From Paramesorhizobium deserti (GTDB lineage: Bacteria > Pseudomonadota > Alphaproteobacteria > Rhizobiales > Rhizobiaceae): DNA of 64,000 nt. Under the pieces are notes generated by a model. The model saw nothing but the letters and a program-made list of their open reading frames with translations, did not search any database and was not told the origin of the DNA. The translations under genes were made by a program, and so were the position numbers. Below, one piece after another: positions 1 through 64,000 of this stretch. The stretch's first letter is position 1, and the number at the start of each line of letters is the position of its first letter. Location of the stretch: positions 186,001-250,000 of the forward strand of contig NZ_LNTU01000023.1 in NCBI RefSeq assembly GCF_001558695.1. The letters run 5' to 3'.

Positions 1-2
1 AC

Positions 3-1433
3 CATATCCGCTCGCTTTATGCCGCTGTGGAGGACATGCCGGTTGCCCCGGAATTCGCGGCCTTCGCAGCGGACGACCCATATTTCAAGGCGCGTGCGCT
101 CGCCCGTTCGCTCAGTCCGGACCTGCTCAAGCGCGCCGGTCCGGTCGATCGCTGGCAATGGCTGCTGCTCGGCCTTTTCGGGCTGCTCGGCATCATTTGC
201 GGGTTTCTCGTCAATACCGTCATCTCCGCTTTTTCAAGCCGGGGTTCGGCCGAGCGGTCAGACCAGCCGACGCCGATCTTTCGGGTGCTCGATTGGGCGG
301 TGCGGGCCATCGTGCTTGGCCTGTTCCTGCTTGTCGCGCTGCGTCTCCTGGGCCTGCCCGATCTCGTCGCCACGCCGGTCAAGGCCCTTGCCTGGATGGC
401 GGTCCTGGTGGGCGCCGTGCCTATCCTCTGGCATCTCATAGGCACGATAGCCGACAGCTATCGCGCGCGTTGGGTGATCCCGGGCTATCATGAGACTTTG
501 ATCTCGCTGCTTACGGGCGTTGCCCGCGTCGCGGTTATCATCATCGCCTTCCTTCTTCTGGCCGAAGTGTTCTCCATTCCCTACCAGCATGTGCTGGCTG
601 GTCTCGGCATCGGCGGTCTGGCGGTCGCGCTCGCCGCGCAGCCGACCTTGCAGAACTTTCTCTCCGGTCTCACGCTCTACGCCGACCGGCCGGTCAGCGT
701 CGGCGATTTCTGCAAATTCGGCGATATGCTCGGCACGGTCGAGCATATCGGCATGCGGTCCACGCGTGTGCGCTCGCTGGACCGCACCCTGATCTCCGTG
801 CCGAACTCGGAATTCGCCAATATGCAGATCGAGAATTACGCACGACGCGACCGCATCCGGTTCATTACCACGCTGCAATTGCGCTATGAAACAACCGCCG
901 ATCAGTTGCGCTATGTGCTCGCGCAGTTACGCGAGCTGCTCATTGCCCATCCCCGCGTCGTCGAAGATCCCTGCCGCGTGCGCTTTGTCAGCTTTGGGGA
1001 ATATTCGCTCGACGTCGAGATATTCACCTATATCAAGACGTCGGATCATTCCGAATTTCTTGCCATACGCGAGGATATTCTCCTGCGCATCATCAAGATC
1101 ATGGACGATGCGGGCGTGCAGTTCGCATTCCCGTCCGCGGTCGAATACAGGAGCGAAGATCTCCCCATCGACGAGGAAAAACGCAAGGAAGCGGAAGAGC
1201 GCGTGGTCGCGTGGCGGACGGAGCAGAAGCTGCCATTCCCGGATTTCTCCGTGGCGGAGAAGCAGGGGATGACCGATACGCTTTCCTATCCGCCGGAAGA
1301 CTCGATCCTGGCCCATGTCATCGAACCGGAGGAGATCAACGGCAAAGCCAATCTGAGCGTTTCATCCCGCCCGCGGCGCTGGGGCTTGTTCCGGAGCCGG
1401 GCCGCGGGTACCGAGGCGCAGGATTCGGATTAA
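3..1433 (+). CDS. MscS-family mechanosensitive channel (5' end outside window)
   Basis: Inner-membrane channel of the MscS superfamily, which opens under membrane tension to release solutes. The frame is already open at the first bases (reading HIRSLYAAVEDM), so the gene starts upstream. A GTG at 27 exists but has no ribosome site in view. Four hydrophobic segments come first, then the pore helix and MscS beta-domain (GLGIGGLAVALAAQPTLQNF, then VGDFCKFGDMLGTVEHIGMR), then a C-terminal alpha/beta domain and a charged tail. The visible part is about 476 residues, longer than E. coli MscS (286), so it belongs to a larger MscS subtype. It converges on the LysR gene with only 6 bp between stops. 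Confidence 0.85.
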   Translation, partial: HIRSLYAAVEDMPVAPEFAAFAADDPYFKARALARSLSPDLLKRAGPVDRWQWLLLGLFGLLGIICGFLVNTVISAFSSRGSAERSDQPTPIFRVLDWAVRAIVLGLFLLVALRLLGLPDLVATPVKALAWMAVLVGAVPILWHLIGTIADSYRARWVIPGYHETLISLLTGVARVAVIIIAFLLLAEVFSIPYQHVLAGLGIGGLAVALAAQPTLQNFLSGLTLYADRPVSVGDFCKFGDMLGTVEHIGMRSTRVRSLDRTLISVPNSEFANMQIENYARRDRIRFITTLQLRYETTADQLRYVLAQLRELLIAHPRVVEDPCRVRFVSFGEYSLDVEIFTYIKTSDHSEFLAIREDILLRIIKIMDDAGVQFAFPSAVEYRSEDLPIDEEKRKEAEERVVAWRTEQKLPFPDFSVAEKQGMTDTLSYPPEDSILAHVIEPEEINGKANLSVSSRPRRWGLFRSRAAGTEAQDSD

Positions 1434-1439
1434 TCCGTC

Positions 1440-2345
1440 TTATGTTACCCGTGCGCGTTCGGCCAGGAAATCGAGGAGCGCGCGCACGCGGGCCGGCAAG
1501 GGGCCGCCCTGGCCGAGATAGACGGCGTGCACTTCCTCCAGATCGCCGGGGTTGCAATTTTCCATGACGGGTACGAGGCGTCCGGCTTCGATATCCTCGC
1601 GGACGGTGAAAGCGGCGAGCCGGGCAAGGCCGACGCCGGCAATCGCCAGCTGCCGCATGGCTTCGCCGTCGCTGACCTGGACATTGCCGGTGACGGGAAG
1701 CGTGATGACCTCGCCCTCATGAACGAACGGCCAGCCTTCGCGGATTCTGGCATAACAGAAGCCGAGGCGATTGTGCTTTTCAAGCTCGGCAATCGTCTTC
1801 GGCTTTCCGAAGCGCTCGAGAAAGCCGGGCGAGGCAACGATCGTCATGCGCGTCGCGCCGAGCTTGCGGGCGATGAGGCTGGAGCTTTTCAACGGGCCGG
1901 CGCGTATCGCGACGTCGGTTCGCTCTTCCAGAAGGTCTATGACAGCATCCGTCTGCACGATATCGAGTGTGATATCGGGATATTTCGCCAGAAACTCGGG
2001 AAGAAGCGGCGCCAGGATATGGGTCGCGAAGGAGGCGTTGGTGTTGAGGCGGATGCGGCCGGCGGGTTTTTCGCCGGATGAGGCATTGCGTTCCGCCTCG
2101 TCGAGATCGGCAAGGATGCGTGTGCTGCGCTCATAGAAGGCGCAGCCCTCCGGGGTGAGCTGGAGCTTGCGCGTCGAGCGGTTGACGAGCCGTGTGCCGA
2201 GGCGCGCTTCCAGCCGGCCGATCAGCTTGCTCACCGCCGAGGGCGTCATCCGGCAGGCGCGCGCGGCGGCGGAGAAGCCGCCCATTTCAACCACCCTTAC
2301 GAAGACTTCCATCTCGCCGAAGCGATTGACGTCGATGCGACTCAT
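1440..2345 (-). CDS. LysR-family transcriptional regulator
   Basis: 301-residue LysR regulator. An N-terminal winged helix-turn-helix (FVRVVEMGGFSAAARACRMT, then SAVSKLIGRLEARLGTRLVNR) is followed by a periplasmic-binding-protein-like effector domain, the family's usual layout and length. It is of the CrgA/PecT-like subgroup that regulates a neighbouring gene. It is divergent from the MFS transporter at 2452 with a 106-bp intergenic region, so by family precedent it probably controls the transporter and perhaps the following aldo-keto reductase. The ligand cannot be told from the sequence. Confidence 0.9.
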   Translation of the reverse strand: MSRIDVNRFGEMEVFVRVVEMGGFSAAARACRMTPSAVSKLIGRLEARLGTRLVNRSTRKLQLTPEGCAFYERSTRILADLDEAERNASSGEKPAGRIRLNTNASFATHILAPLLPEFLAKYPDITLDIVQTDAVIDLLEERTDVAIRAGPLKSSSLIARKLGATRMTIVASPGFLERFGKPKTIAELEKHNRLGFCYARIREGWPFVHEGEVITLPVTGNVQVSDGEAMRQLAIAGVGLARLAAFTVREDIEAGRLVPVMENCNPGDLEEVHAVYLGQGGPLPARVRALLDFLAERARVT

Positions 2346-2451
2346 GATGAACTCATTTCACAAATGATATTCCTGTGCGCTCTCTACATCATCATGCGGC
2401 GTGCGTCCATATTCCGGCTAACTGCAATCAATCATGAAGAGGCGGCATGCT

Positions 2452-3633
2452 ATGCCCTTTGCTCTCTATGCCCTGACCGCCGGCGCCTTCGGCATCGGCG
2501 TCACGGAATTCGTCATCATGGGCCTGTTGCTGGAGGTCAGCACCGATCTCGGCGTCTCGATCGCCATGGCGGGCCTTCTGATCTCCGGTTATGCGCTCGG
2601 CGTCGTCGCCGGTGCGCCGGTCCTCACCGCCATGACCGGCCGCTGGCCGCGCAAGGCCGTGCTCATCGGCCTGATGGTAATCTTCACCATCGGAAATGCG
2701 GCCTGTGCGCTCGCGCCGGACTACGGGTTCCTGATGGCGGCGCGGGTGCTCACCGCCTTTGCCCACGGCACTTTCTTCGGCGTGGGATCGGTGGTCGCCA
2801 CCAGCCTCGTCGCGCCCGACAAGCGGGCCTCGGCCATCGCCATCATGTTCACCGGCCTGACGGTCGCCAATATTCTCGGCGTTCCCTTTGGCACCTGGCT
2901 CGGCCAGCAATTCGGTTGGCGCTCAACGTTCTGGGCCGTGGCGCTGGTCGGCGCCATCGCGCTTGCCGTTATCGCGCTGCTCGTGCCGAAGGACAAGGCC
3001 GCGGCTGAGGCCGGCGACTGGCGCGCCGATTTGAAGGCAATGGGGCGGCGGCCGGTGCTGCTCGGCCTTCTGACGACGGTGCTCGGCTATGCCGGCGTCT
3101 TCGCGGTCTTCACCTATATCGCCCCGGCGCTGACGCAGATCACGGGCTTTGCCGAAGGCGCGGTTTCGCCGATCCTGCTCGTCTTCGGCGGTGGATTGAT
3201 CGTCGGCAATCTCATCGGCGGCAAGCTCGCCGACCGGCATCTGGTGAAGACCGTCATCGGCACGCTCGTCACGCTTGCCGGCGTGCTCGGCCTCATGACC
3301 TTTGCGCTGCACGACAGGTTCGCGGCCGTTGCATTTGTCGGCCTGCTGGGTGCGGCCGCCTTCGCCACGGTCGCGCCGTTGCAGATGTGGGTCTTGTCGA
3401 AAGCGGAAGGCGCGGGGCAGAGCCTCGCTTCGAGCTTCAACATCGCCGCCTTCAATCTCGGCAATGCGCTCGGCGCCTGGGTGGGAGGGGCAGTGATTGA
3501 CCACGGACCTGGTCTGGGCTCGATCCCGCTCGTTGCCGCGCTCATCACGCTTGCCGGCCTTGCCGTCGCGCTTTTGAGCATTCGCCTCGATCAAAGGCCG
3601 GCGCTCGCCTGTGCGACTGCCGGCAACGCCTGA
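2452..3633 (+). CDS. MFS transporter, AraJ/PbuE-like (DHA1 family)
   Basis: Twelve-helix major facilitator superfamily exporter of about 393 residues. It starts MPFALYALTAGAFGIGVTEF, matching the conserved first helix of the AraJ/YdhP/PbuE group (sugar, purine or drug efflux). The ATG at 2452 was preferred over the one at 2434 because AAGAGG sits about 9 bases upstream of it, whereas 2434 has no ribosome site. A central charged loop separates the two six-helix halves. It is divergent from the LysR regulator and followed 38 bp later by an aldo-keto reductase, suggesting a small inducible efflux/detoxification unit. The substrate is unknown. Confidence 0.85.
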   Translation: MPFALYALTAGAFGIGVTEFVIMGLLLEVSTDLGVSIAMAGLLISGYALGVVAGAPVLTAMTGRWPRKAVLIGLMVIFTIGNAACALAPDYGFLMAARVLTAFAHGTFFGVGSVVATSLVAPDKRASAIAIMFTGLTVANILGVPFGTWLGQQFGWRSTFWAVALVGAIALAVIALLVPKDKAAAEAGDWRADLKAMGRRPVLLGLLTTVLGYAGVFAVFTYIAPALTQITGFAEGAVSPILLVFGGGLIVGNLIGGKLADRHLVKTVIGTLVTLAGVLGLMTFALHDRFAAVAFVGLLGAAAFATVAPLQMWVLSKAEGAGQSLASSFNIAAFNLGNALGAWVGGAVIDHGPGLGSIPLVAALITLAGLAVALLSIRLDQRPALACATAGNA

Positions 3634-3671
3634 ACATTCACTTCGATCAATATTATCAGTGAGAAACAATC

Positions 3672-4706
3672 ATGGAATACAGACATCTTGGTGCATCCGG
3701 CCTCAAGGTTCCCGTCTTAAGCTTCGGCGCGGGGACGTTCGGCGGGCAGGGGCCGCTTTTCGGCGCCTGGGGCAATACGGACGTTGATGAGGCGCGGCGG
3801 CTGATCAATATCTGCCTGGAAGCGGGCGTCAATTTGTTCGATACCGCCGACGTCTATTCGAACGGGGCCTCGGAGGAGGTGCTCGGTGCAGCGATCAAAG
3901 GCCGGCGCGATCAGGTGATCATCTCGACCAAGACCGGCCTGCCGATGGGCGAGGGGCCCAATGATGCGGGCACCTCGCGGCCAAGGCTGATCAAGGCTGT
4001 CGAGGACGCGCTGCGCCGGCTCGGTACGGACTATATCGATCTCCTGCAACTGCACGCCTTTGATGCGGGAACGCCGGTCGAGGAGGTGGTATCGGCGCTC
4101 GACGATCTCGTTCGCGCCGGGAAGCTTCGTTATGTCGGCGTCTCCAATTTCGCGGGCTGGGAGCTGGTGAAGTCGCTGTCCGCGCAGGAAAGGCATGGGC
4201 TTACGCGCTATGTCGCGCACCAGGTCTATTATTCGCTGGTCGGTCGCGACTATGAATGGGGGCTGATGCCGCTCGGCCGCGACCAGGGCGTTGGTGCGCT
4301 GGTGTGGAGCCCGCTCGGCTGGGGCAGGCTCACCGGCAAGATCCGCCGCGGCCAGCCGCTGCCCGAGCAGAGCCGCCTGCACCAGACGGCCGAATATGGC
4401 CCGCCGGTCGATGACGAAAGGCTCTATGGAATCATAGACGTGCTGGACGAGATCGCCGGGGAAACCGGCAAGACGGTGCCGCAGATCGCGCTCAACTGGC
4501 TCTTGCAGCGCCCCACGGTCTCATCCGTCATCATCGGCGCGCGCAATGAGGAGCAGTTGCGCCAGAACCTCGGCGCCGTCGGCTGGTCGTTGACGCCGGA
4601 ACAGGTCGCGAGGCTCGACAAGGCGAGCGCCGTTACCGCGCCTTATCCTTATTTTCCGTACCGGCGACAGGAGGGCTTCGCCAGGCTCAATCCTCCGGTG
4701 GTGTGA
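3672..4706 (+). CDS. Aldo/keto reductase (Kv-beta/YghZ-like)
   Basis: 344-residue NADPH-dependent aldo/keto reductase with a TIM barrel. It has the N-terminal MEYRHLGASGLKVPVLSFG strand, NLFDTADVY (catalytic Asp and Tyr), STKTG (catalytic Lys), LLQLHAFD (catalytic His) and the NADPH-binding VIIGARNEEQL near the C-terminus, so the D-Y-K-H tetrad is complete. It probably reduces small carbonyl compounds. It is 38 bp downstream of the MFS gene on the same strand and likely co-transcribed. It converges with the aminotransferase, whose stop lies 19 bp away. Confidence 0.9.
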   Translation: MEYRHLGASGLKVPVLSFGAGTFGGQGPLFGAWGNTDVDEARRLINICLEAGVNLFDTADVYSNGASEEVLGAAIKGRRDQVIISTKTGLPMGEGPNDAGTSRPRLIKAVEDALRRLGTDYIDLLQLHAFDAGTPVEEVVSALDDLVRAGKLRYVGVSNFAGWELVKSLSAQERHGLTRYVAHQVYYSLVGRDYEWGLMPLGRDQGVGALVWSPLGWGRLTGKIRRGQPLPEQSRLHQTAEYGPPVDDERLYGIIDVLDEIAGETGKTVPQIALNWLLQRPTVSSVIIGARNEEQLRQNLGAVGWSLTPEQVARLDKASAVTAPYPYFPYRRQEGFARLNPPVV

Positions 4707-4725
4707 GCGGCGAGAAGCGGGCGTG

Positions 4726-6096
4726 TCAGCCCGCCCCGCCCTTGTCGATCACCTGATGAACCGCATCGAGCGATGCCTCGGCAATGTCGAACATCTCGTC
4801 GATCTGTGCTTGCGTGATGACGAGTGGCGGGCAGAAGGCCATGGCGTCGCCCATATTGCGTCCGATCAGGCCGCGCTCGTGCATGGCGCGGTTGATCATC
4901 GCGCCGAGAACGCCCGGCTCGTCGGCGAAGGCGGCGTGATAGACCTCCAGCGCGCCGATCAGGCCGACGCCGCGGGCCTCCACGGCGAGCGGATGGGCTT
5001 CCAGCGCGCGCAGCCGCGCCAGAAAGCGCGGGCTCAGTCGGTGGGCGTTCCCGACGAGGTCGCGTTCCTCGATGATGGCGAGGTTTTCGAGCGCGACGGC
5101 GGCGGCCACGGGATGGCCGCTGGCGGTGTAGCCATGGCCGAAAGTGCCGATATTGGCGGATTCTTCGGCGATTGGCTGGTAGACGCGATCATTGATGAGC
5201 ACGGCCGAGATCGGCAGATAGGAGGAGGAGAGCTGCTTCGACAGCGTCATGATGTCGGGCTCGATCCCGTATTTCGTCGAGCCGAACATCTCGCCCGTGC
5301 GGCCGAAGCCGCAGATAACCTCGTCGGCGATCAGCAGGATGTCGTATTTCTTGAGTACGGCCTGGATGGCCTGCCAATAACCGGTGGGCGGCACGATCAC
5401 GCCGCCGGCGCCCATCACCGGCTCGCCGATGAAGGCGGCGATGGTTTCCGGCCCTTCGCTCAGGATCAGATCTTCGAGATCCTTGGCGCAGCGTTTGGAG
5501 AACTCGAGTTCGCTTTCGCCCGGAACGGCGCCCGCCCGGTGATGCGGGCATGTGGTGTGCAGAATGCCTGGCATCGGCAGATCGAAGGAGCGGTGATTGT
5601 TGGGAAGGCCGGTCAGGCTGGCGCTTGCGAGCGTCACGCCGTGATAGCCCTTGAAACGCGATATGATCTTCTTCTTCTCGGGCTGGCCGAGCGCGTTGGA
5701 GCGGTAGCGGACGAGCTTCACAACCGTATCATTCGCTTCCGAGCCGGAACTGGTGAAATAGGCCTTCGACATCGGCACGGGCGCCATGGCGATGAGCTTC
5801 TCCGCCAGGTCGACGGAGGGCCCATGCGTCTTCTGCGTGAAGGTGTGGTAATAGGGCAGCTTGGCCATCTGCCGCGTTGCGGCCTCGATCAGGCGCTTTT
5901 CGCCGAAACCGACAGCGACGCTCCACAGCCCCGCCATCCCCTCGATATAGCGCTTGCCGTTGTTGTCGAAGACATAGATGCCTTCGCCGCGCTCGATGAC
6001 GAGCGATCCTTCGGCCTCGAGCTTGCGGGCGTTGGTATAGGAGTGAAGCTGATAGGCGATGTCTCGGGCTTCGGTGGAATTGGGCTGATAGGACAC
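4726..6096 (-). CDS. Class III aminotransferase (omega-amino acid:pyruvate type)
   Basis: PLP-dependent class III aminotransferase of about 456 residues. Fold-type I motifs are clear: TSSGSEANDTVVKLVRYR, the cofactor motif DEVICGFGRTGEMFGS, and the Schiff-base lysine in MTLSKQLSSSYLPISAV. The family moves an amino group from omega-amino acids, diamines or beta-alanine to pyruvate or a similar keto acid. The GTG at 6096 was chosen as start because AGGTG lies just upstream; a TTG at 6123 is also in frame. A long ORF on the opposite strand here is a shadow. The exact substrate cannot be assigned. Confidence 0.88.
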   Translation of the reverse strand: MSYQPNSTEARDIAYQLHSYTNARKLEAEGSLVIERGEGIYVFDNNGKRYIEGMAGLWSVAVGFGEKRLIEAATRQMAKLPYYHTFTQKTHGPSVDLAEKLIAMAPVPMSKAYFTSSGSEANDTVVKLVRYRSNALGQPEKKKIISRFKGYHGVTLASASLTGLPNNHRSFDLPMPGILHTTCPHHRAGAVPGESELEFSKRCAKDLEDLILSEGPETIAAFIGEPVMGAGGVIVPPTGYWQAIQAVLKKYDILLIADEVICGFGRTGEMFGSTKYGIEPDIMTLSKQLSSSYLPISAVLINDRVYQPIAEESANIGTFGHGYTASGHPVAAAVALENLAIIEERDLVGNAHRLSPRFLARLRALEAHPLAVEARGVGLIGALEVYHAAFADEPGVLGAMINRAMHERGLIGRNMGDAMAFCPPLVITQAQIDEMFDIAEASLDAVHQVIDKGGAG

Positions 6097-6246
6097 GGCG
6101 CTGCACCTGCGAGTTTGAAACAATCAGCCAGAAATAGCGGAGTGCCGTGCGCCAGGGAAGGCGGGGAGACAGTTATTTCATTATCCAAGCCAAATGGACC
6201 GGTTTTCTGATGAAATTTCCGTAGCCATCCGCCCACCCAGGATTGG

Positions 6247-6546
6247 TCAATGCGCGTTGTTGAACCGCTTGTCCAAATGCTCCGCCCAGCCTCGGAAGCT
6301 GTTGGTGAGAAGTAAAAGGTCTTTCTGCAATTCGAGCTTGAGGAGTTCCCAGTCGACGCCATGGGCATTGTCGAGCTTGGCGCGGAGCTTCGCCTGAAGT
6401 TGCCTGGCTCTCTCGTCGATCTCGGCGAATTCCAGGGTCTGCGTCGAGGTAAGGCTGCCGCTTGCCTGCAAGCTGGCGAAGCTCCTCAGCTTCCTTGTCA
6501 ATTCGTCGAGTTTTGCATCCAGTTCGGAGAGTGTCACATCATTCAT
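6247..6546 (-). CDS. Small coiled-coil protein of unknown function
   Basis: 99-residue soluble, highly charged protein starting MNDVTLSELDAKLDEL. The ATG at 6546 has GGAG about 9 bases upstream, so the longer in-frame extension to 6672 is not used. Leu/Ala/Glu/Lys heptads suggest two long helices (residues about 5-35 and 45-85). The pattern resembles small helical proteins of unknown function. No catalytic motif is visible. It stands alone, separated by 150-160 bp from its neighbours. Function not recognised. Confidence 0.6.
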   Translation of the reverse strand: MNDVTLSELDAKLDELTRKLRSFASLQASGSLTSTQTLEFAEIDERARQLQAKLRAKLDNAHGVDWELLKLELQKDLLLLTNSFRGWAEHLDKRFNNAH

Positions 6547-6704
6547 CTTTCCAACTCCTGAATGATCGGTTGCCTGTTCGGGCCGGCAACAGGGATTATA
6601 ATACATATGGGAAAATATTGGCAGATTGTGTCGGTATTGGCGTAAATGAATGGCATCGAATGCTTGCGGCATGAACTCTTCGTGAGTTCGCCGAGAGCAG
6701 AGGA

Positions 6705-7265
6705 TCAGTCGCGATGCGGACGCAGCATGCGGATGAGCGTGGCATCCCTGAGAAGGATGTGATGGCGGAGCGCTGCGAGAATATGGACAAGCGCGATCAT
6801 GCCGCCGCCATAGGCAAGCACCGCATGGACATTCGACCAGAATATCTCCTGCCGCTCCGACGGCGTGAACGGCAGCGGGGGGATGACGACGAGGTTGAAG
6901 ACATAGCTCGGGATGCGCAGCGGCGATGCGGAAGCGACGGCCCAGCCGGCCAGCGGCACCAGCACGGTGAGCAGCAACAGGACAAGGTGAGCGGTTCTAG
7001 CGGCGATCGCTTCAAGCCGCGTCGTTTTCGGCAACGGGCGCGGCTTGACCGTCAGCAGCACCCATATGAGGCGCGGCACGGCAAGGGCGAGAACCAGAAA
7101 GCCGATGGACTTGTGCCATTGATAAAGCTCGAACTGCAGGGCGGGCCTGTTTTCGGTCGCCTGCGTCAGATAGCCGAGCGGAATCTGGCAGAGAAAAAGG
7201 ATGGCGATCGCCCAGTGAAACAGAATGGTGACCCAGCCATAGGATTCATCCGTGTTTCGCCACAT
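6705..7265 (-). CDS. Cytochrome b561-type membrane protein
   Basis: 186-residue integral membrane cytochrome b561 of the bacterial CybB family. There are four transmembrane helices with histidines placed as haem b ligands (LFHWAIAILF, YQWHKSIGF, NVHAVLAYGG, LVHILAALRHH). Such proteins pass electrons between quinol and periplasmic partners, sometimes quenching superoxide. The ATG at 7265 (MWRNTDESYGW) lies 14 bp after the anti-sigma stop, so it is the last gene of the ECF operon. The longer in-frame start at 7328 would overlap the anti-sigma gene and was rejected. Confidence 0.85.
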   Translation of the reverse strand: MWRNTDESYGWVTILFHWAIAILFLCQIPLGYLTQATENRPALQFELYQWHKSIGFLVLALAVPRLIWVLLTVKPRPLPKTTRLEAIAARTAHLVLLLLTVLVPLAGWAVASASPLRIPSYVFNLVVIPPLPFTPSERQEIFWSNVHAVLAYGGGMIALVHILAALRHHILLRDATLIRMLRPHRD

Positions 7266-7278
7266 TGACCTGGTGCTT

Positions 7279-8052
7279 TCAACCGAGTTCCTTGTAAGCC
7301 CGTGTCGCGATCTCTCGCAGTTCTTCACGCGGCAGGCTGCCGACGAGTGCGCAGCTGATCGTCTCGTCCCGCCAGAAGAAGGATTCCAGCCCGTCGAAGG
7401 TGGCGTAACGGAACGATGATTCAGCTCCTTTCTGCGTCGGCACGATATAGAGGGTCACGCGGCGGCCGGTCTTGTCCTCATACATGAACTGGGCGGCGGG
7501 TCTCCCGCCGGCGGGAAGCAGCCTGCCGCCGACCAGATCGAAGCCGAGCGCCCGAAGGTCGGGGATGTCGAGCGGGCGGTCGAGGCGCTTCGACAGCCAG
7601 GCGGCGAGATGATCGCGCTGGTCGGCCTTCACCTCAACGGGGTGGATGACTTCGCGGGTATAGAGGTTGTGCGCCGCCACCGCCTCATTGACGAGCGGCA
7701 TTGTCGCCAATTGCGTCGAGCCCGCCAGATTGTGGCCGAACCAGCCGCCGGCGGCGCCCAGGGCGAAAAGCAGAATGCCGGCGGCCGCCATGCGCCGCCA
7801 GTTGCCGGATAAGACGTTGCGATTATCCGCTATGCGATAGACATCGAGATGCGCCGGCGCCGGCGCGTCTGCGACATGGCCATAGAGCGACCGCAGCACC
7901 TCGTTCTGGCGGGACCAACTTGCGACTGTTTCGGCATCCGCCGGATTATTGACCAGATGCTCCTCGACGGCGGCGCGATCATAATCGTCCAGAACGCCAT
8001 CGACATAGGCGTGGAGCGCGTCTTCGGTCATGATTTTCCTGTCGCGGCTCAT
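7279..8052 (-). CDS. Anti-sigma factor (single-pass membrane)
   Basis: 257-residue anti-sigma factor. The cytoplasmic N-terminus (residues 1-80, ALHAYVDGVLDDYDRAAVEE) resembles anti-sigma domains. One transmembrane segment follows at about 87-106 (MAAAGILLFALGAAGGWFG), then a periplasmic domain of about 150 residues. The zinc-binding HxxxCxxC motif of ZAS proteins is absent, so sensing is probably not by zinc-thiol chemistry. Its start overlaps the sigma factor stop by 4 bp (ATGA), the arrangement expected for a sigma/anti-sigma pair made in balanced amounts. Confidence 0.85.
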   Translation of the reverse strand: MSRDRKIMTEDALHAYVDGVLDDYDRAAVEEHLVNNPADAETVASWSRQNEVLRSLYGHVADAPAPAHLDVYRIADNRNVLSGNWRRMAAAGILLFALGAAGGWFGHNLAGSTQLATMPLVNEAVAAHNLYTREVIHPVEVKADQRDHLAAWLSKRLDRPLDIPDLRALGFDLVGGRLLPAGGRPAAQFMYEDKTGRRVTLYIVPTQKGAESSFRYATFDGLESFFWRDETISCALVGSLPREELREIATRAYKELG

Positions 8053-8555
8053 TTCACGGTCCTCAATCGTGGTGCTCCCGTTTCGGTCAGTTGCCGCAGC
8101 GTCGCGCGCGCCCGTCCCAGGCGCGACATGAGCGTGCCGACCGGAATGCCGAGCACCGACGCGGCGTCGGCATAGCTCAGACCTTCGATGACGACGAGAA
8201 GCAGCGCCTCGCGCTGTTCGGAGGGAAGCGTCTGCATCGCCCGTGCGGTTTCGGCGAGAGCCAGACGGCCCGGCTGGGCGGCAAGTCCCTGCGGCTCGCT
8301 CGGCAGCATGTCGAAGGGAAGGGGATCGGGCGTGCGACGCCGTCGCCTCAGATCGTTGCGGTATATATTCAGGAGGATCCTGAACAGCCAGGCCTTCAAC
8401 GGTCCCGAAGGGCGCCAGAGCCCGCTCTTGCGAATCGCTCGCTCGAGGCAGTCCTGAACAAGATCGTCGGCTATATCAGCATCATGCGTCAGCCCCCGCG
8501 CATAGCGCCTGAGCGCCGGCACGCATGTTTCGATCTCGTCCAGGAACTGCGACAT
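8049..8555 (-). CDS. ECF sigma factor (RpoE-like)
   Basis: 168-residue extracytoplasmic-function sigma factor. Region 2 (DADIADDLVQDCLERAIRK through WLFRILLNIYRNDLRRRRR) would bind the -10 element. Region 4 (LPSEQREALLLVVIEGLSYA, then DAASVLGIPVGTLMSRLGRA) is the helix-turn-helix for the -35 element. Region 3 is missing, as in all ECF sigmas. It sits between a secreted repeat-domain protein 6 bp upstream and its anti-sigma factor, which overlaps by 4 bp. Autoregulation of the operon is likely by family precedent. Confidence 0.92.
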   Translation of the reverse strand: MSQFLDEIETCVPALRRYARGLTHDADIADDLVQDCLERAIRKSGLWRPSGPLKAWLFRILLNIYRNDLRRRRRTPDPLPFDMLPSEPQGLAAQPGRLALAETARAMQTLPSEQREALLLVVIEGLSYADAASVLGIPVGTLMSRLGRARATLRQLTETGAPRLRTVK

Positions 8556-8561
8556 GGGCTG

Positions 8562-8954
8562 CTACTCTTTCGCGACGTGCCAGACGCCGCCGACACCCTC
8601 GCCGGTCATGTCACCGGGCTTCTTGTCGTTCTCCCAGAGATAGAGCGGCTTGCCTTCATAGGCCCACTGCTTGGTGCCGTCCTTGCGCTCGACGAGCGTA
8701 TAGTCACCATCTGCCGATGCGCCTTCGGCGGCCGTGAGCGGCGGCCATTTGGCGGCGCATTGATCATAGCAGTTGGACATGCCCTCCGTGTCCTTGTCGA
8801 AGGTGTAGAGGGTCATTCCCTTGGCGTCGGTCAGCATCTCTTCCCCGCCCATTTTCATCGATTTGATCGCGCCGCCGGCATAATCGTCGGCATGTGCGAA
8901 TGGGACTGCGAGCGCGAGAGCTGCAGTGGCGAACAATATGGAACGAATGGACAT
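8562..8954 (-). CDS. Secreted Yx(F/W/Y)xxD-motif protein (COG4315-like)
   Basis: 130-residue exported protein. The signal peptide is MSIRSILFATAALALAVPFA with cleavage after AHA. Two copies of the secreted-repeat motif follow: LYTFDKD and LYLWENDKK. Cysteines in SNCYDQCAAKWPP complete the typical pattern. The family (PF03640) is periplasmic and has no established enzymatic role. It is the first gene of a four-gene operon with the sigma factor, anti-sigma factor and cytochrome b561. This suggests it is both controlled by the sigma factor and part of the redox or envelope response. Confidence 0.85.
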   Translation of the reverse strand: MSIRSILFATAALALAVPFAHADDYAGGAIKSMKMGGEEMLTDAKGMTLYTFDKDTEGMSNCYDQCAAKWPPLTAAEGASADGDYTLVERKDGTKQWAYEGKPLYLWENDKKPGDMTGEGVGGVWHVAKE

Positions 8955-9028
8955 CGACGTCTCCTCGATTGGGTTGGCAGACAGAGTTTTGCGATCCCCG
9001 CAAATGGTACAACAATGTTCGCGCGGAG

Positions 9029-9036
9029 TTATTCCC
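9029..9036 (-). promoter_or_regulatory. Candidate ECF -35 element
   Basis: On the minus strand the sequence reads GGGAATAA about 75 bp upstream of the operon's first gene, followed by CGCGCGAACATTG. A G-rich, AA-containing -35 is common for ECF promoters. The -10 is not certain and no second promoter with the same motif was found upstream of yceI, so this is tentative. Confidence 0.25.
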
Positions 9037-9060
9037 GACCGGCGCCAGTTTTTTCGGGAT

Positions 9061-9633
9061 CTAGAATTTCCGGCCCTGCACGATCATGTCGAATTTGACG
9101 ACGTTGGAATAGATCGGCGTGCCGACATCCATGCCGTAAGGGGAGCGCAGCACGTCGCCGACCACATGAAAGGTCACGTTGCGGCCGTCATATTTGACGA
9201 GCGTCGCCGTGAACCTTTCCTGGCGCGATTTGCCGCGTGCGGCGAGAATGCCGTCGATGGCGGCGGTGCTGGAATCCAGCTGGGTGACGCGGATAGAGCG
9301 GAATGTGATGGAGGGATAGGCCGCCGCATCGAAAACCGCATCGGAGCGGAGGAATTTCTCGACGCGCGCCTCGCCTGTCGTCACGCTGCCGGGAGCGAGC
9401 GTGAATGTGACGCGCGAGCGCCCGATATTGCCGGGGTCAAGCTCGATCGTGCCTGAGAATTTCGGGAATTTTCCCGAAATCCCGCCGCCGCCGACCTGGC
9501 CGACAGAAAAGCTGATGGCCGATGACGGTGCGATGGCGTAGCGGCCGGCGACATCGGCTAAAGTATCGGCCCAGGCCGCGCCCGATAGAAGCAGCATGGC
9601 GACCGCGCCGGACAGCAATGATCCGTGCAACAT
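9061..9633 (-). CDS. YceI-family periplasmic protein
   Basis: 190-residue YceI protein (PF04264), a lipocalin-like beta-barrel that binds isoprenoids such as polyprenyl pyrophosphates in homologues. A signal peptide (residues 1-22, ending AAWA) is followed by the domain: YAIAPSSAISFSVGQVGG, FSGTIELDPGNIGRSRVTF, KFLRSDAVFDAAAYPSITF. The ATG at 9633 is preferred over 9657 because GGAAGG precedes it by about 10 bases. YceI genes often neighbour cytochrome b561 genes. Here the b561 gene is three genes away in the adjacent ECF operon, which supports a shared role. Confidence 0.88.
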   Translation of the reverse strand: MLHGSLLSGAVAMLLLSGAAWADTLADVAGRYAIAPSSAISFSVGQVGGGGISGKFPKFSGTIELDPGNIGRSRVTFTLAPGSVTTGEARVEKFLRSDAVFDAAAYPSITFRSIRVTQLDSSTAAIDGILAARGKSRQERFTATLVKYDGRNVTFHVVGDVLRSPYGMDVGTPIYSNVVKFDMIVQGRKF

Positions 9634-9735
9634 GACTAGGTGTCCTTCCCGCAACATGTCCTGTTGCCGAGAACACCGCGGTGGTCGGTTTAATCCAGCG
9701 CATAATCGAAAATATTCGAAGCCGCTGCTTTGCCG

Positions 9736-10611
9736 TCAGCCCCTGAACTGGGCCTTGCCTTCGCGGTCGAGGGCCTCGAAATCCTCGTCCGAAAGCTCGA
9801 TGCCGGCGGCGGCGACGTTCTCTTCGAGATGAGCGACCTTCGATGTGCCGGGGATGGGCAGCATGACCGGGCTGCGCTTCAACACCCATGCAAGCGCCAC
9901 CTGGCTCGGCGCCATGCGGTGGCGTTTGGCGATCGTATCCAGGAGTGAGTTGGGTTTGGCGAGATCGCCGGCCGCGAGCGGATACCAGGGGATGAAGCCG
10001 ATATCATGCTTTTCGCAATAATCGAGCACGTCCTCACTGGTGCGGTCGACGAGATTGTAGCGGTTCTGCACCGTCGCCACCTTGAAGACGCTGGACGCCG
10101 CCTCGATGTCGGCGACGGAAACCTCGCTCAGGCCCGCATGGCGGATGATGCCGTCGTCGAGGAGCGATTTGACCGCGTCGAACTGCTCGTCGCGCGGCGT
10201 CTTCGGGTCGATGCGGTGGAGCTGCCATAGGCCGATCTGGTCCACGCCGAGATTGCGAAGGCTCTTATGGGCCTGCTGGATGAGATATTCCGGCCGGCCG
10301 AGCGGGATCCACCGGTCCGGTCCCGTGCGGGTCAGCCCGCCTTTCGTCGCGACGAGGATATCGCCATAGGGATGAAGGGCCTCACGGATCAGCTCTTCGG
10401 AAATGTCGGGTCCGTAGGAATCGGCGGTATCGATGAAATTCACGTCGAGCTCGGGCAGGCGCTTCAGCGTGCGGATCGCTTCCGCCCTGTCTTCCGGTTC
10501 GCCCCAGATACCCCGGCCGGTAACGCGCATGGCGCCGAAGCCGAGACGATTGACCCTGATGTCTCCGCCGATTTCGAATGTTCCGGATCTGGCTGCCGTG
10601 GGTTCTGACAT
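9736..10611 (-). CDS. Aldo/keto reductase (YakC/AKR13-like)
   Basis: 291-residue aldo/keto reductase, shorter than and only distantly similar to the one at 3672. Catalytic tetrad elements are visible in [10 protein letters not shown] (Asp, Tyr), LVATKGG (Lys) and GLWQLHRID (His). The C-terminal NADPH-binding part is [15 protein letters not shown]. The start at 10611 ([10 protein letters not shown]) has GAGG about 10 bases upstream and is preferred over 10665. It probably reduces aldehydes or ketones in general detoxification. No operon partner is obvious. Confidence 0.88.
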
Positions 10612-10777
10612 GGCTCGGATACCTCGTTTATAGCCCGGGAGTGGTCTCGGGATGCCTGGATGCACATACGGACCAAATCGCCGGAGCGGGTTTGTGTTCC
10701 CGCAGCAATGTCAGTTTAGTCCACGTCAGGACCGAGGACCAATCACAGGATCGTTTTCGACGAGCCAGGCCTGCGCC

Positions 10778-11182
10778 CTAGTTCAACGCCGGCGCAGTCG
10801 GGGCGACAGCCGTTTCCTTGCCCGAGAAAACGATCACGGCGAACAGGAGAACGCCGGCGAAGGTGATCAGCGATGCGATGGCGACGACGGGTTCCATGGC
10901 CGGATTGCCGAGCAGCATCATGTAAAGCGATGGGACCATGATGATGACGCCCGATGTATAAATCCCATATTGAAGCATCGCGATACGCTTCTCGGCTTTT
11001 CGCGGGTTGAGCGCGTAGTAAACGCCGAAGATGGCCATGGTCACCCATCCCAGAAGGTTTGCGTGGGCATGAGCGCCGATGACGTTGTGGTTTCCGGAGA
11101 TCGCCATCTGCAGGCCCATGGCGATGCCGATTATCAGAAAGATGATCGCGGTCTTGAAGAAGAGCTGAGCTATATGCGGCAT
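10778..11182 (-). CDS. Small four-helix protein resembling part of haem-copper oxidase subunit I
   Basis: 134-residue membrane protein with four predicted helices. The segment GNHNVIGAHAHANLLGWVTM resembles the His-rich NLLGW helix of cbb3 oxidase/NorB subunit I, but the rest of the roughly 12-helix subunit is missing. Similar short proteins are annotated in rhizobia as cytochrome-c oxidase-like. It cannot be a complete oxidase. It may bind haem or copper or act as an accessory subunit. It stands alone between an aldo-keto reductase and a lipoprotein gene. Function is inferred only from this local similarity. Confidence 0.65.
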   Translation of the reverse strand: MPHIAQLFFKTAIIFLIIGIAMGLQMAISGNHNVIGAHAHANLLGWVTMAIFGVYYALNPRKAEKRIAMLQYGIYTSGVIIMVPSLYMMLLGNPAMEPVVAIASLITFAGVLLFAVIVFSGKETAVAPTAPALN

Positions 11183-11373
11183 TGTCGTTCCCCTCTTGAA
11201 GGCGTTCCCGCTTTTGATTCCGGAAAGCGCTCCAATTGATTGTTTTTATGCGCGCCTCGACCTTCCGTGCGGGTCAGGAGCTGCAGAATATCGCGAACGG
11301 AGGCCGTGGGGAACTCGGCCTCGCATCAGGCAAAATGAGTAACCGCTTACGCCAAAGGCGTCAGGTCCTGACC

Positions 11374-11491
11374 CTACAGCATCGGCCTGAAAATCGGAAT
11401 CGATTTTCAGAAAGCCCGAGGCGTAGATTCAATAATTTACAGCGTCCTTTGTGCGTCCTTTGTGCGTCCTGACGGACGCACGGCGCTGTAG
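11374..11491 (-). repeat. Dispersed repeat family 1, copy A (118 bp)
   Basis: Element with ends CTACAGC and GCTGTAG, oriented opposite to copies B (35849) and C (38018). It contains the hairpin CTGAAAATCG-ATTC-CGATTTTCAG. Two tandem units of GCACAAAGGAC (reading the minus strand) make it the longest copy. It occupies most of the 341-bp gap between 11183 and 11523, where no gene is seen. It lies 33 bp beyond the stop of the lipoprotein gene at 11524. Confidence 0.85.
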
Positions 11492-11523
11492 GTGTCTTGC
11501 GCTTTCGCAGCGCTTAACCGAGC

Positions 11524-11916
11524 CTAATCGCCGGCGCCCGGAATGATTACACGGCGGTTGCCGCCCTCTGTCTGGACCTCCAGTCGGATCGGCCGGCCAC
11601 TCTTGTTGGTGACCTGTCGTTGCGGCCGGTCGCTGCGGTAGATAGGGCGATCGGGGCGGTCTGGGCGGTTATAATCGGGACGATCGCGATCACGATCCCG
11701 GTGGCGGCGATAACGGTCCCGGTCACGATACCGGTCACGATAATAGTAGCGGTCGTAGGATATTCCACCGCCGTAATAGCTGCGGTCGTAATAGGGATCA
11801 TAATAACGGCCGGGGCCGGAATATCCCTCGTAATATCCGGTTTCGGACACGCAGCCTGACAGCGACAGGCCTGCAAAGCCGATTATGGCAGCCATGGCCA
11901 AGGATTTCATCGACAT
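11524..11916 (-). CDS. Tyr/Arg/Asp-rich lipoprotein
   Basis: 130-residue predicted lipoprotein. The signal peptide has a lipobox (GLSLSGC, Cys near residue 21), then low-complexity YYDPYYDRSYYGGG, RYRDRDRYRRHRDRDRDRP and PDRPDRP runs. A short ordered C-terminal segment ends GRPIRLEVQTEGGNRRVIIPG. The ATG at 11916 has GGAGA 7 bases upstream. Arg/Asp/Tyr-rich envelope lipoproteins of this kind occur in rhizobia without known function. Low-complexity composition makes homology assignment unsafe. Confidence 0.7.
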   Translation of the reverse strand: MSMKSLAMAAIIGFAGLSLSGCVSETGYYEGYSGPGRYYDPYYDRSYYGGGISYDRYYYRDRYRDRDRYRRHRDRDRDRPDYNRPDRPDRPIYRSDRPQRQVTNKSGRPIRLEVQTEGGNRRVIIPGAGD

Positions 11917-12103
11917 GATTCTGTCTCCAAATGAAAAATATATGGAGCGGACGGTGCCTGTCGGCAATGGCGGCTGTGCGGCGGAAGCTCTGAATGGTTA
12001 TCGAATTGCAAGCGCCTGCTTTGCTCCCAACCGATCTTTCCTGCGGCTTAGAGCCCGCCAGAACTCAACTGAAACGTAGATAAGAGAAACCACGTAATCC
12101 CGT

Positions 12104-12134
12104 CGTCATTCTCGGGACAAGCCCGAGAATGACG
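12104..12134. repeat. REP-like hairpin, CTCGGGACAAGCCCGAG type
   Basis: Perfect 13-bp inverted repeat (CGTCATTCTCGGG / CCCGAGAATGACG) around ACAAG, lying in the gap 11917-12316 between the lipoprotein and the polyol operon. The copy at 26029 has the same core and similar right-hand flank (TTCNNGC...CNGACAAAC). Nothing else is recognised in the gap except the direct repeat at 12240. Confidence 0.85.
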
Positions 12135-12239
12135 GTGAGAGAGACGCTGTTTCAAGCCAGTTCCGACAAACTCCAGAACACGTTTTTCTCCGCCGAAAGC
12201 GGCATCCGCATGTTCGTTTTCCTGAAACTCGGCGTCGAC

Positions 12240-12268
12240 TTACACTTGAAAAAGAAAATTTACATTTG
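12240..12268 (+). promoter_or_regulatory. Direct repeat TTACAYTTG, candidate operator of the polyol operon
   Basis: TTACACTTG at 12240 and TTACATTTG at 12260 are spaced exactly 20 bp apart (about two helical turns) in an AT-rich stretch 50-75 bp before the first gene of the polyol operon. The placement fits a regulator binding site, and the operon carries its own SorC-type regulator. No clear sigma-70 promoter could be fixed. Confidence 0.4.
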
Positions 12269-12316
12269 TATCGTGTGATGGAAATCCATTTTCCAAACGC
12301 CGTTTCCGGAAGCCAG

Positions 12317-13357
12317 ATGAGCCGAGCCCTTTTCATTCGTGGAGCCCACGACGCCTATGTCGCCCCGTTCAATCTTCGCGAGGGCGGGCCGGGCGAAGTG
12401 CTCATTGATGTCGGCGCGGTCGGGCTCTGCGGCTCGGATCTCCATTATTTCAAGGATGGTGGCATCGGCTCGGCCGTGGTGAAGGAGCCTTTCGTGCCGG
12501 GGCATGAATTTGGCGGCTATCTCTGCGAGGATCTGGACGAGCTGGGGCTTGCCCGCGGGGCGCTTGTGGCTGTCGATCCGAACAAGGCCTGCGGCCATTG
12601 CGAGTTCTGCGAGCGAGGCCATGCCAATCTCTGTCCGAATGTTGAGTTCATCGGCGCGCCGCCTTTCAACGGGGCGATGACGGAGCGCATCTGGGTGCCG
12701 AAATCCCAGATCGTGCCGCTGCCGCAGCAGTTCAGCCCGCTGGAAGCGGTGATGCTCGAGCCGCTCGGGGTGGCGATCCATGCCGTCGATCTGGCCAAGC
12801 CTCGGCTTCTGGAGCAGGTGGCGCTGATCGGCTGCGGCCCGATCGGTCTTCTCATCCTGCAGGTTCTGAAGGCGGCCGGCGCGGGCGAGATACTGGCCGT
12901 CGATCCGCAAGAGCACCGGCAGGCGATGGCGGCGCGGATGGGCGCTTCGCGAACCGGAGAAGCGGTGGAGGACATCCGCGAATGGACGAAGCGCGAGGGG
13001 GCGCCGCTGGTCATAGAGGCGACGAATTCGCCGCTCGGCTTCCGCGATGCCGTCCTTGCCACAAAGATCGGTGGGCGTATCGTCCTGGTCGGCATTCCTG
13101 ACGGAGATACCTACACATTGCCCGCCGCCGAGGCTCGGCGGCGCGGTCTGAAAATCAAATTCGCGCGCCGGATGGGGGAGGTCTATCCGCGCGCCATCGA
13201 ACTCGTCGCTGGAGGAAAGGTCGATGTGGCGTCGATGGTGACGCACCAGGTCGGCCTGGACGAGGCGCCCGACACGTTCCGCAACCATGCGGACAATGCG
13301 CCGGGCTACATCAAGAGCCTGATCTATCCGAATGGATTACCAAAACAGGGAGGATGA
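12317..13357 (+). CDS. Zinc-dependent polyol/L-idonate-type dehydrogenase (MDR family)
   Basis: 346-residue medium-chain dehydrogenase/reductase of the sorbitol/L-idonate dehydrogenase type. The catalytic zinc site is [13 protein letters not shown] with FVPGHEFGG. The structural zinc site is [15 protein letters not shown] (four Cys). The Rossmann motif is [11 protein letters not shown]. It would oxidise a polyol or aldonate hydroxyl to a ketone with NAD(P)+. The start at 12317 (MSRALFIRG) fits the family and has GGA 6 bases upstream; an ATG at 12278 and TTG at 12266 are in frame. It opens the ten-gene operon, with the binding-protein gene starting 1 bp after its stop. Confidence 0.85.
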
Positions 13358-13358
13358 C

Positions 13359-14711
13359 GTGAGGAAATTTCTGTATTCATCATTGAGCGCCCTGGCGCTC
13401 ATGGCCGGCGCGGCGTCGCTGCCGTCGACGGCCCTAGCCGAGGACTGGCTCGAAACCGCCGCCAAGCCCTATGAGGGCAGCGAGATCAATGTGATCTTCC
13501 TGGACCGCCCGGGCTATCGCGCGATCATCGAGCTCTTGCCGGAATTCGAGAAGAAGACGGGGATCAAGGTCAATTACGAGATCGTGCCCTATGAGAACAG
13601 CCGTGAAAAGCAGGTGCTCAACTTCACCTCGAACGGCGATCTGACCATCGCGCTGGTCGATCTCGTCTGGATCGGCGAATTTGCCGAAAACGGCTGGATA
13701 GCGCCGATCGACGAATTCACGTCCGATTCGTCCATCACCGATCCCAATCTCAAGCTGGATGGCTTCTTCCCGCTGCTGCTGGAGGCGTTCGGCTCATGGG
13801 GCGGCAAGACTTATGGCCTGCCTTTCGACAATTATTCGGGGCTGTTGTTCTATAATTCCTGCCAGCTCAAGGAAGCAGGCTTCGACAAGCCGCCGGAGAC
13901 CTGGGACGAGTTGCTGAACGACTATGCGCCGAAGCTGACGGATGCGGGCAACAACCGCTATGCCTTCGCGCTGCAGTCGCGGCGCGGCGAAACGCAATCG
14001 GCGGACAGCTTCATGCGGGTGCTCTGGCCGTTCGGCGGCTCGCTCCTCAACGAGGAGTTCAAGTCGAACCTCTTGAGCGAAGGCAGCCAGAAGGGGCTGC
14101 AGTTCCGTCAGGACCTGATGAAGTTCATGCCTCCGGGCATAGTCAGCTTCGACCATGCGGAAGCCGTCAATGCGCTGGCGCAGGGGCAGGTGTCGATGAT
14201 CACCGAATGGTCGGCCTTCTACGGCACGCTGACCGATCCGGCGACCTCCAAGCTTGGCGATTGCCTTGCCGTGGCGCCGGAACCGGCCGGTCCGGCGGGA
14301 CGCCTGCCTGCGCTCGGCGGCTTCTCGCTCGCCGTTGCCGAACAGGCGTCCGACGATCTGAAGAAGGCGTCCTGGCTCTTCATCCAGTGGGCGACCTCGG
14401 AAGAGATCGCGCGTCCCTATGTGGAGGCGGGCGGCGTATCCGGCCGCACGTCGATCTACGAGGAAGCGGACATCAAGGCAAAGTACAAATTCGTCGAGCC
14501 GATGGTCGCCTCCTGGCAGAAGGGCGTTCCGGAGTTCCGTCCGCGCTTCCCCGCCTGGCCGGCCATCTCGGAAGTCATCGCCGAATGGGGAACCAAGATG
14601 ATGCTCGGCGAGGTCTCGGTCGAGGGCGGGGCGAAGGAGATCGGCACCCGCATGGAGGATATCCTGGGCAAGGAAGGCTATTACGACGGCAAGCGGGAAT
14701 TGCTGCAGTAA
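13359..14711 (+). CDS. ABC sugar/polyol transporter, solute-binding protein (family 1)
   Basis: 450-residue periplasmic binding protein of the CUT1 class (SmoE/MalE-like). The signal peptide is residues 1-27 ([20 protein letters not shown]). Typical family 1 segments follow: [50 protein letters not shown] and FIQWATSEE. It starts at a GTG with GGGAGG 5 bases upstream and just after the dehydrogenase stop; the ATG at 13332 lies inside the previous gene. It delivers the substrate to the permeases at 15388 and 16290. Polyol specificity is inferred from context only. Confidence 0.88.
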
Positions 14712-14804
14712 GCCAGGATATCGACGATACTGACACGCGGCGGGTGGGCGATGGTCCACCTGCCCGGTCTTTCTCATGAGGTTTGTCCTGGGGAGGAGGA
14801 GATC

Positions 14805-15353
14805 TTGACACCATACGATCAGGCGCTTGCCGAGCTGGGCGCGGTCTTCGGGCGCATCGATGAGCAGGCGGTGGACGCGGCGGTTGCGGTTATCGCCGGT
14901 GCCAAGCGGATCGCGCTCTATGGGGTTGGCCGCGAGGGATTGCAGATCAAGGGCCTTGCCATGCGGCTCCATCATCTGGGCCTCAAGGCTGCTGTCGTCG
15001 GCGACATGACTACGCCGCCGGTGGGCGAGGGGGACCTGTTGGTCGTCTCCGCCGGTCCGGGGAGCTTCTCGACCGTTCTGGGACTGATGGGGGAGGCGAA
15101 GGCCGCTGGCGCGGAAACGCTCGTCGTGACCGCGCAGCCGAATGGCGAGGCGGCGAAGCGTGCCGATCATGTGCTCACCATTCCGGCCCAGACGATGGCT
15201 GACGATCGCGGAACGAGCGTCTCTGTCCTGCCCATGGGCTCGCTCTATGAGGGCGCGCAGTACATCCTCTTCGAGGTGATGGTGCTCAAGCTGCGGGACC
15301 GGCTTGGGATCTCGCCCGAGGCGATGCGCGCCAATCATACCAATCTGGAATAA
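14805..15353 (+). CDS. SIS-domain isomerase, 6-phospho-3-hexuloisomerase-like
   Basis: 182-residue single SIS-domain protein resembling 6-phospho-3-hexuloisomerase (HxlB/PHI). It has RIALYGVGREGLQIKGLAMR, HHLGLKAAVVGDMTTPPVGE, DLLVVSAGPGSF and ALFE-like helix QYILFEVMVLKL. PHI interconverts arabino-hex-3-ulose 6-phosphate and fructose 6-phosphate. The TTG at 14805 is chosen because a GGAGGAGGAG run ends 5 bases upstream. It lies between the binding protein and the permeases. No 3-hexulose-6-phosphate synthase is seen, so a role in polyol catabolism rather than formaldehyde fixation is more likely. Confidence 0.8.
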   Translation: MTPYDQALAELGAVFGRIDEQAVDAAVAVIAGAKRIALYGVGREGLQIKGLAMRLHHLGLKAAVVGDMTTPPVGEGDLLVVSAGPGSFSTVLGLMGEAKAAGAETLVVTAQPNGEAAKRADHVLTIPAQTMADDRGTSVSVLPMGSLYEGAQYILFEVMVLKLRDRLGISPEAMRANHTNLE

Positions 15354-15387
15354 TGGCTGGAGCCTGATGCGGAAGGGAGGAGAGTTC

Positions 15388-16290
15388 GTGGAGCGGACAG
15401 AGACGAGACTCAATCCGGGATATGGGCGCTGGACACCGTTCTGGTTTCTGGCGCCTGCCGTGTTCGCCTTGCTCGCCATCGGTATTTATCCGATGCTCTC
15501 GGCGCTCGTCACCTCCTTCCGGCGCTACAACATCACCCGCCCACGCGAAGGCTTTCCCTTCATCGGGTTCGAGAACTACGCCAATGTCCTTTCCGACCAG
15601 ACCTTCTGGCAATCGCTCGGGCTGACGGCGCGGTTCTTCGTGACCGTTCTGCCTTTCCAGCTCCTCTTCGGCATCTGCATCGCGCTGCTTCTGCATCGGC
15701 CGGGGCTCGGGATGCTGAGGTCGCTCGCCCGTGTCTCGCTGGTTGTGCCGCTGGCGACGACATATGCCGTGGTCGGGCTGATCGGGCGGCTGATCTTCAA
15801 CCGCGATTTCGGTGTCGCCAACCAGTTCCTCAACGCCATCGGCATCGGCGGCATGGACTGGCTGGGCTCGCCGACCGGGGCGTTCATCGCCATCGCGGTC
15901 ATGGATATCTGGCAGTGGACGCCGTTCTGCGCGCTGATCTTCCTCGCGGGGCTCTCCATGGTGCCGGTCGAGATCGAGGAGGCGGCGCGGCTTGAGACGA
16001 GCTCGAAGGTGGCGCTGCTCCGCCACGTGCAATTGCCTTATCTGCTTCCTGGCCTCACCGCGATGCTGATCCTGCGCTCGGCCGATATCCTGAAGCTTTT
16101 CGACATGGTGTTCGTCATGACGCGCGGCGGGCCGGGCGCGGCCACCGATCTCGTCTCGATCTATATCCAGCGCGTCGGCTTCCGCGTCTTCGACATGGGC
16201 ACAGCTTCGGCCCAGGCGATCCTGCTCCTGATCATGACGATCATATTGAGCCGCCTCTATATCAGGCTGATCTACAAGGAGATCGAGTGA
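15388..16290 (+). CDS. ABC sugar/polyol transporter permease 1 (MalF/SmoF type)
   Basis: 300-residue inner-membrane permease of the CUT1 class with six predicted helices starting at WFLAPAVFALLAIGIYPMLS. It has the EAA loop EIEEAARLETSSKVALLRHV, which contacts the ATPase. The GTG at 15388 is preferred because GGGAGG precedes it by 7 bases; an ATG at 15367 is in frame without a better site. Its stop overlaps the start of the second permease (TGATG), indicating translational coupling. Confidence 0.88.
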   Translation: MERTETRLNPGYGRWTPFWFLAPAVFALLAIGIYPMLSALVTSFRRYNITRPREGFPFIGFENYANVLSDQTFWQSLGLTARFFVTVLPFQLLFGICIALLLHRPGLGMLRSLARVSLVVPLATTYAVVGLIGRLIFNRDFGVANQFLNAIGIGGMDWLGSPTGAFIAIAVMDIWQWTPFCALIFLAGLSMVPVEIEEAARLETSSKVALLRHVQLPYLLPGLTAMLILRSADILKLFDMVFVMTRGGPGAATDLVSIYIQRVGFRVFDMGTASAQAILLLIMTIILSRLYIRLIYKEIE

Positions 16291-17108
16291 TGTCCACCAC
16301 GCTTGGCCGGATTTCGCACGGGGCGGGGCTGATCCTCGTCCTCTGCTTCACGCTCTTTCCCTTCTACTGGATGGTTTCTTCCAGCTTCAAGGATCAGGCC
16401 GATATCCTGGCTTCGCCGCCGGTCTGGTTCTTCACGCCGACGCTTGCCAATTACGCCGATATCTTCGCGGATGAGAAAGTTTTCGGCGCTATCGTCAATT
16501 CATTGATTGTCGCCACGCTGACGACGGCGCTCTCCGTGCTGCTCGGCGCACCGGCGGCCTATGCGCTCGCCCGCTTCGAGTTCCGCGGCAAGTCGGATCT
16601 GTGGTTCTGGTTCATCTCGAACCGCATGATCAGCCCGATCGTGCTCGCCCTGCCGGTCTATCTCCTGGCGGTGCAGCTCAGGATGCTCGATACCTATCTC
16701 GTGCTGGTCCTGATCTATCTCACCTTCAACCTGCCGATCGTGGTGTGGATCTGCACCGACCAGTTCCGCTCCATTCCCAGCGAGATCGAGCAGGCGGCGC
16801 GTCTCGACGGCGCGGACCAGTTCACCATCTTCCGCAAGATCTATGTGCCGCTGGGACTGCCGGGCATCGCGGTCTCGGCGATCTTCAGCTTCATCTTCTC
16901 ATGGAACGAGCTGCTCTACGCGCTGGTGCTGACGCGCCGCAGCGTCCAGACCGCGCCCGTCATGGCGACGAGCTTCATGTCCGGCTATGAGCTGCCCTGG
17001 GGCAAGATCATGGCGACGGGCACGCTGATCGTGCTGCCGGTGACGATCTTCGCGCTGCTCGTCTCCCGGCATATGGTCCGCGGGCTGACCATGGGGGCGA
17101 CCAAATGA
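16290..17108 (+). CDS. ABC sugar/polyol transporter permease 2 (MalG/SmoG type)
   Basis: 272-residue CUT1 permease with about six helices. The first is LILVLCFTLFPFYWMVSSS. The EAA motif is EIEQAARLDGADQFTIFRKI, followed by LGLPGIAVSAIFSFIFSWNE. It pairs with the permease at 15388. The ATG at 16290 overlaps the preceding stop by one base. Its own stop overlaps the start of the TIM-barrel gene by 4 bp (ATGA). Confidence 0.9.
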   Translation: MSTTLGRISHGAGLILVLCFTLFPFYWMVSSSFKDQADILASPPVWFFTPTLANYADIFADEKVFGAIVNSLIVATLTTALSVLLGAPAAYALARFEFRGKSDLWFWFISNRMISPIVLALPVYLLAVQLRMLDTYLVLVLIYLTFNLPIVVWICTDQFRSIPSEIEQAARLDGADQFTIFRKIYVPLGLPGIAVSAIFSFIFSWNELLYALVLTRRSVQTAPVMATSFMSGYELPWGKIMATGTLIVLPVTIFALLVSRHMVRGLTMGATK

Positions 17109-18031
17109 CGGCCATTCCACTCGGCATCAATCTCTCCTTCTGCGTGAAGCGGTGGGTGACGCCCGATCTCTGGGCGCCGATCGTGCGCGAGCAACTGGGT
17201 CTCGATCTGGTTCAGCTCTCGTTCGATCTCGTCGATCCGACCTGGCCCGAGGATGTCCTTGCCGATTGCGCGAGGGATATCCGCGCTGCTGCCGATCAGT
17301 ACGGCATCAGAGTCCACAGCGCTTTCATTGGCCTGGCGCATTATACGTTCAACCAGCTTCTTCATCCCGATCCCCGGGTTCGTGATGTCGCGGAAGAATG
17401 GATGAGGAAGGCCTATCGCTTCGCGGCAAGCGCTGGGATTGGGCGGGTCGGTGGGCCGCTGGGCGCCGTCGCCTCGAGGCTCGACGGGGTGGAGCCCGAC
17501 AGCATCCCGCCGGCGGATTACGATGATCTCATCGCCCGCATGGGGCGGCTGTCGCAGGCCGCGAAGGCGTGCGGCATCACCGAACTTTATGTCGAGCCGA
17601 CGCCGATGCGCCGCGAATGGCCGTGGACGGTGGCGCAGGCCCGGCGCATGGCCGCCGATCTCGCGGGGTCACCCGTGCCGTGGAAATATTGCGTGGACTG
17701 GGGGCATGCGACCTTCGAGCCGCTTTACGGGCGCTATCGCGCGGGGATGGACGAATGGTTCGAGACGCTGGCACCTGATATCGGCATGGTCCATCTGCAG
17801 CAGACCGATTTCCAGTATGACCGGCACTGGGATTTTACAGAAAGCGGTGCGGTCGATCCGGCTGAGGCGGCGGGTCTGCAGCGGCGGTGCGGCCTTGCCG
17901 ACAGGCCTGTCTTCCTGGAGGTGTTTTATCCTTTCGAGCGGGACGATCTGTCGATACTCAAGGCGGTAAAGCATTCGATTGCGATGCTCAAACCGGCTTT
18001 TGCGCAAGAGAACCCCCGAGGCGACCATTGA
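17105..18031 (+). CDS. Sugar phosphate isomerase/epimerase (xylose isomerase-like TIM barrel)
   Basis: 308-residue AP-endonuclease-2-type TIM barrel (PF01261). The metal-binding set typical of D-tagatose 3-epimerase relatives is present: Glu in LYVEPTPM, Asp and His in CVDWGHATF, His in MVHLQQTD, and Glu in VFLEVFYP. Such enzymes epimerise or isomerise ketoses, tetruloses or inosose derivatives. It overlaps the second permease by 4 bp and the regulator start by 4 bp. In this operon it could rearrange the product of the dehydrogenase before phosphorylation. The exact reaction cannot be deduced. Confidence 0.82.
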   Translation: MTAIPLGINLSFCVKRWVTPDLWAPIVREQLGLDLVQLSFDLVDPTWPEDVLADCARDIRAAADQYGIRVHSAFIGLAHYTFNQLLHPDPRVRDVAEEWMRKAYRFAASAGIGRVGGPLGAVASRLDGVEPDSIPPADYDDLIARMGRLSQAAKACGITELYVEPTPMRREWPWTVAQARRMAADLAGSPVPWKYCVDWGHATFEPLYGRYRAGMDEWFETLAPDIGMVHLQQTDFQYDRHWDFTESGAVDPAEAAGLQRRCGLADRPVFLEVFYPFERDDLSILKAVKHSIAMLKPAFAQENPRGDH

Positions 18032-18990
18032 ACGATTTCACCGAAACACCGGCAAATGCATCAGGCGAAACGGAGCAGATCCGTGCGCGCGTCGCCTGGT
18101 ATTATTATGTCGGCGGCCTGACCCAGCAGGAGATTGCAGACAAGCTGCGCATCACCCGGCTGCGGGTGAACAAGATCGTCGTGCAGGCGAGAAGCGAGGG
18201 GCTGGTCAGCGTCGATATCAAGATGCCGCTCACCCATTGCGTGGTGCTGGAGGAGAAGCTGAAGGAGCGGTTCGGCCTTGTCGATTGCTCCGTGGTGCCC
18301 TCGGTTCCCGATCTCGAAGATCTGCATCGCGTCCTTGGCCGCGCTACCGCCGCCATGCTCGATCCGCTGCTTGTCGACGGCCAGGGCTTCGGGATCGGCT
18401 GGGGCCAGACGCTCTCGGCGGCACGACGGCATCTGACGCCGCGACGCCTGCCCAATGCATGGGTTGCGGCGCTGATGGGCGGGCTGACGCGCGGATCGGG
18501 CACGAACACTTTCGAGGTGTCGACCGAATTCGCCCGCATGCTGGGCGCGGAGTGCTATTATGTGGCCGCGCCGATCTATTGCCCGTCGAGCGAAAGCCGC
18601 ACGACGCTGCTCACCCATTACGGCCTCGCGGAGACGATGGAGCGCGGCCGCAAGACGGCGGTGGCGCTGATCGCCTGCGGCGATCTCTCCAACTATTCGC
18701 TACTGGCCAAGACCCAGATCGTGACGGAAAACCTGCCAACCTTGAAGGCGGCGGGTGCCGTCGGCGATATTCTCGGCGTTTTCCTCGATGAGGACGGCAA
18801 GCCGGTCGACCATCCGCTGAACCAGCGGGTAATGGCGATGCAACCTTCGGACCTGAAGCTCATCCCGTCATCGGTCCTCGCATCGGGGGGCATGCACAAG
18901 GTGCCGATCATCCGGGCGGTGCTGAGGGCCGGCTATGTCAACCGTCTGGTCACGGATGAAGAGGTGGCCGAGGCCATTTTGAAGGATTGA
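18028..18990 (+). CDS. SorC-family transcriptional regulator
   Basis: 320-residue sugar-responsive regulator. An N-terminal helix-turn-helix (YYVGGLTQQEIADKLRITRL, then RVNKIVVQARSEGLV) is followed by the SorC sugar-binding domain, which resembles a phosphosugar isomerase fold (GFGIGWGQTLSA, VAALMGGLTRGSGTN). The TTG at 18028 overlaps the preceding TGA (TTGA) with GAGG 7 bases upstream; the upstream ATG would lie deep in the epimerase gene. It probably binds a phosphorylated intermediate and controls the operon, perhaps through the direct repeat at 12240. Confidence 0.88.
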   Translation: MNDFTETPANASGETEQIRARVAWYYYVGGLTQQEIADKLRITRLRVNKIVVQARSEGLVSVDIKMPLTHCVVLEEKLKERFGLVDCSVVPSVPDLEDLHRVLGRATAAMLDPLLVDGQGFGIGWGQTLSAARRHLTPRRLPNAWVAALMGGLTRGSGTNTFEVSTEFARMLGAECYYVAAPIYCPSSESRTTLLTHYGLAETMERGRKTAVALIACGDLSNYSLLAKTQIVTENLPTLKAAGAVGDILGVFLDEDGKPVDHPLNQRVMAMQPSDLKLIPSSVLASGGMHKVPIIRAVLRAGYVNRLVTDEEVAEAILKD

Positions 18991-19008
18991 GTGCGGGATG
19001 AGGAATTG

Positions 19009-20616
19009 ATGAGCCATCTGCTTGCGATCGATGTCGGGACGCTTTCCGCCCGCGCCGGCCTCTTCGACCGGGAGGGGCAGTTGCTCGCCTGCGCATCGGC
19101 ATCGTTCGAATTGCTGACGCCGGTGGAGCATCATGCCGTCTACCGGATGGACGATATCTGGCAGGCCGTCTGCCGCGCCTCGACCGATTGCCTCGCGCAG
19201 CGCCCTGAACTGGCGTCCTCCATCGCCGGGCTCGCCTTCGACGCCACATCGTCGCTCTATATCGAGGCGGAGGGTGGCGCGCCGCTCGATGGTGGTGGCG
19301 ACGTCATCTGCTGGATGGACCATCGCGGCGAGGCCGAGGCGGCGGAGGTCGACGCGACGGGTCACCGCTTCCTCGCGCATGTCGGCGGGGCGCTTTCGCC
19401 GGAAAGCAATCTGCCGAAGCTGCTATGGTTGAAGCGGCATCGCCCGGCGGTCTGGGCACGGGTGACGGGCGCGCGCGACCTCTGCGATGAACTCGCCCGC
19501 CGCGCGACGGATACGGACCGACATTCGGTTTGCGGTCTTGCCTGCAAATGGCCCTATCTGCCCGACGAGGCGGAACCCTGGTGCCAGGACCTGCTGGAGA
19601 CGCTCGGCATCGGCGATCTGATCTCGCTTGGCCGTCTCAATGACAAGCCAGGGAGAGTCGGCGAGGTGCATGGCAGGGTGAGCGCATCCGCAGGCGCGGC
19701 GCTCGGCATCCTCGCCGGCATTCCCGTGGCGGTGGGCTTGATCGATGCGGAAGCAGGCGCGCTTGGCGTTCTCGGGCGCGATTATCTCGCGCGGATGAAC
19801 AATCTCCTGCCGATGATCGGCGGCTCGTCCACCTGCTACATGCCCTTTGCGCCCGATGAGCGCCATGTCTCGGGCGTCTGGGGGCCATTCAAGGATGCGA
19901 TCTTCCCCGGCTACTGGATGCATGAGGCCGGCCAGAGCCTTTCCGGCACGGCGCTCGATGCCGTGCTCAACCAGCATCCGGCAAGCCCCGGCAAGGCATC
20001 GAGCGCACTGCATCTTCGGACCGCGGAGCGGATCCTGAAGCTGCTGGACGAGGAGGGCGGAGCTTTCGCGGCCAACCGGCACATTGTACCGGACTGGCTC
20101 GGCAACCGCGCGCCGCTCGGCGACGGGCGGGTGCGGGCGCTTTTAACCGGCATCGGCCCGGAAACCGGCGAGCGCGCCTTTCTGGAGGCCTATTATGCCA
20201 CGGCGCGGGCGCTGGCGCTGCAGACCCGGCATATCCTCGAGCATCTCAACGCCAATGGCCGCTATGCGTTCGACAGCGTGGCGCTGGCGGGCGGCCATCT
20301 GCACAATCCGCTTCTCGTCCGTCTTTACCGGGATGCGATCGGCGCAAGGCTGATCCTCAGCGACACGAAAGAGCCGGTGCTGCTCGGCACGGCGATGGTC
20401 GCGGCAGTCACCGCCGGCTTCCATGCCGATCTCTTCGCCAGCCTGGAGGCGATGGCGCCGAAGCAAAAGGCGCTCGATCCCGATCCCTACTGGCGGCAGG
20501 TGCACGATGCGGCCTACCGCATCTACCTCACGCTCTTCAAAACCAGAAACGAGATAGAAATCGCCGGGCGGGCCCTTGAAGCCCTGTCGCCGGCGAAAGC
20601 GTCTGGAGCCATCTGA
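19009..20616 (+). CDS. FGGY carbohydrate kinase, D-ribulokinase type
   Basis: 535-residue FGGY kinase of the pentulose (D-ribulokinase/human FGGY) subfamily rather than the xylulokinase branch. N-terminal ATPase fold: [20 protein letters not shown]. Substrate region: [13 protein letters not shown] with [12 protein letters not shown]-terminal domain: [19 protein letters not shown] and [20 protein letters not shown]. It would phosphorylate D-ribulose or a similar ketose. The ATG at 19009 has GAGG 5 bases upstream, 18 bp after the regulator stop. A second FGGY kinase lies at 21703, so the operon may handle two ketoses. Confidence 0.85.
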
Positions 20617-20617
20617 T

Positions 20618-21703
20618 ATGTCATTTCTTCGTCTCGACAATGTGGTCAAGCGCTACGGCGATCATTTTGCCGTTGAGGGCGTGAGCCTTGCGGCGGAAAA
20701 GGGCGAGTTCGTCGTCTTCGTCGGGCCGTCCGGCTGCGGCAAGTCGACCCTCTTGCGCATGATCGCCGGGCTGGAGGAGATCAGCGCCGGCGACGTCTTC
20801 ATCGACGAGAAGCTTGTCACCCATGTGGAGCCGGCGCGGCGCGAGGTGGCGATGGTCTTCCAGTCCTATGCGCTCTATCCGCATATGAGTGTCTACGACA
20901 ATCTCGCCTTCGGCCTGCGCATGGTGAAGACGGGCGAGGAGGAGATCAGGAAGCGGGTGACGGAGGCGGCGCGCATCCTGCAGATCGAGCCGCTCCTCCA
21001 GCGCAAGCCGCGCCAGCTCTCCGGCGGCCAGCGCCAGCGCGTGGCGATCGGCCGGGCGATCGTGCGCAATCCCAAGCTCTTCTTGTTCGACGAGCCGCTT
21101 TCCAATCTCGATGCGGAATTGCGCACCCAGATGCGCGTCGAGATCGCCAAGCTGCACCGCGCGCTCGGCGTCACCATGGTCTATGTCACGCATGACCAGA
21201 TCGAGGCGATGACGCTGGCCGACCGCATCGTCGTCCTGCGGGCGGGGCGGGTGGAGCAGATCGGCACGCCGACCGAGCTTTACGACAATCCGGCCAATAT
21301 CTTCGTCGCCGGCTTCATCGGCTCGCCGAAGATGAATTTCCTGCCGGCCAAGGCAAGTGCTGCGGCGGAGCGGCAATTGACTGTTTCGAGCCCTGCCTTT
21401 GCCGGCGGCGAGCTGACGGTTGCCACCAAGCGCCCGCATCAGGTGAAGGCCGGTGACAGCGTGACGGTGGGGATGCGGCCCGAGCATCTGGAAGTGCACG
21501 CCGCCAATCCGGTGTTGACGCTGAAGGCCGATTTCACGGAATATCTCGGTGGCGCCAGCCAGATCTATGCCCAGCCGGTGGAAGGGCCTGTCATGACCAT
21601 CGTCGCGCCCGGACGGCTTGCCCTCGCCAAGAACGAAGATCTGGCGGTAGGCGTCGCGCCGGAGCATGTCTATCTCTTCGATCAGCAGGGGCTTGCGATC
21701 TGA
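20618..21703 (+). CDS. ABC sugar/polyol transporter ATPase (MalK/UgpC type)
   Basis: 361-residue ATPase of the CUT1 class. Walker [11 protein letters not shown]-loop [11 protein letters not shown], signature [15 protein letters not shown], Walker [13 protein letters not shown] and the H-loop VTHDQIEAM are all intact. The C-terminal 120 residues form the MalK-type OB/TOBE regulatory domain ([12 protein letters not shown]). It energises the importer made by the genes at 13359, 15388 and 16290, completing a full transporter. Its stop overlaps the xylB start (TGATG). Confidence 0.93.
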
Positions 21704-23215
21704 TGGCGACCTATCTCGGTGTCGATGTCGGTACATCTTCCGTAAAGGCCGTGCTTCTCGACGAGGATCAGGCGCTGATCGCCGAGGGATCGGCTCCGGT
21801 CGAGGTCTTGCGGCCGCGGCCGATGTGGTCGGAGCAGGATCCGGAGGAATGGTGGCAGGCCGCGCAAAAGGCCGTCACGCGGGTCCGGAATCTCGCGCCC
21901 GAGGCTTTCGCTCAGGTGGAAGGCATCGGCCTTTCCGGCCAGCAGCACAGCGCCACCCTGCTCGACGGCCAGGGCAGGGTGCTGCGGCCGGCGATCCTGT
22001 GGAATGACGGGCGCTGCGGCCGCGAATGCGCGGAGCTGCTGGAGCGAGTGCCGGATTTCATGGTCCGCTCGTCGAACACGACCATGCCCGGCTTCACCGC
22101 GCCGAAGCTCATCTGGGTGGCGCGGCACGAGCCGGAGGTCTTCGAGAAAACCGCCAAGGTGCTCCTGCCAAAGGATTACCTGCGCTATCGGCTCTCGGGC
22201 GATTATGTGTCGGAGATGTCGGATTCGGCAGGCACACTGTGGCTCGATGTCGGAAAGCGCTGCTGGGACGATGTGCTCCTCGACGCCTGCGCCATGAAGC
22301 GCGCGCAGATGCCGGATCTGGTGGAGGGGGCGGAGGTCTCGGCCTATCTCTCGGATGAAGTGGCCAAGGCCTGGGGGCTCGGGGGGCGGAAAATCCCGAT
22401 TGCTGGCGGTGGCGGGGATAATGCATCCTCTGCCGTTGGTATCGGCGCCGTCGGCCCGGGCGACGGTTTCCTGTCGCTCGGCACGTCGGGTGTGCTGTTC
22501 GTCTCGACCGACCGGCTCGTCTCCTTGCCGGAGCGGACGCTGCACGGTTTCTGTCATGCGCTGCCGCAGCGCTGGCACGGCATGGTGGTGGCGCTTTCGG
22601 CGGCTTCGGCGCTTTCATGGCTCGCATCGCTTACTGGCCATCAGCATGATGTGGCCAGGCTCATCGAAAAAGCGAAGCAGTTCGCCGCCGATCCGGGGCG
22701 GCGCGAGGCGGCACCGGTCTTCCTGCCCTATCTCACCGGCGAGCGCACGCCGCACAACGATCCCAACGCCACCGCCGGGTTCAGCGGGCTTCGCGCCGAG
22801 CATGATGCCGGCGCGCTGGCCTATGCGGTGTTGGAAGGCGTGGCGTTTGCGCTCGCTGATGGTCTCGATGTGCTCAAGGCAGCGAATGCGGCGCCGCGCT
22901 CCTGCATGCTGGTGGGCGGCGGCTCGCGCAGTGCCTATTGGAACGGGCTTTTGGCCGACGTTCTTGGCTTGTCGCTCGATTTGCCTGAAGGGGCGGAGAT
23001 CGGTGCCGCCTTCGGTGCTGCCCGTCTCGGCATGGTCGCGGCGGGGGCAGGCACGATCGAAGCGATCTGCCGCAAGCCTGCCATCCGGGCGCGTTTTACG
23101 CCCGATCCGGAGAAGGCACCCATCTTCGCCGAACGCCGGGGGCGTTATCTCGACATGTATCCGGGCGCGAAAAGAAACGGCCCGGGAACCGGAGCCGGTC
23201 CTCGGGCCGATGTAA
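21703..23215 (+). CDS. xylB: Xylulokinase, 3' end irregular (no in-frame stop at family length)
   Basis: FGGY kinase of the xylulokinase branch: [83 protein letters not shown] and GGGSRSAYWNGLLADVLGLS. It phosphorylates D-xylulose. Homology should end near 23175 (RRGRYLDMYPGAKR, about residue 490), but the frame has no stop there and stays open to 24765, antisense to ftsK. The end given (23215) is the TAA reached after a +1 shift and is only nominal. A strong hairpin at 23179-23208 falls right at the expected end. The gene may have lost its stop codon or carry a small indel. Confidence 0.75.
23179..23208. terminator. Hairpin between convergent xylB and ftsK
   Basis: Near-perfect 14-bp stem (GGCCCGGGAACCGG / CCGGTCCTCGGGCC) with a 2-base loop, followed by a second small palindrome GGGAAATTTTCCC and CGTTTTTTAC. 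It lies between two convergent genes and probably ends transcription in both directions. Confidence 0.7.
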
Positions 23216-23238
23216 GGGAAATTTTCCCGTCGCGTTTT

Positions 23239-25827
23239 TTACGACGAAAGAATCTCGCGCTTGCCCACATGATTGGCCGGGCCGACCAGTCCTTCCTTCT
23301 CCATGCGTTCCACCAGCGAGGCGGCGCGGTTATAGCCGATGCCGAGGCGGCGCTGGATGTAGGAGGTGGAGCACTTCTTGTCGCGCATGATCACCTTGAC
23401 CGCCTGAGCGTAGAGATCATCGTCGCCATCCTCCGCAGCCATGGCGGTCTTGTCGAACACGGCGCTGTCCTCCGGCTCAGGCGCTTCTTCCTCCTCATCC
23501 GCCGTGACGGTGTTCAAGTAATCGGGGTGGCCCTGCGCCTTCAGATGGGTGACGACCTTCTCCACCTCCTCGTCGGAGACGAAGGGGCCGTGCACGCGCG
23601 AGATGCGCCCTCCGCCGACCATGTGCAGCATGTCGCCCTGGCCGAGCAGCTGTTCCGCGCCCTGTTCGCCGAGGATGGTGCGGCTGTCGATCTTCGACGT
23701 CACCTGGAAGGAGATGCGGGTCGGGAAGTTCGCCTTGATCGTGCCGGTGATGACATCGACGGAGGGACGCTGGGTCGCCATGATCAGGTGGATGCCGGCG
23801 GCACGGGCCATCTGGGCGAGACGCTGGATCGCGCCTTCGATCTCCTTGCCCGCGACCATCATCAGATCTGCCATCTCGTCGACGATGATCACGATATAGG
23901 GCATCGGCGCGAGGTCCATCTCCTCCTGCTCGTAGAGCGCTTCGCCGGTGTTCTTGTCGAAACCGGTCTGGATGGTGCGCACGATCGCCTCGCCCTTCTG
24001 CCTCGCGGTGGAGACGCGGCTGTTGAAGCCATCGATATTGCGCACGCCGACCGCCGACATCTTGCGGTAGCGGTCCTCCATCTCGCGCACCGCCCATTTC
24101 AATGCCATGACGGCCTTCTTCGGGTCGGTGACAACGGGTGTCAGGAGATGCGGGATGCCGTCATAGATCGAGAGCTCCAGCATCTTCGGATCGACCATGA
24201 TCAGGCGGCATTCCTCGGGCTTCAGCCGGTAGAGGAGCGACAGGATCATGGTGTTGATGGCGACCGACTTGCCCGAGCCGGTGGTGCCGGCGACGAGCAG
24301 GTGGGGCATCTTGGCGAGTTCGGCTACGACCGGCTCGCCGCCGATGGTCTTGCCCAGGCAGAGCGCCAGCTTGTAGCCGGAGCGCTGGAAATCCTGCGAG
24401 GTGATCATCTCGCGGAAATAGACCGTCTCGCGGGTGGTGTTGGGCAGCTCGATGCCGATGACGTTGCGGCCCGGCACCACCGCGACGCGGGCCGAGAGGG
24501 CCGACATCGAGCGGGCGATATCATCAGCAAGGCCGATGACGCGGGAGGATTTCACGCCGGGCGCCGGCTCGAACTCATAGAGGGTAACGACCGGGCCGGG
24601 ACGCACATGGATGATCTCGCCCTTGACGCCGAAATCTTCGAGAACGCTTTCGAGAAGCCCGGCCTTGCGCTCCAGCATCTCCTGCGTGATGATCTCGCCT
24701 TCCTGCGCCACCGGCTCCTGCAGGAGCTCGACCGACGGCTTTTCATAGCCATGCGCATGGCCTGACGTATTGAGCTCGATGCGGACGGCGGCGAAGGACT
24801 GCTCCTTGCGCACCGTGGCAATGGGCGCAACGGGGATGGCCTTTCGCGGGCTGTCCTCGGTCGTATCACGGGTCTCCTGCAGAGTGCTTGGAACACTCGC
24901 GCTGCCGGTTTCCGCTTGCGCGACCGGCGCGGTGACCGGCGCTGTTGCTGTAACCGGCGCAGGCGCGGTTACAGGAGCGGGCGGGGTTGCAGGAGCGGCC
25001 ATGGGTGATGGGGCCGGCATTGCCGCTTCGGGCTCGCCGGCCTGCTTCCATTCCACGACGCGGAACAGGTTGGTGATCGATGAGGGCGTCATCTGCGGCT
25101 TTGGCCGGGCAGGGAGGACGGCTGGAGCCGGGGGCTGTTCGCCGTTGAAGTCGATCGATTCCCAGTAGGCGAAGTCGGACAGATGGGCGAATGGCGTGTC
25201 CTGGCGGGCGGCTGCGGGAGCAGGCCGCGGTGCCGGCGAAGGCGAACTCGCAGCCGGCGGCTCACTGGCAATCGACGAAGCTGGCGTGATGCGGGGAGCG
25301 GGCGCTGCCGCGACCGGTATGTTTGCCGCGGCCGGTGTTCCGCGCGGGGGCGTTACCTGCACCATCGGCTTCGGCTGAACGGGATGGTTGGGGCGTGTCT
25401 CGTTCGCCGCGACCGGCTGAGGCTCCCGCGATTTCGTCAATTCGATTTCCGGCGTGCGGGTGAAGCGCACGTTTTCGGCCAGTGAAAAGGCGTGCTTCCA
25501 CACCGGCGGATAGCCGGTATCGCTCATCTGCGCCTGCTGCGTGCTGGAGGCCGCCATTTGCGCATGGGCGGCGCGCAGCGCGTCCACGGCGGCGGACGTG
25601 GTTTTCAGCGCGACCGGCTGAAGCGGGGTCTGGCGCAAAGGCTGGTAGGCCGTGGTGACGGAGGCGGAGACGGGGGCCGGATTGCGGGGCGCGTGGTAGG
25701 GTACGGGATTGGTGGGAGATTCGGGTGCAGCCGGGCCGCGTCCGGTCATCTGCGGATGATCCCGGTTTTCCGGACTATCATCGTAATCAGCTGGATTTAC
25801 TGGAAAATTTGTTCTCTGGATACGCAT
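23239..25827 (-). CDS. ftsK: DNA translocase FtsK/SpoIIIE family, without membrane helices
   Basis: 862-residue DNA translocase. Residues 1-370 are Pro/Ala-rich and low complexity with no transmembrane helices, unlike canonical FtsK, which begins with four. The motor follows: alpha domain ([20 protein letters not shown]), beta RecA-like domain with Walker [14 protein letters not shown] and Walker [13 protein letters not shown]. The C-terminal gamma winged helix ([20 protein letters not shown]) would read KOPS sequences. Rhizobia often carry two FtsK homologues and this looks like the soluble one. It may pump DNA or act in XerCD recombination without septal anchoring. Confidence 0.9.
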
Positions 25828-26028
25828 GACACCTGCAACCCGTAAATGTGAAATCGCCCGATAGGCTTCCTGAAATCAATAAAAAATGAAGGTTAATAGT
25901 GTCCTTAAGAGACACCTGATTTGACGTTGGAAGCGGTAAATCGTGGCAGGCGTTGCCGGGAAAGCACAGTGCTCTGGAGCCTGTCATGGTTTAATTGAAA
26001 CGCGAGCGGGATGTAGCCCACCATCCCG

Positions 26029-26061
26029 CCGTCATTCTCGGGACAAGCCCGAGAATGACGG
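26029..26061. repeat. REP-like hairpin, second copy of the CTCGGGACAAGCCCGAG type
   Basis: Perfect 14-bp inverted repeat (CCGTCATTCTCGGG / CCCGAGAATGACGG) around ACAAG, in the 271-bp gap between ftsK and the DUF1772-like gene. Core and right flank match the copy at 12104. No gene is seen in the rest of the gap. Confidence 0.85.
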
Positions 26062-26098
26062 CCAGACGGACGCCGCTTCACGCTGGTCCTGACAAACA

Positions 26099-26551
26099 CT
26101 AAGCGCGCATGCGAGCGAGAGCCGCGACGATGAGGGAACCCATGGAGAGAATCTGAAGCACTGCGCCGGCTGCGTGCGAATATTCCCACCGCGCGCGCAG
26201 GGTTTCCCAATTGTCCGGTATGGCGGTCCAGTTCTCGGTCGCCACATTGGCGGGATAGGTATAGGCCCAGAACACGGCTTGGGCGCCGAGCAGGCAGAGC
26301 CCGGAAATGACGGCGGGCCACAAAACCCAAGGCTCATGCCGCGACATGATCGCCACGGCCACGATCGCGATCAGCTGAATAAGCAGAAGATAGGCGAGCC
26401 GGTTCCACCCGCGATAGGCTTGTTGGGCGATGAAATATTCGTCCCGGGGAAGGGCGATCTTGTTGGGCAGCGCAAGCAGGTGGGCCATGGCGCCGCCAAG
26501 CGCCAGGGCCGTTGCGAACAGGGCGATGAAGAAGGTGACTCTGTATGCCAT
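26099..26551 (-). CDS. Four-helix membrane protein, DUF1772/anthrone oxygenase-like
   Basis: 150-residue membrane protein with about four hydrophobic segments (1-28, 50-68, 78-96, 128-147). The motif NWTAIPDNWETLRARWEYSH matches the Asn-Trp...Trp...Arg-Trp-Glu...His pattern of DUF1772/anthrone-oxygenase-like proteins. Their activity in bacteria is not established. It stands alone between ftsK and the amino acid transporter, on the same strand. Assignment rests on the motif and topology. Confidence 0.6.
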   Translation of the reverse strand: MAYRVTFFIALFATALALGGAMAHLLALPNKIALPRDEYFIAQQAYRGWNRLAYLLLIQLIAIVAVAIMSRHEPWVLWPAVISGLCLLGAQAVFWAYTYPANVATENWTAIPDNWETLRARWEYSHAAGAVLQILSMGSLIVAALARMRA

Positions 26552-26667
26552 CCTGCGCCTCGAAATTTCGGCACGACATCAGAATAGCGAACACTTCTCT
26601 TCCCCGCTTGTTCCTCATGCGGGCGCTTGGACGATCAGGAAACGCGTGGTGAATAGCCAGCAGGTCT

Positions 26668-27438
26668 TCAGATGGCCTCGCCGTCACTCACCATTTCATG
26701 CGTCAGCGTGGCGATGAAGCGCTTGGTGCGCTCGTGTTCCGGATCGGAGAAGAGCTTCTGCGCCGGCCCTTTTTCCACGACCACGCCTGCATCGAGGAAT
26801 ACGGCCTCCCTGGCGATGGTCGAAGCGAGACGCAGATCGTGGGTCGCCATCACCATGGTGGTGCCTTCGCGCGCGAGGTCGCTCAGCACGTCAACGACCT
26901 CCTGCGCCAGTTCCGGGTCGAGCGCCGAAGTCGGCTCGTCGCACAGGAGCACGCGGGGCGAGGGGGCGAGCGCGCGGGCGATGGCGACACGCTGCTGCTG
27001 GCCGCCCGAGAGCGTTGCCGGCCAGGCATCCGCCTTGTGAGCCATGCCGACCTTTTCCAGGAGCGACATTGCGCGTTCGCGGGCGCGGTTCTCCGGCCAT
27101 TTCAGCACCGTTGTCAGCCCTTCCATGACGTTCTCGATCGCCGTGCGGTGCGGGAAAAGCTGGAAATTCTGGAAGACCATGCCAGTCTGACGGCGCAGCC
27201 GCTGGACTGCGGCTGTGGGAACCCGCTGACCGGGCCGGAACTCAAGCCGATCCTCGCCAATGCGCACCGCTCCGGAGGTAGGGATTTCAAGCAGGTTGAT
27301 GCAGCGTAGCAGCGTGCTCTTGCCGCCGCCGGAGGGGCCGACCAGCGCGGTGACGCTGCCTTCCTCCATGGTGAGCGTCACGCCCTTGAGGACGGTCAGG
27401 TCGCCGAATTGCTTTTCGATATTTTCCAAGCCGATCAT
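26668..27438 (-). CDS. Polar amino acid ABC transporter ATPase
   Basis: 256-residue ATPase of the GlnQ/HisP (PAAT) class. Walker A is GPSGGGKST, followed by Q-loop MVFQNFQLFPHRT, signature LSGGQQQRVAIARAL, Walker B RVLLCDEPTSALDPE and H-loop MATHD. It powers the importer with the permease at 27435 (4-bp overlap) and binding protein at 28228. It is the last gene of the three-gene operon. Confidence 0.93.
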   Translation of the reverse strand: MIGLENIEKQFGDLTVLKGVTLTMEEGSVTALVGPSGGGKSTLLRCINLLEIPTSGAVRIGEDRLEFRPGQRVPTAAVQRLRRQTGMVFQNFQLFPHRTAIENVMEGLTTVLKWPENRARERAMSLLEKVGMAHKADAWPATLSGGQQQRVAIARALAPSPRVLLCDEPTSALDPELAQEVVDVLSDLAREGTTMVMATHDLRLASTIAREAVFLDAGVVVEKGPAQKLFSDPEHERTKRFIATLTHEMVSDGEAI

Positions 27439-28130
27439 GACCGGGCCTCGATGAAGCCGCCATAGCGTCCGAGCCGGCGTTCGAGCCTGACCTGGAGCTG
27501 CGACAGGATTGAACTGAGCGCGAGATAGATGAGCGCCGCCTCGATATAGAGGATCAGGGGCTCATAGGTCGTGGCGACAATACGCTGCGCGGCCTGGAAA
27601 AGTTCCGGCACGGTGATGGCGGCGGCCAGCGAGGTATCCTTGACCAGGGAGATGAAGGTGTTGGAGAGCGGCGGCACCGCGACGCGCGCGGCCTGCGGCA
27701 GGATGGTGCGGCGCATGGCCTGCGACCAGCTCATGCCGATGGAGTAAGCGGCCTCCCACTGACCCTTGGGGACCGAACTGATGACGGCGCGGATGATCTC
27801 CGACGTATAGGCGCCGACATTGAGTGTGAAGCCAATGAGCGCCGCGGGAAAGGCGTCGAGCACGATGCCGACGCTGGGCAGGCCGTAGAAGATCAGGAAA
27901 AGCTGCACCAGGAGCGGGGTGCCGCGGATGATCCAGACATAAAAGCGCGCGATCGCCACGATCGGAGCGGGGGCGAACAGGCGGATCAGCGCGACAATCA
28001 GGCCAAGCGTCAGCCCGAAAGCGAAGGAAAGGAGCGTGAGAGGGGCTGAAAACATCAGGGCCGCGTAGAGTAGCGGCCCGAGCGAATCCAGCATGAGCTG
28101 AACCCAGTGGGGCAAGGATATGTCCTCCAA
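27435..28130 (-). CDS. Polar amino acid ABC transporter permease
   Basis: 231-residue permease of the HisM/GlnP class with about five helices. The EAA-type loop is SSVPKGQWEAAYSIGMSWSQ, followed by AMRRTILPQAARVAVPPLSN. A single permease gene suggests a homodimeric channel. It overlaps the ATPase gene by 4 bp. It is separated from the binding-protein gene by 97 bp holding a stable hairpin. Confidence 0.92.
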   Translation of the reverse strand: MEDISLPHWVQLMLDSLGPLLYAALMFSAPLTLLSFAFGLTLGLIVALIRLFAPAPIVAIARFYVWIIRGTPLLVQLFLIFYGLPSVGIVLDAFPAALIGFTLNVGAYTSEIIRAVISSVPKGQWEAAYSIGMSWSQAMRRTILPQAARVAVPPLSNTFISLVKDTSLAAAITVPELFQAAQRIVATTYEPLILYIEAALIYLALSSILSQLQVRLERRLGRYGGFIEARS

Positions 28131-28179
28131 TGCTCCGCAAAATTGCAGTTTTTCGTAAAAATATCATGCACAAAATAAT

Positions 28180-28210
28180 GGCCGGCCGATCCGGTCTGGA
28201 TCGGTCGGCC
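28180..28210 (-). terminator. Intercistronic hairpin between binding protein and permease genes
   Basis: 13-bp stem (GGCCGGCCGATCC / GGATCGGTCGGCC, one G-T pair) with a 5-base loop. No U-run follows on the minus strand, so it is more likely a partial terminator or mRNA stabiliser. Such hairpins commonly keep binding-protein mRNA more abundant than that of the membrane genes. Confidence 0.55.
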
Positions 28211-28227
28211 TTATGTGCGGATCACGC

Positions 28228-28998
28228 TTATTCCGAAACGTCCTGTCCGAAATATTTGTCGGCGATCTTCTGGTAGGTGCCGTCGGCCTTGATATCCTTC
28301 AGCGCCGCGTTGATCGCCGCGAGAAGATCGGGCTCGTTCTTGCGGATGATGATGCCGGAATAATCCGCATCGGCTTCGGTGGCGGCGATCTTCACATTGG
28401 CATCGGGCTTGTGCTTCTTGAAATCGAGGAAGGACAGGCTGTCGTTGACGGTGGCGTCGGCACGGCCGTTGAGAACCAGCTGGATCGACTGGTCGAAGCC
28501 TTCGGTGCCCACCAGCTCGGCGCCGTTGGCCTGCGCCATCTTGCCGAAGTTGCTGGTCAGCGACTGTGCCGCCTTCTTGCCCTTCAGATCGGCGAAGCCC
28601 TTGATCTCGTCATTGTCGCCGCGCACGATCAGCGCCGCCTTGGAAGCGATATAGGGATCTGAGAAGTCGTATTTCTTCTTGCGCTCCTCGGTGATGCCGA
28701 CCTGGTTGATGACGGCGTCGTAGCGGTCGGCATCGAGGCCGGCGATCAGCCCGTCCCAGCGGCCTTCGAGGAACTGGGCCTTCACACCGAGACGCTTGGC
28801 GACCTCTTCGCCGATCTCGACATCGAAGCCGACGAGCTTGCCCGACTCGTCATGATAGGTGAAAGGCGGATAGGTGCCTTCGGTGCCGACGCGGAAGACG
28901 CCCGCGGATTTGATCTGCTCAAGGCCGGCGGCGTGAACGGGGGCGAGCGCCAGAAACTGCAAGGCGCCGGCGACGAGCAGCGAGTTCAACCATTTCAT
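28228..28998 (-). CDS. Amino acid (cystine-type) ABC transporter binding protein
   Basis: 256-residue periplasmic binding protein (SBP family 3). The signal peptide is residues 1-22 (MKWLNSLLVAGALQFLALAP). Motifs close to E. coli TcyJ/FliY are VGTEGTYPPFTYHDESGKLV, RWDGLIAGLDADRYDAVINQ and GITEERKKKYDFSDPYIASK, favouring cystine or a related amino acid. The ATG at 28998 has AGGA 9 bases upstream; the longer start at 29052 would spoil the signal peptide. First gene of the operon. Confidence 0.85.
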   Translation of the reverse strand: MKWLNSLLVAGALQFLALAPVHAAGLEQIKSAGVFRVGTEGTYPPFTYHDESGKLVGFDVEIGEEVAKRLGVKAQFLEGRWDGLIAGLDADRYDAVINQVGITEERKKKYDFSDPYIASKAALIVRGDNDEIKGFADLKGKKAAQSLTSNFGKMAQANGAELVGTEGFDQSIQLVLNGRADATVNDSLSFLDFKKHKPDANVKIAATEADADYSGIIIRKNEPDLLAAINAALKDIKADGTYQKIADKYFGQDVSE

Positions 28999-29227
28999 GG
29001 TGGTGTGTCCTGAGGTTGCCGGCCAATGGCCGGATGTTTGCTTGGAACCCATACAATCTCAAAACCATAGCAGGAATGGAACGCGAATGGTTTTCTAATC
29101 ACCGAGATTATTGGAATTTGAATTCCTTCTGAGCGATATTATCAGGATTAAATTCCGCAACTTCTCCGATATCGGGCAGTGCAGCCGAAAAAACCTCCTG
29201 ACAGATGCGCGGCCGGCCTATCCCATG

Positions 29228-29851
29228 TCAAAGCCGGTTGAGCAGCGCATAGCCGAAGGTGTGACACTCGTCGAGGCCGCACTGCAGCACCACCGAACCG
29301 AAATTGATGAGCGCGATGGCGATCACATAGAGGCTCAGCAGCGTTGCCAGCGTGCGGATCACCGGATAATCGGCAATGCGCGCATTGCGCAGATAGTCGG
29401 CGCCGCCCCATAGAATGAGCTTGAACGCATAGGCGATGAGCAGGGCCAGCGCGATGAGGATTGACCAGACCGGCATGTGCAGGCCGAACACGGCGGTGCC
29501 GATATATTCATGGCCGGGGCGCGGATAGATATCGAGCAGCGTCTGACGCACCGACACCACCAGGAGGAAGATCGTGAAAAGCAGGCTCAGGCCGGTGTTC
29601 TGGTAGGAAAAGCCGTTGCGGAACTGCTGCATGATGCCGAAACAGACGCCGAGCAGCGCCACGCGCTGCAGGAGGCAGAGCGGGCAGGGCAATTCGCCCC
29701 AGACATATTGCATCACCATCGCAGCCGTCAGAATGGCGGCGATAACGGCCAACATTCCAAGCAGATAGAGGTAATGGAGCGTGACGGGGAGCCGCTGTGA
29801 AGCGGACTGCCCGATATGCGTCGCGCCATGGGTCGCGGTGTTGTGGCTCAT
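29228..29851 (-). CDS. dsbB: Disulfide bond formation protein DsbB-like
   Basis: 207-residue inner-membrane protein with four or more helices and the quinone-linked redox motif CPLC in GELPCPLCLLQRVALLG. DsbB re-oxidises the periplasmic oxidase DsbA. The second periplasmic cysteine pair found in E. coli DsbB is not in the usual loop; two Cys occur at the C-terminus instead (VLQCGLDECHTFG). This marks an atypical DsbB subgroup. It overlaps the upstream DUF5993-like gene by 4 bp, a pairing seen in several bacteria. Confidence 0.85.
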   Translation of the reverse strand: MSHNTATHGATHIGQSASQRLPVTLHYLYLLGMLAVIAAILTAAMVMQYVWGELPCPLCLLQRVALLGVCFGIMQQFRNGFSYQNTGLSLLFTIFLLVVSVRQTLLDIYPRPGHEYIGTAVFGLHMPVWSILIALALLIAYAFKLILWGGADYLRNARIADYPVIRTLATLLSLYVIAIALINFGSVVLQCGLDECHTFGYALLNRL

Positions 29852-30123
29852 GCCCGGTCTCCCTGCGCTTCATTTATTGGATGATGGAAAACGATCTGCC
29901 GTTCCGTCGGTACCCTGTCGATCAGTCGGGTCTGGATCCACGGCATGCGGTAGCCATATTCGGCGCTGTGGATCTCCCAGAGGAACTCCTTCACCGCGAC
30001 GACGAGGCACAGCAGGATAAAGAGCATGGCGATGGAGCGGCGTCCGAACCAGCCGAACACGAGCGCGAGTGACAATAAGGCAAAAACGGCTGCCAATATG
30101 GCCAAAACTCCTATTTTGGCCAT
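29848..30123 (-). CDS. DUF5993-like small membrane protein
   Basis: 91-residue protein with two hydrophobic helices around GWFGRRSIAMLFILLCLVVA, the GRR..A..LF pattern of DUF5993 proteins, which often precede dsbB. A C-terminal soluble tail follows. The ATG at 30123 is used; a TTG at 30144 and internal TTG codons are possible because no good ribosome site precedes the ATG. The start lies inside a perfect 15-bp inverted repeat (30093-30128). Its stop overlaps the dsbB start by 4 bp, so the two are translationally coupled and presumably act together. Confidence 0.65.
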   Translation of the reverse strand: MAKIGVLAILAAVFALLSLALVFGWFGRRSIAMLFILLCLVVAVKEFLWEIHSAEYGYRMPWIQTRLIDRVPTERQIVFHHPINEAQGDRA

Positions 30124-30128
30124 ATTGG
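30093..30128 (-). promoter_or_regulatory. Perfect inverted repeat across the DUF5993-like start codon
   Basis: CCAATATGGCCAAAA (30093-30107) and TTTTGGCCATATTGG (30114-30128) form a perfect 15-bp stem with a 6-base loop. On the mRNA strand the loop reads TAGGAG, a good Shine-Dalgarno sequence, and the stem contains the candidate ATG. It could be a protein-binding palindrome or an RNA switch on translation. Confidence 0.5.
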
Positions 30129-30252
30129 ACGCCACAATCGTCAACTTCAGGTTAATTCCGGGCTGTGCTGCTCAATCGTTAGGCAAGCCGCTCTCTCGAA
30201 GGCGTCGCGCCGTTGGATGCGCTTCGTCGAGAGGCACCGGGGCCCGACTGGC

Positions 30253-30690
30253 TTAGCTGCTTTCCGGGACCATGGCGCCTGTGACCGGCGAGGGCTGTTC
30301 GACACTGACAACCGTCAATTCGTGCTTGCGGCCGTCGCGCGCCGTCCACGCGATCGACTGGCCCGTCGAAAGGCCGATGAGGGCGGCGCCGATCGGCGTG
30401 AGGATCGAGATCCTGTTCTGCGCAATGTCCGCTTCGCCCGGGAAGACCAGCGTCACGCGCCTTTGCTGGGCGCTGTCCGAGCGAAACGCCACGGTCGATC
30501 CCATCCGGACGACATCCGCCGGGACGGATGCGGCCGGGACAATCCTGGCCCGGTCCAGCTCGATCTGCAGTTCCTCCGCAGCCTCCGGGAACCGGTCGTA
30601 CGCGTCCGCGGCCAGATTGATGAGGCGCTTATGATCGATATCGCTGACGATTATCCTGGGCTTGCGGCTGCTCTTCTTTGATTGGGTCAT
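30253..30690 (-). CDS. rnk: Rnk/GreA-C-terminal-domain protein (nucleoside diphosphate kinase regulator)
   Basis: 145-residue protein with an N-terminal helical region (residues 1-50, RLINLAADAYDRFPEAAEEL) and a C-terminal GreA/FKBP-like domain (MGSTVAFRSDSAQQRRVTLV, then ISILTPIGAALIGLSTGQSI). This is the layout of Rnk, which binds RNA polymerase and affects nucleoside diphosphate kinase levels. The acidic tip residues of GreA are absent, so transcript cleavage is not expected. Monocistronic. Confidence 0.85.
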   Translation of the reverse strand: MTQSKKSSRKPRIIVSDIDHKRLINLAADAYDRFPEAAEELQIELDRARIVPAASVPADVVRMGSTVAFRSDSAQQRRVTLVFPGEADIAQNRISILTPIGAALIGLSTGQSIAWTARDGRKHELTVVSVEQPSPVTGAMVPESS

Positions 30691-30992
30691 GATTTCCGAT
30701 GTCTCCTTCGATATGGCGCGCGGGTGCGTGCGGCACGAAGCGGCGCTGTGCGAATGCTGTGAATGCTGGGCGAAATGCCTGGGAAAACGAGGCTGCGCGA
30801 AGCTGCGATGAAATTGCGTCCCCGGAGCTCGGGGCGCATGCCGAGCCCCAGGGCTACAAATCTGCGATCGGGCGAATCCGGAAGAATGTGGCGCGTAAAA
30901 TGATCATGCCCTCAGTTTGGACGCTTCACTGCCATTGTCAAGCCGGGCGGGGAGAAGCCATGGCCAAAGCCGGAGCGTCGCGGCTCGTCGTT
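30691..30992. other. Intergenic region without recognised features
   Basis: 302 bp between rnk and the small glycine-zipper ORF. A plus-strand ORF spans it, but its composition and lack of a start signal make it a shadow. It may hold the rnk promoter. No repeat or hairpin stands out. Confidence 0.5.
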
Positions 30993-31124
30993 CTATTTTC
31001 GCTGGACGACGTATCCCACCGCCGCGCCAAGCGCGATTCCTATGGCGATTCCGATCGGGATATTATTGATAACCGCGCCAACGGCGCCGCCGATGCCAAT
31101 TCCGAGTGCGATTCCCAATGCCAT
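30993..31124 (-). CDS. 43-residue glycine-zipper membrane peptide
   Basis: Short ORF starting MALGIALGIGIGGAVGAVIN and ending AAVGYVVQRK. Two hydrophobic Gly/Ala/Ile-rich helices with GxxxG spacings surround NNIP. Small glycine-zipper proteins of this sort insert in membranes. There is no convincing ribosome site before the ATG, so expression is uncertain. The codon pattern and clean hydrophobic repeat argue that it is real. Confidence 0.45.
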   Translation of the reverse strand: MALGIALGIGIGGAVGAVINNIPIGIAIGIALGAAVGYVVQRK

Positions 31125-31202
31125 GACGATAGCAGCTATCCGATCAATGTGGCGACGATTGGGGAGGAGCTCTGAAGCAGGCAGAGAGAGAATATCCGCG
31201 AT

Positions 31203-31427
31203 TCAACCTGCCGGCTTCCGCGACCGGAAAAGCGTCCATTCGTCGACCACGCGCCCGTCGGGCAGATGGCAATAGCCAGCCTGCCCCTGCGCCTCCTCAC
31301 GGATTTCCAGCCGGCCGCCAATATCGACACAATATACCGAGGCCGGATTTGGCATCCCGACGGATTTCTCCTGGGATGCGGTGCATCCGGCGATGCCGAG
31401 CAATGCCAGCCACAATATCCGGTACAT
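31203..31427 (-). CDS. DUF333 lipoprotein
   Basis: 74-residue lipoprotein. The short signal peptide MYRILWLALLGIAGC has the lipobox LGIAGC at 10-15. The DUF333 (putative haemolysin) pattern follows: NPASVYCVDIGGRLEIREEA and GYCHLPDGRVVDEWTLFR. The ATG at 31427 has AGGAGAGG upstream and is preferred over 31526. Envelope location is likely. The haemolysin label of the family has weak support. Confidence 0.8.
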   Translation of the reverse strand: MYRILWLALLGIAGCTASQEKSVGMPNPASVYCVDIGGRLEIREEAQGQAGYCHLPDGRVVDEWTLFRSRKPAG

Positions 31428-31586
31428 GTGCAGGCCTCTCCTGATATCGGAGGAATCGGCTCCTCGAAGTACAGCTTGGAAGGCAGGCTGCGGCAAAACC
31501 CGTGAAAAAATCGCAAAAACACGCATCGGATTGCAGTGAAAAATGCAGTTTTTGTCGATTTATCTGGCAAAAATCAGCTATTTATC

Positions 31587-31663
31587 TGGTAGCGGAGGAG
31601 GGATTCGAACCCCCGACACAAGGATTATGATTCCTCTGCTCTAACCTACTGAGCTACTCCGCC
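31587..31663 (-). tRNA. tRNA-Met (anticodon CAT)
   Basis: 77-nt tRNA including encoded CCA. Acceptor stem GGCGGAG/CTCCGCT, D-arm AGCTCAGTAGGTTAGAGC, anticodon stem GAGGA/TCCTT with loop ATCATAA (anticodon CAT), and T-loop GGTTCGAATCC are visible. G1 pairs with T72 as a wobble and the body matches the rhizobial elongator Met tRNA rather than the initiator, which has a mismatched first pair and three G-C pairs in the anticodon stem. Confidence 0.95.
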
Positions 31664-31841
31664 CCCCGTATCGCGTCGATCAGGTTCCAGTCGGAGGACC
31701 CGTGCGATGCTTTGTTCCGTGGGAACGGCGCGGGTATAAGGTGGGGAACAATGCCGTGTCAAGCGTTCTTGATCACTGCCGAGACTTGTCTTCGCCCTTT
31801 TGCGTCGATAAGGGAGTGGCCGAAGGCAAAGGCATTGGTTG

Positions 31842-32807
31842 ATGGCACCGCGTATTGCAGTATTGGGTTGCGGCTATTGGGGCAGCAATCATATCCGTAC
31901 ATTGAAGGGACTTGGCGCGCTTTACGCCGTCTCGGACCAGAATTCCGACCGTGCCGCGGGCTTCGCGGCGGAGCACGGCGTGCTCCATATCCCGGTCGAG
32001 GAACTTTTCACCCGCGATGACGTGGATGCCATCGTGCTGGCGCTGCCGCCGCAGTTTCACGCCGAATATGCGACCCGCGCCGTCACCAACGGCAAGGACG
32101 TGCTGGTGGAAAAGCCGATCGCGCTGACGGTGGCCGACGCGGAGGCTGAGGTGAAGGCGGCGCGCGACAATGGCCGCATCTTCATGGTCGGTCATGTCCT
32201 GCGCTTTCACCCTGCCTTTGAAAAGCTTCTGGAACTCGTCAAATCAGGCGAGCTCGGCGAGGTGCGCTACATCCACTCGCATCGTCTCGGCCTCGGCAAG
32301 TTCCACACCGAGAACGACGCGCTCTGGGACCTTGCGCCGCATGATCTCTCGATGATCCTGGCCCTGACGGGCAGCGAACCGATCGAGATCCGTGGCGAGG
32401 GGGCCGCGCTTCTCGACCATTTGAGCGATTTCGCGCATCTGCACCTGAAATTTCCCGGCGATCTGCGCGGCCATCTCTTTGCCTCGCGTCTCAATCCCTA
32501 TCGCGAGCGCCGCCTGACGGTGGTGGGCACAAAGGCGATGGCCGTATTCGACGATGTGGAGCAATGGGAGCGCAAGCTCGCCGTCTACCGCCATGCGGTC
32601 TGGCAGGACAACGGGCAGTGGGCGTTCACCGCCGAGGAGCCGACCTACATACCGGTGGGCGAGGGTATGCCGCTCACCCGCGAGTGCCAGCATTTTATAG
32701 AATGCATCCAGACCCGCGCGACGCCACGCACCAATGGCGAGGAGGCGATCAACGTGTTGCGCATCCTGACCGCCGGCACCGTCACCCATGGCAAGCGGCC
32801 GGGATGA
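31842..32807 (+). CDS. Gfo/Idh/MocA oxidoreductase (WlbA/GnnA-like)
   Basis: 321-residue NAD(P)-dependent oxidoreductase. The Rossmann motif VLGCGYWGSNHIRTLKGLGA is followed by the conserved VEKPIALT and a C-terminal catalytic domain (GHVLRFHPAFEKL, DLAPHDLSMILALTGSEP). The aromatic and His pattern resembles UDP-sugar 3-dehydrogenases such as WlbA/WbpB and GnnA, which oxidise C3 of UDP-GlcNAc(A) before transamination. The DegT aminotransferase at 33045 would supply the next step. The start is the ATG at 31842. Confidence 0.82.
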   Translation: MAPRIAVLGCGYWGSNHIRTLKGLGALYAVSDQNSDRAAGFAAEHGVLHIPVEELFTRDDVDAIVLALPPQFHAEYATRAVTNGKDVLVEKPIALTVADAEAEVKAARDNGRIFMVGHVLRFHPAFEKLLELVKSGELGEVRYIHSHRLGLGKFHTENDALWDLAPHDLSMILALTGSEPIEIRGEGAALLDHLSDFAHLHLKFPGDLRGHLFASRLNPYRERRLTVVGTKAMAVFDDVEQWERKLAVYRHAVWQDNGQWAFTAEEPTYIPVGEGMPLTRECQHFIECIQTRATPRTNGEEAINVLRILTAGTVTHGKRPG

Positions 32808-33044
32808 ATTTTCGCCAAAATCCCGACACAGGGATGTGATCGGCATACGGTGACAACGGTCTCAAGCGTTGTTACATACCCGATCAAACTTTGAACGGCG
32901 GCCCGATGGAAGCCGCCCGAATGAGGCGTTACACAGTCCCACCGGATTCGCGCAAGCTTGGGCCGCGGATCCATTTTAGCCGCATGACCTTATACGAGAA
33001 GTCCGCAACTTTTCGGGATCATGCTAGTCGTCATTGGAGCAGAC

Positions 33045-34169
33045 ATGCAATTCATCGATCTGGCGGCGCAACGCGAGCGCATCGGAGACCGGCTGAACGC
33101 GGCGATCGCCAAGGTAGTGGCCGACGGGCGCTATATTCTCGGCCCCGAAGTCGCGGAATTCGAGAAGAAACTTGCCGATTATGTCGGCGTCCAGCATGTC
33201 ATCGCCTGCGCGAACGGCACGGATGCGCTGTTGATGCCGCTGATGGCGCGCGGCATCGGGCCGGGCGACGCCGTCTTCTGCCCGAGCTTCACCTTCGCGG
33301 CAACGGCCGAGGTGGTGGCGCTTGCCGGCGCGGAGCCGGTCTTCGTTGACGTCGACCCCGACAGCTACAACATGGATGTCGCGCAGCTCGAGGCGGCGAT
33401 TGCCGAAATTCGCAGGGAAGGGCGTCTTCAGCCGAAGGCGATCATTCCGGTCGACCTGTTCGGCCTTGCCGCCGAGTACAACAAGATCGCGGCGCTTGCC
33501 GAGCGCGAGGGGCTATTCGTCATCGAGGACGCGGCGCAATCCATCGGCGGAAAGCGCGACAACATGATGTGCGGCGCCTTCGGTCATGTCGCGGCGACGA
33601 GCTTCTATCCGGCCAAGCCGCTCGGCTGCTACGGCGATGGCGGCGCGATGTTCACCAACGACGGCGGACTGGCCGAGACGCTGCGCTCCGTGCTGTTCCA
33701 CGGCAAGGGCGAGACGCAATATGACAATGTGCGCATCGGCTTGAATTCCCGCCTCGACACGATCCAGGCGGCGATCCTGATCGAGAAGCTCGCCATTCTC
33801 GAGGACGAGATGGAAGCGCGTCAGGCGGTGGCGAAGCGTTATGCCGACGGGCTGAAGGATGTGGTGAAGGTTCCCCACATTCCTTCCGGTTACCGTTCGG
33901 CCTGGGCGCAATATTCGATCGAGAGCGAGAACCGCGACGGCCTCAGGGCGCATCTGACCGCCGCCGGCATTCCTTCGGTCATCTATTATGTCAAGCCGCT
34001 GCACCTCCAGACGGCCTACAAGCATTATCCGGTGGCCCCCGGCGGCCTGCCGGTGTCTGAGGTGCTGCCGGAGCGCATCCTGAGCCTGCCGATGCATCCC
34101 TATCTGGCAAAGGACGATCAGGACAGCATCATCGACGCCATCCGCGCATTCCATGGGAAGAAGGGGTAG
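33045..34169 (+). CDS. DegT/DnrJ/EryC1 aminotransferase (WlbE/GnnB-like)
   Basis: 374-residue PLP aminotransferase for sugar nucleotides. Motifs include FIDLAAQRERIGDRLNAAIA, ANGTDALLMPLMA, FCPSFTFAATAEVVALAGAE, VIEDAAQSIGG and the Schiff-base lysine in ATSFYPAKPLGCYGDGGAMF. The start at 33045 has GGAG 6 bases upstream. With the upstream oxidoreductase it could make a 3-amino sugar nucleotide: UDP-GlcNAc3N for lipid A (GnnAB) or UDP-GlcNAc3NA for O-antigen (WlbA/WlbE). The 237-bp gap between the two genes shows no other gene. Confidence 0.85.
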   Translation: MQFIDLAAQRERIGDRLNAAIAKVVADGRYILGPEVAEFEKKLADYVGVQHVIACANGTDALLMPLMARGIGPGDAVFCPSFTFAATAEVVALAGAEPVFVDVDPDSYNMDVAQLEAAIAEIRREGRLQPKAIIPVDLFGLAAEYNKIAALAEREGLFVIEDAAQSIGGKRDNMMCGAFGHVAATSFYPAKPLGCYGDGGAMFTNDGGLAETLRSVLFHGKGETQYDNVRIGLNSRLDTIQAAILIEKLAILEDEMEARQAVAKRYADGLKDVVKVPHIPSGYRSAWAQYSIESENRDGLRAHLTAAGIPSVIYYVKPLHLQTAYKHYPVAPGGLPVSEVLPERILSLPMHPYLAKDDQDSIIDAIRAFHGKKG

Positions 34170-34288
34170 GTATCTGCTGCCTTTGGGTGGCTACCTTCGG
34201 AAACGCCGACAGGCCAGAAGGGGGTGTCACCACGCCCGCTTGCCGCGTCTGGTCATTGAGAAGAATACCCCGAACCGGGAATGGGAAG

Positions 34289-34347
34289 ACGGGCGGTCTT
34301 GCCAACGCTCATTATAAATTCAATTGCGGCCGCAAGACCGCCCGTCG
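34289..34347. repeat. 15-bp perfect inverted repeat with 29-bp spacer
   Basis: GACGGGCGGTCTTGC (34289-34303) and GCAAGACCGCCCGTC (34333-34347). It lies in the 547-bp gene-free gap between the aminotransferase and the coiled-coil gene, 120 bp past the aminotransferase stop. It may be a terminator-like cruciform or part of a repeat. There is no U-run. Confidence 0.6.
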
Positions 34348-34633
34348 GCGATGTCCGTCCGTTCCGCTTGGGGAAGAGCTAGGGATCGTCGCGGGAGCTT
34401 CATTCACCCACGTCCCGTCTCGGCCCTTCCCGTGAGGGGAAACCTGGACGAAGCCTCCCAGTTCACCACTGCGTCAGCGGTCAACCGGAAGCGCCGGTCC
34501 TTCCCCGCGAGACCCGCCGTCGCGAGCCGCGTTCCCGCGGGAAGAACTGAGGGCAAGGATAAGGGCAGGGCGGGAACTGTGGGATAAGTTTTTGGGGAGA
34601 GAAGCTGTTGTGGCCGCTTCTGCCGTTCCGGAG

Positions 34634-34663
34634 TGGATCATCGGGTCAAGCCCGATGATGACG
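34634..34663. repeat. REP-like hairpin, ATCATCGGG variant
   Basis: TGGATCATCGGGTCAAGCCCGATGATGACG, a variant of the window's main REP hairpin, preceded by GTTCCGGAG as in the copies at 42130 and 55247. The same gap (34170-34716) holds the inverted repeat at 34289 and no gene. Confidence 0.8.
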
Positions 34664-34716
34664 AAGGGGCGTGTTGTGCTTCGCAACACCGTCTGGAAGA
34701 GGGAGCCAGGAAACAA

Positions 34717-35676
34717 CTACTCCGGTTTCTTCAGGCTGCGGATGCGGTCGGCGAGGCTTTCCGGCGCGTCCTTGGCGCTCTTTGTTTCCGCCTGTTCCAG
34801 CGCCTTGCGGATGGGGGATTGCGAGCCTTCGCGCTCCGCGGTCATGGCGACGACCTCGGCAGCGAGTTCCTGCATCTGTTCGCGCAGGGCGTCGTCTGCC
34901 GCAGTCTGGTCGGCTTTCGTCTCGGTCTTCTCCCGTGCGGGGGAGGTGGCTCCGCCCTTGCGCAGCCGCGCCAGGTCGCTTTCGCGCCGTTCCAGCTTCT
35001 CCCGCGCGTCGGTGAGATTTGCCAATAGCCGCTCCAGCTTCTTTTCCAGCGCCGCATTGCGCTTGCGCTCGCTTGCGAGGGCGGCCTGGGTGGATTTCAC
35101 TTCCGCCGACAATTCGCGCTGCGTTGCATCGATTTTCTTGCGATCGTGCCGCATATCGTCCAGTTCTCCGGTCAGCCTTCCCAATTCGGTTTCGCGCACG
35201 GCGATCTCTATGCGCAGCGTGTCCGCATCGCTTGAAAGTTCGCTATGACGCAGCTGCAGCGTCTCCAGCTCGCCCTTGTGCCGTTCGAGGCTCTGTTCCG
35301 CGGCGGCAAGCGTGCTGGAAGTCGACGCCAGCTCGCGCTCGCGTTCGTCCTGGCGCTGGCGCAACGCGTCCAGCTCGCGTTCCAGCACGGAGAGCCGCTT
35401 CAGTTTTTCATGGTTGGCGCCGAGCTCGATCTTCTGCCCGGCATGTTTCTCATTGAGCGCCTTTAGGCGCATTTCGAGCTTGCGCACCGCCATCGCGTGC
35501 TCTGCACGCAGGCTGTCCTTGTCGGCCTGGATTTCGTTGAGTGTCAGCGGCACCTCTGTCTCGACGCGCCGCCGCGTCAGGACGGTGGCGCGCCGCCAGA
35601 TGGAGGGTGCGACCAGCGCCGCAAGGAAGGCGGCGCTGAGAAAGCCGAGGATGAAGAAGAGGGCGGACTCGATCAC
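34717..35676 (-). CDS. Membrane-anchored coiled-coil protein of unknown function
   Basis: 319-residue protein with one N-terminal helix (ALFFILGFLSAAFLAALVAP) and a long coiled coil from about residue 45 to 235, rich in Glu, Arg, Leu and Ala heptads. An acidic Lys/Thr/Ala linker and a short C-terminal motif ESLADRIRSLKKPE follow. The layout suggests a membrane-tethered scaffold. Family not recognised beyond similarity in style to conserved rhizobial hypothetical proteins. It sits beside the cell-cycle and envelope genes eipA, chpT and ctrA. Confidence 0.75.
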   Translation of the reverse strand: MIESALFFILGFLSAAFLAALVAPSIWRRATVLTRRRVETEVPLTLNEIQADKDSLRAEHAMAVRKLEMRLKALNEKHAGQKIELGANHEKLKRLSVLERELDALRQRQDERERELASTSSTLAAAEQSLERHKGELETLQLRHSELSSDADTLRIEIAVRETELGRLTGELDDMRHDRKKIDATQRELSAEVKSTQAALASERKRNAALEKKLERLLANLTDAREKLERRESDLARLRKGGATSPAREKTETKADQTAADDALREQMQELAAEVVAMTAEREGSQSPIRKALEQAETKSAKDAPESLADRIRSLKKPE

Positions 35677-35793
35677 TTCCGGGACCAGAAACTGTTGCGC
35701 GCACCCGGGCGTCCCGCACCCTGCCGGGTGCCCGAAAGACGTTCGGGAGCGTTGAAAAGCTGCACGATTTTGTCCCTAAACAACTGCGATTTA

Positions 35794-35830
35794 AGGAGCC
35801 GTGCCACAGAATGACACAAGCACGGCTCCT
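35794..35830 (-). repeat. 11-bp perfect inverted repeat downstream of eipA
   Basis: AGGAGCCGTGC / GCACGGCTCCT around a 15-base loop, just beyond repeat copy B. It could act as a weak terminator for eipA. It has no U-run on either strand. Confidence 0.5.
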
Positions 35831-35848
35831 AATCCAGCATGCTCATCT

Positions 35849-35957
35849 CTACAGCGCCGTGCGTCTATTAGGACGCACAAAGGACACTGTAAGTTATTGA
35901 ATCTACGCTATCCAGGCTTTCTGAAAATCGATTCCGATTTTCAGACCGATGCTGTAG
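35849..35957 (+). repeat. Dispersed repeat family 1, copy B (109 bp)
   Basis: Same element as at 11374 and 38018: ends CTACAGC and GCTGTAG, internal hairpin CTGAAAATCG-ATTC-CGATTTTCAG, and one GCACAAAGGAC unit. Its right end abuts the eipA stop codon (TGA at 35961-35959 on the minus strand) with one base between. Confidence 0.88.
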
Positions 35958-35958
35958 A

Positions 35959-36543
35959 TCAGAACGGATTCCAGGTCGGTGAGCCCGTCAGCTTGAGATA
36001 GCCGATGTTGACGCCGAGGCGGGCGCCGACGCCGGTGCGCACCGGAACGAGCAGGATATTCTCGCGTTTCAACACGTTGAAGCCGACACCGGCGATGAGA
36101 TAGGCCGAGCCGGAAACGCCGGCATAGCGACCGTACATGCTCTGGATATCGTCGAGATTATAGACGAGCATCATGACGCGCGAGCCCTGGCCGCCGAAAT
36201 CCCAGCCGAGCGACGGGCCCTGCCAGAATGTCTTATGGTCGCCGGCGTTCTTGGTATAGAGCGTGCCCTCGCCATAGGTCAGGCCGCCGATGAACGCGCC
36301 GGAGCCTTCCTCGCCCAATATGTAGCCATTGGGCAGGCCGTAGCTCTGGAAGATCTTCTCGATCGCGGTGGCGATGCCGCCGGAGGTGGAGCCGAAGAAC
36401 CGGTGGCCGGATTCGACGATCTCCTCCATCGTATAGGTTTCGTTGGCGCGCGCCTGAGAGGCAAGCACGAGCGTTGCCATGAGCAACGCGATAAAACCCG
36501 CCGCTAGCCGCAGGCGGGACGGGGACAGGGATAGAGAGGCCAT
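35959..36543 (-). CDS. eipA: Envelope integrity protein EipA-like (DUF1134)
   Basis: 194-residue exported DUF1134 protein. The signal peptide is residues 1-33 (AGFIALLMATLVLASQARA). The conserved domain includes VESGHRFFGSTSGGIATAIE, GSGAFIGGLTYGEGTLYTKN, WQGPSLGWDFGGQGSRVMML and VGARLGVNIGYLKLTGSPTW. In Brucella abortus EipA is a periplasmic beta-barrel needed for cell-envelope integrity and is reported as CtrA-controlled. Its place next to chpT and ctrA fits that link. Repeat copy B begins right after its stop. Confidence 0.88.
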   Translation of the reverse strand: MASLSLSPSRLRLAAGFIALLMATLVLASQARANETYTMEEIVESGHRFFGSTSGGIATAIEKIFQSYGLPNGYILGEEGSGAFIGGLTYGEGTLYTKNAGDHKTFWQGPSLGWDFGGQGSRVMMLVYNLDDIQSMYGRYAGVSGSAYLIAGVGFNVLKRENILLVPVRTGVGARLGVNIGYLKLTGSPTWNPF

Positions 36544-36865
36544 TTATTTTTCCTTCTGGCTGCTCGCTTCTCTGTCTGACGCTGGAACCCTGAAGAGAAC
36601 GGGCATACGGATCTTGCGTCCGCTTTGCCGAATCATCGTTATTACAAGACTAATTGTTTGCCAAATCCTTATGGTTCGATCTTGGCAATTCGATGACTGG
36701 GACGTTGGCTGAGGCATGCCGGCCGCCATCGGCTTTTCTTGCCGTCGGCGAAAGGCATGTGTATCCAGAGTACCGGTAAAACCGGGCGATTCGGCCCGGG
36801 AATGTGAAATTCATGCCCCCTCCGATTGCCTGTCGAAGGCGATCCTGCTGTCCGGAGATATGTCC

Positions 36866-37495
36866 ATGCCCTTGCCCGTCGTCCTTTCCGCAGCCGATCT
36901 CGGCGCTCTTTTGTGCAGCCGCATCTGCCATGACATCATCTCGCCAGTCGGCGCCATCAACAATGGCCTCGAACTCCTGGAGGAGGGCGGCGCGGACGAG
37001 GATGCGATGAACCTCATCAAGGCGAGCGCGCGCAACGCGTCCGCCAGGCTGCAGTTCGCGCGCATCGCCTTCGGCGCGGCCGGATCGGCCGGCGTCCAGA
37101 TCGATACCGGCGACGCGCAGAACGTGGCGACCGAATATATGAAGGGCGAGAAGGCCGAATTCTCCTGGAACGGCAACCGCGTCCTGTTGCCGAAGAACAA
37201 GGTGAAGCTGCTGCTCAACCTGATCCTCATCGGCAATGCGGCGATCCCGCGCGGCGGCTCGCTTTCGATCGCCATCGAGAATGCGGAAACCGAGCCGCGC
37301 TTTACCGTCACGGCCAAGGGGCCGATGCTGCGTGTGCCGCCGAAATTCTTGGAGCTGCATAGCGGCAAGGCGCCGGAAGAGCCCGTCGATGCGCATTCCG
37401 TGCAGCCCTATTACACCCTGCTCCTGGCCCAGGAAGCGGGCATGACCATCTCCATTCACGCCACGGCGGAGGAGATTGTTTTTTCGGCGGTGTGA
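36866..37495 (+). CDS. chpT: Histidine phosphotransferase ChpT
   Basis: 209-residue ChpT, which passes phosphate from CckA to CtrA and CpdR in the alphaproteobacterial cell-cycle phosphorelay. The phosphorylated His is residue 22 in CSRICHDIISPVGAINNGLE, followed by a two-helix dimer bundle and a degenerate histidine-kinase-like ATP-fold (LLLNLILIGNAAIPRGGSLS). The ATG at 36866 has GGAG 8 bases upstream; the extension to 36716 is not coding. Downstream lie a receiver protein and, convergently, ctrA. Confidence 0.93.
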   Translation: MPLPVVLSAADLGALLCSRICHDIISPVGAINNGLELLEEGGADEDAMNLIKASARNASARLQFARIAFGAAGSAGVQIDTGDAQNVATEYMKGEKAEFSWNGNRVLLPKNKVKLLLNLILIGNAAIPRGGSLSIAIENAETEPRFTVTAKGPMLRVPPKFLELHSGKAPEEPVDAHSVQPYYTLLLAQEAGMTISIHATAEEIVFSAV

Positions 37496-37599
37496 GGGGT
37501 CTGAAGGCAGGTAGCTAAAACTTTACCCTGCCGCTTGGGCCTTTTTTCACGGGCGGCGGTTAGGCTTGCGTCTCAAGAACCAGAGGGGACGCAAACAAA

Positions 37600-37968
37600 A
37601 TGACGCGCTGTCTTATCATCGACGATTCATCGGTCATCAGAAAGGTCGCCAGGCGGATCCTGTCCGACAGCGCAATGACCATCGCCGACGTGGCGAACGG
37701 CTCGCAGGCGATTGAGCATTGCATGGCCGAGATGCCCGATGTCGTTCTTCTCGACAGCGATCTCCCCGACCTGCCGACGCTCGAGATCATCGGCGCGATA
37801 AGGGAGCTTCCGGGCGGCAAAGACGCCAGGATCGTGCTCTGCCTCAACGAGGTGGACCTGACCAAGATCATGCGCGCCAAGCGCGCCGGCGCATCCGGCT
37901 ATATGCTCAAGCCTTTCGACAGGCCTTATCTGACGGCGCAGTTCGCCGATTATTTCCAAGCCGCCTGA
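37600..37968 (+). CDS. Single-domain receiver protein, atypical switch residue
   Basis: 122-residue CheY-like receiver. Acid pocket Asp8/Asp9, phospho-acceptor Asp52 (VVLLDSDLPD) and Lys104 (YMLKPF) are present. The switch Thr/Ser position is replaced by Leu82 or Asn83 (IVLCLNEVD), which is uncommon. It is neither DivK nor CpdR by sequence. It lies 104 bp after chpT on the same strand and is followed by a strong terminator, so it may be a ChpT- or CckA-linked receiver. Function not established. Confidence 0.85.
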   Translation: MTRCLIIDDSSVIRKVARRILSDSAMTIADVANGSQAIEHCMAEMPDVVLLDSDLPDLPTLEIIGAIRELPGGKDARIVLCLNEVDLTKIMRAKRAGASGYMLKPFDRPYLTAQFADYFQAA

Positions 37969-37974
37969 AAGCAA

Positions 37975-38000
37975 AAAGCCCCGCAACAGGCGGGGCTTTC
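37975..38000 (+). terminator. Rho-independent terminator after the receiver gene
   Basis: AAAGCCCCGC / GCGGGGCTTT, a perfect 10-bp stem with AACAG loop, 6 bp after the receiver stop. It can also work in reverse for transcripts from the ctrA side. Confidence 0.85.
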
Positions 38001-38017
38001 ATGAATGCAGTTTGCGG

Positions 38018-38115
38018 CTACAGCGCCGTGCGTCCGTTAGGACGCTGTAAGCTATTGAATCTACGCTATCCAAGCTTTCCCAAAATCGATTCCGATTTTC
38101 AGGCCGATGCTGTAG
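38018..38115 (+). repeat. Dispersed repeat family 1, copy C (98 bp)
   Basis: Shortest copy: CTACAGC and GCTGTAG ends, hairpin AAAATCG-ATTC-CGATTTT, and no GCACAAAGGAC unit. The right end lies 1 bp from the ctrA stop codon, as copy B does for eipA. It fills the gap between the terminator at 37975 and ctrA. Confidence 0.88.
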
Positions 38116-38116
38116 A

Positions 38117-38818
38117 TCAGGCGATCTCGCGCAGATCGTCGGTTTCGGGCTCGCGCAGCACATAGCCGCGGCCCCAGACGGTCTCGATATAGCTCTGGTT
38201 TCCGGAGACGGCGTCGAGCTTTTTGCGCAGCTTGCAGATGAAGACGTCGATGATCTTGAGCTCGGGCTCGTCCATGCCACCATAGAGATGGTTCAGGAAC
38301 ATTTCCTTGGTGAGCGTCGTGCCCTTGCGCAGGGAAAGCAGCTCCAGCATCTGGTATTCCTTGCCGGTCAGATGCACGCGCTGGCCGGCGACCTCGACGG
38401 TCTTGGCGTCGAGATTGACGATGAGATCGCCCGTGGTGATGACCGACTGGGCATGACCCTTGGAGCGGCGGACAATGGCATGGATGCGGGCGACAAGCTC
38501 GTCCTTGTGGAACGGCTTGGTCATATAGTCGTCCGCGCCGAAGCCGAGACCGCGAACCTTGTCCTCGATGCCGGCCATGCCGGAGAGGATGAGGATCGGC
38601 GTCTTGACCTTGGACAGGCGCAGGGTGCGCAGCACCTCGTAGCCGGACATGTCGGGCAAGTTCAGGTCGAGCAGGATGATGTCGTAATCATAAAGCTTGC
38701 CGAGATCGACACCCTCTTCGCCGAGGTCCGTCGTGTAAACGTTGAAGCTTTCCGACTTGAGCATCAACTCGATGCTCTGCGCTGTCGCACTGTCGTCTTC
38801 AATCAAAAGAACGCGCAT
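38117..38818 (-). CDS. ctrA: Cell-cycle response regulator CtrA
   Basis: 233-residue OmpR-type response regulator, the master cell-cycle regulator of alphaproteobacteria. The receiver begins [20 protein letters not shown] with phospho-acceptor Asp51 ([20 protein letters not shown]). The DNA-binding winged helix contains [36 protein letters not shown] and [11 protein letters not shown]. Start at 38818 (MRVLLIED); the upstream extension to 38863 is not part of the family. Phosphate comes from CckA through ChpT, encoded 1.3 kb away. SciP, which blocks CtrA activity, is encoded at 40136. Confidence 0.97.
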
Positions 38819-38910
38819 CTTTTCAAATCCCCTTTCCGCCGCCGAACAGGTCTGGTCCCTCAAAGCAGCACACGGAACAGTCGTTGCCTTTGTATGAAGG
38901 TTGCCAGCAA

Positions 38911-39198
38911 ATGGTTAACAAAATCTGATTCCACTTGGCAAGCGGAATTGGATCTTAATTAAAAATTTGCCGTATTTCCCTGATTCATCTCATGAAATCC
39001 AATGCAGAAAGTCTGATTTTCCACATTAAGAATCCTGTCTAAGTGATTCTTCCGACTCGATGTTTCCTTGTTGCAGAAAAGCCACAGGGGATTTACCGAG
39101 CCTTAAGTCCTAACGCGTATGATTAATGCTGCTCGTAAAAAAAAGGTTACCAAACCGGTGAATCTTTAATTTTGTGTTTCGTTTTGGAAGCGTGATTC
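38911..39198 (-). promoter_or_regulatory. ctrA upstream region with CtrA half-site and GANTC cluster
   Basis: The 468-bp gap 38819-39286 between ctrA and fliJ contains no gene. On the minus strand TTAACCAT (38918-38911), the common CtrA half-site, lies about 95 bp before ctrA. Seven GANTC sites (38927, 38982, 39030, 39045, 39054, 39160, 39194) fall within 272 bp. GANTC is the CcrM methylation site that times ctrA transcription through GcrA in Caulobacter. The shared region probably also holds the fliJ promoter. Confidence 0.6.
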
Positions 39199-39286
39199 TG
39201 ATGCGGGACATAAGGGCTGGTTCGAAATGGGGACGCGCCGCGCTCCCGCTTGAGCCAAGATTTCCGGTGTTCAAGGAGTATTGCGT

Positions 39287-39673
39287 ATGAAACCGCGTGA
39301 GAGCCTCGTGAGGCTTAAACTGTTCCAGGTAAAGGAAAAACGCCGGCAGTTGGGCCAGCTCGACCTGATGATGGGCGAATTCGAGCGCATGGCCGCCGAA
39401 CTCGATGCGCAGATCCAGTCGGAGGAGAAGAAGGCCGGGATCACCGATATGTCGCACTTCGCCTATCCGACCTTCGCCAAGGCCGCGCGCCAGCGCCGCG
39501 ACAATCTCTTTGTGTCGATCCGGGATCTGACGGCGCAGAAGGAAGCCGCCGAAGCGGCCCTTGCCGAAGCGGAAGCCGAGCTCGCCAAGGCGGAGGCGCT
39601 GGAGGAGCGAGACGGGAAAGCCCGTGATACGGAGGAGCGCCCGGCGCCCGACCGGCGCGCGATGATCGGCTAA
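39287..39673 (+). CDS. fliJ: Flagellar export chaperone FliJ-like
   Basis: 128-residue helical protein, mostly one antiparallel coiled coil (MKPRESLVRLKLFQVKEKRR, then QLDLMMGEFERMAAELDAQI). This matches FliJ, the soluble component of the flagellar type III export ATPase that contacts FliI and FlhA. The C-terminal 30 residues are charged and disordered. The ATG at 39287 has AGGAG 8 bases upstream. It is divergent from ctrA and isolated from other flagellar genes here, consistent with CtrA control of motility. Confidence 0.75.
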   Translation: MKPRESLVRLKLFQVKEKRRQLGQLDLMMGEFERMAAELDAQIQSEEKKAGITDMSHFAYPTFAKAARQRRDNLFVSIRDLTAQKEAAEAALAEAEAELAKAEALEERDGKARDTEERPAPDRRAMIG

Positions 39674-39728
39674 CAGTTCTCCGTGAGACAACGGATTTAT
39701 CAATAGGCTTGCCGATCTTCGGGCAGGC

Positions 39729-40025
39729 CTATCTCTGCTGGACGACGTCGCCCCAATCGGCATGGCGCAGTGACTGGGCGCGCATGAACGGGCAAAGCGG
39801 CATGATCTTCCAGCCGCCCTTGCGCGCATCCTCCACCGCGTGGAGCGCCAGCGCCTGGCCCACACCCTTTCCCCGCAATGCGTCCGGCACCGCCGTATGA
39901 TCGACGATGATCAGGCCGGCATTGACGCGCGAGAAGGTCATCTCGGCCTCGTGGCCGGCCAGTTTCGCGACATAGCGGCCGCCAGAGCCGGTGTCTTCCT
40001 TGCTGATTGCGATTTGATCGTTCAA
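39729..40025 (-). CDS. Small GNAT-type N-acetyltransferase (YidJ/COG2388-like)
   Basis: 98-residue compact GNAT protein. Strands ISKEDTGSGGRYVAKLAGHE and AEMTFSRVNAGLIIVDHTAV are followed by the acetyl-CoA motif ALRGKGVGQALALHAVEDAR and the conserved IMPLCPFMRAQ. This is the short COG2388 (Gcn5-related) family whose substrates are unknown. It lies between fliJ and sciP and is transcribed like sciP, downstream of a sciP terminator. Confidence 0.8.
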   Translation of the reverse strand: MNDQIAISKEDTGSGGRYVAKLAGHEAEMTFSRVNAGLIIVDHTAVPDALRGKGVGQALALHAVEDARKGGWKIMPLCPFMRAQSLRHADWGDVVQQR

Positions 40026-40073
40026 CGGTGGACTCCGTTCACTTCTCGGGGATCTGCTTTATGGAGCGCCAAA

Positions 40074-40103
40074 CCAAAAATGGCCAGCCCAAGGGCCGGC
40101 CAT
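40074..40103 (-). terminator. Rho-independent terminator after sciP
   Basis: On the minus strand an 11-bp stem (ATGGCCGGCCC / GGGCTGGCCAT, one mismatch, TT loop) is followed by TTTTTGG, 33 bp after the sciP stop. Confidence 0.7.
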
Positions 40104-40135
40104 CCGGTAATCATTGAAGTGCAAATGACCAATAT

Positions 40136-40411
40136 TTAATGGCGATATTGCTGAATACGGGTCGTCCGCAGACCTGCGAGACCATGCTCGTCGATCGAGG
40201 ACTGCCAGGATAGAAACTCCTCCACCGTCAAGGTGTAGCGCTGGCATGCCTCCTCAAGGCTGAGAAGGCCACCGCGGACGGCGGCGACAACCTCTGCCTT
40301 GCGGCGAATGACCCAGCGCCGCGTATTGGCGGGCGGAAGATCGGCAATGGTCAGCGGGCTGCCATCGGGGCCGATAACATATTTGACACGTGGTCTTACC
40401 AGATCGGTCAT
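40136..40411 (-). CDS. sciP: CtrA inhibitor SciP (DUF1153)
   Basis: 91-residue DUF1153 protein matching SciP: RPRVKYVIGPDGSPLTIADL, PPANTRRWVIRRKAEVVAAV, GGLLSLEEACQRYTLTVEEF, LSWQSSIDEHGLAGLRTTR. SciP binds CtrA at promoters and DNA through its helix-turn-helix and prevents CtrA from activating transcription in G1 cells (Caulobacter). Its presence within 1.5 kb of ctrA groups activator and inhibitor. It has its own terminator at 40074. Confidence 0.93.
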   Translation of the reverse strand: MTDLVRPRVKYVIGPDGSPLTIADLPPANTRRWVIRRKAEVVAAVRGGLLSLEEACQRYTLTVEEFLSWQSSIDEHGLAGLRTTRIQQYRH

Positions 40412-40710
40412 TGTACTCTCTACACAACACTCAAGGACCTAATCGCAAGCCACGATAGTGCGACAGCTTTAAAATTTGACTAAGCAGGCGGTAATGCTCT
40501 GGTAACGAATAGTGCTTCGTATCTTAATCTTTTTTTATTCTATTTCGATGGATCGGACGGGAATGCGGGCCCGCATGTCGCAAATGAATGCGGCATCTTG
40601 GCAAAGGCGTGCGGTTTGCCCTATATAAAAAGTGCGTCTCCGACAGACGCGTGAAGATTGTATGATCCCGAGAAACAGCAGGGCATCTGCCCTATAAGCC
40701 GGACCCGCTC
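40412..40710. other. Divergent promoter region between sciP and mnmA
   Basis: About 300 bp, AT-rich in the middle (TCTTAATCTTTTTTTATTC). It presumably carries both promoters. No full TTAA-N7-TTAA CtrA site or GANTC site was found by eye. A small imperfect hairpin, GCGTCTCCGACAGACGC, lies about 70 bp before mnmA. Confidence 0.5.
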
Positions 40711-41907
40711 ATGACACTGAACAGCCTTGATCTGCCGGGCAAGCCGGAGGACACCCGCGTCGTCGTCGCCATGTCGGGGGGAGTCGATTCATCGGTGGTG
40801 GCCGGAATCCTGAAGCGCGAGGGCTATGACGTCGTCGGCGTGACGCTGCAGCTCTATGATCATGGCGCAGCCGTGCACCGCGCCGGGTCGTGCTGCGCTG
40901 GCCAGGATATCGAGGATGCGCGGCGGGTTTCGGAAAGCTTGGGCATCCCGCATTATGTGCTCGATTACGAGGCGCGTTTCCGCGAGGCGGTGATCGATCC
41001 CTTCGCCAACAGCTATGTCAGCGGCGAAACACCGATCCCGTGCGTTTCCTGCAACCAGACGGTCAAGTTCGCTGATCTCTTGCAGACGGCGCAGGACCTC
41101 GGCGCGGCGGCGCTGGCCACCGGGCATTATATCCGCAGCCGCGCCAATGGCGCGCATCGTTCTCTTTACCGCCCGGTCGATACGGATCGCGACCAGAGCT
41201 ATTTCCTCTTCGCCACCACGCAGGAGCAGATCGATTACCTCCGCTTCCCGCTCGGCCATCTGCCGAAAAGTGAGGTCAGGGCGATCGCCGAGGAGTTGGG
41301 CCTGACCGTCGCCAAGAAGCAGGACAGCCAGGACATCTGCTTCGTGCCCCAGGGCAAATATTCCGACATCATCGCCAAGTTGAAGCCGGAAGCGGCCAAT
41401 CCCGGCGAGATCGTGCATATAGACGGGCGCGTGCTTGGGTCGCATGACGGTATCGTCCACTATACGATCGGCCAGCGCCGCGGCATCGGCGTTGCAACCG
41501 GCGAGCCGCTCTATGTCGTGCATCTCGACGCCGCGCAGGCTCGCGTCATCGTCGGTCCGCGCGAGGCGCTGGAGACGCACAAGGTGTTTCTGCGCGACGT
41601 CAACTGGCTGGGCGATGGCCCACTTGGGGATATTCCGGCCACCGGCTTCGAGGTTTACGCCAAGGTCCGCTCCACCCGCCCGCCGCGTCCGGCGGTGCTG
41701 CATCACGCCAATGGCGAGACCTGGGTGGAACTCAACGACGGCGAAAGCGGCATCGCGCCGGGGCAGGCCTGTGTGCTCTATTCCGACGACAGCAATGCAG
41801 CGCGCGTCTTCGGCGGCGGCTTCATCGGCCGATCGGAACGCGCTCCGCAGGCGGAGGAAATGCTGCGCCGGCTGAGCGGCCAGGCCTCGCGCGCCTCGGC
41901 GGCTTAA
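40711..41907 (+). CDS. mnmA: tRNA-specific 2-thiouridylase MnmA
   Basis: 398-residue MnmA (TrmU), which thiolates U34 of Lys, Glu and Gln tRNAs. The PP-loop is [18 protein letters not shown]. Catalytic cysteines are in [11 protein letters not shown] and [12 protein letters not shown]. The family insert [16 protein letters not shown]-type strand and the C-terminal beta-barrel ([20 protein letters not shown]) are complete. Length is as expected. Monocistronic. Confidence 0.96.
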
Positions 41908-42129
41908 TCGTTCGAATCATCCGCAGCAGAACGTGACGCTAGAGCGCTTCAGTGTTTAACAGAAGCGGCGTTTCTATGCTCCGGTGACCGGCCTCGAGGT
42001 GATGGCGAGCTTGGCGAGATCAAAGCATCGCAATTGCGTCACACTGGGGCCCCGACCCGGATATCCATTCCGGACCGTCGAAATAACATCCATTGTCTGA
42101 TATGCGGGCGCTGCATCGCCGTTCCGGAA

Positions 42130-42159
42130 TGGATCATCGGATCAAGTCCGATGATGACG
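42130..42159. repeat. REP-like hairpin, ATCATCGGA variant
   Basis: TGGATCATCGGATCAAGTCCGATGATGACG, preceded by GTTCCGGAA. The G-to-A change in one arm is matched by a C-to-T change in the other, keeping the stem intact. It lies in the 346-bp gene-free gap 41908-42253 between mnmA and the converging methyltransferase gene. Confidence 0.82.
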
Positions 42160-42253
42160 TCAGTGTGGTGCGTGCCCGCCTTCCCACCGCGTCCGGCTGT
42201 ACGGAACGGCCCGAAGATCGAGCGGTCCTATCGAAACAGGCGCCGTTCTAAAA

Positions 42254-43105
42254 TCACGAAAACCGGCTGAAGCGCGAGAGCGCTATGCCGGACGCGGTGG
42301 CGACGTTGAGGCTGTCGAAATCGGCCGACATCGGAATGCGGGCGGTGCGCAGCCGCTCGAGCAGCGCTTTTGGCAGACCTTCGCCTTCGGTGCCGAACAA
42401 GAGCGCCAGCCGCGGGGCGGAAGGAGCATCATAGATGCTCTGCGCGCCCGAGGGGCTCAGCGCCAGCGTCTCGAAACCTTCGCGCGCCAATGCCGCCATG
42501 ATGTCGTCGATCGTGCCTTGCCGAGCATAGGGGACCTTCAGCGTGGCGCCGACGGAAACGCGGATAGCCTTGCGATAAAGCGGATCGCAGCAGGTCTCGT
42601 CCATCAGCACGCAATCGGCCTCGAAGGCGGCGGCGTTGCGGAAGATCGAGCCGACATTGTCGTGATTGGAGATGCCGCAGAGGACGGTGACGAGCGCCCG
42701 GTCGGGAAGGCCGGAAAGCAGTTCGGCGGGGGAGGGGGCGGCCTTGCGTCGGCCGATCGCCAATATGCCGCGATGGACATGGAAGCCGGCGATGCCGTCC
42801 ATGATATCTTGCGAAACGCAGTAGACGGGAACCGTCGGCGGGCAGAGGCGCAATTGCTGCTCGAGGCCGTTCAATCGGCTTTCCAGGACAAGCAGCGATT
42901 CCGCCTCGAAACGGGCCGAGGACAGCAGGACATTGAGGACTACCTTGCCCTCGGCAATGAAGCGCTCGCTGCGCCCGACGAGATCCCTTTCTCGGATATT
43001 GCGATAGGGCGCAAGGCGCGGATCATCGGCATTATCGATTTTGAGGACGCGTTCTTCCGGGCGAAAGCCTGAATTCATCCCGGCTTTCGCCCGTTTATCC
43101 GTCAT
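42254..43105 (-). CDS. SpoU/TrmH-family RNA 2'-O-methyltransferase
   Basis: 283-residue SpoU methyltransferase. An N-terminal substrate-binding domain (residues 15-120) precedes the knotted SPOUT domain. Its three motifs are VLCGISNHDNVGSIFRNAAA, LALLFGTEGEGL and IPMSADFDSLNVATASGIAL. It methylates a ribose in tRNA or rRNA. The exact target cannot be assigned. Its start overlaps the stop of the ArsR-type regulator gene by 4 bp, so the two are co-transcribed. Confidence 0.9.
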   Translation of the reverse strand: MTDKRAKAGMNSGFRPEERVLKIDNADDPRLAPYRNIRERDLVGRSERFIAEGKVVLNVLLSSARFEAESLLVLESRLNGLEQQLRLCPPTVPVYCVSQDIMDGIAGFHVHRGILAIGRRKAAPSPAELLSGLPDRALVTVLCGISNHDNVGSIFRNAAAFEADCVLMDETCCDPLYRKAIRVSVGATLKVPYARQGTIDDIMAALAREGFETLALSPSGAQSIYDAPSAPRLALLFGTEGEGLPKALLERLRTARIPMSADFDSLNVATASGIALSRFSRFS

Positions 43106-43437
43106 TGCCTGATCTGATCGCTGGCGGATTTTGCACCCATATAGAGGCTGTCGAGCGTTGCAAGCATCAGCTCGATATGGTGCGACGACACGACATAATA
43201 GATCGTCTGCGCGTCACGCCGGGTCGAAACCAGATTGAGCGCCCGCAATTTCGCCAGATGCTGCGAAAGCGCCGACTGGCTCAGATTGACCGTCTTCGCC
43301 AGATGCCCCACGGACATTTCTTTCTTCAGCAATTCGCACAAGATCAGCAAACGCTTGTTATTTGCCAAAGCGGAAAGAAACCCTGCCGCCTGGTCAGCGT
43401 TTGCGATCAAATCCGCAAAATATCTCTCGGATTTCAT
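43102..43437 (-). CDS. ArsR-family regulator, NolR-like
   Basis: 111-residue winged-helix regulator. The segment NKRLLILCELLKKEMSVGHL, then AKTVNLSQSALSQHLAKLRA and STRRDAQTIYYVVSS closely resembles rhizobial NolR, which represses nodulation and other genes. No metal-binding Cys of ArsR/SmtB is present. It overlaps the SpoU gene by 4 bp. By similarity it should bind as a dimer to palindromic sites; the targets are unknown. Confidence 0.88.
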   Translation of the reverse strand: MKSERYFADLIANADQAAGFLSALANNKRLLILCELLKKEMSVGHLAKTVNLSQSALSQHLAKLRALNLVSTRRDAQTIYYVVSSHHIELMLATLDSLYMGAKSASDQIRQ

Positions 43438-43574
43438 ATAGCCGTCCTACCCCCGTATGACTGCATGAAGCGTTGCTTTGTTAAGGCGATTGTCGCAAAA
43501 GCGCTATACAACTAACGATGGAATTTCTCGTTGCAAGTCCTTAATGCGTCCTATCCCAAGAATTTAATCACACT

Positions 43575-44363
43575 TTATTGAGTTTTGTTGGATTCCGGTA
43601 CTTGCCGGCGCGCCTGCTTCGCCATCTGCACAAGCACCCGGTGAATGTCCTCCGCATTCTCCAGCGGCATATCGAAAAATACCCGGCGGGCATCATCATT
43701 ATTCGACAGGAGATCGAAACCCTCCGCATCGATGCCGCTTATGCGCCAAATCTTGCTGCCCGCCCTGACATTGGCAAAATGGCGGGCATAGAGGGCGATC
43801 GCATCGGGATGGTCGCTGTTCATGTGGTCGAGCGCGGGCTGCTCGGCGGCCGCTATACCGGCGTTGGAACCATGGTGCGATATCAGGTCCTCGCCGGTCA
43901 GCACAAAAGCCTTGCCGAAGCCGCCATTGAGACTGGCGCCCTCCATCTCGAATCGGAAAAAGGTGAAATCGCCGAGATCGATATAGAGCCGCGCCTTCGG
44001 ATGGCGGTTCAGATAGCGGCGGCGCAGGCGTTCATAATCGGGATCACTCCGCCCCACCTGATATGCGCTGCAGAGAAGCGTGATGCGCGGATGGGCGAGG
44101 GGGTCGCCCTTGCCGGGCTCGCCAAGGAGCAGCGAAGAGCGGCAATCGGCAAGAAGCGCCGGTGTGTGGGAGGAAAGCGCGGAGACGAGCACGATGGGCG
44201 CGCCATCGGTATCGGTCGCCACGGCCACCCGGCTGGCCAGCGGTCTGCCGGACTGCGGATCGAGAACCGCCAGCGCGCCATAGCGCGCGGTGCGCAGCAA
44301 GGTCTTTGCCAGACTCCGGGCATCGGTATCGGTCTCGCGGATGGTTTTGTTTTTGTCCGGCAT
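43575..44363 (-). CDS. HugZ-like pyridoxamine-5'-phosphate-oxidase-fold protein with DUF2470
   Basis: 262-residue protein with a split-barrel FMN-type domain (residues 15-160: TLLRTARYGALAVLDPQSGR, GAPIVLVSALSSHTPALLAD) and a C-terminal DUF2470 domain (LDHMNSDHPDAIALYARHFA). This layout is that of HugZ/HutZ haem-utilisation proteins, which bind and degrade haem. The ATG at 44363 (MPDKNKT) has AGGT 6 bases upstream and is preferred over 44441. Whether it degrades haem or serves as a flavin or haem chaperone is not known. Confidence 0.82.
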   Translation of the reverse strand: MPDKNKTIRETDTDARSLAKTLLRTARYGALAVLDPQSGRPLASRVAVATDTDGAPIVLVSALSSHTPALLADCRSSLLLGEPGKGDPLAHPRITLLCSAYQVGRSDPDYERLRRRYLNRHPKARLYIDLGDFTFFRFEMEGASLNGGFGKAFVLTGEDLISHHGSNAGIAAAEQPALDHMNSDHPDAIALYARHFANVRAGSKIWRISGIDAEGFDLLSNNDDARRVFFDMPLENAEDIHRVLVQMAKQARRQVPESNKTQ

Positions 44364-44892
44364 CGTAGACCTATCAACTGCAGGATGCAGAATGTGCGAT
44401 CTCATAAGACAAGCGGCATGGGTGTACAAGTTGCTTTCCAAGAAAACTTCACATCCCCGGTCAAGAAAACTTCGCGCCCGCAGTAATGGGCGGAGGCATT
44501 TACCAATGAAGCCATCATTCTTCCCCTTTCGTGCTTGACGGGCGTTCGCCGCGGCGCTGTTTCAAAAATCCATAATGTCGGCCAATCCGTTCCGCCGATT
44601 TGTTCTCGCGCAAGGTCGCACAGCGATTCTTACATTAACCGCCTCGGCGTGAGTCCCATCGGCGGGAGGCAGAACGGGTAAATCGACCGTGGATTTTGGC
44701 CTTGGTGAATCGCAATTTTCTCCCTCCCAACTGTTTATTAGAAATTTTTTCCACAGATTACCCTTACGTCAACTGTAAAAATGTTACTTTCTTTCAAGAA
44801 ATGGGCTTGCAATGAATCGTGTCAGGAGCTTCCATGAGGCAGGCTGCGGGCAAGGGGTGTCCGCGGCAACAGTACCTCTTGGAGGCGGAATC
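44364..44892. other. Intergenic region upstream of dppA
   Basis: 529 bp between divergent hugZ-like and dppA genes. The last 150 bp are AT-rich and probably contain the dppA promoter. No gene, repeat or clear hairpin was recognised. Confidence 0.5.
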
Positions 44893-46488
44893 ATGAAACT
44901 CTACAAAAAAATGCTGGCCGCGACGGCGCTCGCCGTTCTGATGGCCGGAAGCGCTTCGGCCAAAACACTCGTCTATTGCTCGCCGGCTTCGCCGGAAGGC
45001 TTCGATCCGGCGGCCTATACCGGCGGTGATACGTTCGATGCTTCGTCGCGCACGGCCTATAACCGTCTGGTTGAGTTCAAGCATGGTGAGACCACGATCG
45101 AGCCGGGCCTTGCCGAAACCTGGGAAGTTTCGGAAGACGGCCTCGAATATACCTTCCACCTGCGCAAGGGCGTGAAGTTCCAGACCACCGATTTCTTCAC
45201 GCCGACGCGTGAATTCAACGCCGACGACGTGATCTTCTCCTTCGAGCGCCAATCCAAGAAGGATGATCCGTGGCATGCCTACACGTCGGGCGTTTCCTAC
45301 GAATATTTCGACAGCATGGAATTCCCGACGCTGATCAAGGAAATCAAGCGCGTCGACGATCACACGGTCACGTTCGTGCTCAGCCGTCCGGAAGCACCAT
45401 TCCTGGCCGATCTGGCCATGGATTTCGCTTCGATCCTGTCGAAGGAATATGCCGACAAGCTGCAGGCCGACGGCAAGATGGACAATCTCAACCAGGCGCC
45501 GGTCGGCACCGGCCCCTTCACCTTCGTTGCCTACCAGAAGGACGCGGTCATCCGCTACAAGGCAAATCCGGATTACTGGAACGGCAAGCAGCCGATCGAC
45601 GATCTCGTCTTTGCAATCACGACCGACCCGGCCGTGCGCGCGCAGAAGCTGAAGGCTGGTGAATGCCACATCATGTCCTATCCTGCGCCTGCCGATATCG
45701 AAGGGCTGAAGGCCGATTCGAACCTGAAGGTGGACGAACAGGCGGGCCTCAACGTCGCCTATTTCGCCTACAACACGCTGAAGGCGCCCTACGACAAGCC
45801 TGAAGTGCGCAAGGCGCTCAACATGGCGATCAACAAGCAGGCGATCATCGATGCCGTGTTCCAGGGCTCCGGCCAGGTCGCCAAGAACCCGATCCCGCCG
45901 ACGATGTGGGGCTATAACGACGCGATCAAGGACGATCCGTACGATCCGGAAGCGGCCAAGAAGATGCTTGAGGAAGCCGGTGTCAAGGACCTCAAGATGA
46001 AGCTCTGGGCAATGCCGGTGAGCCGACCCTACATGCCGAACGCGCGCCGCACTGCCGAGCTCATGCAGTCGGATTTCGCCAAGGTGGGCGTGCAGGCCGA
46101 GATCGTCTCGATGGAATGGGGCGAATATCTCAAGAAGTCGTCCGACAAGGATCGTGACGGCTCCGTCATCCTCGGCTGGACGGGTGACAATGGCGATCCG
46201 GACAACTTCCTGGGCGTTCTGCTCGGCTGCGCCGGTGTCGGCAACAACAACCGCGCGCAGTGGTGCTACCAGCCATTCGAAGACCTGATCCAGAAGGCGA
46301 AGGTCGCCTCCAATCAGGAAGAGCGCGCCAAGCTTTATGAAGAGGCGCAGGTCATCTTCAAGGAGCAGGCGCCCTGGGCGACGCTGGCGCACTCCACGGT
46401 CTTCATGCCGATGTCGAGCAAGGTCAGCGGCTACAAGATGGATCCGGTCGGTATCCATCGCTTCGACGGCGTCGATATCGCCGAATAA
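44893..46488 (+). CDS. dppA: Dipeptide ABC transporter binding protein DppA
   Basis: 531-residue periplasmic binding protein of family 5. The signal peptide is residues 1-22 (MLAATALAVLMAGSASA). DppA-type motifs are TLVYCSPASPEGFDPAAYTG, YNRLVEFKHGETTIEPGLAE and FHLRKGVKFQTTDFF. The ATG at 44893 has GGAGG about 9 bases upstream; the ORF extension to 44812 is not used. It binds di- and tripeptides, and in rhizobia also delta-aminolevulinate. First gene of dppABCDF. Confidence 0.92.
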   Translation: MKLYKKMLAATALAVLMAGSASAKTLVYCSPASPEGFDPAAYTGGDTFDASSRTAYNRLVEFKHGETTIEPGLAETWEVSEDGLEYTFHLRKGVKFQTTDFFTPTREFNADDVIFSFERQSKKDDPWHAYTSGVSYEYFDSMEFPTLIKEIKRVDDHTVTFVLSRPEAPFLADLAMDFASILSKEYADKLQADGKMDNLNQAPVGTGPFTFVAYQKDAVIRYKANPDYWNGKQPIDDLVFAITTDPAVRAQKLKAGECHIMSYPAPADIEGLKADSNLKVDEQAGLNVAYFAYNTLKAPYDKPEVRKALNMAINKQAIIDAVFQGSGQVAKNPIPPTMWGYNDAIKDDPYDPEAAKKMLEEAGVKDLKMKLWAMPVSRPYMPNARRTAELMQSDFAKVGVQAEIVSMEWGEYLKKSSDKDRDGSVILGWTGDNGDPDNFLGVLLGCAGVGNNNRAQWCYQPFEDLIQKAKVASNQEERAKLYEEAQVIFKEQAPWATLAHSTVFMPMSSKVSGYKMDPVGIHRFDGVDIAE

Positions 46489-46554
46489 TATCTGACAACA
46501 TGGCGGCCGGGCGCAGGACGGAAAAGGTCCCGCGCCCGGTTGGAGTTTTTGTAC

Positions 46555-47562
46555 ATGCTGCGTTTCATTTTCGGAAAACTGGCCTATCTGGTCCCGACCT
46601 TCATCGGCATCACGATCGTGGCTTTCGGGTTCGTGCGGGTGCTGCCGGGCGATCCGGTCCTCTTGATGGCGGGCGAGCGGGGCATCGCCCCGGAACGGCA
46701 CGCCCAGCTGATGGCGCAATTCGGTTTCGATCGTCCGCTCTGGCAACAATATCTCGATTATCTCTGGCGGCTCGCGCATGGGGATTTCGGCACATCGCTG
46801 ATCACCAAGAAGGCGGTGCTGACGGAGTTCCTGACGCTGTTTCCCGCCACCGTCGAGCTCGGCCTTTGCGCGATCATCCTGGCGACGCTCATCGGCATTC
46901 CGGCGGGCGTGCTCGCCGCGGTCAAGCGCGGTTCCTGGTTCGACCAGATATCCATGGGAACGGCGCTCGTCGGCTATTCCATGCCGATCTTCTGGTGGGG
47001 CCTGCTGTTGATCATCCTGTTCTCGGGCATTCTGCAGTGGACGCCCGTTTCGGGTCGCATTTCGCTTCTCTATTTCTTCCCGCCCGTCACCGGCTTCATG
47101 CTGATCGACAGCCTGTTGTCGGGTCAGAAGGGCGCCTTCGCCTCCGCCGTCTCGCATCTGGCGCTGCCGACCATCGTGTTGGCGACGATCCCGCTTGCCG
47201 TCATTGCGCGGCAGACCCGTTCCGCCATGCTGGAGGTGCTGGGCGAGGATTACGTGCGCACGGCGCGGGCCAAGGGCCTGCCGGTGCGCCGTGTCGTCGG
47301 CCTGCATGCCCTGCGCAATGCGATGATCCCCGTCATCACCACCATCGGCCTGCAGATCGGCGTGCTCATTGCCGGCGCGATCCTGACGGAAACGATCTTC
47401 TCCTGGCCCGGCATCGGCAAATGGATGATCGATTCCATCTTCCGCAGGGACTATCCTGCGGTGCAGGGCGGCCTGCTGCTGATCGCCATACTGGTCATGG
47501 TCGTCAACCTGATCGTCGACCTGCTCTACGGTCTGATCAATCCGCGTATCCGGCATAATTGA
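46555..47562 (+). CDS. dppB: Dipeptide ABC transporter permease DppB
   Basis: 335-residue permease with six predicted helices (MLRFIFGKLAYLVPTFIGIT first). It has the conserved EDYVRTARAKGLPVRRVVGL-type EAA loop and the family length. The ATG at 46555 has GGAG 9 bases upstream, 66 bp after dppA. It forms the channel with DppC, whose gene follows after 7 bp. Confidence 0.94.
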   Translation: MLRFIFGKLAYLVPTFIGITIVAFGFVRVLPGDPVLLMAGERGIAPERHAQLMAQFGFDRPLWQQYLDYLWRLAHGDFGTSLITKKAVLTEFLTLFPATVELGLCAIILATLIGIPAGVLAAVKRGSWFDQISMGTALVGYSMPIFWWGLLLIILFSGILQWTPVSGRISLLYFFPPVTGFMLIDSLLSGQKGAFASAVSHLALPTIVLATIPLAVIARQTRSAMLEVLGEDYVRTARAKGLPVRRVVGLHALRNAMIPVITTIGLQIGVLIAGAILTETIFSWPGIGKWMIDSIFRRDYPAVQGGLLLIAILVMVVNLIVDLLYGLINPRIRHN

Positions 47563-47569
47563 GGTTCCC

Positions 47570-48478
47570 ATGAGCAACGCAACGCTTCCCGCTCCGATTT
47601 CCTCCGGTGCGATGCGCCGCCGGGCACTGGCGGATTTCTGGTTCTATTTCAGCGAAAACCGCGGTGCGGTGATCGGGCTGTGGGTCTTCGCGGCCCTCGT
47701 GCTCGTCGCCATCTTTGCGCCAGTTCTGGCACCGCATGATCCCGCCCAGCAGTTTCGTGACGCGCTTCTGACGCCGCCGGCCTGGGAGGCGGGCGGGCGG
47801 TCCGAGTTCCTGCTCGGCACCGACGCCATCGGCCGCGATATCCTCTCGCGCCTCATCTACGGCTCGCAGTTCTCGCTGTTCGTCGGTCTCGTCGTCGTCT
47901 CCATCGCGCTTGTCGCCGGCATCGCGCTGGGGCTCATCGCCGGCTTCTTCGGCGGCTGGGTCGATACGGTGATCATGCGCGTAATGGACGTCATCCTGTC
48001 GTTCCCGTCGCTGGTGCTGGCGCTGGTGCTGGTGGCCATCCTCGGGCCGGGGCTAACCAATGCGATGATCGCCATCGCGGTCATCCTGCAGCCGCATTTC
48101 GCGCGACTGACGCGCGCCGCGGTGCTGGCCGAGAAGAACCGGGAATATGTCATCGCGGCGCGGCTCGCCGGGGCAAGCCGGCTGCGGCTGATGTTCAAGA
48201 CGATCCTGCCCAACTGCCTGGCGCCGCTGATCGTGCAGGCGACGCTCTCCTTCTCCAACGCCATTCTCGACGCTGCGGCGCTGGGCTTCCTCGGCATGGG
48301 CGCGCAGCCGCCGACGCCGGAATGGGGCACCATGCTCGCCGAGGCACGGGAGTTCATCCTGCGCGCCTGGTGGGTCGTCACCTTTCCGGGTCTGGCGATC
48401 CTCATCACCGTTCTCGCGATCAACCTGATCGGCGACGGCCTGCGCGATGCGCTCGACCCCAAGCTGAAAAGGAGCTGA
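47570..48478 (+). CDS. dppC: Dipeptide ABC transporter permease DppC
   Basis: 302-residue permease. An N-terminal OppC-type segment (ALADFWFYFSENRGAVIGLW) is followed by about five helices, with the EAA loop NREYVIAARLAGASRLRLMF. Typical length. It overlaps nothing and lies 6 bp before dppD, so the operon is tightly packed. Confidence 0.94.
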   Translation: MSNATLPAPISSGAMRRRALADFWFYFSENRGAVIGLWVFAALVLVAIFAPVLAPHDPAQQFRDALLTPPAWEAGGRSEFLLGTDAIGRDILSRLIYGSQFSLFVGLVVVSIALVAGIALGLIAGFFGGWVDTVIMRVMDVILSFPSLVLALVLVAILGPGLTNAMIAIAVILQPHFARLTRAAVLAEKNREYVIAARLAGASRLRLMFKTILPNCLAPLIVQATLSFSNAILDAAALGFLGMGAQPPTPEWGTMLAEAREFILRAWWVVTFPGLAILITVLAINLIGDGLRDALDPKLKRS

Positions 48479-48484
48479 CGCGAT

Positions 48485-49336
48485 ATGGCTCTGCTTGAAA
48501 TCAAGAACCTGACGGTCTCCTTCCAGACCTCCTATGGGGCGTTCAAGGCCGTCGACGGCATCGACCTGACGGTGGACAAGGGTGAGGTGCTGGCCATCGT
48601 CGGCGAATCCGGCTCGGGCAAGTCCGTCGGCATGCTGGCGGTGATGGGGCTTCTGCCCAAGACCGCGACAGTTACCGCCGACCGGATGATGTTCGACGGT
48701 AACGACATGCAGACGCTCAGCGACAGCCAGCGCCGCGCGATCGTCGGCCGCGACATGTCGATGATCTTCCAGGAGCCGATCGCCAGCCTCAATCCGTGCT
48801 TTACGATCGGCTTTCAGATCGAGGAAGTGCTGCGCCAGCATCTCGGCCTCAATGGCAAGCAGCGCCGGCGGCGCGCCATCGAGCTGCTCGAGTCGGTCGG
48901 CATCCGCGATGCGGAATCGCGTCTCGGCGCCTTTCCGCACCAGATGTCAGGCGGCCAGTGCCAGCGCGTGATGATCGCCATGGCGATCGCCTGCAATCCG
49001 AAGCTCCTGATCGCCGACGAGCCGACGACGGCGCTCGACGTGACGATCCAGAAGCAGATTTTGGACCTGCTCATGCGGCTCCAGGCGGAGCATGGCATGG
49101 CGCTGATCATGATCACTCACGATATGGGCGTCGTCGCCGAGACGGCGGACCGCGTCATCGTCCAGTACAGGGGCCGCAAGATGGAGGAAGCCGACGTGCT
49201 TTCGCTGTTCGAGGCGCCTAAAAGCGCCTATACGCGGGCGCTGCTCTCGGCCCTACCGGAGAATGCGGTGGGCGACCGCCTGCCGACCATCTCCGATTTC
49301 GTGCTGGATGAAGCCGCAACGGGAGCCGCACAATGA
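48485..49336 (+). CDS. dppD: Dipeptide ABC transporter ATPase DppD
   Basis: 283-residue ATPase. Walker [14 protein letters not shown]-loop [13 protein letters not shown], signature [15 protein letters not shown], Walker [15 protein letters not shown] and H-loop ITHDMG are intact. The C-terminal oligopeptide-transporter tail that holds an iron-sulfur cluster in longer homologues is short here (no CPxxxx Cys cluster). It overlaps dppF by 4 bp. Confidence 0.93.
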
Positions 49337-50181
49337 CGCAAACCGTTCTCGAAGCACGCAATATCGTGCGCGATTATCATGTCGGCGGCGGGCTGTTCGG
49401 CAAGGCGAAGACGGTCCATGCCGTCAAGGGCGTCAGCTTCTCGGTCGAAAAGGGCAAGACGCTCGCCATCGTCGGCGAGTCTGGCTGCGGCAAGTCCACG
49501 CTGGCGCGCATCCTGACGCTGATCGACGCGCCGACTTCCGGTGAATTGTTCATCGACGGGATGAAGATCGACATCCTGCGCGACGGGCTGACGCGGGAAA
49601 TGCGCCAGAAGGTGCAGATCGTCTTCCAGAATCCCTATGGCTCGCTCAACCCGCGCCAGAAGATCGGCGACGTGCTGGCCGAACCGCTCCTGCTCAATAC
49701 CAACAAGACGGCCGCCGAGCGGCGCGATCTGGCGATGGAGATGCTGATCAAGGTCGGCCTCGGGCCGGAGCATTTCAACCGCTATCCGCACATGTTCTCG
49801 GGCGGCCAACGGCAGCGCATCGCCATTGCCCGCGCGCTGATGCTGAGCCCGAGCCTCCTGGTGCTCGACGAGCCGGTCTCGGCGCTTGATCTCTCGGTGC
49901 AGGCGCAGGTCCTGAACCTTCTCGCCGACCTGCAGGACGAGTTCGGCCTCACCTACGTCTTCATCAGCCACGACCTTTCGGTGGTGCGCTACATCGCCGA
50001 CGAGGTGATGGTGATGTATTACGGCGAGGTGGTGGAGCACGGCAGCCGTGACAAGGTGTTCTCCGACCCGCAGCATGAATATACCAAAACGCTGTTCGCC
50101 GCGACGCCGCGCGCAGACGTGGAGACCATCCGCGCGCGGGTGGCGGCACGGCAGAGGGAGAGGGCGACGGCGGGGTTGTAA
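49333..50181 (+). CDS. dppF: Dipeptide ABC transporter ATPase DppF
   Basis: 282-residue ATPase. Walker A is [12 protein letters not shown], followed by Q-loop [13 protein letters not shown], signature [15 protein letters not shown], Walker [15 protein letters not shown] and H-loop ISHDLS. It forms the ATPase pair with DppD. It is the last gene of the operon and converges on choV with a composite repeat element (50226-50421) in between. Confidence 0.93.
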
Positions 50182-50225
50182 TTCACCCGCCTCTGGCCTG
50201 CCGGCCATCTCCCGTCCCTCCCGGA

Positions 50226-50421
50226 CGTCATCCTCGGGCTCGACCCGAGGATCCACGGCAAAGGGGTCCCGACGGCCCCATTACATCAGCGCATTCCAGC
50301 AGGAGATAGCATTCGTTCCTCGAACGATATTATGGCTTGTGGTTTACGATCCTGTGGCGGGTGATAGTACCGCTTACGCCTCTTTGCCATGGATCCTCGG
50401 GTCAAGCCCCCGAGGATGACG
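50226..50421. repeat. Composite REPIN-like element E1 (196 bp)
   Basis: Two REP-like hairpins in inverted orientation (50226-50255 and 50390-50421) bound a spacer that is related to the spacer of E2 at 52427. Shared segments include CATTCCAG, GGCGGGTGATAG and TTTGCC just before the right hairpin. The left end GGATCCACGGCAAAGGGG equals the reverse complement of the right end of E2. It lies between the convergent stops of dppF and choV. Confidence 0.85.
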
Positions 50422-50461
50422 ATAGAGAGGCGGGGGAGGTGCTCAGCGGGCCAGATAGGAG

Positions 50462-51505
50462 CTATCCCTGCCGCTGATGCTGCAGGAGGCCGCGGACGAT
50501 ATCGTCTGCCGACACCTTGCCGATGATCGCGCCCTTCTCGACGATGCCGACATCGCCGCCATTCTTCGCCACCGCCTGCATGATCTCGCGCACCGGCGTT
50601 TCGCGCCTGGCTGTTGCGGCGAAGGGGCGGGTGCCGGGGGTGCGGTCGGGCGGCGCCATGATGTCATCGGCCCTCAGCACGCCGAGCGGGTTCATGTTGG
50701 CGACGAAATCCTGGACATAGTCATTTGCGGGCTGGAGCAGGATTTCCTGCGGCGTCCCGCACTGGACGATGCGGCCGCCCTCCATGATGGCGATGCGGTT
50801 GCCGATCTTCATGGCTTCATCGAGATCGTGGCTGACGAAGACGATGGTTTTCCTGAGCCTCGTCTGCAGGTCGAGAAGCTCGTCCTGCAGGCGGGCGCGG
50901 ATCAGCGGATCAAGGGCGGAGAAGGGCTCGTCCATAAGCAGGATCGGCGCGCCCGTGGCAAAGGCGCGGGCAAGGCCGACGCGCTGCTGCATGCCGCCGG
51001 AGAGCTCGCCAACCTTGCGCGAGGCCCAGTCCTTGAGGCCCACCAGCTCCAGCTGCTGGCGCACCGCTCGGCTGCGCTCCTCTTTCGACAGGCCCGAGAT
51101 TTCGAGGCCGAAGCCGACGTTCTCCTCAACCGTGCGCCAGGGCAGGAGGCCGAACTGCTGGAACACCATGGAGACGAGATGGGTGCGCAGGTGGCGCAGC
51201 GCCGACCGGTCGGCCTTGCCGACATCGATGGAGCGCTCGCCATTGTGCACGACCACCCGGCCGCGGGTGATCGGGTTGAGCCTGTTGATGGCGCGCAAAA
51301 GCGTCGATTTTCCCGAGCCGGAAAGCCCCATCAGGACGAGGATTTCGCCTTCCTTTATCTCGAGCGTGCAATTGTGCACGCCGAGAATATGTCCGGTCTC
51401 GGCCTGGATCTGCGAGCGCGTCGCGCCCTGATCGGCGAGCCCCAGGGCCTTGTCCGTCTTCCTGCCGAAGATGATGCAGACATTGTCGAGTGTGATCGCC
51501 GTCAT
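50462..51505 (-). CDS. choV: Choline/glycine betaine ABC transporter ATPase ChoV
   Basis: 347-residue ATPase of the ProV/ChoV class with the typical N-terminal extension that starts MTAITLDNVCIIFGRKTDKA. Walker A GLSGSGKST, Q-loop MVFQQFGLLPWRT, signature LSGGMQQRVGLARAF, Walker B LLMDEPFSALDPL and H-loop VSHDLDEAM are present. The C-terminal about 70 residues are a partial CBS-like domain (REIMQAVAKNGGDVGIVEKG). The stop of choW is 1 bp upstream of its start, so they are coupled. Confidence 0.9.
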   Translation of the reverse strand: MTAITLDNVCIIFGRKTDKALGLADQGATRSQIQAETGHILGVHNCTLEIKEGEILVLMGLSGSGKSTLLRAINRLNPITRGRVVVHNGERSIDVGKADRSALRHLRTHLVSMVFQQFGLLPWRTVEENVGFGLEISGLSKEERSRAVRQQLELVGLKDWASRKVGELSGGMQQRVGLARAFATGAPILLMDEPFSALDPLIRARLQDELLDLQTRLRKTIVFVSHDLDEAMKIGNRIAIMEGGRIVQCGTPQEILLQPANDYVQDFVANMNPLGVLRADDIMAPPDRTPGTRPFAATARRETPVREIMQAVAKNGGDVGIVEKGAIIGKVSADDIVRGLLQHQRQG

Positions 51506-51506
51506 C

Positions 51507-52343
51507 TTATTTCTCCTTGCCCGGGCGGAACATGCGGTCGAGCACGATGGCGACGACGACGATGACGAGGCCGGCCTCGAAGCCCAGCGCCGTGTTGACG
51601 GAGTTCAGCGCGCGCACGACCGGCACACCGAGGCCGTCTGCGCCGACGAGCGCGGCGATGACCACCATCGACAGCGACAGCATGATGGTCTGCGTCAGCC
51701 CGGCCAGGATCTGCGGCATGGCATAGGGCAGCTCGATCTTCCACAGGAGCTGGCGGGGCGAGGCGCCGAAGGCTTCACCCGCCTCGATCAGATGTTCCGG
51801 CGTCGAGGAAACGCCGAGATGGGTGAGGCGGATGGGGGCGGGGAGGACGAAGATCGCCGTCGCCAGCAGCCCCGGCACCATGCCGATGCCGAAGAAGACG
51901 ATGGCGGGGATCAGATAGACGAAGGTCGGCAGCGTCTGCATCAGGTCGAGCACCGGGCGCATCGCGGCATAGAGCCTGGGGCGGTGGGCGGCGGCAATGC
52001 CGAGCGGTACGCCGAGAGCCATGCAGAGCACGCAAGAGGAGAGCACCAGCGTCAGCGTCTCCATCGTCTGGCCCCAATATCCCTGGTTGAGGATGAAGAG
52101 GAAGCCGAGAATGGTGAGGACGACGATGGAGATCTTGCGCTGCAGGAACCAGGCGATCGCCGCGAAAATAGCGATCATCACGAGGGGTGGCGGGGTGTTG
52201 AGGGCGAGGAGCAGGCCGTCGATCAATGTCTGCATGACGGCGGCGAGCCCGTCGAACAGCCATGTGAGGTTTTCCGTCAGCCAGTCGACGACGGTCTTCG
52301 CAGTACGCCCGACCGGGATCTTGTATTCAGTCAGCCAGTTCAA
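51507..52343 (-). CDS. choW: Choline/glycine betaine ABC transporter permease ChoW
   Basis: 278-residue permease of the ProW/ChoW type with about six helices. The EAA region is GVSSTPEHLIEAGEAFGASP, followed by RQLLWKIELPYAMPQILAGL. It sits 1 bp upstream of choV. Its start is 332 bp after the choX stop on the same strand, with composite element E2 in the gap, which separates it from its binding protein. Confidence 0.9.
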   Translation of the reverse strand: MNWLTEYKIPVGRTAKTVVDWLTENLTWLFDGLAAVMQTLIDGLLLALNTPPPLVMIAIFAAIAWFLQRKISIVVLTILGFLFILNQGYWGQTMETLTLVLSSCVLCMALGVPLGIAAAHRPRLYAAMRPVLDLMQTLPTFVYLIPAIVFFGIGMVPGLLATAIFVLPAPIRLTHLGVSSTPEHLIEAGEAFGASPRQLLWKIELPYAMPQILAGLTQTIMLSLSMVVIAALVGADGLGVPVVRALNSVNTALGFEAGLVIVVVAIVLDRMFRPGKEK

Positions 52344-52426
52344 ATTTCTGGTTCCCCTGTATTATCCGTTTTATGGCGAATTCCAGCCAAACACCCCCTC
52401 TGTCCTGCCGGACATCCCCCAATTAT

Positions 52427-52610
52427 CGTCATCCTCGGGCTTGACCCGAGGATCCACGACTAGGAAGCATCAACCTCGTCATTGCATCAATGCATTCCAG
52501 TAAGCGAATGCGATCAATATTTTCGACAGATGTTATATGATCCCGCCGCGGGTGATAGCTCCGTCTTCGCCCCTTTGCCGTGGATCCTCGGGTCAAGCCC
52601 GAGGATGACG
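52427..52610. repeat. Composite REPIN-like element E2 (184 bp)
   Basis: Related to E1 in the same orientation: hairpins at 52427-52456 and 52581-52610 bound a spacer with the same conserved blocks. It lies in the 332-bp gap between choX and choW, which has no gene. Confidence 0.85.
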
Positions 52611-52675
52611 ACGATAAGGGGCGGAGAAGTGTCTGGCAGGGCAGAGCGGGGCGCTGTCCCGCCGACGTTTTCATC

Positions 52676-53623
52676 TTAAAGACCGAGCGAAGCCTTCACG
52701 GCCGCCATGCCGTCTCCACCGTCCTTCGTGGTGACGCCGGCCAGCCATGTGTCGAGCACGGCAGGGTTGGCCTTCAGCCAGTCGGTGGCGGCTTTTGCGG
52801 GCTCTTCGCCATCATCGAGGATATTGCCCATGATCGCGTTTTCGATATCGAGGGAGAATTCCAGATTGGTCAGGAACTTGCCGACATTGGGGCATTCGGA
52901 GGCATAGCCGGCGCGCACATTGGTGCCGACGGTGGCGCCGCCGAAATCGGGGCCGAAGAAATCGTCGCCGCCCGAGAGATATTCGATCTCGAAATTCTTG
53001 TTCATGGGATGCGGCGCCCAGGCGAGGAAGACGATCGGCTTCTCGCGCTTCACCTCCTTGGCGACCTGCGCGAGCATGCCCTGCTCGGAAGATTCGGCTA
53101 CCTGGAAATCCTTCAGTCCGAAGGCGTCCTTCTCGATCATGTCGAGGATCAGGCGGTTGCCGTCATTGCCGGGCTCGATGCCATAGATCTTGCCGCCGAG
53201 TTCGTCCTTGAACTTGGCGATATCCTTGAAATCCTTCAGGCCAGCCTCATAGGTATATTTCGGCACGGCGAGCGTATATTTTGCGCCGGTCAGATTGGTG
53301 CGCAGCGTCTCCACGCTCTTGTCATCGAGATAGGGCTGGAGATCGGCGTTCATCGACGGCTTCCAATAGCCGAGGAAGACGTCGATATCCTTCTTGGAAA
53401 GCGAGGCATAGGTGACCGGGACCGACAGGACCTTGATGTCGGTCTTGTAGCCAAGGCCCTTCAGGATCTCGGTGGCGACCGCCGTGGTGGCGGTGATGTC
53501 CGTCCAGCCGACATCGGAAAAGCGCACCGTCGAGCAGCTTTCCGGCTCTGCCGCCTGAACGGCGGTGGCGGATAATGTGAACGCGAAAAGGGACGACGCG
53601 ATTGCGAGGGAAAGGGATTTCAT
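52676..53623 (-). CDS. choX: Choline-binding periplasmic protein ChoX
   Basis: 315-residue binding protein of the ChoX/ProX type. The signal peptide is residues 1-24 (SLFAFTLSATAVQA). Tryptophans that would form the aromatic cage are visible in VRFSDVGWTDITATTAVATE and DVFLGYWKPSMNADLQPYLD, with more in VFLAWAPHPMNKNFEIEYL. The ATG at 53623 has GGAG 6 bases upstream; the long upstream frame is antisense to DUF2333. First gene of choXWV, which takes up choline for use as carbon source or osmoprotectant precursor. Confidence 0.9.
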   Translation of the reverse strand: MKSLSLAIASSLFAFTLSATAVQAAEPESCSTVRFSDVGWTDITATTAVATEILKGLGYKTDIKVLSVPVTYASLSKKDIDVFLGYWKPSMNADLQPYLDDKSVETLRTNLTGAKYTLAVPKYTYEAGLKDFKDIAKFKDELGGKIYGIEPGNDGNRLILDMIEKDAFGLKDFQVAESSEQGMLAQVAKEVKREKPIVFLAWAPHPMNKNFEIEYLSGGDDFFGPDFGGATVGTNVRAGYASECPNVGKFLTNLEFSLDIENAIMGNILDDGEEPAKAATDWLKANPAVLDTWLAGVTTKDGGDGMAAVKASLGL

Positions 53624-53944
53624 GGTGCTCTCCATTGCCGGGCTCATTTTTCTCCGGTCTCCGTTGATGAACCAAGCACCAAAGCGGCAGCCATTCAAGC
53701 ACCGTCGCGGCGAAAATGCACTCGTTAGCGACAATTGAAGACGGGATGATGAAGGCGTGAGGCGGAATCGGAAAAAATGATTGATTTCAGTTTCGGGGCG
53801 AAGGAGCCGCGATCGTAAGGATCGGCCCGCCGATCGCAACCCCGGAAGGGCAAAAAACCTGATCGAACAGGATGCCGGTATTTCGCCACGCGGTTGTTGA
53901 ACGGCGAAAAGCACTCTATTTGAAGGGGGAAGAGGCCGCCGCCG
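53624..53944. other. Intergenic region between choX and the DUF2333 gene
   Basis: 321 bp between divergent genes that must hold the choX promoter. No repeat, hairpin or small gene was recognised. Confidence 0.5.
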
Positions 53945-55171
53945 GTGTGGCCTCAATTGGCGATTCAGTTGGGGATTGGTGTGGATACGGTTTTGAGGGC
54001 ATTGCGGGGCGTCGTCTCCTTCATCGGGCGGTTTCTGGTGGCGCTCGGCCGGCTGATCGCCGTGCCGCTCGGCGCGCTGTGGCGGCTTTTCCTGGAGCTC
54101 GGCCTTCTCTGGAAGGGCGTGATCGGCGTCCTCGTCCTGGGGTTTGCCGCGCTTTACGTCTATTTCATTTGGCAGACGCAGGTCTGGACCAATTTCAACC
54201 CGGACTACCCCGCGAAATACGCCTATGAAAAGGCGCAGACGCCGGGCGAGCCGGTGGGCGGCGCGCCGCAGCCGGCGCCACCCGAGGATACGACCGCCGT
54301 GCCCGGCACGGCGAACGAGAGCGCTCGGGCGCAACCTCAAGCGCCGGCCGCCGGCAAGACCTGTGCGCCCTCGGCGATCGCGGAAGTCACCGCCGATCTT
54401 ACCGATTTCAACGTCAACCAGAATGCCTGGATCTCCTCGATGCTGCTCTACAAGGCCGGCTTCTTCGGTCTTTCCTGGGACCGCACGCCCTTCCTCGACA
54501 ACAAGGCGTCCTTCCAGCGCGGGGTCAACGCCGCGGTGCGGCGCACGGCGATCGAGCTGGTCGATTCGCTTGGCCGCCTGCGCGGCACGTCGCAGATCGA
54601 TTCCGATTTGCAGAAGGCGCGCGGCAATCTGCAGTTCGCCGAGGACAGCTGGTATTTCGGTTTGAGCCCGTTCGGCCCGAAGACGCCGACGCCGAGCTAC
54701 TACCGCGCGGCGATCAAGGATCTGCGCGCTTTCAACACGCGGCTCGAGACCTGCCAGGCGGTGTTCGACGCGCGCGCCGACAATCTCATCCAATATGTCG
54801 ACCGCATCGCCAATGATCTCGGCTCCACCTCGGCGATCCTGAAGGACCGGGCGGAGAACTATAATGCCGGCTGGTTCGACACGCGCGCCGACGACCGCTT
54901 CTGGTTCGCCTATGGCCAGCTCTATGCCTATTACGGGCTGCTGCGCGCCGCCCACTCGGATTTCAAGGGTGTCCTCGCCGAAAAGCATCTTGACGGGTTG
55001 TGGAACACGATGGAGCAGCAATTGCGCGCCGCCCTCAACATGCAGCCGTCGATCGTCTCCAATGGCCGCGAGGATGCCTGGTTCACCCCGTCGCATTTGA
55101 CGACCATGGGTTTCCATATTCTGCGCGTGCGGTCGAACCTGGTGGATATAAGGCAGGTGCTGGAACGCTGA
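53945..55171 (+). CDS. DUF2333 family membrane protein
   Basis: 408-residue protein with one or two N-terminal helices (WRLFLELGLLWKGVIGVLVLGFA). A Pro/Ala/Glu-rich linker (residues about 95-135) and a large periplasmic domain follow, with the DUF2333 pattern NQNAWISSMLLYKAGFFGLS, FQRGVNAAVRRTAIELVDSL and HSDFKGVLAEKHLDGLWNTM. The function of DUF2333 is unknown. The GTG at 53945 is a provisional start since no strong ribosome site was seen. A later GTG near 53981 is also possible. Confidence 0.85.
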   Translation: MWPQLAIQLGIGVDTVLRALRGVVSFIGRFLVALGRLIAVPLGALWRLFLELGLLWKGVIGVLVLGFAALYVYFIWQTQVWTNFNPDYPAKYAYEKAQTPGEPVGGAPQPAPPEDTTAVPGTANESARAQPQAPAAGKTCAPSAIAEVTADLTDFNVNQNAWISSMLLYKAGFFGLSWDRTPFLDNKASFQRGVNAAVRRTAIELVDSLGRLRGTSQIDSDLQKARGNLQFAEDSWYFGLSPFGPKTPTPSYYRAAIKDLRAFNTRLETCQAVFDARADNLIQYVDRIANDLGSTSAILKDRAENYNAGWFDTRADDRFWFAYGQLYAYYGLLRAAHSDFKGVLAEKHLDGLWNTMEQQLRAALNMQPSIVSNGREDAWFTPSHLTTMGFHILRVRSNLVDIRQVLER

Positions 55172-55246
55172 GGGCCGTTCTCGTTTGATGGAATTGCTAT
55201 TTACCCCGAAACTGCCAAGCGGTTTTCCGTTTTGACAGTTCCGGAA

Positions 55247-55366
55247 TGGATCCTCGGGTCAGGCCCGAGGATGACGATTGCAGGGATGTTTTCCGCCAAT
55301 CGTCAACGTTGGACCTAAGCGCAAACCTTTCCAGTTCGTCATCCTCGGGCCTGACCCGAGGATCCA
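55247..55366. repeat. Inverted pair of REP-like hairpins (REPIN-like, 120 bp)
   Basis: Hairpins at 55247-55276 and 55337-55366 are in inverted orientation with a 60-bp spacer. Compared with E1 and E2 the order is reversed: TGGATCC ends face outwards. They sit in the 302-bp gap between DUF2333 and the Rsm22-like gene. Confidence 0.85.
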
Positions 55367-55473
55367 CTCCGGAACATCGTCACTCCACCAGCGCTCGGAC
55401 ATCTCCTCGATTTCCTCAAGACAAGAACTACTCTAAAAATGATCCAAGACCGCAAACCGGACATGTACACCCC

Positions 55474-56436
55474 ATGGAACTCCCCACAGCCCTGAGGCTC
55501 GCCGTTGATGCGGCGCTGGAAGGCATCGCGCTTGCTGATTTGAGGCGCGCCGCCGACCTTCTCTCGCGCCGCTATCGGGCGGAGACGCGCGACGGGCATT
55601 TGCATCTCTCAAGCGATCTCGCGGCGCGCGCTTATCTGGCGACACGCCTGCCGGCGACCTATGCAGCGGTGCGCGCGAGCTTGGGATACGCCGCCGAGCT
55701 TACCCCAGATTTCGCGCCGAAAAGCCTGCTCGATGTCGGCGCGGGGCCGGGGACGGTGCTCTGGGCGGCTGGCGATTGCTGGCCGTCGCTCGAACAGGCG
55801 CTGATGCTGGAGGCAAGCCCTGCGATCCGCGCGGTGGGCGAAGCGCTTTCCCGCTATTCGCGGCTGGAACAAGTGGAGTGGCGGGCGGCCGATGTGGCGC
55901 GAGACTTGGTCGAGGCAGGGCAATTCGATCTGGTGACGCTCGCCTATGTGCTGGACGAGCTATCGCCGGAGGAGGGGCTGAAGCTCGTGGAAAGGCTCTG
56001 GCAGGCGGCGAAAGGCATGCTGGTGGTGGTCGAGCCCGGCACGCCCGCCGGCTGGCGGCGCATGATGGCGGTGCGCAAGCGCCTTATCGAACAGGGCGCG
56101 CATCTCGTCGCCCCTTGCGTCCACGCCGCGCCATGCCCGCTTGTTGAGCCCGATTGGTGCCACTTCTCCCGCCGCGTCGCCCGCTCCCGCCTGCACCGGC
56201 TGGCGAAGGGGGCGGAAGTGCCGTGGGAGGACGAGAAATATATCTACCTCGCGGCAGCGCGCTTCCCCGCCGCGAAGGCGCAGGCCCGCGTGCTGGCGCC
56301 GCCGAAGGCGAGTTCGGGCAGGATTGCGTTGAAGCTGTGCCTGCCGAAGCGGCAAGTGGAGGAAAGGCTGGTCACCAAGCGGGATGGCGAGGGATATAGG
56401 AAGGCGAGGCGGATGGATTGGGGGGACGTGGGGTAG
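55474..56436 (+). CDS. Rsm22-like methyltransferase
   Basis: 320-residue protein of the Rsm22 (mitochondrial small ribosomal subunit methyltransferase-like) family. The S-adenosylmethionine site is LLDVGAGPGTVLWAAGDCWP. Family motifs are LVTLAYVLDELSPEEG, VVVEPGTPAGWRRMMAVRKR and the Cys-rich APCPLVEPDWCHFSRRVARS. It may act on ribosomal RNA or in ribosome assembly; the reaction is not established. The ATG at 55474 (MELPTALRLAVD) is chosen for homology because no strong ribosome site exists. Confidence 0.85.
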   Translation: MELPTALRLAVDAALEGIALADLRRAADLLSRRYRAETRDGHLHLSSDLAARAYLATRLPATYAAVRASLGYAAELTPDFAPKSLLDVGAGPGTVLWAAGDCWPSLEQALMLEASPAIRAVGEALSRYSRLEQVEWRAADVARDLVEAGQFDLVTLAYVLDELSPEEGLKLVERLWQAAKGMLVVVEPGTPAGWRRMMAVRKRLIEQGAHLVAPCVHAAPCPLVEPDWCHFSRRVARSRLHRLAKGAEVPWEDEKYIYLAAARFPAAKAQARVLAPPKASSGRIALKLCLPKRQVEERLVTKRDGEGYRKARRMDWGDVG

Positions 56437-56487
56437 GATATCTGGCAGCCCGCCACTAGCGTTCATCAGTGACATATGACTGGGATA

Positions 56488-56516
56488 TTGACATCCGCCC
56501 CGGCTCTTGCAAAATC
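56488..56516 (+). promoter_or_regulatory. Candidate promoter of the chromate genes
   Basis: TTGACA (56488-56493), a 17-bp spacer and AAAATC (56511-56516), 83 bp before the ChrB-like gene. The -35 is perfect and the -10 is poor. Confidence 0.35.
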
Positions 56517-56599
56517 CCATTATGGGGTAGCGATCGCCCCACGAGGCCACGGCTGAAGAATCGCGTCCTTTGAACCCGAGCCAAACGGAGGGACGCGTT

Positions 56600-57412
56600 A
56601 TGCCGTCATTTCTCGAAATCAGCCCTGACAAACTGAACCGCATCATCGGCACGCCGAACGCGCCATTGCTTATCGACGTGCGCATCGACGAGGATTTCGC
56701 CAGCGATCCCCGGATCGTTCCCGGCTCGATCCGGCGCGACTATCGCGCGGTGGAGGCGTGGCGGTCGGAGGTGACGGGGCCGTCGATCCTGATCTGCCAG
56801 AAAGGGCAGAAGCTCAGCCACGGCGTCGCGGCCTATCTGCGCCACGAGGGAATGCCCTCGGAGGTGCTGGAAGGCGGCTTCGAGGCCTGGAGGGCGGCGG
56901 GGGGAATGCTTGTTCCCGACGGGAAACTGCCGCCGCGCGACCAGCGCGGGAGGACGGTCTGGGTGACGCGTGCGCGCCCGAAGATCGACCGGATCGCATG
57001 CCCCTGGCTCATCCGCCGCTTCATCGATCCCTTCGCCGTCTTCCTGTTCGTTCCCGCCGGCGAGGGGCCCGCCGTCGCCGACCGTTTCAACGCGACACCG
57101 TTCGACATCGAGGACGTGTTCTGGAGCCATCGCGGAGAGCTTTGCACCTTCGACGTGATGCTGGAGGAATTCGCCCTTCAATCCGAGCCGCTCCAGCGTC
57201 TCGCCGCGATCGTGCGCGGGGCCGATACGGCGCGGCCCGAGCTGGCACCTGAAGCGCCCGGCCTTTTGGCCGCGTCGCTTGGGCTCTCGCGCATGTTCAA
57301 CGACGATCTCCAGCAACTGGAGGCCGGGCTGACGCTCTACGACGCATTCTACCGGTGGTGCCGCGATGCGACCGACGAGACGCACAACTGGCCGAACCCG
57401 AGGAAGGGATGA
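56600..57412 (+). CDS. ChrB-like chromate resistance protein with N-terminal rhodanese domain
   Basis: 270-residue two-domain protein. The N-terminal rhodanese-like domain (residues 5-105) has RIVPGSIRRDYRAVEAW and the active-site loop CQKGQKLSHG with Cys in LICQKG. The C-terminal ChrB domain (125-270) starts TRARPKIDRIACPWLIRRFI and includes VFWSHRGELCTFDVMLEEFA. ChrB proteins sense or handle chromate and regulate chrA. The ATG at 56600 has GGAGGG upstream. It overlaps chrA by 4 bp, so they form one operon. Confidence 0.88.
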   Translation: MPSFLEISPDKLNRIIGTPNAPLLIDVRIDEDFASDPRIVPGSIRRDYRAVEAWRSEVTGPSILICQKGQKLSHGVAAYLRHEGMPSEVLEGGFEAWRAAGGMLVPDGKLPPRDQRGRTVWVTRARPKIDRIACPWLIRRFIDPFAVFLFVPAGEGPAVADRFNATPFDIEDVFWSHRGELCTFDVMLEEFALQSEPLQRLAAIVRGADTARPELAPEAPGLLAASLGLSRMFNDDLQQLEAGLTLYDAFYRWCRDATDETHNWPNPRKG

Positions 57413-58821
57413 GAGCGGTGGCCGGGCTTGCCAAGGGTATGTCGCGCGCCGGCGGGGGAGGGGTGGCGGATATCGTCCCCCTGCGGGAAGCGATCAGGGT
57501 CTGGGTCAGGGTCGCCGCCCTCAGCTTCGGCGGCCCGGCGGGGCAGATCGCGGTGATGCACCGCATCCTGGTGGACGAGAAACGGTGGATCGGAGAACAC
57601 CGGTTCCTGCATGCGCTCAACTACTGCATGCTCCTGCCCGGACCGGAAGCCCATCAGCTCGCCATCTATATCGGCTGGCTGCTCAACAGGACGTTGGGCG
57701 GCGTGATCGCTGGCGTCCTGTTCGTCCTGCCGGGGTTCCTTTCGATCCTCGCCCTCAGCTATGTCTATGTGCTTTTCGGCAATGTCACCTTCATTGAGGG
57801 CATGTTCTTCGGGCTGAAATGCGCCGTGCTGGCCGTGGTGTTGCAGGCGGTTTTCCGCATCGGCGGCCGCGCCCTGAAGAACAGGGTGATGATGGCCATC
57901 GCAGCCGCGGCGTTCGTCGCGATCTTCTTCCTGCACATTCCCTTTCCAATCATCATCATCGCAACCGGCGTGATCGGCTATCTCGGCGGCCGGGCCGGGC
58001 TTGCCGCTTTCCAGGCGGGCGGCGGCCACAAGGCGGGATCGGGCAAGATACTGGAAGACGGGGACTCGGTTCTCGGCGCGGATGTTCCCGTTCACGCGCG
58101 GGCGAACCTGGCCTGGTCCATGAAAATCTCGGGCGTTCTGGCCGCTCTCTGGTTTCTCCCCGTTATCGCTATCCTGCTGGCGCTCGGGCCTGCGAATGTT
58201 TTTGCGAAGATCGGCGTTTTCTTCAGCCAGATGGCCGTCGTCACCTTCGGCGGCGCCTATGCCGTCCTTGCCTATGTGGCGCAGGAGGCGGTCCAGCATT
58301 TCGGCTGGCTGCAGCCGGGCGAGATGCTGGACGGGCTCGGCATGGCCGAGACGACGCCCGGCCCGCTGATCATGGTTGCGCAGTTCGTCGGCTTCCTCGC
58401 CGGCTATCGTGATGCCGGAACGATCAATCCGCTGATGGCGGCAACGCTCGCCGCCGTCCTGACGACCTGGGTGACATTCCTGCCGAGCTTCCTCTGGATC
58501 TTCCTCGGCGCGCCATTCATCGAGAGGATGCGCGGCAATGCGGCGCTGGGAGGCGCCATGTCGGCCATCACGGCGGCGGTGGTGGGGGTGATCCTCAATC
58601 TGGCGATCTGGTTCGGACTGCATGTGCTCTTCGCCGAGGTGCGGAGCATTTCATGGGGCGCATGGTCGATGGATGCACCTGTCATCGGCTCGGTCGTCTG
58701 GCCCTCGCTCGCGCTGACGGCCTTGGCGGCGCTCGCCATTTTCCGTTTCAGAATGTCGGTTATCGCCACGCTCCTGCTATCGGCAGGCTTGGGGATCGCA
58801 TGGACGCTGCTGATGTCGTGA
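57409..58821 (+). CDS. chrA: Chromate transporter ChrA
   Basis: 470-residue ChrA with two homologous CHR domains (long-chain type, typically about 400-450 residues). Signatures are ALSFGGPAGQIAVMHRILVD in the first half and VVTFGGAYAVLAYVAQEAVQ with METTPGPLIM-type LGMAETTPGPLIMVAQFVGF in the second. About 10-12 helices. It exports chromate (and probably sulfate) by proton-motive force. The start overlaps the preceding stop (ATGA). The first 25 residues are extra and a later start is possible. Confidence 0.93.
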   Translation: MRAVAGLAKGMSRAGGGGVADIVPLREAIRVWVRVAALSFGGPAGQIAVMHRILVDEKRWIGEHRFLHALNYCMLLPGPEAHQLAIYIGWLLNRTLGGVIAGVLFVLPGFLSILALSYVYVLFGNVTFIEGMFFGLKCAVLAVVLQAVFRIGGRALKNRVMMAIAAAAFVAIFFLHIPFPIIIIATGVIGYLGGRAGLAAFQAGGGHKAGSGKILEDGDSVLGADVPVHARANLAWSMKISGVLAALWFLPVIAILLALGPANVFAKIGVFFSQMAVVTFGGAYAVLAYVAQEAVQHFGWLQPGEMLDGLGMAETTPGPLIMVAQFVGFLAGYRDAGTINPLMAATLAAVLTTWVTFLPSFLWIFLGAPFIERMRGNAALGGAMSAITAAVVGVILNLAIWFGLHVLFAEVRSISWGAWSMDAPVIGSVVWPSLALTALAALAIFRFRMSVIATLLLSAGLGIAWTLLMS

Positions 58822-58928
58822 GGGTAGCTGAAATAATCCGCGCGTTGTCGGATCGTATGCCTGTCAATCGTTCCTTGATGGCAGCATGTTTATAGACGCC
58901 ATTCAGGCAGAGACAGGAGACAGCGCAG

Positions 58929-59144
58929 ATGCCGGCAGAAAACAAGGTAAAAGGCCCCGCTTCCTACTTTCCATCCATCGAGAAGACCTATGGCCAGCCG
59001 ATCAGCCACTGGCTGGCGGTTCTGGAAGGCATGAAGAGCAAGAAACACATGGAGATGGTCTCCGTGCTGAAGGCCGAGCACAAGATGGGGCATGGCCATG
59101 CCAATGCGCTGGTGGCGTATCATCTGGCCAGGGATAAGGGCTGA
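58929..59144 (+). CDS. DUF4287 protein
   Basis: 71-residue soluble protein. ASYFPSIEKTYGQPISHWLA and the helix KSKKHMEMVSVLKAEHKMGH, then GHANALVAYHLARDKG match DUF4287 (short form). Homologues are small, of unknown function. The ATG at 58929 is chosen; upstream GCAGATG is a weak ribosome site. A hairpin with a T-run overlaps the stop. Confidence 0.82.
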   Translation: MPAENKVKGPASYFPSIEKTYGQPISHWLAVLEGMKSKKHMEMVSVLKAEHKMGHGHANALVAYHLARDKG

Positions 59145-59165
59145 GGGGCAGCCGTCCCTTTTTTA
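59136..59165 (+). terminator. Terminator after DUF4287 gene
   Basis: AAGGG-CTG-AGGGG-CAG-CCGT-CCCTT followed by TTTT. The stem has a 4-base bulge, so it is imperfect, but it is followed by a T-run and overlaps the stop codon. Confidence 0.5.
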
Positions 59166-59185
59166 TTTCCCCATCCTCTCCCCAA

Positions 59186-59647
59186 TCAAATCGGAATATT
59201 CGCCGTTTCCTTCACCTCCTCCATCACGGCATAGGTATGCGTTTCGCGTATCCCCGGCAGGGACAGCAGAGCGTCGGATAAAAACCGGCGGTAGTGTTCC
59301 ATGTCGGCGACGCGGGCCTTGACCAGATAGTCGAAGCCGCCGGCCACCATGTGGCATTCCATCACGTCGGGGTTCTTGCGCGTCGCCTCGGCGAAGGTGT
59401 CGAAGACCTCGGGCGTCGTGCGGTCGAGCTTGATCTCGACGAAGACCAGCATCGAGCGGTCGAGCAGCTTCGGCGAGAGTTTCGCGGCATAACCCAGGAT
59501 ATAGCCGTCGCGGGTCAGGCGTTTTACGCGCTCTGCGGTCGCGGTTTGTGATAGATTGATGTGGTCGGCAAGCTCGGTATTGGTGAGCCTGCCATTGTCC
59601 TGCAAAGCGCGCAGAATCTTGCGGTCCATCGAGTCCAGGTCTTTCAT
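59186..59647 (-). CDS. putR: Proline dehydrogenase regulator PutR (Lrp/AsnC family)
   Basis: 153-residue Lrp-type regulator. The helix-turn-helix is LQDNGRLTNTELADHINLSQ, then TATAERVKRLTRDGYILGYA. The RAM/AsnC ligand domain includes AGGFDYLVKARVADMEHYRR. It is divergent from putA (165-bp gap). In Agrobacterium PutR activates putA in response to proline. Start at 59647 (MKDLDSMDRKILRALQ). Confidence 0.92.
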   Translation of the reverse strand: MKDLDSMDRKILRALQDNGRLTNTELADHINLSQTATAERVKRLTRDGYILGYAAKLSPKLLDRSMLVFVEIKLDRTTPEVFDTFAEATRKNPDVMECHMVAGGFDYLVKARVADMEHYRRFLSDALLSLPGIRETHTYAVMEEVKETANIPI

Positions 59648-59812
59648 CCCCTAAAAATCCCCTCTTATTTCGATATTTTCTCTATGAAGGCGCTTTTAAT
59701 CGGTGAGAACAGCTATGTAAAATGAAATATATGGGAGAAATCACATAGGGCGCTTTCCTGCTTCGTGGAAACCGGAAAACGGCTCTATTCCCTTTGTTTC
59801 TGGAGCACACCC

Positions 59813-62800
59813 ATGACGGTCCAGGCCGCACCCCTTTCTTCCTCCAAGCCGGCGATTGCGCCGTTCGCGGCCCCTTACGCGCCCGACGACAAGGCGCTCG
59901 TCGCCGCGCTGTTGAAGAGCGTCAGCTTCGATGCGGAAGCCAACCGGCGCATCGACGCGCGGGCGAGCGCCTATATCGCCACGATCCGCAAGGAGGCGAA
60001 GGGCATCGGCGGGGTGGAGGATTTCTTGCGCGAATACGGGCTTTCGACGCGTGAAGGTCTCGCGCTGATGGTGCTGGCGGAGGCGCTTTTGCGCGTGCCT
60101 GACGCGGCGACGCAGGACAAGCTCATCGAGGACAAGCTGAAGGAGGGGCACTGGTCCGAGCACGAGGCGCATGGCGACACCTGGTTCGTCTCGGCCTCCG
60201 CCTGGGCGCTCGGCCTTTCCGCCAAGGTGATCAAGCCGGGCGAGACGCCGGAGGGCGTCGTCGCCTCGCTGGTGAAGCGTGTCGGCCTGCCGACGGTGCG
60301 CACCGCGACCAAGCAGGCGATGCGCTTCCTCGGCCATCATTTCGTGCTGGGCGAGACGATCGGGGAGGCGCTGAAGCGCGCACGCGCCAACGAGGCCAAG
60401 GGCTATCGCCATTCCTTCGACATGCTGGGCGAAGGCGCGCGCACCCGCGCCGACGCCAAGCGCTATTTCCAGTCCTATGCCGATGCGATCGACGCCATCG
60501 GCAAGGCGACGGGCAACAAGCCTTTGCCGGACCGGATGGGGATTTCGGTCAAGCTTTCGGCGCTGCATCCGCGGTATCTCGCGACGCATCGCGAGCAGGT
60601 GCTGGAGGAGCTGGTGCCCGACGTGCTGGCGCTGGCGCAGAAGGCGAAGGCCTATGATCTCAATTTCACCATCGACGCGGAGGAGGCGGACCGGCTGGAG
60701 CTCTCGCTCGACGTGATCGATGACGTGTTCGCCGATCCCTCGCTCGACGGCTGGGACGGTTTCGGCCTTGCCATCCAGGCCTATCAGAAGCGGGCTCTGG
60801 AGGTGATCGAGCATATCGATGCGCTGGCCGGCCGCTTCGGGCGGCGGATGATGGTGCGCCTCGTCAAGGGCGCCTATTGGGACACCGAGGTGAAGCGGGC
60901 GCAGGAGCGGGGGCTTGCCGATTATCCCGTCTTCACCCGCAAGCCCGCGACGGATGCCTCCTATCTCGCCTGCGCCAAGCGGATGCTGGCGGCGCGGCCG
61001 CGCATCTTCCCGCAATTCGCCACGCATAACGCGCTGACGGTGGCCACCATCCTGGAGATGGCGGGCGCCGACAAGAGCGGCTTCGAGTTCCAGCGCCTGC
61101 ACGGCATGGGCGAGAGCCTCTACAAGCAGATCACCGAGAAGGGCGAGAAGATCGCCTGCCGCATCTATGCGCCTGTCGGCGGCTATCGCGATCTGCTCGC
61201 CTATCTCGTGCGGCGGCTTTTGGAGAATGGCGCCAATTCCTCCTTCGTCTCGGTGGTGGGCGACGAGAGCGTGCCGATATCCGACCTTCTGGTGCGCCCG
61301 GCGCAGAAGCTGGAGGACGGCAAGGGCTACCGCCATCCCGCCATTCCACTGCCGCGCGATCTCTACGGCAAGCGGCGCAATTCGTCCGGGCTCGAATTCG
61401 GCGACCGCGAGGAACTGGCCGGTCTTCTGACCGGCATCGCCGCTGCGCGCCGCAATGTCGACGCCGCGCCGCTCATTCCTGGATTGAAAGTTTCGGGGAA
61501 GGCAGAGCCGGTCGCGTCGCCGGTCGATGGGGGGCAAGTCGGCACGGTTATCCCGGCGAGCGCCGAAGAGGCGGGCAGGGCGGTCGAGATCGCGCGCAAG
61601 GGCTTTGCGGGGTGGTCGCGTATCCCGGTGGAGGATCGGGCGGCGGCGCTGGAGCGGGCCGGCGATCTGCTGGAGCAAAACCGCGACCGGCTGATGGACT
61701 TGCTGACGCGCGAGGGGGGCAAGACGCTCGATGACGGCATCGCCGAAATCCGCGAAGCGGTGGATTTCTGCCGCTATTACGCGGCGGAAGCGCGCCGCCA
61801 GTTCGGCCACGACATGGTGATGCCCGGCCCGACGGGCGAGGACGACCGGCTGCGCCATCGCGGACGTGGCGTCTTCGTCTGCATCAGCCCCTGGAATTTC
61901 CCGCTGGCGATCTTCCTGGGCCAGGTGACGGCTGCGCTCGCCGCCGGCAATGCGGTGATCGCCAAGCCGGCCGAACAGACGCCGCTCATCGCTTATGAAG
62001 CGGTGAAGCTCCTGCATGAGGCGGGTGTGCCCAGGGATGCGGTGCTCTACGTGCCGGGCGACGGCAAGGTCGGCGCAGCGCTGACGGCGCATCCCGCCAT
62101 CGGCGGCGTCGCCTTCACCGGCTCGACCGAAACCGCCTGGGCGATCAACCGGACGCTCGCCGCGAAGAACGGTCCGATCGTGCCGCTGATCGCGGAGACC
62201 GGCGGTCTCAATGCGATGATCGTCGACGCCACCGCGCTTGCCGAGCAGGTGACCGACGATGTTATTATGTCGGCCTTCCGCTCGGCCGGGCAGCGCTGCT
62301 CGGCGCTGCGCATCCTCTATCTGCAGGAGGATATCGCAGATTCCATGCTGGAGATGATCGAGGGTGCTGCCAAGGAGCTGGTGCTGGACGATCCGGCGCT
62401 GCCATCGACTGATGTCGGGCCTGTTATCGACGAGGCGCAGCGTGCCATGCTGGCCGAGCACATCGAGGAGATGCGGAAGACGCAGAAGGTCCGCTTCGCC
62501 GGCACGGCGCCGGAGGAGGGCATTTTCTTCGCGCCGCATATCGTGGAGCTCGACCGGCCTGAGGCGCTGACGCGTGAGGTGTTCGGCCCCATCCTGCATG
62601 TGGTGCGCTGGAGGGCGAGGGAATTGGACCGGGTGCTCGATTCGATCGCCGCCACCGGCTACGGGCTGACCTTCGGTCTGCATACGCGCATAGAAGCGAC
62701 GGTCGCCAAGGTGGTGGACCGACTCGATGTCGGCAACATCTATGTCAACCGCAATACGATCGGCGCGGTGGTCGGCACGCAGCCTTTCGGCGGCTCCGGC

Positions 62801-62926
62801 CTTTCCGGCACAGGACCCAAGGCGGGCGGCCCGACCTATTTGACGCGCTTTGCGCTGGAGCAGGTGGTCTCGGTCAATACGGCGGCCGCCGGCGGCAATG
62901 CCAGCCTCATCGCCATGGGTGAATGA
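59813..62926 (+). CDS. putA: Bifunctional proline dehydrogenase/P5C dehydrogenase PutA
   Basis: 1037-residue PutA. The N-terminal FAD-dependent proline dehydrogenase barrel (about 150-440) contains FTIDAEEADRLELSLDVIDD, MVRLVKGAYWDTEVKRAQER and FATHNALTV. The C-terminal NAD-dependent P5C dehydrogenase (about 560-1025) contains ISPWNFPLAIFLGQVTAALA, the nucleophile Cys in FRSAGQRCSALRILYLQEDI and GSTETAWAINRTLA. It converts proline to glutamate. No DNA-binding N-terminal ribbon-helix-helix is visible, so it should not be its own repressor. The ATG at 59813 has GGAG 7 bases upstream. Confidence 0.96.
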   Translation: MTVQAAPLSSSKPAIAPFAAPYAPDDKALVAALLKSVSFDAEANRRIDARASAYIATIRKEAKGIGGVEDFLREYGLSTREGLALMVLAEALLRVPDAATQDKLIEDKLKEGHWSEHEAHGDTWFVSASAWALGLSAKVIKPGETPEGVVASLVKRVGLPTVRTATKQAMRFLGHHFVLGETIGEALKRARANEAKGYRHSFDMLGEGARTRADAKRYFQSYADAIDAIGKATGNKPLPDRMGISVKLSALHPRYLATHREQVLEELVPDVLALAQKAKAYDLNFTIDAEEADRLELSLDVIDDVFADPSLDGWDGFGLAIQAYQKRALEVIEHIDALAGRFGRRMMVRLVKGAYWDTEVKRAQERGLADYPVFTRKPATDASYLACAKRMLAARPRIFPQFATHNALTVATILEMAGADKSGFEFQRLHGMGESLYKQITEKGEKIACRIYAPVGGYRDLLAYLVRRLLENGANSSFVSVVGDESVPISDLLVRPAQKLEDGKGYRHPAIPLPRDLYGKRRNSSGLEFGDREELAGLLTGIAAARRNVDAAPLIPGLKVSGKAEPVASPVDGGQVGTVIPASAEEAGRAVEIARKGFAGWSRIPVEDRAAALERAGDLLEQNRDRLMDLLTREGGKTLDDGIAEIREAVDFCRYYAAEARRQFGHDMVMPGPTGEDDRLRHRGRGVFVCISPWNFPLAIFLGQVTAALAAGNAVIAKPAEQTPLIAYEAVKLLHEAGVPRDAVLYVPGDGKVGAALTAHPAIGGVAFTGSTETAWAINRTLAAKNGPIVPLIAETGGLNAMIVDATALAEQVTDDVIMSAFRSAGQRCSALRILYLQEDIADSMLEMIEGAAKELVLDDPALPSTDVGPVIDEAQRAMLAEHIEEMRKTQKVRFAGTAPEEGIFFAPHIVELDRPEALTREVFGPILHVVRWRARELDRVLDSIAATGYGLTFGLHTRIEATVAKVVDRLDVGNIYVNRNTIGAVVGTQPFGGSGLSGTGPKAGGPTYLTRFALEQVVSVNTAAAGGNASLIAMGE

Positions 62927-62988
62927 TAAAGCACGTATAAGTTGTAAAAACCTGGCAGCAATTTCTAGGGAGATTAACCATCCTGTGG

Positions 62989-63017
62989 AAAAGCCTCCGG
63001 AAACAGGGCTTTTTTTG
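62989..63017 (+). terminator. Terminator after putA
   Basis: AAAAGCC / GGCTTTT stem around TCCGGAAACAG, followed by a run of seven T, 63 bp after the putA stop. Confidence 0.75.
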
Positions 63018-63094
63018 CTTGATTTGCGATGCAACCTGAGATAGATAAGTGCCGTACTTGATGAATTTTAACACCTAATGATTGCAAATACGGA

Positions 63095-63229
63095 TGTCGT
63101 TATGGGGCATTTCGATATCCGACCGAAATCAGGCTTAGGGTCCCCCCGCTTATGCCCTACCTGATGTTGTCCGCAAAACGGACAATGAAAGTCCGGATCG
63201 CTCCACACGGTCCGGACTTTCCTTTTTTT
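63095..63229 (+). ncRNA. Candidate small RNA between putA and trpL
   Basis: About 135 nt between two terminators with no ORF of note. It contains the hairpin TTGTCCG-CAAAA-CGGACAA, a C-rich unpaired stretch GGTCCCCCCGC that could pair with Shine-Dalgarno sequences, and it ends in a strong terminator (63187-63229). The 5' end is a guess. A weak -35 TTGATG lies at 63058. Family not recognised. Confidence 0.5.
63187..63229 (+). terminator. Strong rho-independent terminator
   Basis: GAAAGTCCGGA / TCCGGACTTTC, a perfect 11-bp stem with a 13-base loop, followed by CTTTTTTT. It lies upstream of the trp leader and belongs to the candidate small RNA. Confidence 0.9.
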
Positions 63230-63306
63230 CAGTGCAGCCTTCCAATGCTTTGATGTCGAGGCGGGGCAGCCCTATGGTAGCTGGACCGCTGCATATGATT
63301 TTGCAG

Positions 63307-63335
63307 TTGCAAGAAATGCAACTCGACGCTAACAA
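63307..63335 (+). promoter_or_regulatory. trpL promoter, predicted to give a leaderless transcript
   Basis: TTGCAA (63307-63312), 17 bp, TAACAA (63330-63335). The predicted start of transcription is at or within 1-2 nt of the trpL ATG at 63344. An inverted repeat AGTTGCA/TGCAACT (63305-63323) overlaps the -35. A second possible promoter, TTGATG-N17-TATGGT at 63250, would give a longer RNA. Confidence 0.55.
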
Positions 63336-63343
63336 TCACCTCC

Positions 63344-63391
63344 ATGAACAACGCGCGCATTATCACGAATGGCTGGTGGTGGGTCCGCTAA
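63344..63391 (+). CDS. trpL: trp operon leader peptide TrpL
   Basis: 15-residue leader peptide MNNARIITNGWWWVR with three consecutive Trp codons. The ribosome stalls on them when tryptophan is scarce, allowing transcription into trpE(G). The sequence before the ATG (CACCTCC) has no Shine-Dalgarno, fitting a leaderless message as in Sinorhizobium meliloti, whose 14-residue peTrpL also has a WWW run. Followed by the attenuator. Confidence 0.92.
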   Translation: MNNARIITNGWWWVR

Positions 63392-63392
63392 G

Positions 63393-63463
63393 GCGGCCAC
63401 GCAGTCGTTTTGCACGCGCGCAAAGGGATCAGGGCCGCAACGGAATTTCCGGGCGGCCTTTTT
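63393..63463 (+). promoter_or_regulatory. trp attenuator
   Basis: GCGGCC (63393-63398), just after the trpL stop, can pair with GGCCGC (63433-63438) as antiterminator. Alternatively GGCCGC pairs with GCGGCC (63453-63458), extended by CGGAA/TTTCCG inside and followed by TTTTTG, as terminator. This is the classical mutually exclusive arrangement of ribosome-mediated attenuation. Confidence 0.85.
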
Positions 63464-63513
63464 GTTTGACCGTCCGTTTAAGCCGCCAGGGCAAGCGCAA
63501 CGGAGTTGAGGAC

Positions 63514-64000
63514 GATGGCAATGACTGCCGAGAATGAAGTGCATGACTATGTGACATCAGGCGGGGTCGCCATCACAAGGACGCGGGTGCCGACGGCTTA
63601 CGCCGGGGCGATCGAGGCTCGCATCGACGCGCTGGACGGGCGGCGCGGCGCGGTCTTCTCCTCCAATTACGAATATCCTGGGCGCTATACGCGCTGGGAT
63701 ACGGCGATCATCGACCCGCCGGTAATCGTCACCTCCAGCGGCCGCCGCATGAAGATCGAGGCGCTCAACACGCGCGGCGTGGTGATGCTGCGTCCGATCC
63801 TCGAAGTTCTCAAGAACCTTGACGACGTGACGGTGGTGAGGTCGGAAGAAAAGCTGATCGAGCTCGCGATCGCCGAGCCGCAACGGCATTTCACGGAAGA
63901 GGAGCGGTCGCGTGCGCCTTCGGTCTTCACGGCGCTGCGCGCCATTGTCGGCCTGTTCTTTTCCGAGGAGGATGCCAATCTCGGGCTCTATGGCGCTTTC
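63514..64000 (+). CDS. trpE(G): Anthranilate synthase TrpE(G), 5' part only
   Basis: First 162 residues of anthranilate synthase, running off the window. The N-terminus (MAMTAENEVHDYVTSGGVAI, then TRTRVPTAYAGAIEARIDAL) and the segment [20 protein letters not shown] match the rhizobial fused TrpE(G), in which the glutamine amidotransferase is C-terminal. It converts chorismate to anthranilate, the first step of tryptophan synthesis, and is controlled by the trpL attenuator. Start is ATG 63514 or 63520. Confidence 0.9.

Follow-up and report, generated by a model that had tools for sequence, protein, structure and literature searches.

Background

In Klebsiella aerogenes the FGGY genes for D-ribulokinase and xylulokinase lie in one region, where the ribitol genes (rbtD-rbtK-transporter) and the D-arabitol genes (dehydrogenase, xylulokinase) bring the two kinases to about 4.7 kb of each other. 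The reference locus is annotated with ribitol 2-dehydrogenase and D-ribulokinase, its transporter is of the MFS type, and no gene in the 13.6-kb stretch examined is annotated as SIS or TIM-barrel. The smo locus of S. meliloti (SmoEFGK, SmoS, MtlK) is described, in the part of the source available, as carrying a MalK-type polyol ABC importer and the EryD/DeoR-type regulator SmoC, with no SIS or TIM-barrel gene among the genes listed there (PMC10433430). An ABC importer, a D-ribulokinase and a SIS-domain isomerase are combined in the Rbl D-ribulose operon of Citrobacter rodentium; according to the sections of the source available, D-ribulose itself is imported and the SIS protein is KpsF-like and dispensable on D-ribulose (PMC12307932).

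The locus considered here was analysed within a stretch of 64,000 nucleotides from Paramesorhizobium deserti (the window). As in Klebsiella, two FGGY kinases stand together, and the XylB proteins are 53% identical over 425 columns; unlike Klebsiella, the genome has no RbtD orthologue (best match 34%), and the RbtK relative in the operon is only distant. The original prediction had found no textbook pathway for a hexuloisomerase-like SIS protein beside two pentulose-type kinases. Since a D-ribulokinase beside a xylulokinase is classical in Klebsiella, the kinases are not the puzzle. With the smo locus the operon shares a MalK-type importer and a DeoR-type regulator, and the first kinase here is 40% identical to the FGGY kinase encoded there; however, the importer parts are only 24-49% identical and SmoS and MtlK are other dehydrogenases. 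The Citrobacter importer differs in using another binding-protein family. Most parts of the operon are familiar, and its unusual part is the SIS protein.

Organization of the operon

Family profile searches found ten genes, all on the + strand from 12317 to about 23165, in the order and of the families first proposed for them:

12240..12271, +, operator-like 32-bp dyad TTACACTTGAAA-N8-TTACATTTGTAT (aligned upstream regions, shuffle control, matrix scan, dyad count)
12317..13357, +, zinc-dependent MDR polyol dehydrogenase, P0001 (ADH_N and ADH_zinc_N; closest among solved structures to sorbitol dehydrogenase, 156.8 bits; zinc and Rossmann motifs)
13359..14711, +, sugar-binding component (family 1) of the ABC importer, P0002 (SBP_bac_1; top match among solved structures 5iai, 154.8 bits)
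14805..15353, +, SIS protein, Gly-Arg-Glu / PAQTMA subfamily, P0003 (SIS domain; TIGR03127 151.2 bits, cut-off 160; motifs, model and fold)
15367..16290, +, ABC permease 1, P0004 (BPD_transp_1; alternative start GTG 15388 possible)
16287..17108, +, ABC permease 2, P0005 (BPD_transp_1)
17105..18031, +, TIM-barrel protein resembling xylose isomerase, putatively a sugar epimerase or isomerase, P0006 (AP_endonuc_2; 3qxb 202.1 bits, 4k3z 52.7 bits)
18028..18990, +, SorC/DeoR-type regulator, P0007 (Sugar-bind domain; DeoR/LsrR models under their cut-offs)
19009..20616, +, divergent FGGY kinase of the pentulose-kinase subfamily, P0008 (TIGR01315 381.5 bits, cut-off 408.7)
20618..21703, +, UgpC/MalK-type ABC ATPase, P0009 (NF008653 478.9 bits, above cut-off 432)
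21703..23165 (end approximate), +, xylulokinase XylB, start of P0010 (TIGR01312 543 bits, cut-off 380.25; relatives' ends)
23163..23237, +, hairpin directly 3' of xylB, possible terminator (fold z-score -2.40; 4 of 200 shuffles equally good)

The tight packing anticipated from the sequence is present: 4-bp overlaps join permease 1 to permease 2, permease 2 to the TIM-barrel gene and the TIM-barrel gene to the SorC gene, the ATPase and xylB genes overlap by 1 bp, and all remaining gaps are below 100 bp, the longest being the 93 bp from the binding protein to the SIS gene when the latter starts at 14805. This start, a TTG following GGAGGAGGAG, is probably the correct one rather than ATG 14751, because relatives begin at this position and the first 12 residues of the longer version are modelled with pLDDT below 50. 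The SorC gene and the first kinase gene probably start at TTG 18028 and ATG 19009 respectively.

The end at 23215 that had been assigned to the operon needed correction, as this stop belongs to an out-of-frame ORF (22355-23215). The xylB frame, open from 21703 as far as 24765, lacks a stop codon at the point where related genes end. Its kinase match runs to about residue 487; of 16 relatives examined, 15 reach their stop 4-11 codons past the end of the match, and the stretch examined for the sixteenth (L135) ends before its stop. The extension of the frame runs antisense to an ftsK-like gene (23239-25827, - strand, named from its translation).

Recurrence of the gene set

The gene order of the operon (type A) was found in 18 of 81 named loci and in 6 of 53 regions sampled evenly across the taxonomic order, two samples that overlap in part, and its recurrence is beyond chance. 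Type A loci carry the first kinase (KinR) in 18/18 cases and XylB in 16/18, and RbtD in none of the 18. A second arrangement, type B (26 loci), retains orthologous binding protein, permeases, SIS protein, TIM-barrel, SorC regulator and ATPase, together with an RbtD homologue in 24 loci (66-76% identical to Klebsiella ribitol dehydrogenase), an RbtK homologue in 23 (59-67% identical to Klebsiella D-ribulokinase) and a sorbitol-dehydrogenase-like MDR in 25; MDR, RbtD and RbtK occur together on the same strand in 22. BLASTP of one type B member against the K. aerogenes proteins gave identities of 67% (RbtD) and 61% (RbtK), and the type B kinase scored 668.7 bits against TIGR01315, above the cut-off of 408.7. 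The classical ribitol pair of Klebsiella is thus present in type B.

A 32-bp operator-like dyad precedes most loci, type A and type B alike. In the matrix scan the best upstream score exceeded the rest of the same locus in 18/18 type A and 26/29 type B-like regions. The dyad consensus was recovered at up to 5 mismatches in 17 of 81 loci, 7 of which had contributed to it, as against none for 30 shuffled consensuses. Within its own genome the dyad is unique at up to 3 mismatches, and it overlaps a promoter-like element, TTGAAA-17-TATCGT (12246-12274), detected in the promoter-like scan. It may be the site bound by the SorC regulator. A genetic unit kept across genomes, with its own operator-like site, agrees with the earlier view of a single polyol/ketose operon that would join oxidation, isomerisation or epimerisation, and phosphorylation.

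The original prediction had also considered that the set might already be assigned to a known pathway. It does occur in many genomes, and the related type B set includes known ribitol enzymes; in the open-licence literature searched, no description or experimental assignment of the set itself was recognised. Among the papers listed (10 of 63) on assimilation of adonitol, D-arabitol and xylitol by Phyllobacterium, none was useful.

The SIS protein

The label 'hexuloisomerase-like', given to the SIS protein in the original prediction, holds for the fold only. Fold comparison of the predicted model places it with the PHI type, HxlB-type structures being the closest. HxlB (TIGR03127) is also its best named family, however, the score of 151.2 bits lies under the curated cut-off of 160. 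Compared with HxlB or 6-phospho-3-hexuloisomerase (PDB 1m3s, 1vim, 1jeo), the first loop has an invariant Gly-Arg-Glu (Glu at position 62) instead of the canonical Gly-Arg-Ser (GxGRS), the second has Gly-Pro-Gly in place of SGSGET, and a PAQTMA motif is present. No hexulose-6-phosphate synthase (HxlA) was found over the cut-off of 200 in the genome, where two weak matches scored 29.6 and 23.1 bits. Fold and nearest family would suit a true 6-phospho-3-hexuloisomerase in an operon for hexitol or formaldehyde; given the score, the changed loops, the lack of an HxlA over the cut-off and the pentulose-type operon kinases, such an assignment is highly improbable, and a PHI role in formaldehyde or hexulose metabolism was rejected.

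Relatives with Gly-Arg-Glu were found at 533 places in a scan of 84,980 species genomes. In a tree that took in 38 of 144 SIS sequences, the Gly-Arg-Glu/GPG rows form one group (support 91/82; 88% of bootstrap trees, with the bootstrap not settled), and the four canonical GRS sequences do not (2 changes). Judged by its sequences, the subfamily is a widespread branch in which the residues that normally grip the phosphate are missing, which suggests that the SIS protein of the operon would act on an unphosphorylated sugar. Four residues (R72, H75, E167 and H196) are nevertheless common to the subfamily and canonical PHI in 144/144 sequences. Together with the PHI fold, the several kinase types nearby and the KpsF-like isomerase reported in the available part of the Citrobacter D-ribulose study (PMC12307932), they lend weight to a SIS protein acting on a phosphosugar after the kinase step, with the phosphate held by other residues or at a different end of the molecule (e.g. 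a ketose 1-phosphate). The invariant Glu for the canonical Ser and the Gly-Pro-Gly for SGSGET argue against this role, which we regard as a real possibility though not the probable one.

The kinase neighbourhood was not counted as evidence. At least one of seven kinase queries matched 33 of 53 order-sample SIS regions; however, these queries were themselves taken from the same loci or from the window. Nor was kinase density raised near the SIS gene: 0.028/kb within 3 kb vs 0.066 at 6-10 kb in the order sample, and 0.013/kb vs 0.087 over the same distances in 80 named loci. As 37 of the 81 named loci with this subfamily are neither type A nor type B (some being incomplete), the SIS protein has no fixed link to pentitols.

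Proposed function

On balance, we lean towards a SorC-controlled operon for pentitol use, with ribitol the most likely substrate accompanied by D-arabitol and/or xylitol, leading to D-ribulose-5-phosphate and D-xylulose-5-phosphate. The ABC importer would bring in the five-carbon polyol and the MDR protein would oxidise it to a ketopentose. The first FGGY kinase would then phosphorylate D-ribulose, and XylB D-xylulose, and so supply the pentose phosphate pathway. Ketoses or aldoses unsuited as direct kinase substrates may be interconverted by the TIM-barrel and SIS proteins, the latter acting before the kinases on an unphosphorylated C4-C5 sugar by aldose-ketose or keto-shift isomerisation.

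XylB passes the equivalog cut-off of its family and the dehydrogenase has the zinc and nucleotide-binding motifs expected of a polyol dehydrogenase. The first kinase falls under its subfamily cut-off and is only 35% identical to Klebsiella RbtK, and the binding protein has only distant relatives among solved structures, so that deriving the substrate from it alone was dropped; 5iai is presumably a ribitol complex, which was not used as evidence. These two features, the lack of an RbtD orthologue in the genome, the occurrence of the SIS protein in loci of neither type and the absence of kinase enrichment around it all count against the pentitol reading. Moreover, ribitol use needs only a dehydrogenase and a D-ribulokinase, yet the SIS and TIM-barrel genes are constant, which points to a further or different substrate; these two steps still have no textbook role, as first remarked.

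The order of steps may also differ. The dehydrogenases of both types have sorbitol dehydrogenase, an enzyme of free polyols, as their closest relative, and type B holds RbtD and RbtK, an oxidation-first pair. Both observations, like the loss of the canonical phosphate-loop residues in the SIS protein, speak against an erythritol-like route in which an FGGY kinase acts first on the polyol, the MDR protein then oxidises the phosphorylated polyol, and isomerisation of the ketose phosphates falls to the TIM-barrel and SIS proteins. This route appears unlikely, in spite of the weak relation of the TIM-barrel to 4k3z (deposited as D-erythrulose 4-phosphate dehydrogenase), the service of the S. meliloti erythritol kinase EryA for adonitol and L-arabitol, as given in the available part of one source (PMC3599248), and phosphosugars being the usual SIS-domain ligands in that of another (PMC12680351).

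Under the preferred pentitol reading, the operon offers a testable genetic route by which Alphaproteobacteria associated with plants and soil would use pentitols. Types A and B constitute a natural swap, in which importer, SIS protein, TIM-barrel and upstream site are constant and dehydrogenases and kinases differ. More speculatively, and in our view rather doubtfully, the Gly-Arg-Glu proteins might be a large family in which a phosphosugar-type fold was re-tooled for isomerising free C4-C5 sugars, a common early step of operons with FGGY, dihydroxyacetone-type, ribokinase-type or DUF1537 kinases; here, with the TIM-barrel epimerase, it would allow a single importer to supply two kinases from several pentitols and pentoses. 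Members of this subfamily are easily named 6-phospho-3-hexuloisomerase by homology, and their phosphate loops argue otherwise; assigning a single member would settle many annotations.

Gene content and conservation of the operon

ORF reading together with domain and family profile searches of the window (G000:C23:186001-250000; source genome 5.48 Mb, 41 contigs) identified ten genes in one direction starting at 12317. The original prediction is borne out as to the set, its order and its families, and also as to the tight spacing, neighbouring genes overlapping by 1-4 bp or lying less than 100 bp apart.

Operon genes in order
12317 (start), +, MDR dehydrogenase
+, SBP_bac_1 binding protein (P0002)
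+, SIS protein (P0003)
+, permease
+, permease
+, AP_endonuc_2 TIM-barrel protein
+, SorC regulator
19009-20616, +, FGGY kinase (pentulose-kinase subfamily; KinR)
+, UgpC/MalK-type ATPase
21703 (start), +, xylulokinase (XylB; frame open to 24765)

The ten-gene unit is conserved. In an even draw of 297 genomes across the order, 53 match P0003 at E 1e-20; within the genus, 4 of 6 genomes match it at E 1e-40, the source genome being counted in both. The neighbourhood search proposed with the prediction found the same gene set (type A) in full order in 6 of the 53 regions fetched from the order-wide draw, two of them without XylB. It also recurs in 18 of 81 named loci (KinR in 18/18, XylB in 16/18), a set that partly overlaps the order draw and is biased to close relatives because it comprises the best 80 of 533 SIS relatives in a species-genome collection plus one Phyllobacterium plasmid.

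The proposed operon end at 23215 proved to be a stop in a frame other than xylB. Relatives of XylB terminate 4-11 codons past the match end (15 of 16 examined, the 16th not read to its stop), but the xylB frame lacks a stop at this point and extends about 1.6 kb further, mostly antisense to a convergent ftsK-like gene (23239-25827, -). A strong, stable hairpin directly follows the xylB match (23163-23237), so that possibly no long read-through product is formed.

Other features observed in the window
3672-4706, +, and 9736-10665, -, two aldo/keto reductases, both upstream of the operon (one about 1.6 kb off)
31587-31663, -, tRNA-Met gene
44812-46488, +, family-5 solute-binding protein
56519-56602, +, chrB-a RNA motif (Rfam RF03078), placed at the 5' end of the ORF 56570-57412, which encodes a ChrB C-terminal domain
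59765-62926, +, PutA-like proline dehydrogenase/aldehyde dehydrogenase fusion with a DNA-binding domain

A sister architecture and the likely substrate

The substrate clue, a sequence-based one, comes from a sister architecture (type B; 26 of 81 named loci), whose SBP (81-86% identical to P0002), SIS, permease, TIM-barrel, SorC and ATPase genes are orthologous to those of the window. The type A dehydrogenase is missing from these loci. A sorbitol-dehydrogenase-like MDR is present in 25 of the 26 (the L037 copy scores 285 bits against human sorbitol dehydrogenase), a homologue of the Klebsiella enzyme RbtD, ribitol 2-dehydrogenase, in 24 (66-76%), and one of Klebsiella D-ribulokinase, RbtK, in 23 (59-67%); 22 have all three together on the same strand. 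BLASTP of one member gave 67% to RbtD and 61% to RbtK. Against TIGR01315 (cut-off 408.7 bits) the type B kinase scores above the threshold at 668.7 bits, whereas KinR falls below it at 381.5.

In the Klebsiella reference, annotated ribitol 2-dehydrogenase and D-ribulokinase adjoin D-arabinitol dehydrogenase fragments and a xylulokinase; the latter, incomplete at the edge of the compared stretch, is 53% identical to the window's XylB over 425 columns. This annotation and the type B kinase score make a D-ribulokinase-like enzyme beside xylulokinase the known pentitol pairing; as regards the kinases, this goes against the earlier view that a hexuloisomerase-like SIS protein next to two pentulose-type kinases fits no textbook pathway. 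The smo-type locus of S. meliloti Ak57 has, at the place of SMc01503, an FGGY kinase 40% identical to KinR; the parts of PMC10433430 consulted state no role for the smo-locus kinase. According to the sections seen of PMC12307932, the Citrobacter Rbl system for D-ribulose combines an ABC importer, D-ribulokinase and a dispensable KpsF-like SIS isomerase; PMC3599248, likewise consulted in part, describes a multi-polyol transporter with erythritol, adonitol and L-arabitol genes in S. meliloti, and PMC3245297, also seen in part, treats the FGGY family.

A shared upstream site

A 32-bp dyad, first spotted when eight upstream regions were aligned, precedes the first gene of the operon (consensus ATACnnTTGnAAAnnnnAAATTACATnTGTAT). 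In 25 chosen sites it is symmetric at 16 of 20 comparable positions about its centre, against 6 or fewer at eight other centres tried. With up to 5 mismatches the consensus has 17 sites in 17 of 81 loci, 7 of which had contributed to it, versus none for 30 shuffled consensuses; with up to 6, it has 24 hits in 21 loci versus a shuffled mean of 0.17. A matrix from 12 sites, mostly out of the same loci later scored, scores highest upstream of the operon and not in the remainder of the locus for 18/18 type A regions (>25 in 15; L109, L113 and L114 weak). The same holds for 26 of 29 type B-like regions, a looser definition than the 26-locus class, two further regions being too short and left out. 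The three failures (L140, L142, L146) each lack TIM-barrel and SorC matches. Allowing up to 3 mismatches, the source genome contains a single site. The dyad is a candidate operator that SorC may bind, and its presence in both types suggests a common inducer.

The SIS subfamily and the proposed pathway

Relatives of P0003 (Gly-Arg-Glu with a GPG second loop) occur near dihydroxyacetone-kinase-type genes, Rbs-type transporters and a TIM-barrel gene (e.g. L044, L046, L048), with an iron-type dehydrogenase and SDR (L052, L056), with an aldo-keto reductase and ribokinase-type kinase (L050), with BtpA/SgcQ (L067) or with a DUF1537 kinase (L054). Neighbours in L041, L043, L044, L046, L048, L050, L054 and L067 also include FGGY kinases or creatininase-like genes, and these loci possibly represent several uncharacterised sugar pathways. 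Close relatives outside Alphaproteobacteria (L157/L169) come from Anaeromyxobacter oryzae (72%) and from a MAG with the label Ardenticatenia (67%), where the neighbourhood also holds permease, TIM-barrel and MDR relatives. Canonical GRS hxlB adjoins PTS IIC, ribulose-phosphate 3-epimerase and SDR genes on a Pantoea ananatis plasmid (NZ_CP020945.2, L174), so PHI-type proteins are also found in PTS sugar loci. A lineage combining Gly-Arg-Glu with an SGSG second loop (L077-L079) is a possible intermediate linking canonical PHI to the subfamily of P0003. Kinase density in the surroundings of the SIS gene, when tested, gave no support for a close SIS-kinase link.

Most likely, a putative pentitol would be imported and oxidised by the MDR enzyme, the SIS and TIM-barrel proteins would isomerise or epimerise the product, and D-ribulose and D-xylulose would be phosphorylated. 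Weak points are that use of ribitol alone would be possible without the SIS and TIM-barrel genes, and that no RbtD orthologue was found in the source genome, which carries a second RbtK-like kinase (C34:477138-478649; 45% to the type B kinase). The varied machinery, and the 37 of 81 named loci outside both types (some because incomplete), argue for the SIS subfamily performing a general sugar step, not one restricted to pentitols. One component of the operon may be a new enzyme activity.
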